This document shows positions 1-26,405 of a stretch of DNA of 26,405 nt, piece after piece. The translations under genes were made by a program, and so were the position numbers. The stretch is taken from positions 1-26,405 of IMG/VR virus record IMGVR_UViG_3300027782_000312; one strand, 5' to 3'. The stretch is from a virus. The notes under the pieces are model-generated. The model saw nothing but the letters and a program-made list of their open reading frames with translations, searched no databases and was not told where the DNA came from. Position 1 is the first letter of the stretch, and the number at the start of each line of letters is the position of its first letter.

Positions 1-72
1 CTCAGCGGAAATCGGGTCATAAATCTTAATATGACCTTCAATATGAATTCCTGTTACGTCTTTAGTCTGCAT
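1..72 (-). CDS. 5' end of an unidentified phage gene (cut by window edge)
   Basis: An ATG at 72 opens a frame that runs out of the window after 24 codons. The fragment begins MQTKDVTGIHIEGHIKIYDP. The start is supported by a purine-rich AAAGAGAG sequence about six bases upstream and by a NATAAATA late-promoter motif at 93-100. From memory, the HIKI-DP opening resembles a small uncharacterised structural or hypothetical protein found near the baseplate genes of marine T4-like phages. That is a recollection, not a search, and the fragment is too short to assign a function. It follows the giant structural gene after a 56-base gap and has its own promoter, so it probably begins a new late transcription unit. 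Confidence 0.7.
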   Translation of the reverse strand, partial: MQTKDVTGIHIEGHIKIYDPISAE

Positions 73-92
73 ATCAATCTCTCTTTATCTTA

Positions 93-100
93 TATTTATC
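93..100 (-). promoter_or_regulatory. T4-type late promoter motif (GATAAATA)
   Basis: Read on the minus strand the sequence is GATAAATA, matching the NATAAATA form of the T4-type late promoter. It ends 20 bases before the ATG at 72 and lies in the 56-base gap after the giant gene. T4-like late promoters have only this -10-like element, recognised by the gp55 sigma factor, so no -35 is expected. The same class of motif at matching distance precedes two other gene-cluster starts in the window, which makes chance less likely. Confidence 0.6.
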
Positions 101-128
101 ATGTCTTATAATCTGATAGTTTAATCTG

Positions 129-3100
129 TTAATCCTTAAATCCCGAGTACCAAATACCTGGGGTTGCTTTAATAAAACTAGCAATTGATCCGCTATCATC
201 CAATATATTCAATGGATTATTCTTGTTTCCATCCCATTCGCGCCCAGTTACTTGTACTACTGTAATTTTTGTGCCTTGTGTAACAGGGTTAGTTAGTGTT
301 AGTTGGGCGCCAGTTGATGTTACATTAGAAACTGTAAACTCAGCTGGGAAACTTACATCTCCTGCCGGGCTGTAAGGCGATTTGTTTACATCAAAAATGC
401 TGTAAGGTGCCTTCTTCAATCGAACAGTGTCGTTATCACCCCCAACAAACACTTCAAATAATGAATTATACTCAGTAAATCCACTGTTAAGTGTTACTCC
501 AAGAGTTAATTGATGTGAGTTTGAAACGCCGTCAGCTATAATATTCTGCACTAAGGTAGTATCTGTGTAAGGAACTGTTGATCCAGTACCAATATCTTGA
601 ACAAATGTGCCTGCTATGTTGTGTGCATATATTCCAGTACCCAATGTACCTCGACGAATTTGTTTTAGTGTGTTACCAGTTATAGCAAAGAATTCAATGC
701 GTTCTCCGCGTATTTCAATAATACCTGGACGATTAGTAGAAATATTAGGAATGTCAAAATTACTTGCATCTTCAACTACTATTTCAACATCATTCCAATG
801 TAAATCTTTTACTAATCTAGTTTGTTTATCTTTACTTAATCGTTTGTAAATTACACGATTAAGCATGTCTTTAAATTGCATATAAGATATGTTTGAAGAT
901 AACGTGTTATTACCAAATGTCATCATGGTAAATGTATCAGTAATACTAGTCAAATAAGGAGCAAGTTGAATACTAGATTTATCGCCTAGTAAGACGTAAT
1001 CAACGCCTGGAACTAACAATGTACTAAATGTTACATTATTTCTAGCTACCCATACATGTTGCTCGTCTACCACAGGTCTATCTAAACGCATCACACCTCG
1101 ACTTAAATTTTTAAAATAGTGGTACTCTACCGATTCGTTACTAAAAGTTAACGAAGTTTGCAACGTCATAGTAGTACGTTCAATATCTAAAGAAGCATGA
1201 TTATAAGAACTTAAAATTTCAATTTTATCACTACTACTATAAGTTGATTTAAAAGTTATTGTTTTAGCTATGTCATTTACTGTATAGTCTGCGTAAGAAT
1301 TCAAAGTAAGAACTAGTTTCTTACCAATATTTTCATTGTAAACATTGTTCAAAATAGTCACTGTAAGAGTCGATGCATTGACACTGTAATCGGAAGATAA
1401 ACTAAGTTTTTTTCCGTCTATATATACATTAATATCTGAAATTGAAGCAGAGTTTATTGCAAAATCATAAGGCTGTTTAGAAAAATCAGGAGCAAAAGAT
1501 TTAATGTTATTGCCTATTATAAAATAATTTCCACTTGGTGGGCGTAATACAAAATCATTTACAATTACAATCATACTCTGTTCCACTGGAAAACTAGTTT
1601 CAATCGGATTTGTAAGCGAGTATACACGGCTGTTATTACCATTAAATGATTGTCGTTGTGTGACAGCAAAATTTTGTATTATTCCAGAAGTAACAATATA
1701 GTTAACAACATCACCAGCAGCCGGTGGCGCTATAAATCTAAATCCAATTGCATTCGATAACTCGTAAGTATTATCAGTTTTAAATAAAACAGGATTATTA
1801 ACAACTCCATTAATATAAACTAATGATGTTACTGACTTAGACCAATTAGCTTTAGTCACAAACTCAGTTGTAACTCCATCACCTATAAAATAATCATTAT
1901 CTAAAATATTATTTCCGCTTGGACTTAGACTGAAAATACTTACTATCTCATCTTTAGCAGGAGTAGTATTAAGATTAATTGTATTATTTTGAAAATTAAC
2001 TGTATAATCTGATCTATGTTGTTTAATAATAAATCCAACTTTAACAACAAGAGCGTCTGGACTATTCATTTGTTGATTGATTTTAAATGTTGATTGAGAT
2101 CCGTTAGCAACATAGTTATCTACTTTTATTTTTGCACTACCAGAACTACTTTGGTCATAGACTTTAATTGCAAGTGTATCAACTACTTGCCCTGGAACAA
2201 CTTCTTCAGGAGCAGGACTTGATGTTGGCGTAACTAATCCGTCGCCGTCTATAACAATATCATCTGCAGCAATACCTGTTGCTGTTGAATATGCTAAATC
2301 GCCACCAGAAATTGCAGTATCAAAGTCTTGAGTAGAAGGAGCAATAGATCCGTCACTAGTACTCTTGCGTAAAATAAATTCATCACCAGCGTTCACTGTA
2401 TATGAGTTTGGAAGACTTACTATTGTTTTAGGCAAACCATTAACAAATTGCTGAATAGTTGCGGTTGCAGTTGCGGTTGGTTGCCCAGCACTAATAGTAA
2501 TTGTTGGATTATTTAAATATCCGCTGCCTGAATTTGTTATTGTTAATGAATTAACACCGTATATAATTGATATTGTTCCGTTTTGGCCTGATCCGCCAAT
2601 TAATTGTTGATTGTTTTGATCTAATGACCCGGTAAACGAAGTTGACGATACAATTGATAATACGTCAATTGGACCAACTGGCGGAACAGTATTACTAGCA
2701 ACCCGAGTAACTTCAAATATTACAGCACCGTTGCCTGTTACTGTTGTAGATGTGTTGTTGCCAACCAATGCTGTAGTTTGTTTAAGATTAACAGTCCACT
2801 TACTTCCTGCACCATTGCCACTTATACGTCCGGTAATATATGTTATAGCGTTACTTGTTACAGTACCCGATGATGTTTGCGTTGCCGCACTATACATATA
2901 TGTAGAATTATTAACAAATAATGAACTACTTATAGTGTAAACTCCTGTTGAACCAGTTGACCCCGACACTTGTCCAGTAATTGTAATACCAGCAGATACA
3001 CCAGTACCTGCTATTGTTTGACCAAATTCCAATGTTCCACTAGATACTGCGGTTACAACTAATCGATTGCCGGCTGCTGTTCCGGCAATATTTCCAATCT

Positions 3101-6100
3101 TAGCTGTAAAACTTGCTAGAGTAACAACCTTAGCATACGATACGCTAGTTGTTGTAGCATTAGTTACATTATAAGTTCCATTAAATGCCACAGGTGCTAT
3201 GCCAGCAACTGTAATTGGCTGACCAATAGCAAACGGAATATAACTAGATCCTAAAGAAGCAAATGTTAAAGTAACTGTACCAGTAGTAGTATCGCAACTA
3301 GCACCAGTGGTTATAATAGGAGCTTGTCTATGTGCAATTCCAGAGCCTGTGAGTACCATACCAACTTGAATAGTTCCCGAATCAACGGTTCCAACTGTTA
3401 GTGTATTATTTGAAATAATTGAATTACTCATCACAGCTGGTGTAACCCCAGACGACGGTTGAGCAATAAGTATATCACCAACACGATAACCAATTCCATT
3501 ATTATTTCCGTTGTAACTGACATCAATTGCAGTCATTACGGCACTAGCGGTTGCTGTATATAATGGCGCATTTAAGTTGCTAGGACTAACTGTTACTGTA
3601 GGCATTGTTGTATATCTGCCAGCAGTTGTAACTGTTGTAGATAAAACAGGGAACGGTGTTTGCATTATTGCATCGTCGTTCTTTTGATTAACTGTTCCAA
3701 ACTTTGGATCATCTAACCTAACAGGATTAACAGTGCCTGTTATAACAACATTAGTACCAGACGGTGCAACATCTATTAAATTAATAGTGCCGTCATCAAA
3801 AATATTAACTTCTAATGATTCTTTTAATGTTTTAGTAAACACCACAGTTGTATTATCTGGTATAGATTTAAATAACGTTGAGTCAAGGAATAGTATTGAA
3901 TCAATTACGGTTGTAATACTTCCGTGTGTAGTAACAGATGCTAATACACTGCTAGAAAAACTCATGCTACTTGTTGTAGCATCTGTTACTGTATAAATTC
4001 CATTGTATTTGTTTGGGGTAAATCCTGTAATACTAATTAAAGAATTCACAGGATACGGAATTGCTGGCTGCGTTACAAATTTCATTGTAACCTTAGAACC
4101 AGTTCCAGATACAGAAGTAACATTTAAGTTTGTTACAGGATCTAATGTTCCAAGACCAACTTTATTATTAACAGTATCTATTGATTTAATTACAGTACCA
4201 TTAGCAATCGACGGTATTGTTTTATTATTAACTAATCGAGTTATACTTGGACAAGTTATTACATCCGTAACTGATAACCCTGATGTGTTTTTAAGCGTCA
4301 AATAGTTACTGCCTGGATAGTTAAATGTAAACTTTAAAGGAACAACTGCTGGAGTTCCAGATGCTGTTACAGATATAATCATCCCAGGAATGCCTAACGA
4401 ACTATCTCCAACTGATGCAATAACTATTGTAACATCATTGAGAGGAGTTGTGCCGCCAACTGCTGTACCTAATACTTTAATAGTGTGAGGAGCTCCAAAA
4501 TTTAAACTAACTGAATACCCTGTTCCACCGTTAACTACTTGTGCTGAATAACCATTTTCAGTAGTAACTATATTGAATGTAGCCCCCGATCCTGTAATAC
4601 TGTTCTGATTTGTACCAGTTAAGTTAATAAATTGCTTGTTTGCCGGATTACTATCAGGAGCTGCGCTAAGTGTTACTGTCTGACCATCTAATCCCACAGA
4701 TGTTACAGTTTGTCCAGATTCAAATCCGTTACCAATAACACCCATGCCTGGCAATATGGATTTGCCATTTACTGTGGTATTTGCAACTTTTAATGTTGTG
4801 TGATAACTACCAGTAGACTGATAAATTGTAGCTATACTTGTTGTTTCAATATTATTTACAAGTGTTACTACTGGTTTATCTGCGAGAATGTTATATGTAT
4901 ATTTTGTCTGCAACCCGTCCGACACATGCGTATCTATAGTAGTAGATGCTTTATAGATATTAATTTCTGTTCCTAAATCAGCAACATACGGTAACTGATC
5001 AAAGGTATGAACGTTAGCAGCTACTGTTACAAAATAATCTGTAAATTTACTATCAAAATTATCCCACTTGTCGGAGTAGTAAGGAGTTGTTCCCCAGCCT
5101 GTATCTAAACTAAATCCTAAACCGTTAACTTGAACTCCACCGTAATCAACTCCTAACATTAGCTGAGATAACTCTTTGCCAAGTTGACCAGTTACAGGGT
5201 TATAGTAATACTGAATTCGATCTGTTGCTGACATTACAGATTTGTCAATGATGTATTCAACCGTAATAGAACTTCCATTAGCCGGTGCATTTTCAAAAGT
5301 AATTGTGCCAGTATATTGTGTACTGCCGTTAATTTTCTTTTTAACAATAGATAAAGAATATAATTCACGTAGCACAGGAACTCCTGACACGGTTACAATC
5401 GATGTTCCAATTGTGACATCAGGTGCCCATTTTAAAGCAAATTGTATCTTAGAGCCAGTACCAGTAAATGTTTCAGTTTGTTTAATTTGTGTAATGTAAT
5501 AGTTAGAACTAGTTCTATCAAATTTTATTCCTACTAAAGAAGAGCGAACAACACTATTACCTATAATTGCAACAGCTTTTGCAGATGTGCCTCCTATACC
5601 AAGGCCTCCAACAATTGTAATAGTCGGTGCTGCCAAATATCCGCTACCGCTAGATGTTAAAATAATTCTGTTAACAACTCCATTAGCAATATAAGCAGTT
5701 GCTTCTACGCCCGATCCACTGTTGTCAGTGAATACAACAGACGGAGGATTTACATAATTAGATCCACCATCAACTAAAATTATTTCAGTTACCACAAACC
5801 CTACATTGTCTAACCAAAATTTCCAAGGATAATTTTGTATTGCAGAATTATCAGCATCAATTTTACCATTAGCAACTACTGTGTTAAGAGGAACTATTCT
5901 ATCTGTATAAAGAGGTTGTAAATCAAAATCTGAAACAGCAGTTGATCCAATGTCTAAATTCTTATAATTACTAATATACTCTCGTAGTTTAGTTCTATAA
6001 GGTTTAACTTCATTTACATAATTTTCAAAATCAGCAATATTATCTACCGGGTAATTAACTGGCTGATCCAAATTACCAACATTATGTGTTGCTCTTACAA

Positions 6101-9100
6101 AACTGGTTTTAAACGCCCAATCGATAAACACTTGTTCACTATGCGCATACTTAATTGATGCAATAAACAAATCTAAATAATGTTGTTTTAGATTGCCAAT
6201 AAAAATATCATCTTTAATTGTATTTAAAATAATGCGCAATTCAGTTGAAGCAACAACGTCATACCCGTTGTCAAAGATATCTGAATCGTAACCAATGTCA
6301 GTTTCAACAAAGTTGTATAGTTTAGAACTTAGCTGGATAGTTCCATTTTGTATACCTACAACACGATAACTTTGTGTCCAATCAACGCTAGTACTATTGG
6401 CATATTTTTCTAGTAATAGCCAGCCGCTAGCATTAACTGTTGTAACTTTTACAAGTTCGCCTATTGCAGGAGTAATATCATTTAATCCTACAAATGTTGA
6501 TACTAAGTAATCTGCGGAAGAATATTGATTATACCCAGTTGAATACCAGTCAGTATAGTTCCAATATTTTCTAACGTCATATGCTTGAGTTAATATACGA
6601 GACCACACACCTGTGCCTGTAGAAGTTGAGCTAGGAGTCCAAGAATATATGCTCCAGTTTCCATTGGCTTGACTATCGCTGTTTATTAACACACAATAAC
6701 TTCTAACAACAAGTATAGTATTACCTTCATCGTATGCTATACCACCGTTTCTAACAATAACTTCTGTAATTTTTCCATTGGTAATAACTGTAGTAAGTTG
6801 TGCGTTCTTGCCTGTTCCTACAATTTTTACGCTTGGTGCAATACCGTAGCCGCTTCCTTCAAAATCAATATTAATTTTAGTAATTACACCGTTAACAATG
6901 ACCGGGCTTAATTTCGCTTGTCTAAAAGAATTAATATTAATATAATCTAAATCTATAGTAGTATCCTGAATTTGATCATATAAACCAGTAACTGTAGTAG
7001 GCGTTGTATCGTAACTTTCAAGTTTTGTTAAATTATAACCTTCAGTAATTTGATTTTGTTGTAAAGTGATGTTTGCTCGTTCAACAAATTGTTTTAATGC
7101 TTCAATACGATTAACAAACATACTCTGACGTGGGCGGTTCTCAATTCCGTAACGAAGTTTAGGAGGTTGTTTTGTATCTGGCACCGATCGGCCAGATAAG
7201 TCCACGCCGCACAAACTATCAAACCATTTTTTCTCTAATACTACAGGTAAATCAACATTGATGTCATCGCTTATTAAACTCCACTGACTATGAACATTCT
7301 GGTCTGTTTTATCTGTTAACCAATATTCGACAGATAGTACAACATCTTTGTCCGATAGATAAGACCCTGCATTAACAAGACTAAAACTGTCTGTTCCAAT
7401 TAATGCAAGATAAGTGTATGCTTCGCCGCGTGGATTAGCTATCAATTTAGATACTTGTAATGCAGATAAATGTCTGTTTGGAGTAGTAGGTACTACATTC
7501 TTATTCTTTACCCAGAAGTAATATGTGTTTACAAGTTTTTTTGTAATGTTATTATATTTTTGTGTCACCGAGTAAGCATTGTTACCGTACAAACTTGTTC
7601 CACTAATACCTAAAGCTAATCCAGCCGGTGTGTCTGCTTGCTTGTCCCAATCTGCTGGAAGTAGTTTAGTTTGAACCCATTCATAGATATCAACACTTGC
7701 ACCTTGAGCAAGTGTATTCCACGAATTATTTCTATAAGCAACATCGTTTAAATAGGCATTTACAAATTTTGTAGTGCTTAGATTCCACCAAATTTTTCCA
7801 ACTTGTGCAGATGTCCAGAATGTTGTTGCGTCTGAATTAACAGAAGCGTCTGCCGTTGAATAAGAATAGATAGCTGGATCATAATAAGCCTTATATTGTA
7901 TTTCTGCATCAGCTTGGCCTGTTATTTTTCCTTGTCCTGGATCAATTACATCTAAATATTTTAACAATGTTCCAGAAGCCTTGTTATATAAGAACGCTTG
8001 TTTAATTTTTTTGACATCAGCTATTGCTACATTAGTACAATCAACAGTCCAAGACTGGGCGCCTTCAGGTTTAATATAAGCATATAGTAATCCAGATTGT
8101 GCATAAATTCTATCTTGTGCATATGGTGCGCTTACAATAATTTGATTATTACATACTGCAACTCCTGCGCCGTAGCCATCAGTTACAGTATTTCCTGTTG
8201 CTAAACTTTCACTGAATACCCATTTAGTTGCATACATATCATACACATCTACACGGCCACTAGATGGTTGGTTGGTTACAAAATTTGTTGAGTCTTTATC
8301 AAGTGTAGTTGTATTATTGTCAATAGTAGTTAAAGTTGATGTGTTACCATGTTCACTATAAATCACCAATGTTTTATAATCGTTCATAAAAGCAATCTTG
8401 CTTCCAAAACTAGCAAAACTTTGTGGGTACTGATTAGTTATAATATAAGGTTGAACTGTATTATAAGAGTTATTTTTTAATTTGTATACGTTAACAACAC
8501 CTTGGTTATTTAAAGCATAATCCGATATTGCAATATATGTTCCGTCATCAGAAATATCCAAACCTTGGCCAAATGTATTATCAGTTCCAGTAATATTTTC
8601 TAAGAACACAAATAACCCAGTGGTGCTATTACGCTTATAAATTTTTACAATATCAGTATAAGTTGAAATAGCTAGAGTTGAATTATCTTTGCTTATCTTA
8701 ACATCAATACCAATTCCCTGACTAGGCGCTGTGCCGCTAATAGTCTGCTGGCCGCTATCACCATTATAAGTCCATCCCTGTGTAAGAAATTGTATTTCAC
8801 CGTCTGGAGTGGAATCTGGCGGAGCACTTAGCAGTACAGAATTGGTACTAGTTATTTGTATAACATACTGACCTGATGTGAATCCAGTTCCATGTACTGT
8901 CATTCCAAGTTTAATATAAGACACAGGAACTGAGTAATTACTAGATATTACTAGTTTATTTGGTTCTGCAGATGTAAAACTTCCAACTGGGTTATAAAAT
9001 ACAGATACTAAATTAGTTGTTTGATAAAATAAAGTATATACTCGGCCTGCTTCACTGTTGTAACCGCTTGCAGAAATATACAAAGCAGTGTCGCTAAATT

Positions 9101-12100
9101 CTAAATTAGAACCAAAGTGTTCGTAATTAGCAGAATTCAAACTAACAATAGTATCAACTACCGAATAAAAATTATTATTATCTTTCCTGTATAATGTAAC
9201 TACACCTTGCTCTTGGTAGATAGATTCGGTTGCATTAATTTGTTCTGTTGCTGTTCCACTACCTTGGTATGCTATTCCCGTGCCCGGCGTTCCGCTTGAA
9301 CTTGTTGCAGTTGCCGTAAATATTGTGCCAACAGTATTAGGAGTTGCGCCCGTTGCGCCAAGAAGAGCAAAATTTGTTGTTCCTGGAACAGTAACAACAT
9401 ATCTCTTGCCTATTACAAAATTACCGTCAGTAACTGCACCAGTGGCTGTTGCTACAAAAAAATCCCCAATCTGTGGAATTCTAATAGAAGACCAAACTAT
9501 TGGAGTTCCAGTTGCATTAGTTGTTGCAGTTCCAATTAATGTAAAATCAGTAAGGAATCCAGTTTCTCCTAAAGAAGATATTTGATATGTATTTCCTTTT
9601 TCAAAATTTCCACTTTGTACATTATTCCCGTATTCAGTAATTGCAGCTGGAAGATAATTAATTGTTGTCCATGCTGTATTTCCTGATTTAGAAGAATATC
9701 CAGTTATTACTCCTAAAAGAGCTGTTACTGTTAATGTTAAATCGTTTACAATGTCTTCGCCGCCTAGTATACTACCTAGAATAATAAATTTATCGCCAGT
9801 TAGATATCCGGTTCCACCGGAAATGATTCCACCAGTTGGAATACTGTATGATTCTAAATTACCGGCATTGTGTGTTGCTACGTTAAACAACGCACCAGTT
9901 CCCGTAACAACTATACCGCTTACATTTGCTTTTGTTTTAGCTAACAGTACAGAATTTGATTTAGATGACGGAACACCTTGTAAATTTGTTATAGTTAAAA
10001 TACCGTTTACAGAATTTACAGTTCCTACTTTAAAAGTTAAATCGTCACTTGGTGAAACGCCACCTAGTAATGTTCCAAGTACCTTAATAACACTTCCAAC
10101 TTTGTAGCCAACACCACCATATCTTACATTTACCTGGTAATAACCGTTAGTTGGAACCGTTTCACCGTCTACTACTGTAGTAGATGTAGGAACTACAACT
10201 ACGTCAAATATTGCGCCGCTACTAGTCAGGGTTACTGTTCCAGTTACACTAGTATACAACGGAGATATAGCTTTTTCAGTTTTGTAATATCGATTACCAT
10301 ATGTAATAATTGAGCCAGAACTATAAGTGTGCGTTGAATCATACACTCCAGAATTATGCGATGAAAGACTAGATGAAACTGCACCGGCATACTTAGAACC
10401 AACCGCGAGCCATAATCCATCAGGACTAAATTTGATAGAACTAGGCAATAGATTGCCGCTTCCCCACACATTTGGATTTGGAACTACTTGATTTTCCGAC
10501 CAACTAGAAGATGTTCCAGATTTATAATAAACAGTTACCGCGCCAGTATTATCACCTACTGCTAATAAGTCACCTTGTGCAGATACATCTAATATTTTTC
10601 CAAACCCTAGAGAGGTATCAGGGTCTTCATTAAGTATAGCCGATTTAGAATAAACTTGATTATATTTCCAAGTCGCCCAGATACCGTCATTTGGTGCAGT
10701 ATTATCTACCCAAATTAATTCATCGTTACTAAATTCTGAAGTTAGTATAGAACCTATACTATCCATATCAGAAGCACGTTGACTTGTTAAGACAAAAATA
10801 TTAATGCTAGCTTGTTGGTCAAACGGAGGTTTCCAAGAAGGTAAATCTGCTGATACAACAAAGTTATTTAAAGTAACACTTTTAACTTTATAAAATCCGC
10901 TAAATCCTGTTACTTGACTAATACCAATATAAGACCCTTCTACAAATTTAACAATGTTGTCAGACGTTAGTGTTAGTAACTTATTTTTACTATCGTATGT
11001 TACAGATGATATTTTTAAACTAGTATCTGTAAATCTGTACACATTCCAAAATTGAGATGCTGGCAAGTCAAATGTTACCCAAATATAGGCACCGTTTTTA
11101 AAAGTAGTAATATCTTTAGTAGTGAGTTCATCTAAAGATCCTACTGTTACAAAAACATCAGAAGGATTTACATATCCTGCACTTCTTAGTAACGGCTGAT
11201 AGTTGTTAACAGCCGGGAATGGGGTAGAAGAATATCCCTGTGGAGCCAAATAAATGTCATTTGCTGTTTGTTGAATAATTACTGGACTCAATTGTTCCGT
11301 AGTCTTACTGATAAGCAAAACTCCTTGAGGATTATTTTTAAACTTGTCTTCATCTAATACAAATTCAATATTTTCAAATGCTTCCGAAGCGCCGTATTGT
11401 CCTACACGTAATGCCCACTCTTCATAAAATGTTAAACTTTCTTCATTATCAGAACTAAGAACGTTAAAGAGTTTGTTAAGAACATTTTGTGTTCCTTTTT
11501 CTCTAATCATTCCTTGATAAAACTTAAATTCACTAACAGGATCTTGAATAATATTACTTAGATATTGACGCGATTGATATCCAATTAGATGCTGGGCAAT
11601 TTTTTGTTGTTGGGCATCAAAGTTATCAACTTCTAAACTATAAAAATCTGTAAATTGAGTAGCAAGGTTTGTCCAGTTAGGTAAAATTTGACTTGTTGGT
11701 GCTTTAGCTAACTGTGTCCAGCTTGTAGACTCGAACGTACTAGTTCCTGGAAGGAATTTATTAGCACTATAATTATAACTTTGATAGGCAATAATGTCAC
11801 CCATGTTATAATCTTTCCAGGGTTGCCAACTTTTTACAGTTGCAGCATCAAAAATAAATCCCGGGATATCAAGGCCGCCGTACCAGTCAGTAGTTATGTA
11901 ACCACTAACTTTAATTCGTTCTCTTCTATATCCACTAGGAGGATTATATATAATATCATTGAAAATATCTGTGTTATTAATAATAATAACATGTTCATGC
12001 TGTATTAGATAAAAACTAGCGCAATAAATTCCAGCAGAAGTTCTTGGAGTATATGTTACAACATTGCCAGTTCTATAACTATCTAATTGATTTGGTGTTA

Positions 12101-15100
12101 TTGGCGTGCCGTCAACTTTGAATATTTCGTAATTATTAAATTTATTACCAACATCATCAACCACAGTTAGCGAAGTTTTAAAAGATATTGAAGCAGCAGC
12201 AGGGCTTAAACTAATAACGCCTGCGCCTGCAATACTTAATCCTTCTAGTTTATTAAAATCGTCTGGGTTAAATTCAGAACTTGAAGGCACATTTGTTAAT
12301 GCACTATAATACTCGCCTTCATATCTAACAATTGTACCGTAGGCTATTGGTTTATTTGGAATCCAGTCGTTCCACTTGTCTTGTCCAGCACTCCAATTTT
12401 GTGTAGTCCAGAACATAAATTCTTTAGCACTAGTTGACCAATTTGAAACTACTCCCAGATTACTATTGTAAGTGTCAAATGTAAATCCTTGATCTATTAA
12501 ATATTGCTCGTAGCCTAATAAAAAATCAACCACATCTTGTACAGTAGTTAATTCCGTGCCGTATGGCATAGTTAACAATTCAGTCTTATCCCAAGTTGTT
12601 CTGAACGCTGCACTTACACCGCCTGTAACAGGCAACGATGACAATGTTTGAAAAAATCTTGAGTTAAACGTATCATCAGCAGTGTGTTGTACAATCGTAC
12701 TGTAGTATCTTCCGTCATAAACTACAACATTACCAACAAGATACTCTTCACCAGATGTCCACTGAGCGTAACTATGGCTAATACCACCAACATTAATAGT
12801 TGTTCCAGAATTTAAATAATTGTAATATTTAAAATATGGCTGAGTTCTGCTATAACCTTGAATTTGATATCCTGTTTGCAATTTAGTAATTCTAACACCA
12901 CTGTAGGTTAATCTAGTAGCAGGACTAGATGTATTTAAAAACACATCATAGTCTTCTTGAGGAACAAATATACTACCGCTAGTCAGCGGGGTTTTAGACT
13001 CTAACAATAAATTAAACTGGTCTTTATTAGTAAATGATCCAACTCTATAGCTAAGTTGAACTGCCATAGTAGCTAAGTCATTGGCGTAATCGTTGTATGA
13101 TTCAATATTATTACTGAAAATATAATTTAAAATAAGGTCTACAACATAATTAATAATACCAGCTGTTTGTACACGAGTTTTGCTATTATTTAAATTTGGT
13201 AGTTTGATATCGGCCGGGCGCAATCTTAAACCAGTATCTTTATATACAAGCTGGCCTGCACGATTCCTAACAACCCTAGATCTGTCTATCAGTGTACCAA
13301 ATGTTTTAGCAGGAGTTAACAACATTGAAGCAGTTATTACACTAAACGGATAATGACTGCTTCGTCGCCAAGCTGCTTCAACTGGTGCAATATCTCCAAA
13401 CACATAATCACCAGTTGAGCTTGGAGTAATCATACCCTTGGCTAGTCCTGTTGAGTTTGGATCTTTTAAATTGCCATCACTGTCGACAGGGATAGATTTC
13501 ATTAAAAATGGTTTTGCAAACTTAGATGAATAAAATACTGGTTTGCCTGGTTCTCTTATAGCACCCAAACTAATATCTTGCCACATTGGCAAATTGTCGC
13601 TAGTGTATGGCGCAGGGCCGTATAAAGATATCCACCATTGTGGTCTTACACTAAATCCTAGCATTTCCCAAGGACATAAATTCGGTCTATCTGTATCTAA
13701 TATCCAACGATAAATTCCTCTCCAGTAGCCTGGAACATTTTTCGTTCCATCAGGAGTAACACTATTTGAATAATTATAAGTAAACGGATTACTAACATTA
13801 TAATTAATCGGTTTACTAAAATCGCTACCTATTAATCCAGTCCATTTATAAAAACTTGGGGCTAATACGTTATTGTATTCAGATAAACTATAAGCAGTTT
13901 TGCGATTGTAACTAGGAACAATTTCAGTAATATCAAAAATGTCAGGATTGTATTTTACTTTTATGTTATTAAAAATTCTACTTTCTAGTTCTAAAATAAG
14001 AGAATCTCTATAATCATTATATGCTAAAATAGTACTTCCATCGTGTCCTTGGATAACTTTCTTAGGAGTAATTAAAGTTGAATCTACATAAATTTGTGGA
14101 ACATACGCAGGCCACATACCTAATTTAGTAGGAGTACTTGGAACAAAACTACCATCAGTGTTATCGTACTCGTATGTAGTTAATATGTCGCCGTTGGTAA
14201 GAACCACGCTGGCATCAATATAAAAATCTTGCAAATTAAATGTATAATCTTGACCGTGTATTAGTTGTTTGGTAACAGATGTTCCAGTTACTGAACTTGT
14301 TTGATAAATGCAAACTGCTTTATTAGATAATACGTCTAAGTTAAATGCTGTTGATAATGGATATTGTTTAATTCTATAATCAACTACATCTATTTCCTCA
14401 ACTATAGATGCTCCATACGGCACCATGTCGCTAAAATAATACGGAGCAGTAGTAGGATAATTTTCATTTATTTTTTGTAAAATTAAATCAACCATAACTA
14501 CTGGAGGAGCATCGACTCCTAATGATCCAGCAATTGCTATAAACTTACGTTTAAAATTACTATAGTCATCTCTGGCAGTTTCAATTGCCTTAATTACGTT
14601 GGTGGATTGGCTAGTTATGTGATACAAGCTAAGACTTAATGGTCCGCTATGTTGTACAAATTTAGTGCCGTATTGAGTTATATTTCCCAAGTCTCTTAAA
14701 TTACTAGTTCCTGGAAATACTCCAATAAACGTAACTCCGTTAATATCACTAACAGTTCTGTCGTACGACAAATTATCAATGCCGTTTGCATCATCTCCAT
14801 CTTTTGGATTATAAACATTATCTATAATGCTGTTAACATGATCAACTACTTCACCTAGTGTAAATGTTTTAACAACATCATTTAATGGATTATTTTGTAA
14901 ATTAATAGGAATTTCATAATATCCTGTTGAATTTATTGGCTCTGTAGAATATACTTTAAGTGTCACAATGTCTGTTAATTCAACAGGTTGTTTTAAAACA
15001 ACTTGATAATAAGACGGGGTAGTCACTAACGACCAATGATCAATTGCAACTCGTTGTGTATTAATGTACACTCTTACATCGTCTTGATCTAATAGCATTT

Positions 15101-17153
15101 CTTCTGGAGATGCATCAAAAATATCTATATCAAAATTGTTAGTTAAATTAGAATTGTTATAAATTCTTAAAGCAGCTTGTATATAATCAGCCTTGCATAC
15201 TTGCCAACCATTTTGATATAATTCATGTCCTGCATAATCCTGACTTAGCAAATATCCTCGTTCTATCTGCACCGTGATAAGATTTGTTGATTGCTTGTAC
15301 TGAAAAGTGTCTGTAGAAAAATTAAAATCAAAAACAATATCGCCAATATTACTAACATTTTGATACGTTAAAGGAAATCCTAATACAGTATCAGGCAACC
15401 CTGATCCTACTTTGTAAGAAAAAACTGTTGTTCCTAAAAATGTTGAACCGCTATACACACTAGTATTGCCGTAACTAATGCCTTCGTCGTCTACTACGTC
15501 AAACAACGGACGTTGATTTGTATTTGTTTTTTGTTGACTACTAATCCATGTTGTTCCGTCAAACCAATATGTTAAACTTTGATTAACAATCCCAGATTTT
15601 ATAATTGCACACTCATTAACCGCTGGTTGAGAAAGTTCAACCAGGTGAATTTGCTTGCTACCGGTGTTTAAATTTTTTACATCAATAAATTCAACTTGAT
15701 AAATTTTGTTTACTACCACTGGATCAGTATCTGCTGTGACTAAAATTGTATGGCCGTGTACCAATGCTACACCGTCAATACTATATCCAATGGATCCTTC
15801 TATCTTTGAAAAAATATCATCAGTATAATTGTCAATTAAATCAATGTCAGCAATTGCACGAGTTCCAAAATTAAATAATTTTAGATCGGCTGTAAATTCA
15901 ATAATAGGTCTGTTAGCTCTCGAAAGCTGATCTAATGATGGAATACTGTTGTTGTATGTAGCACTAATGTTTATTACATCTTTATGGAACCAACGGTTAT
16001 ATCTGCTCCAAGGATTATGATCTCTACTAGATCTATTAATTGTAATATAATCTTTTTCGCTAGCAAATCCAGTAGCATTACTAAAAGGCATTGATCCAAA
16101 CGGATCACTTGCAAATTCAACTGTTTGATCTACTGTGTAAGGTGTTATGATTTCTAAAACAGATGTTGAAACCAATTTAATAGCCGAACCAACGCCTTCT
16201 ACATAATACTCACCAGTTGCATATTTTACTGGGTTAACATTTCCGCCAAACGAAACTTTCATCCCGTTACTAATACGTGTGCCGTCAGTTAATTGGTAAG
16301 TTGCTTTGCCAAGAAAATCTTTTTCAACATCAATAAAGGTATCTTCTTTGATTGAAAAAATTTCAATGCTTCCGCCTAGGTCAATATCAGATTCGCTTTG
16401 GTAGTATAACACACTTGGCGCATCTAGCGGAACTGTAAATATAATTGATCCACCAGTGACACCGTAATTGTCAATGTTACCAGTGATGTATCGATAAACA
16501 GTTCCAGTAGAACGTTTTGTCATAAAACTAAAAGGATTACCTGGGCTTGTAATATTAAAAGTGTAAGTATGTCCTTTGTAAAGTTTTAAAGGAGGATTTG
16601 GACTAAACCCGTCGGGAGTAAACACATACTGATTGTTTGATCCAACATCCTGCATTGTTACAGTATAAGAACTTGTAATTGCTAAAGGCTGACCGTATAT
16701 TTTAATAGTATCAGGGCCATAAGGAACCCAATAATAATTTTGAAAATTAGTAAACTTGTCCCAATCAATATGGGGATCCCAACTATAAAATTCTTGTTTG
16801 TTTAATCTTGCATGATTAGAGTTGTTGCCGCCAAATACTCCAATTTGATTAATATAATCAATATAATCTTTAAAGAAAGTAATGTTTTTTAAACTATCTT
16901 TAATTACTATGCCTGGCTCTAGTTGATACTGCTGTCTTGTCGAGTCAACCGCAGTGACATATATGTCTTTACCTGTTGCAGCTTTGGCGTTTTCTCTTCC
17001 AATAAACCCATTGACTTTAGTTAAAGTACCAGGCTGATATAATTGATCAAGTGTTGCTTGTAAAAACTTCTTGTTAGGAATTGTTTGATAAAAAGTAGGC
17101 AGTAAATTTGCTGTAAGTCCTGATTTTCCTAGCGGATTTGTTTTGTTAGCCAT
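129..17153 (-). CDS. Giant baseplate/tail structural protein, gp7 position (5674 aa)
   Basis: One uninterrupted frame of 5674 residues, roughly 600 kDa. The start ATG overlaps the stop of the gp6-like gene as TAATG, with GGAG seven bases upstream, so it is probably translated by coupling. The N-terminus (about 10-150: LLPTFYQT, KKFLQATLDQL, DPHIDWDKF) and a Trp-rich stretch (1138-1315: WRGIYRWI, PWEMLGF, YGPAPYT) resemble, from memory, large structural proteins of marine T4-like phages. Around 1830-1950 an FKFYQGMIREKGTQ segment resembles the RSKGTE-type helix region of T4 gp7. Further on are CBM-like repeats (1459-2300), a seven-blade FG-GAP-like propeller (2183-3037), a conserved block (3300-4060), Gly-rich beta repeats (4120-4890) and beta modules (5010-5674). 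T4 gp7 is about 1030 residues, so this would be a huge expansion. A structural virion role is strong; the gp7 equivalence is inferred mainly from gene order. Confidence 0.85.
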   Translation of the reverse strand: MANKTNPLGKSGLTANLLPTFYQTIPNKKFLQATLDQLYQPGTLTKVNGFIGRENAKAATGKDIYVTAVDSTRQQYQLEPGIVIKDSLKNITFFKDYIDYINQIGVFGGNNSNHARLNKQEFYSWDPHIDWDKFTNFQNYYWVPYGPDTIKIYGQPLAITSSYTVTMQDVGSNNQYVFTPDGFSPNPPLKLYKGHTYTFNITSPGNPFSFMTKRSTGTVYRYITGNIDNYGVTGGSIIFTVPLDAPSVLYYQSESDIDLGGSIEIFSIKEDTFIDVEKDFLGKATYQLTDGTRISNGMKVSFGGNVNPVKYATGEYYVEGVGSAIKLVSTSVLEIITPYTVDQTVEFASDPFGSMPFSNATGFASEKDYITINRSSRDHNPWSRYNRWFHKDVINISATYNNSIPSLDQLSRANRPIIEFTADLKLFNFGTRAIADIDLIDNYTDDIFSKIEGSIGYSIDGVALVHGHTILVTADTDPVVVNKIYQVEFIDVKNLNTGSKQIHLVELSQPAVNECAIIKSGIVNQSLTYWFDGTTWISSQQKTNTNQRPLFDVVDDEGISYGNTSVYSGSTFLGTTVFSYKVGSGLPDTVLGFPLTYQNVSNIGDIVFDFNFSTDTFQYKQSTNLITVQIERGYLLSQDYAGHELYQNGWQVCKADYIQAALRIYNNSNLTNNFDIDIFDASPEEMLLDQDDVRVYINTQRVAIDHWSLVTTPSYYQVVLKQPVELTDIVTLKVYSTEPINSTGYYEIPINLQNNPLNDVVKTFTLGEVVDHVNSIIDNVYNPKDGDDANGIDNLSYDRTVSDINGVTFIGVFPGTSNLRDLGNITQYGTKFVQHSGPLSLSLYHITSQSTNVIKAIETARDDYSNFKRKFIAIAGSLGVDAPPVVMVDLILQKINENYPTTAPYYFSDMVPYGASIVEEIDVVDYRIKQYPLSTAFNLDVLSNKAVCIYQTSSVTGTSVTKQLIHGQDYTFNLQDFYIDASVVLTNGDILTTYEYDNTDGSFVPSTPTKLGMWPAYVPQIYVDSTLITPKKVIQGHDGSTILAYNDYRDSLILELESRIFNNIKVKYNPDIFDITEIVPSYNRKTAYSLSEYNNVLAPSFYKWTGLIGSDFSKPINYNVSNPFTYNYSNSVTPDGTKNVPGYWRGIYRWILDTDRPNLCPWEMLGFSVRPQWWISLYGPAPYTSDNLPMWQDISLGAIREPGKPVFYSSKFAKPFLMKSIPVDSDGNLKDPNSTGLAKGMITPSSTGDYVFGDIAPVEAAWRRSSHYPFSVITASMLLTPAKTFGTLIDRSRVVRNRAGQLVYKDTGLRLRPADIKLPNLNNSKTRVQTAGIINYVVDLILNYIFSNNIESYNDYANDLATMAVQLSYRVGSFTNKDQFNLLLESKTPLTSGSIFVPQEDYDVFLNTSSPATRLTYSGVRITKLQTGYQIQGYSRTQPYFKYYNYLNSGTTINVGGISHSYAQWTSGEEYLVGNVVVYDGRYYSTIVQHTADDTFNSRFFQTLSSLPVTGGVSAAFRTTWDKTELLTMPYGTELTTVQDVVDFLLGYEQYLIDQGFTFDTYNSNLGVVSNWSTSAKEFMFWTTQNWSAGQDKWNDWIPNKPIAYGTIVRYEGEYYSALTNVPSSSEFNPDDFNKLEGLSIAGAGVISLSPAAASISFKTSLTVVDDVGNKFNNYEIFKVDGTPITPNQLDSYRTGNVVTYTPRTSAGIYCASFYLIQHEHVIIINNTDIFNDIIYNPPSGYRRERIKVSGYITTDWYGGLDIPGFIFDAATVKSWQPWKDYNMGDIIAYQSYNYSANKFLPGTSTFESTSWTQLAKAPTSQILPNWTNLATQFTDFYSLEVDNFDAQQQKIAQHLIGYQSRQYLSNIIQDPVSEFKFYQGMIREKGTQNVLNKLFNVLSSDNEESLTFYEEWALRVGQYGASEAFENIEFVLDEDKFKNNPQGVLLISKTTEQLSPVIIQQTANDIYLAPQGYSSTPFPAVNNYQPLLRSAGYVNPSDVFVTVGSLDELTTKDITTFKNGAYIWVTFDLPASQFWNVYRFTDTSLKISSVTYDSKNKLLTLTSDNIVKFVEGSYIGISQVTGFSGFYKVKSVTLNNFVVSADLPSWKPPFDQQASINIFVLTSQRASDMDSIGSILTSEFSNDELIWVDNTAPNDGIWATWKYNQVYSKSAILNEDPDTSLGFGKILDVSAQGDLLAVGDNTGAVTVYYKSGTSSSWSENQVVPNPNVWGSGNLLPSSIKFSPDGLWLAVGSKYAGAVSSSLSSHNSGVYDSTHTYSSGSIITYGNRYYKTEKAISPLYTSVTGTVTLTSSGAIFDVVVVPTSTTVVDGETVPTNGYYQVNVRYGGVGYKVGSVIKVLGTLLGGVSPSDDLTFKVGTVNSVNGILTITNLQGVPSSKSNSVLLAKTKANVSGIVVTGTGALFNVATHNAGNLESYSIPTGGIISGGTGYLTGDKFIILGSILGGEDIVNDLTLTVTALLGVITGYSSKSGNTAWTTINYLPAAITEYGNNVQSGNFEKGNTYQISSLGETGFLTDFTLIGTATTNATGTPIVWSSIRIPQIGDFFVATATGAVTDGNFVIGKRYVVTVPGTTNFALLGATGATPNTVGTIFTATATSSSGTPGTGIAYQGSGTATEQINATESIYQEQGVVTLYRKDNNNFYSVVDTIVSLNSANYEHFGSNLEFSDTALYISASGYNSEAGRVYTLFYQTTNLVSVFYNPVGSFTSAEPNKLVISSNYSVPVSYIKLGMTVHGTGFTSGQYVIQITSTNSVLLSAPPDSTPDGEIQFLTQGWTYNGDSGQQTISGTAPSQGIGIDVKISKDNSTLAISTYTDIVKIYKRNSTTGLFVFLENITGTDNTFGQGLDISDDGTYIAISDYALNNQGVVNVYKLKNNSYNTVQPYIITNQYPQSFASFGSKIAFMNDYKTLVIYSEHGNTSTLTTIDNNTTTLDKDSTNFVTNQPSSGRVDVYDMYATKWVFSESLATGNTVTDGYGAGVAVCNNQIIVSAPYAQDRIYAQSGLLYAYIKPEGAQSWTVDCTNVAIADVKKIKQAFLYNKASGTLLKYLDVIDPGQGKITGQADAEIQYKAYYDPAIYSYSTADASVNSDATTFWTSAQVGKIWWNLSTTKFVNAYLNDVAYRNNSWNTLAQGASVDIYEWVQTKLLPADWDKQADTPAGLALGISGTSLYGNNAYSVTQKYNNITKKLVNTYYFWVKNKNVVPTTPNRHLSALQVSKLIANPRGEAYTYLALIGTDSFSLVNAGSYLSDKDVVLSVEYWLTDKTDQNVHSQWSLISDDINVDLPVVLEKKWFDSLCGVDLSGRSVPDTKQPPKLRYGIENRPRQSMFVNRIEALKQFVERANITLQQNQITEGYNLTKLESYDTTPTTVTGLYDQIQDTTIDLDYININSFRQAKLSPVIVNGVITKINIDFEGSGYGIAPSVKIVGTGKNAQLTTVITNGKITEVIVRNGGIAYDEGNTILVVRSYCVLINSDSQANGNWSIYSWTPSSTSTGTGVWSRILTQAYDVRKYWNYTDWYSTGYNQYSSADYLVSTFVGLNDITPAIGELVKVTTVNASGWLLLEKYANSTSVDWTQSYRVVGIQNGTIQLSSKLYNFVETDIGYDSDIFDNGYDVVASTELRIILNTIKDDIFIGNLKQHYLDLFIASIKYAHSEQVFIDWAFKTSFVRATHNVGNLDQPVNYPVDNIADFENYVNEVKPYRTKLREYISNYKNLDIGSTAVSDFDLQPLYTDRIVPLNTVVANGKIDADNSAIQNYPWKFWLDNVGFVVTEIILVDGGSNYVNPPSVVFTDNSGSGVEATAYIANGVVNRIILTSSGSGYLAAPTITIVGGLGIGGTSAKAVAIIGNSVVRSSLVGIKFDRTSSNYYITQIKQTETFTGTGSKIQFALKWAPDVTIGTSIVTVSGVPVLRELYSLSIVKKKINGSTQYTGTITFENAPANGSSITVEYIIDKSVMSATDRIQYYYNPVTGQLGKELSQLMLGVDYGGVQVNGLGFSLDTGWGTTPYYSDKWDNFDSKFTDYFVTVAANVHTFDQLPYVADLGTEINIYKASTTIDTHVSDGLQTKYTYNILADKPVVTLVNNIETTSIATIYQSTGSYHTTLKVANTTVNGKSILPGMGVIGNGFESGQTVTSVGLDGQTVTLSAAPDSNPANKQFINLTGTNQNSITGSGATFNIVTTENGYSAQVVNGGTGYSVSLNFGAPHTIKVLGTAVGGTTPLNDVTIVIASVGDSSLGIPGMIISVTASGTPAVVPLKFTFNYPGSNYLTLKNTSGLSVTDVITCPSITRLVNNKTIPSIANGTVIKSIDTVNNKVGLGTLDPVTNLNVTSVSGTGSKVTMKFVTQPAIPYPVNSLISITGFTPNKYNGIYTVTDATTSSMSFSSSVLASVTTHGSITTVIDSILFLDSTLFKSIPDNTTVVFTKTLKESLEVNIFDDGTINLIDVAPSGTNVVITGTVNPVRLDDPKFGTVNQKNDDAIMQTPFPVLSTTVTTAGRYTTMPTVTVSPSNLNAPLYTATASAVMTAIDVSYNGNNNGIGYRVGDILIAQPSSGVTPAVMSNSIISNNTLTVGTVDSGTIQVGMVLTGSGIAHRQAPIITTGASCDTTTGTVTLTFASLGSSYIPFAIGQPITVAGIAPVAFNGTYNVTNATTTSVSYAKVVTLASFTAKIGNIAGTAAGNRLVVTAVSSGTLEFGQTIAGTGVSAGITITGQVSGSTGSTGVYTISSSLFVNNSTYMYSAATQTSSGTVTSNAITYITGRISGNGAGSKWTVNLKQTTALVGNNTSTTVTGNGAVIFEVTRVASNTVPPVGPIDVLSIVSSTSFTGSLDQNNQQLIGGSGQNGTISIIYGVNSLTITNSGSGYLNNPTITISAGQPTATATATIQQFVNGLPKTIVSLPNSYTVNAGDEFILRKSTSDGSIAPSTQDFDTAISGGDLAYSTATGIAADDIVIDGDGLVTPTSSPAPEEVVPGQVVDTLAIKVYDQSSSGSAKIKVDNYVANGSQSTFKINQQMNSPDALVVKVGFIIKQHRSDYTVNFQNNTINLNTTPAKDEIVSIFSLSPSGNNILDNDYFIGDGVTTEFVTKANWSKSVTSLVYINGVVNNPVLFKTDNTYELSNAIGFRFIAPPAAGDVVNYIVTSGIIQNFAVTQRQSFNGNNSRVYSLTNPIETSFPVEQSMIVIVNDFVLRPPSGNYFIIGNNIKSFAPDFSKQPYDFAINSASISDINVYIDGKKLSLSSDYSVNASTLTVTILNNVYNENIGKKLVLTLNSYADYTVNDIAKTITFKSTYSSSDKIEILSSYNHASLDIERTTMTLQTSLTFSNESVEYHYFKNLSRGVMRLDRPVVDEQHVWVARNNVTFSTLLVPGVDYVLLGDKSSIQLAPYLTSITDTFTMMTFGNNTLSSNISYMQFKDMLNRVIYKRLSKDKQTRLVKDLHWNDVEIVVEDASNFDIPNISTNRPGIIEIRGERIEFFAITGNTLKQIRRGTLGTGIYAHNIAGTFVQDIGTGSTVPYTDTTLVQNIIADGVSNSHQLTLGVTLNSGFTEYNSLFEVFVGGDNDTVRLKKAPYSIFDVNKSPYSPAGDVSFPAEFTVSNVTSTGAQLTLTNPVTQGTKITVVQVTGREWDGNKNNPLNILDDSGSIASFIKATPGIWYSGFKD
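250..2130 (-). repeat. Chain of C-terminal beta modules in the giant protein
   Basis: Residues about 5010-5640 contain several units of similar plan: a short polar opening with F or Y (VANGSQSTFKI near 2110, FIGDGVTTEFVT near 1880, FNGNNSRVYSL near 1640, ADGVSNSHQL near 520), a V-I-NG hairpin, then a closing strand such as IGFRFIAPPAAGD. This is the pattern of tandem beta-sandwich modules in phage tail proteins. Residues 5450-5512 hold a distinct unit with IIEIRGERIEFFAI and IRRGTLGTG, which I recall as recurrent in marine T4-like structural proteins. Unit boundaries are approximate and sequence identity between units is low. Confidence 0.5.
2440..4810 (-). repeat. Low-complexity Thr/Ser/Gly beta-repeat region
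   Basis: Residues about 4115-4905 of the giant protein are rich in T, S, G, V and N and contain several degenerate repeat families. GxG(F/V)xxG units occur near 4125-4182 and 4682-4752. FNGTYxVT/YNGIYTVT units occur near 4349-4418 and 4615-4685. GGTGY and GSGYxxxPTITI units occur near 4208 and 4868. The composition is unlike the conserved blocks on either side, which use many more aromatic and charged residues. Such regions usually form repetitive beta structure in adhesins and tail fibres. The reading frame is intact throughout. Confidence 0.55.
8045..10610 (-). other. FG-GAP-like seven-blade beta-propeller segment
   Basis: Within the giant protein, seven blade-like motifs follow the plan FGxxxxxSxDGxxxAxxxxxxxxGxVxVY: GFGKILDVSAQGDLLAVG (10605), SPDGLWLAVGSK (10435), FGSNLEFSDTALYISASG (9120), VKISKDNSTLAIS (8705), FGQGLDISDDGTYIAIS (8580), FGSKIAFMNDYKTLVIYS (8410) and YGAGVAVCNNQIIVSAP (8180). 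Closing strands are GAVTVYY, GVVTLYR, GRVYTLFY, IVKIYKR, GVVNVYK, GRVDVYD and GLLYAYI. Seven blades is the number in integrin-type propellers. Blade two is interrupted by about 395 residues, about 100 residues separate blades three and four, and blade six carries about 35 extra. Blade assignment is by eye. Confidence 0.6.
9230..10345 (-). repeat. Nested repeat cassette inside propeller blade two
   Basis: This insert of roughly 370-395 residues separates the inner strands of propeller blade two from its closing strand (GVVTLYR at about 9200). It contains a CBM-like unit (SSGSIITYGNRYYKT, 10260-10327), two copies of a G-G-x-G-Y...LG-x-x-LGG unit (10040-10150 and 9740-9840), and two copies of an F-x-x-G-x-x-Y...F-x-x-(I/L)G-x-T unit (about 9500-9620 and 9270-9430). 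All are motifs I recall from phage and bacterial surface proteins. The frame passes through without interruption. Confidence 0.55.
10255..12780 (-). repeat. Four CBM5/12-like aromatic repeats
   Basis: Four spaced segments of the giant protein share the plan W-x(5-8)-Y-x-x-G-x-(I/V)-(V/I)-x-Y-x-x-x-Y-(Y/S). They are WTSGEEYLVGNVVVYDGRYY (from 12770), WIPNKPIAYGTIVRYEGEYY (from 12369), WKDYNMGDIIAYQSYNYS (from about 11822) and YSSGSIITYGNRYY (from 10327, without the leading Trp). This resembles the small chitin-binding fold CBM5/12, where exposed Trp and Tyr stack on sugars. The resemblance is by eye over about 20-40 residues per unit, and sugar binding is inference. Confidence 0.5.
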
Positions 17154-20100
17154 TAATTTGCTCCAGATGCTGCGCTAATTATATTTTGTGATGTTATTAC
17201 AGAATTCAATGCTGTTCCTGTTACTGTTCTTAAGTTAGTAGAAGTTAAACCTGTTACTATAATAATGTTGTCAGTGGTTGCACAACTAACAAATAATTTA
17301 TCACTTGGGCATTTTATTTCAAATAATCCGCCAAAGAAAGAATCTGATTTAGACGGAACAATAACAAAGCTAATCACATCGGGAGATACCTGAGTCAATA
17401 CATACGTTGAAAGTTCAGAGAAATAAAACGTATCTCCAAAATCCCAATTGTCAAGTGCAAAAAATCTATTAATTGCCGATAATATTCTTGATGACACATC
17501 TGCACTAGATACTGTACTAGCAGGATTAATTACAACATTAAAATTAGCTTGTAAATCTGATGTAGCGGCTGCGCCAAATAATAAAGTGTAACTTACAGGA
17601 TGATAAATTACTTCATCACTTATAGATTTAATTAAATTTAAATTAGGACTTAACATTACATTCAATTCGTCAGAGCTAGGAGGTAACGGCTCGCTACCGT
17701 CTGTTGGAGCACCGGATGCAATCCATAATCTAAATGAAGTATTATAATCATTAGTTAATACATACAAGTCCATTAAGTTGCTTGGGCCTGGGTCAATCCT
17801 ACTGTCGTAATCAGCACTATGTATGTATTGAAATTTTAAATTGTCTCTACCTAAATATACAATATAGTCAAGCGTAGGAATAAATTTACCAGTTGCTGCA
17901 TTGTATTTTGTAACCAGTCCAGACGAGAAATAATACTTTCCATTAACAGGATTTGTTAACGTGAAGAATACTGGGCCGGTCAATGGATTATTAGAAACAT
18001 AACGATAATCTTCTTGGCCTTGACTAATGGAGTATAATTCTTGAACAATGTACTTTTCATAAGGATCGCTAGAACCAACATGCACAATGTCTGTGAATAG
18101 TTGTGGATTATCAACTACTCCAGTATTAGTACTATCAGCAAAACTCAATACTATTTTAGTCGGGTCCACATATCCATCTTCGCCAACAAACTCGCCAACA
18201 ACCTGCCATGGCATGTCTTTAGTATAAGAAGCATTACCACCGGCTGATAACGGATCTGTATTAATACCTAAAATTTTCACGGTGTCTGTTACAGTCGACG
18301 TTAGCACGGTATCGTAAATTTTAACATTGGTATCAAAATAGAAAGTAAGTTCTTGGTCACTTTCAAATACATAACGTAATTGACGTGAAGTTATTGTGTA
18401 ATACTCGTTGTCTGTAGTAAACAGTAAGAACCAACTTGAATCTAATTTCAACGGGCTACTACTTCCTTGATTACTTAAACTAAATGCGCCTGTTTGATTT
18501 AGGTTGTTTTCAAAAATTATTTGCCAACTTTGTATTGTAACATCGTAACGCAGGCCAAACGGAACATTTGAAAAAATCAAATCAATCATTGTGGTAATAA
18601 TTGACGAACTAAGAGTAGTGGCAAACTTAGGTATAATCTGTGTTATTTTAGAACCGGTTGGTATTACATCATCTAGCACAATTGGTCCAAACCCAGTTGA
18701 TAATACACCAGTATCGCTTGCTGTACCGTCATCTTTCACTGATGTAACTTGCGCCCATATATAGGTTGTGCCGCCTTTAGGCAATTGACCAGCAGGGAGT
18801 GCTTTTAATATATTTTGATTTAATGTGTCAAAGTAGTACCCAGTAGGTGGCAAAAATTTAACCAATGCATTTGTAGTAAAATATTTTAAATCGGTATACG
18901 TATAACTTCCAACTGCATATTTTTTGTTACTGTTAGTATCATACACGTAGCCACTAACTGTATTGCTATCTGTTGTTACACTGTGCCATGCAACATTTAA
19001 ACTAGTTGTAAGATAATCAACAAACTGTGTATAGTAAAAATCTCTTAAACCCGGTGTTCTAAGAATGTTATAAACTGAATTGTAAATTACATTTTGAATA
19101 TCAGTTTGATTAGCATACGTAAAATTTGTAGTTGTAGTAAACAAGTCTTGGTATAACACACCATCATCGGCAAACAAATTTGTACTTGAATACTTTCCAG
19201 TTGGGTCTGTTAAATCAAAATAACGACTTATACCGCTACTAGCTCTATTCAATGCTTTAATTTTTGCAACGGCAGTTGAAGCAGATAACGGACTAATATT
19301 ATAATCCTCACCTGTAATCATTCTGTTTTGTGTATAATATGCTTGAGGCGCATTTGTTTTAATACTAGCATTTGATTCTGTTGCGGTAGCATTGGCTACA
19401 GACGTTGCTAAACTCAAACTAAGAGTTAATACTTCTGATTGATTTGACGAGCTTGTATATGGAATATTAATTATAACATTAACAATATCTGTAGGATTAA
19501 TTGTGTATGTTATGCCATTGCTAACTCTATAATAAACTCTAAAATTACCTTGAGGTAATTTTCCAAACACACCATCACTAAAACTTAAACTAACCGCATC
19601 GTTAGCTCTAGAAATAATACTATAAATTGTTTTAATACTGCTGCTTAAACTATTATAGATAATATTGTTACCAGTCAGGGCAGGAACTTGTGTCCATAGA
19701 GTGTCTTCTAAACCTGTGCTTTGATTTAAAGAATACAACCACACATCGGTATCGTTAATATTTTGTGATTCAATATCAAGTACTTGATTACTTGTAGGCT
19801 GGCTTACATTAAATGTTCCCTGATTCAATGTTCCTTGAACAAAATTAAAGAAAAAACCTGTAGACGGACTACCTGCACCGCGGCCGTCATCTTTATAAAC
19901 ACAAGCAATACTATTTCCTACTTTAGGAGCTTCTTCATAAATTCTTTCTTGGCCGGCAAATGTAGTACTGGTAATTTCAAAGACTGTGTTTCGACCAGAA
20001 ATAGATTTGCTAAAAGTATAAATTGGAATATCTGTATTTGTGCTGTTGAATCTATACTGTGCCGTTGGGATACCGTAGATACTTGCTTGATCTACTGGGT

Positions 20101-20614
20101 TTCCAAATTGATGCTGTTGCGGTAAACCAGAGTTGATAATTTTAATAAACTGATCATACCAGTTTGGATTACTTGGATCATTCCAAGTAACATATTGTCC
20201 TGCTAAATTTCTGCCATTGCTGTCTATTACATTTTCTGTAGTCTGCACTGTATTAACTTTTAATAATCCGCTAGCTGGAACACTTCTGCTAGGATTATAA
20301 CTAATCAAACGTGCTAAACGTAATATACTGTCACGTCGCTCTGCTAGTTCTAAGAAGTTTTCACGAGCATTTAAGTCAACACGGAAAGCTATGCTTTGGC
20401 CCACATAAGCAATAAGATCAATTAGGGCAAGGTATTCGCTAGACTCAATGTAATCGTTAAAATCTTCTGGGAAATTTGTACGGATATAGTCAATCATCGT
20501 ACGGCGTAGATTGTCAAAATCGTAACTTTGGAAATCGGCGTTCTTAAATGATTGATAAATTTTCTGCCAATCTTCACTGACCAGCAAGTTATTTTGTCTA
20601 TCCGTTGAGCTCAT
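17153..20614 (-). CDS. 6: Baseplate wedge protein, gp6-like / baseplate J family (enlarged)
   Basis: 1153 residues, preceded by AGGA eight bases before the ATG. In T4, gp6 forms the inner ring of the baseplate wedge and links neighbouring wedges around the hub. The N-terminal block (about 10-120) has DWQKIYQSFKNADFQSYDFD, a helical ALIDLIAYVGQ segment and the characteristic ENFLELAERRDSILRLARL followed by SYNPSRSVPASG. The C-terminal block (about 1045-1093) has INRFFALDNWDFGDTFYFSE and a VSPDVISFVIVPS strand, typical of baseplate-J proteins. The middle (about 130-1000) is much longer than in T4 gp6 (about 660 residues) and is beta-rich. It lies directly after gp25, as in T4-like phages, and its stop overlaps the start of the giant gene. 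Family placement is secure; the function of the extra middle is unknown. Confidence 0.85.
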   Translation of the reverse strand: MSSTDRQNNLLVSEDWQKIYQSFKNADFQSYDFDNLRRTMIDYIRTNFPEDFNDYIESSEYLALIDLIAYVGQSIAFRVDLNARENFLELAERRDSILRLARLISYNPSRSVPASGLLKVNTVQTTENVIDSNGRNLAGQYVTWNDPSNPNWYDQFIKIINSGLPQQHQFGNPVDQASIYGIPTAQYRFNSTNTDIPIYTFSKSISGRNTVFEITSTTFAGQERIYEEAPKVGNSIACVYKDDGRGAGSPSTGFFFNFVQGTLNQGTFNVSQPTSNQVLDIESQNINDTDVWLYSLNQSTGLEDTLWTQVPALTGNNIIYNSLSSSIKTIYSIISRANDAVSLSFSDGVFGKLPQGNFRVYYRVSNGITYTINPTDIVNVIINIPYTSSSNQSEVLTLSLSLATSVANATATESNASIKTNAPQAYYTQNRMITGEDYNISPLSASTAVAKIKALNRASSGISRYFDLTDPTGKYSSTNLFADDGVLYQDLFTTTTNFTYANQTDIQNVIYNSVYNILRTPGLRDFYYTQFVDYLTTSLNVAWHSVTTDSNTVSGYVYDTNSNKKYAVGSYTYTDLKYFTTNALVKFLPPTGYYFDTLNQNILKALPAGQLPKGGTTYIWAQVTSVKDDGTASDTGVLSTGFGPIVLDDVIPTGSKITQIIPKFATTLSSSIITTMIDLIFSNVPFGLRYDVTIQSWQIIFENNLNQTGAFSLSNQGSSSPLKLDSSWFLLFTTDNEYYTITSRQLRYVFESDQELTFYFDTNVKIYDTVLTSTVTDTVKILGINTDPLSAGGNASYTKDMPWQVVGEFVGEDGYVDPTKIVLSFADSTNTGVVDNPQLFTDIVHVGSSDPYEKYIVQELYSISQGQEDYRYVSNNPLTGPVFFTLTNPVNGKYYFSSGLVTKYNAATGKFIPTLDYIVYLGRDNLKFQYIHSADYDSRIDPGPSNLMDLYVLTNDYNTSFRLWIASGAPTDGSEPLPPSSDELNVMLSPNLNLIKSISDEVIYHPVSYTLLFGAAATSDLQANFNVVINPASTVSSADVSSRILSAINRFFALDNWDFGDTFYFSELSTYVLTQVSPDVISFVIVPSKSDSFFGGLFEIKCPSDKLFVSCATTDNIIIVTGLTSTNLRTVTGTALNSVITSQNIISAASGAN

Positions 20615-20632
20615 AATATGTCCTAATAAGTG

Positions 20633-20640
20633 TATTTATT
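20633..20640 (-). promoter_or_regulatory. T4-type late promoter motif (AATAAATA)
   Basis: Read on the minus strand this is AATAAATA, an exact NATAAATA late-promoter match, ending 18 bases before the gp6-like ATG at 20614. It sits in the only sizeable internal gap (47 bases, 20615-20661) of the cluster, which fits a promoter for the gp6-like/giant pair. No hairpin terminator is evident in the gap, so transcription from upstream genes may also read through. Confidence 0.65.
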
Positions 20641-20661
20641 GAATAAAATTATGTACGTAGT

Positions 20662-21096
20662 TTATTGTGCGTTCAGTCCGTTAGCTTGGTCAAACTGAAG
20701 TTTCATGCGGTCTTGGATGTTATACAGCAGGTATGTTAGTGTGCATTGTATTTGCAAACCAGTATCATAAGGTGTTATAACAATGTTGCCTGCTCTGACA
20801 CGAGGTTCATTATTAAAAATGTTATTGACATCTTCTAGTATCAAATGTTTAACTTGATCTGTTAAGGGTTCAAACAGCAAGTCCCAAATTATAGTTCCAT
20901 AAGTTGGATTCATTAAACGCTCGCCCTGACGAATGTGAAAATTGTTCATTAAATCTTGCTTGATTAGTTCAAAATCATACAATGCAAAATTTTGCGTTGT
21001 GCCACTTATTGTGCTAAATCCTCTATACCTCTGAACTGTTCGTTGAGTTGGGGCGGGTCTCTTTGATACCGGTGTTGTTGTATATAAACTGGCCAT
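20662..21096 (-). CDS. 25: Baseplate wedge protein gp25-like
   Basis: 144 residues, close to T4 gp25 (132). In T4, gp25 is part of the inner wedge (gp6-gp25-gp53) that contacts the sheath start and is required for contraction signalling. The family is called lysozyme-like but is structural. Residues about 41-78 show the signature: YDFELIKQDLMNNFHIRQGE, then NPTYGTIIWDLLFEP. After it come a helix (DQVKHLILEDVNNIF) and a beta part with ITPYDTGLQIQCTLTYLL. The start is supported by AAGGAAA about ten bases upstream, inside the end of the gp5-like gene, and there are only two bases between that gene's stop and this ATG. The order spike-gp25-gp6 is the one expected for T4-like phages. Confidence 0.9.
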   Translation of the reverse strand: MASLYTTTPVSKRPAPTQRTVQRYRGFSTISGTTQNFALYDFELIKQDLMNNFHIRQGERLMNPTYGTIIWDLLFEPLTDQVKHLILEDVNNIFNNEPRVRAGNIVITPYDTGLQIQCTLTYLLYNIQDRMKLQFDQANGLNAQ

Positions 21097-21098
21097 AA

Positions 21099-22763
21099 TT
21101 AACTATTTCCTTTTAAGAACGTGTCCATTGGAACGCCGTATGTTTTCCACGCGGGTGGAACTTCAATTGCTGTTGCTGCTTCTCTGTCTGTTGACTCTGG
21201 TTTAAACAGTGTACCATCTAAGTTTTCGTGATGCGGGTACGGTTCTGTGGTTGGCACACGTGCCATTATACTTTCTACTACCTCCCCGTCTTGATCTGTT
21301 GGATTAAGAATAGTTGGTAACGGTTCAGGAAGAGTTGACAATGTAGCAAATCCAGCTGGGCCAGCAATGCCTGAGTTAAAATTAACATTGCCGCCATCTA
21401 TTGCCGTATTGGCTGCTTCAATAGTAAAATCTCCAGTACTTGAAACAACACTTGCTCCGGTTACGTTAAGATTAAGATCTCCGCCAGTTGATATATTAAC
21501 AGCGTCGCCCGCGGTAACATCCCATGTGGATTCAAAAGATTGTTTAAGTTCGCCAGTAATAGTGTCGTCTCTAGTACCATCTGTTTTAGTGAAAAAATTG
21601 CCGTTTACAATTCTAATAAAATCACCAACTGCTTCAATTTGAATTCTTCCGGCAACAGTTGTGTCACCTTCACCGGCAGCATCAGTAGCTTTCATATTAA
21701 TGTTGCGGCCTGCTTCCATGTTGATATCACGATCAGCATAAAAATTTAAGTCGTTTTGTGTTCGAATACTAATACTATCTTTTGCATAGATATCAATCTT
21801 GCCATCACTAGTCAGTTCAATCCAACTAGTACCTCGAGCATTAGTAATGTAAATTAAATCCTCTGTATTGTGCATCAATATTTGATGCCCAGTTCTTGTA
21901 CGGAATCTAATTAATTCGTTAGCAGGTAATGTAACATCGCCATCATCTTCACCTGCATCAATACTTGCATAATCTGGAGGACCGTCAGTTGATGGTGTTC
22001 TACGTAACCAGTTAGCATCGCCGTCATCCATGACAAATGTACTACCGCCTAAACGACTTACATAAGCATTTAATACTTTCCACTCGGCTTTACCAATGTC
22101 AGCTGTTTTTCCTTTTTTATCCAACGGCCCTGGAGTACTAATTCCAAATACACTACTAGGAGCTTCTCTGCGGGCACTACTACTGGTAATTCCCCTAACA
22201 TCGTCTAACAATAATCCCTGATAGTCTAACACATCAGTGAAAGGATGTTTTGGTTTGTAAACAGTTTCTGGGTCAGCTAAACTATTGTTATCAGGAATTG
22301 CTTTATTGTATTCTGCTGCCGGCACTCTTCCTAGATTATCAGAGTTATCCGGGTTAACATCTTCTACAATGCTTTGTGTTGAAGCATAACCTGGCATCAT
22401 AAAATTCATATTTTCATCAGGAACGCAACCAATCCAGTATCCTCTTTTAGGATCGCCGTCAATAAAAATAATAACAACAGTAACACCAACATCTGGTGGA
22501 ATCATCCACATACCATATGATTTCTGTGTGTCGTTATAATCGTTGTTTGGGCCGTTAGCACTAACTGGTGTAACTCCGTAAAAAGGGCTCATGTAACGTA
22601 CTTGGTGTAACTGGCTTTCTGAACTTGAGCCGCCTACAGGCCTTAAAATCTCAACTTCAAGTATACCCATGTATGTGGGATCAAGGTTACTCACTACTTT
22701 TGCAAGGAACGGGCCCGGTTTTTGTTCTTTAGGCGAGGAACTATACTCTTCGTTTTGTTCCAT
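21099..22763 (-). CDS. 5: Central spike protein, gp5-like, without recognisable lysozyme domain
   Basis: 554 residues. T4 gp5 is the trimeric membrane-piercing spike: OB-fold, lysozyme domain, then triple-stranded beta-helix. The OB-fold lies at about 17-135, with VVSNLDPTYMGILEVEIL, GMWMIPPDVGVTVVIIFIDG and RGYWIGCVP. The beta-helix starts near 312 (IELTSDGKIDIYAKDSISI) and continues through short alternating repeats such as DLNFYADRDINMEAGRNINM to about 465. Between them (135-310) is RREAPSSVFGISTPGP, LGGSTFVMDDGD and RTRTGHQILMHN, a linker I recall from marine T4-like phages. I do not see a T4-lysozyme-like catalytic region. The gene overlaps the preceding hub-like gene as TAATG with AAGGA six bases before the start. 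Spike identity is strong. A separate peptidoglycan-degrading enzyme, if any, must be elsewhere. Confidence 0.88.
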   Translation of the reverse strand: MEQNEEYSSSPKEQKPGPFLAKVVSNLDPTYMGILEVEILRPVGGSSSESQLHQVRYMSPFYGVTPVSANGPNNDYNDTQKSYGMWMIPPDVGVTVVIIFIDGDPKRGYWIGCVPDENMNFMMPGYASTQSIVEDVNPDNSDNLGRVPAAEYNKAIPDNNSLADPETVYKPKHPFTDVLDYQGLLLDDVRGITSSSARREAPSSVFGISTPGPLDKKGKTADIGKAEWKVLNAYVSRLGGSTFVMDDGDANWLRRTPSTDGPPDYASIDAGEDDGDVTLPANELIRFRTRTGHQILMHNTEDLIYITNARGTSWIELTSDGKIDIYAKDSISIRTQNDLNFYADRDINMEAGRNINMKATDAAGEGDTTVAGRIQIEAVGDFIRIVNGNFFTKTDGTRDDTITGELKQSFESTWDVTAGDAVNISTGGDLNLNVTGASVVSSTGDFTIEAANTAIDGGNVNFNSGIAGPAGFATLSTLPEPLPTILNPTDQDGEVVESIMARVPTTEPYPHHENLDGTLFKPESTDREAATAIEVPPAWKTYGVPMDTFLKGNS

Positions 22764-24991
22764 TAGTCGTCCTTAACTTTATCTGGTTTAGAATTTGTAG
22801 TATTAACAGTATTCTTAGCATCGCCTTTTCCTGCAAGTTCTTGTCCGTTTCTTCTAACACCCTTCAGTGTTTGGGTGAATTGGCCATTATCAAAATAACT
22901 AGTAGCATGTGTTACTCTGTACAATCCACTCCAAGTTAATACAGGAGCAGATTTTGTGCTTTTTCCAAAATCGTATAATCCGGTTGATTGATTTAAATCG
23001 ACTGGTGTTCTAAAATTTACTTTAATATCAACTTCGCTTGCTTGATAACTCACACTACCGTCTGTGTTTAAATTAGAGTATTGTGTTGGAGCACTTGTAT
23101 AGTTACCCATGCCACTTTGTGCAATATAGTACGGGTCTCCTATAATTTTTAAATCTAAATTTAACATGCCAGAGGCGCTAGTAATTGCATCATGAAATAA
23201 TTTTGCAGATCGAGAGTCTTGAGTTTCAAGGCCGCCGCCTCCAGTGTTATCTCCTGCGGTTTTAGTAGCAGTGTATCTCACAGACGAAGGTATCATACCC
23301 AAAGTTTTTTGAGGGATTGCGCCTGCTACCAACGGTAGCTCTATATTATCAACTTTATCGTCTGCTCCAGAAGCAGCTTCTTGACGTTTTGCATCAACTG
23401 TTCTTTTGTTACTAGTAGCAGCAAATTTAGCAGCAAAACCTACTTTAAATTCTATACGAAAATTTAAAATATCAACATTTTTACCAGTATAATAATAATC
23501 ATAAACTTTAACAACTTGTTTTTCAAGTTCCTCAAAGCCAGGAGCTTTTGTGTTATTTGCTGTGACAGCACTGGTGTGAACGCCGTAAGGCACTATACGA
23601 TATACAATAATTCGAGGATCTGTACCTTGTTGTTTAACTGTAGTAGGATCTGTTAGCTGATATACCTGGGTATCAACTCTCCACCACTTTCTCATACCAG
23701 TTGAGTCAACGTTTTCAGTTTCTAGTTGTTTTTTAGAATATTCGCTTGCTAATAATACCGCGTCAATTGCCGTTGTAACGTCAGTGTCTTGACTAAATCT
23801 CATATCGCTTATTTGTTTGTCAACGGTATTATTAGCTCGAAGCACATTTCCGTTTTTAATAACTTCGTTGTCTTTTCCAACCGGTGTATCGCCTTTTCTA
23901 ATATCACTAAATCCCATTCTAGCTTTACCTATTTCGTTTACAGTGCCGTCTTCTTGAACAAGAGTACCGTTAGCTGGAATTGTACTCTTTGTTAATCTTA
24001 ACTGTTTAACTACTGCACTTTCACTGGAAGCATTTACTAATGTTGTGGCACCGGCGCCACTTTCTCCTCCTGGTGCGGCTGTGCCTTCTGAAGAAATATC
24101 TAAAGGAAATGTTATTACTATTTGATCAGGAGTGCTGATCGTTCCTTCTTCTTTCAATTGTTTTAGTCGTTTGTTTAACATAACTTGGAGACTTTTTTCT
24201 CCAGTTTGTAAAACTTCTTGTACAGTAACTCCTTTAATACTACCATCTGTTTTAAGTTCAGATACATGGCCGCTTAACGCCTCGCTATTCACTGGAAATC
24301 CTGAACATTGGTAGACAGATCCTTGATCAGTAACAGTCATTGAAACATCTTTTAATCTAAAAGGAATTTTTCGAGCAGTAGTAGGAATATTATCCATTTT
24401 TCCTGTTTCAGTATTTCCTCTAAAATCAATTGTTAACAAAAACGGTGCTTGCGTATAGTTATCGTGACCTGCCATCCATGCGGCTTCTTGCAAACTCATC
24501 ATGAACATACCCATGCTATAAGGTTCAGTAATCTGAAAACTCATCTTATGCATATTAGTATTATGGCCTTTTTCCATACCAATTGTACTTTCAATTTCTA
24601 ACTTATCAATAAAAAAATCAAACTGTCCAAACGGTGTATTAATTCTATTTGAAGGATCTGCATTTGCAGTCTTAGCAATCAACGGAAGTCGTTGACCTTT
24701 CATATAACCTGTATCTGGCTTGTTTAATTGTGCTTTAGTTAAAACTGATAATCCTAAAACATAATCATAGGTTGCATAATTAAAGAGAGGATTTTTTAAA
24801 GGAAGTGTTACACCCGATAACGGTTTGATTGAAAGACCTAAAGAACTAAAGGCACCACCAAATGCTCCTGTAATTGCCGACAGTGCCGATGCTGGGCCTG
24901 CATTTAAAAAACCTGATACAGAACTTACTGCATTTCCTATTGAACTTGTTGCAGAATTTATTGCACCTGAAATATTCCCAAATAATGACAT
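22763..24991 (-). CDS. Baseplate hub-like structural protein (742 aa; gp27 role likely)
   Basis: 742 residues, placed directly before the spike gene and translationally coupled to it. In T4 the hub protein gp27 (391 residues) forms the ring that holds the gp5 spike; this protein fills that position but is nearly twice as long. Residues 1-55 are Gly/Ala/Ser-rich and hydrophobic. About 68-85 (LFNYATYDYVLGLSVL) and 120-245 (FGQFDFFIDKLEIES, ITEPYSMGMFMMSLQEAA, TARKIPFRLKDVSMTV) contain blocks I recall from hub-type structural proteins of marine T4-like phages. The C-terminal part (about 682-712: WSGLYRVTHATSYFDNGQF) resembles the closing segment of phage hub proteins. The last 30 residues are charged and probably disordered. 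A weak AGG-type ribosome site precedes the ATG. The structural role is well supported; hub identity rests on position and weak motifs. Confidence 0.6.
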   Translation of the reverse strand: MSLFGNISGAINSATSSIGNAVSSVSGFLNAGPASALSAITGAFGGAFSSLGLSIKPLSGVTLPLKNPLFNYATYDYVLGLSVLTKAQLNKPDTGYMKGQRLPLIAKTANADPSNRINTPFGQFDFFIDKLEIESTIGMEKGHNTNMHKMSFQITEPYSMGMFMMSLQEAAWMAGHDNYTQAPFLLTIDFRGNTETGKMDNIPTTARKIPFRLKDVSMTVTDQGSVYQCSGFPVNSEALSGHVSELKTDGSIKGVTVQEVLQTGEKSLQVMLNKRLKQLKEEGTISTPDQIVITFPLDISSEGTAAPGGESGAGATTLVNASSESAVVKQLRLTKSTIPANGTLVQEDGTVNEIGKARMGFSDIRKGDTPVGKDNEVIKNGNVLRANNTVDKQISDMRFSQDTDVTTAIDAVLLASEYSKKQLETENVDSTGMRKWWRVDTQVYQLTDPTTVKQQGTDPRIIVYRIVPYGVHTSAVTANNTKAPGFEELEKQVVKVYDYYYTGKNVDILNFRIEFKVGFAAKFAATSNKRTVDAKRQEAASGADDKVDNIELPLVAGAIPQKTLGMIPSSVRYTATKTAGDNTGGGGLETQDSRSAKLFHDAITSASGMLNLDLKIIGDPYYIAQSGMGNYTSAPTQYSNLNTDGSVSYQASEVDIKVNFRTPVDLNQSTGLYDFGKSTKSAPVLTWSGLYRVTHATSYFDNGQFTQTLKGVRRNGQELAGKGDAKNTVNTTNSKPDKVKDD

Positions 24992-24992
24992 A

Positions 24993-25295
24993 TTATAAAC
25001 CTAACGCAATTGTTAAACTACTGCTTTTGCAAAGATATATTTGTGTACCTGGAACAAAATCTAAAATAGGATCTTGTAGTACATCTAAATTTCGTTGTAT
25101 GAACACCCACCACAACTGAGAATTTCCGTACAAGTCGTGTGCTAATAAATCAGGACGATAAGCATATTGCGGTTCTATTGTGTATAAAAAATCGTCAACT
25201 TCTTCGCTAACTGGACGTATAGTTAGTACATCTAGATATGAATTTTTTGTTAATGTGTTGTACCAAGGGCTAGTGTTACTATAAATTGCAGGCAT
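24993..25295 (-). CDS. 53: Baseplate wedge protein gp53-like
   Basis: 100 residues, shorter than T4 gp53 (about 196). gp53 joins gp6 and gp25 in the wedge and fastens wedges around the hub. The family signature is clear at about 38-85: IEPQYAYRPDLLAHDLYGNS, then QLWWVFIQRNLDVLQDPILDF and a PGTQIYLC strand. The N-terminus has WYNTLTKNSYLDVL and RPVSEEVDD. The gene sits two bases after the tube cap-like gene and one base before the hub-like gene, and its own ribosome site is weak (GGA about twelve bases upstream), so it is probably translated by coupling. Loss of the T4 C-terminal half is what I recall for marine T4-like members. The family call is confident. Confidence 0.82.
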   Translation of the reverse strand: MPAIYSNTSPWYNTLTKNSYLDVLTIRPVSEEVDDFLYTIEPQYAYRPDLLAHDLYGNSQLWWVFIQRNLDVLQDPILDFVPGTQIYLCKSSSLTIALGL

Positions 25296-25297
25296 GA

Positions 25298-26302
25298 TTA
25301 AATGTATCCAAAAGAATTATTAAGGTAACCGCCTTGAACAAATCTATCAAGGCTAAAGTTTCTAGCACTATTTCTGCTGTATACAGGTTGTAATGTTACA
25401 CTAAACGAACTTTTAGTAGGAACGTGCGTTACGCCACCGCTTGTTGTACCACCAAGACCTAATGACCCTGCTAATCCTGCAATTTGTCCAATGCCTCCAG
25501 CAATTGTACTTATTCCACTGGTAATACTGCCTAGGCCAGACACGGATCCGCCTAATGCACTACCAATAGAATCTGCTAAACCTCCAATGCCACCTGTGGC
25601 GCCTTCAATTGCTCCAGCCATGCTACCAACAACATTGCATCCAATGTAATCGCAGTTAGCATCTAACTGAGTACTAAAAGCAGTCACTACTACTGGCACA
25701 TTTTTAAAAATATAATTTCCATAACCGTTTAAAAATATAACCGGCGGTGGGTTACCTGCCTTAGGATCAGTTCCTGCAAACATTTTGGTAAGACTTCTTA
25801 AATAATGAACTGATGCAATCCAGTATAAGGCTTGTGTACTATCTTCAACGTTCATAGGTGCTGAAATTGTAATGCTGCCAGGGTCGCTATTTTTAAATGC
25901 TTGAAAAGTATAATTTGTATGAGTTGTTGGTACAGCACTATAACTAGCAGAGCTAGAAATATTAATTGTTGGAGTGTATGGAAAAATGAGTCCGCCTGCA
26001 TCTTTTAATGGTTTTAAAACTGGGCTACCTTTAAAGCTGGTCCAATTAGCAAGGCTTAGACGAACACGCCAATCAGCAGGGTCTGCTGAGTCGCCACCAA
26101 ACGCGGCAACTGCACCCATTAGGTCTCCAGCACCCTCGGCAAGTCCGCTAAGAGCTCCGCTTAAACGTCCAGAAGATGCAAATTCGGCAAACGACCCAGC
26201 GGACGATAGCCCTGATGCAAAGTTAGATATTGCGTTAGCGCCGCCTGTAACAGAGCTTACTAGTTGAGATGCATCCGATAGTGAACCGATATTAAATGCC
26301 AT
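25298..26302 (-). CDS. Baseplate tube cap-like structural protein (gp48/gp54-type candidate)
   Basis: 334 residues, first gene of the left-going cluster, with AAGGAAAA seven bases before the ATG and a CTAAATA promoter upstream. Conserved-looking blocks are DWRVRLSLANW (about 81), GLIFPYTPTINISSSASY (about 104), QALYWIASVHYLRSLTKMF (about 150), PPPVIFLNGYGNYIFKNVPV (about 186) and, near the end, FSVTLQPVYSRNSARNFSLD with FVQGGYL. I recall this set from T4-like phage proteins annotated as baseplate or tail tube cap proteins, which T4 supplies as gp48 (364 residues) and gp54 (320). Residues 1-75 and 225-287 are Gly/Ala/Ser-rich. The second splits the conserved region, apparently as a loop insertion. 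The exact T4 counterpart is uncertain; a structural baseplate role is likely. Confidence 0.55.
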   Translation of the reverse strand: MAFNIGSLSDASQLVSSVTGGANAISNFASGLSSAGSFAEFASSGRLSGALSGLAEGAGDLMGAVAAFGGDSADPADWRVRLSLANWTSFKGSPVLKPLKDAGGLIFPYTPTINISSSASYSAVPTTHTNYTFQAFKNSDPGSITISAPMNVEDSTQALYWIASVHYLRSLTKMFAGTDPKAGNPPPVIFLNGYGNYIFKNVPVVVTAFSTQLDANCDYIGCNVVGSMAGAIEGATGGIGGLADSIGSALGGSVSGLGSITSGISTIAGGIGQIAGLAGSLGLGGTTSGGVTHVPTKSSFSVTLQPVYSRNSARNFSLDRFVQGGYLNNSFGYI

Positions 26303-26323
26303 AATGTTTTCCTTTTGGTATAA

Positions 26324-26330
26324 TATTTAG
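26324..26330 (-). promoter_or_regulatory. T4-type late promoter motif (CTAAATA)
   Basis: Minus-strand CTAAATA, one base off the NATAAATA late consensus, ends 21 bases before the ATG at 26302. CTAAATA variants are known to me for T4-like phages outside the enterobacterial group. Spacing agrees with the other two late motifs in this window. An alternative weaker candidate is TTATAAAC at about 26352-26359. The motif abuts the -35 box of the opposite-strand sigma70 promoter. Confidence 0.5.
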
Positions 26331-26359
26331 TTGACTTTTTAATGTGCGTAGTTTATAAT
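26331..26359 (+). promoter_or_regulatory. Sigma70-type promoter, TTGACT-17-TATAAT, rightward
   Basis: On the plus strand TTGACT (26331-26336) is followed after exactly 17 bases by TATAAT (26354-26359), matching 11 of 12 consensus bases with ideal spacing. Transcription would begin near 26366. This is the type of host-polymerase promoter that T4-like phages use for early genes, and here it faces away from the late baseplate cluster. A purine-rich AAGAGGA (26367-26373) and an ATG at 26383 follow. Confidence 0.7.
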
Positions 26360-26382
26360 TATGTATAAGAGGATTCTTTTGA

Positions 26383-26405
26383 ATGATACCAACGACACCT
26401 AAAGT
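26383..26405 (+). CDS. Possible start of a rightward early gene (cut by window edge)
   Basis: An ATG at 26383 lies nine bases after AGGA (26370-26373) and downstream of a near-perfect sigma70 promoter. Only seven codons (MIPTTPK) are in the window, so nothing can be said of function. The other ATG nearby (26361) opens a 13-codon frame ending at 26402 and has no ribosome site. Support is purely from signals, and the gene needs the neighbouring sequence to be confirmed. Confidence 0.4.

Follow-up and report, generated by a model that had tools for sequence, protein, structure and literature searches.

The window analysed here is a 26,405-base (26.4-kb) viral fragment from IMG/VR, a single metagenomic contig, taken over its whole length. 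Its genes lie on the minus strand and are listed in order of transcription, from a 334-aa structural gene through the gp53-like, 742-aa structural, gp5-like, gp25-like and gp6-like genes to a 17-kb giant, with the start of one further gene behind it:

25298..26302 (-), 334-aa virion structural protein (phrog_12050)
24993..25295 (-), gp53-like wedge gene, 100 aa (phrog_7145; PF11246 above cutoff)
22763..24991 (-), 742-aa virion structural protein (phrog_11190)
21099..22763 (-), gp5-like hub / OB-domain gene, 554 aa (phrog_13211, PF04717)
20662..21096 (-), gp25-like wedge gene, 144 aa (phrog_261, phrog_43)
17153..20614 (-), gp6-like baseplate wedge gene, 1,153 aa (phrog_10646, E 2.3e-294; phrog_219)
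129..17153 (-), giant gene of the phrog_10938 family at the gp7 position, 5,674 aa, 618 kDa, predicted pI 4.9
1..72 (-), beginning of the next gene, truncated where the contig stops; its first 24 residues are those of a 202-aa gene in a relative contig (L003)

The giant frame is genuine. On translation it runs from ATG to TAA for 5,674 codons without an internal stop. Stop codons occur 446 and 738 times in the other two sense frames, and chance does not account for an open frame of this length (ln P of no stop about -423 at a GC content of 34.7%). The two nearest homologues stand full-length in other contigs, at 5,693 and 5,658 aa, which rules out an assembly accident. Furthermore, dN/dS between the giant and its nearest relative is 0.04-0.17 in all 12 segments of 475 codons, and 0.04-0.34 in every such segment when three relatives are compared. 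The giant has therefore been selected as a protein along its whole length. Translation, stop counts, homologues and low dN/dS together bear out the uninterrupted frame of 5,674 residues read in the first-pass annotation. The TAATG overlap with gp6 described there also stands: at the junction (...AAATTAATGG) one base is common to the gp6 TAA stop and the giant's ATG, and the upstream gene matches the gp6-like phrog_10646. We conclude that the 17-kb gene is real and encodes one tail-baseplate protein of a freshwater relative of jumbo phages.

The 202-aa gene directly follows the giant in L003 and matches phrog_11259 in L087; its homologue in PA5oct, gp357, is annotated as seen in virions. In some relatives (L091 13816-15558 (+) and L160 12562-13428 (+)) the giant and the 202-aa gene are separated by an additional gene, whose N-terminus is of the T4 gp9/gp10 type; the window and L003 do without it. 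PF07880, the gp9/gp10-type N-terminal domain, falls just below cutoff in the gene next to the giant in two freshwater relatives. Such a domain in the following gene fits a docking role of the giant.

A family of giant virion proteins

Successive slices of the giant match phrog_10938 (E 1.6e-137, 5e-146, 1.9e-57 and 4.7e-20) and cover most of this profile, which has 3,324 positions and is named only 'virion structural protein'. A scan of viral contigs confirmed at least 591 relatives, of which the best 80 were kept. Full-length homologues were built by joining overlapping pieces that belong to the same contig. This gave 12 distinct full-length homologues of 4,520-5,693 aa, to which we add 53 complete frames of 2,608-5,001 aa (a few of which are duplicates; cultured phages included), so that the family comprises about 65 complete frames of 2,608-5,693 aa. 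BFVD matches are mainly uncultured family members and Atu_ph07. The cultured members are:

RaK2 ORF070, 3,326 aa
CBB_236, 3,340 aa
121Q gp582, 3,323 aa
PA5oct gp355, 3,857 aa
SCTP-2 gp140, 3,807 aa
Vibrio phage 2.275, 3,771 aa
Atu_ph07 gp180, 4,449 aa

The giant directly follows a gp6 homologue in RaK2, CBB, 121Q, PA5oct, Atu_ph07 and Vibrio 2.275, as it does in the window. In SCTP-2 the gene preceding the giant (L084 8609-17899 (+)) encodes 3,096 aa, and the best gp6 match lies about 80 kb away and spans two annotated genes; SCTP-2, used as scan query, retrieved no matches. Records of the cultured members label the protein hypothetical or only 'structural protein'.

In the relative L063 (10001-21914 (+)) the giant frame stops after 2,988 aa and another of 953 aa or more comes after it, either a gene split or a sequencing error. 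Genomes of relatives also have a second giant ORF of 3,292-5,826 aa, in L338 7519-19899 (+), L340 554-11275 (+) and L341 5690-15565 (-); its start, M(A/T)(K/Q)Q(I/V/L)IDIGVQGNDGTGDSIRESFRKVNENF, looks like that of a baseplate-anchored tail fibre. A 153.7-kb relative contig (L339 3920-18595 (+)) holds a 4,892-aa ORF that opens with repeats resembling CBM5/12.

Orthologues of the giant are present in virions. Mass spectrometry detected CBB_236 in CBB particles (21 peptides, 7.7% coverage; PMC5259590), and the PA5oct record annotates gp355 as detected by ESI-MS/MS. The 382-kDa gp245 of phAPEC6, a phage nearly identical to 121Q, was found in virions with 17 peptides and is listed beside a 131-kDa wedge protein (PMC7247149); its size, this placement and the near-identity of the two phages suggest that it is the phrog_10938 orthologue. 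An unusually large baseplate had been expected from a protein of this size. This is not borne out in relatives with the 3.3-kaa version, as the baseplate measures 35 nm in RaK2 (PMC3622015) and 36 nm in CBB (PMC5259590).

Modules and insertion zones

An occupancy profile from an alignment of 18 family members separates the core that the freshwater clade retains (aa ~1-2250, ~2700-4100 and ~4900-5674) from two zones of large insertions (aa ~2300-2650 and ~4100-4900). Homology to the cultured members covers mainly aa ~1-2000 and ~3000-4050 of the window giant, which is 1.2-2.3 kaa longer than they are by way of the two insertion zones. The following features were recognised:

16356..16676 (-), aa 160-266, domain matching phrog_677 (E 4.6e-12; tblastn 37% identity to ACG-2014d and P-SSM2)
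13554..14156 (-), aa 1000-1200, strongly conserved block with a PWEMLGF..P.WW signature (alignments; present in the aligned jumbo-phage homologues)
12678..12764 (-), aa 1464-1492, CBM5/12-like (chitin-binding type) module (PF02839, E 5.4e-8, above cutoff)
11406..11546 (-), aa 1870-1916, candidate gp7 core motif (FKFYQGMIREKGTQNVLNKLFNVL..; the standout of 113 tiled blocks; weak reciprocal HMM hits)
7974..10646 (-), aa ~2170-3060, propeller-like (WD40/FG-GAP type) repeats (Pfam matches across homologues; occupancy profile)
6702..6947 (-), aa 3403-3484, GSGY-type repeat (phrog_2885, phrog_438; common to cyanophage gp7-/gp8-family proteins)
5574..5792 (-), aa 3788-3860, GSGY-type repeat (phrog_701, 19630, 460)
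2454..4856 (-), aa ~4100-4900, second main insertion zone (occupancy profile, composition)

The domain at aa 160-266 also occurs in the 'baseplate wedge tail fiber connector' proteins of cyanophages and in a proximal tail fibre protein of P-SSM2. PF02839 scores 33.2 bits against a cutoff of 26.2 at the CBM5/12-like module; the region also has a profile match to a chitinase A1 domain, and Foldseek returns chitin-binding domains. Sequence pattern suggests more copies near aa 1650, 1777 and 2277, and by their signature these modules may bind carbohydrate. The propeller-like zone varies by insertion and contains the first main insertion zone, while the second is Thr/Ser/Gly-rich and missing in many relatives. 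The first GSGY-type repeat is 38% identical to the S-CAM7 giant (E 2e-7).

AlphaFold predicts mixed alpha/beta and beta-rich structure for aa 960-2010 (mean pLDDT 78) and aa 2960-4060 (mean 76). Profile searches of the PDB found only chitin-binding modules in aa 1000-2060 and one match of about 70 residues, to a depolymerase tailspike, in aa 2960-4060. The extra length comes from CBM5/12-like, propeller-like and Gly-rich repeat modules and the two insertion zones. Occupancy profile and module signatures agree with the earlier proposal of a conserved core plus extra modules. They also mark where modules that probably bind host surfaces are inserted.

Position, motif and rival readings

Gene order places the giant at the gp7 position. 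The window and cultured jumbo phages have the order gp25-gp6-giant, the one that places gp7 in T4 and in cyanophages, and T4 continues gp6-gp7-gp8 with gp6 and gp7 overlapping. A separate gp7 elsewhere in the genome would have spoken against this assignment. The T4 gp7 profile found none in 14 long relatives (nine relative contigs and five cultured jumbo phages); as a control, it finds T4 gp7 and, via the core only, the P-SSM2 giant gp7. Likewise, gp8 was not detectable in jumbo relatives (records behind L185, L192, L118, L154, L038, L039, L023, L071, L064 and L081-L085), where phrog_438 matches only the GSGY repeat.

One short motif in the giant resembles gp7. We tiled the protein into 113 overlapping blocks of 150 residues and compared these with gp7-core profiles. 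Blocks over aa ~1870-1916 lead against the cyanophage gp7-core profile (26.3 vs 20.9) and against a combined profile that includes S-PM2-type sequences (30.6 vs 21.8); against S-PM2-type gp7 cores the block at 1860 scores 30.3 and the next independent block 19.3. A KG(T/I) register is kept wherever these blocks lead. With T4 alone, and with the first combined profile, they are not the top blocks. Reciprocal HMM matches of the candidate core return to these positions at E ~0.01, and reversed controls come close to that level. Pairwise comparison with cyanophage cores gives E 3e-4 to 2e-3 and an hhalign probability of at most 23%, against 97% and 92% in the positive controls, in which cyanophage gp7 was compared with T4 gp7.

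Longer comparisons did not retrieve gp7. The Pfam gp7 domains V, VI and helical (PF21427/PF21456/PF21428) have no match in the giant, phrog_964 (the T4 gp7 profile) has none in the giants, and neither BLAST nor hhalign of long segments aligned T4 gp7 with the giant. PHROG searches of slices, which had been proposed as a check, matched phrog_10938 and linked none of 53 core segments to a gp7 family. Segment-wise structure prediction, proposed likewise, returned no gp7 by Foldseek for two AlphaFold segments, in which the candidate core helices are modelled at pLDDT of only 33-49; the matches were CBM domains and small phage-tail domains, with T4 5iv5_B only at E 0.45. In cyanophage genomes, the A5 profile finds only the CBM-like module and not the core. 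Matches to PHROG 2885, 438, 701, 19630 and 460 were rejected as signs of gp7/gp8 homology, as they fall on the mobile GSGY repeat. Thus, the claim that the giant is a gp7 stands for its position and for the lack of another gp7 in the 14 relatives, but homology is not established. Resting on a motif of some 30-50 residues, it is likely but unproven.

We consider it probable that the giant is a gp7-type wedge organiser with built-in surface-binding modules, from a freshwater jumbo phage akin to RaK2, PA5oct and Atu_ph07. By analogy with T4 gp7, about six copies would be present, one per wedge. Its conserved parts, aa ~1-2050 (where the KGT helical motif lies, near aa 1890) and aa ~3000-4050, would bind the gp6-gp25-gp53 inner baseplate, connect it to the periphery and signal attachment to the sheath. 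Modules like the added ones typically bind glycans or proteins; here the CBM5/12-like modules, the propeller-like repeats and the Gly-rich beta repeats would point away from the baseplate, decorating it with sites that bind surfaces or glycans and dock fibres. On the same analogy, about 3.7 MDa of the baseplate would be giant protein, compared with 0.7 MDa of gp7 in T4.

The giant might instead be a peripheral adhesin or fibre-network protein in the gp7 gene position, while the enlarged gp6 (1,153 aa) builds the wedge core together with other proteins and gp7 itself is lost or unrecognisable. Beta-rich, adhesin-like modules do fill much of the giant, gp6 is nearly twice its T4 size, and Pfam, PHROG and Foldseek do not establish gp7 homology. 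However, the giant sits at the gp7 place of T4 and cyanophages, its core of about 3,000 aa is kept across phages of very different hosts, unlike adhesins, and the KGT motif is the only block that resembles cyanophage gp7 cores. We therefore regard this reading as unlikely. It is very improbable that the 618-kDa chain is a precursor, cleaved after full translation or kept only in part in the virion: virion peptide coverage of the orthologues is only about 8%, but no cleavage signal is known, and conservation and purifying selection reach the C-terminus. That the giant, although read from a single metagenomic contig, is an assembly chimera or a misread frame can be dismissed, being already refuted by independently assembled contigs of equal length and order and by purifying selection throughout.

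Comparison with cyanophages and T4

Among the unnamed virion proteins of jumbo phages this is one of the largest and most widespread, and the wedge-organiser reading offers it a testable function. It also points to the growth of gp7 into proteins of 3-6 kaa in more than one T4-like lineage. More tentatively, one 618-kDa chain per wedge could combine gp7 with some T4 periphery proteins, including gp8, and carry its own glycan-binding array. If so, T4-like phages have enlarged gp7 into a single-chain baseplate periphery on at least two occasions, among the cyanophages and among the jumbo phages.

Giants at the gp7 position are also found in cyanophages:

syn9 gp101, 6,076 aa (from record coordinates)
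P-SSM2 gp7, 5,195 aa
P-HM2 gp7, 4,454 aa
S-CAM7, 4,314 aa
S-PM2, 3,048 aa

At 5,674 aa the window giant is indeed one of the larger phage proteins, as first annotated, but it is not singular: 2.6-5.7 kaa is normal in its family, and cyanophage proteins at this position reach 5,195 and 6,076 aa. Proteins of thousands of residues at the gp7 position are the norm in the jumbo group and in marine cyanophages, and the window giant is a large new member. Such proteins are already in public records (those of P-SSM2 and P-HM2 are annotated gp7 'baseplate wedge initiator') and are not treated as a class in the literature we found.

The cyanophage giants likewise stand in the order gp25-gp6-giant, are of similar size, and have GSGY and CBM5/12-like modules in common with the window giant, although overall homology is absent by BLAST. 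P-SSM2, S-PM2 and S-CAM7 have their gp7 core close to the N-terminus, whereas the candidate core of the window giant lies near aa 1890. In most cyanophages gp8 then follows; it is not recognised in the jumbo relatives. T4 gp7 (1,032 aa, phrog_964), a monomer of 119 kDa present in six copies per tail, forms the connection between the inner wedge and the periphery of gp8, gp9 and gp10 (PMC3004832). It is 5.5 times shorter than the giant, and its Pfam domains are undetected there. Nevertheless, T4 gp7 likewise follows gp6 with an overlapping stop and start, and has a KG(T/I) helical motif that is linked to the giant's candidate motif through the cyanophage gp7 profiles.
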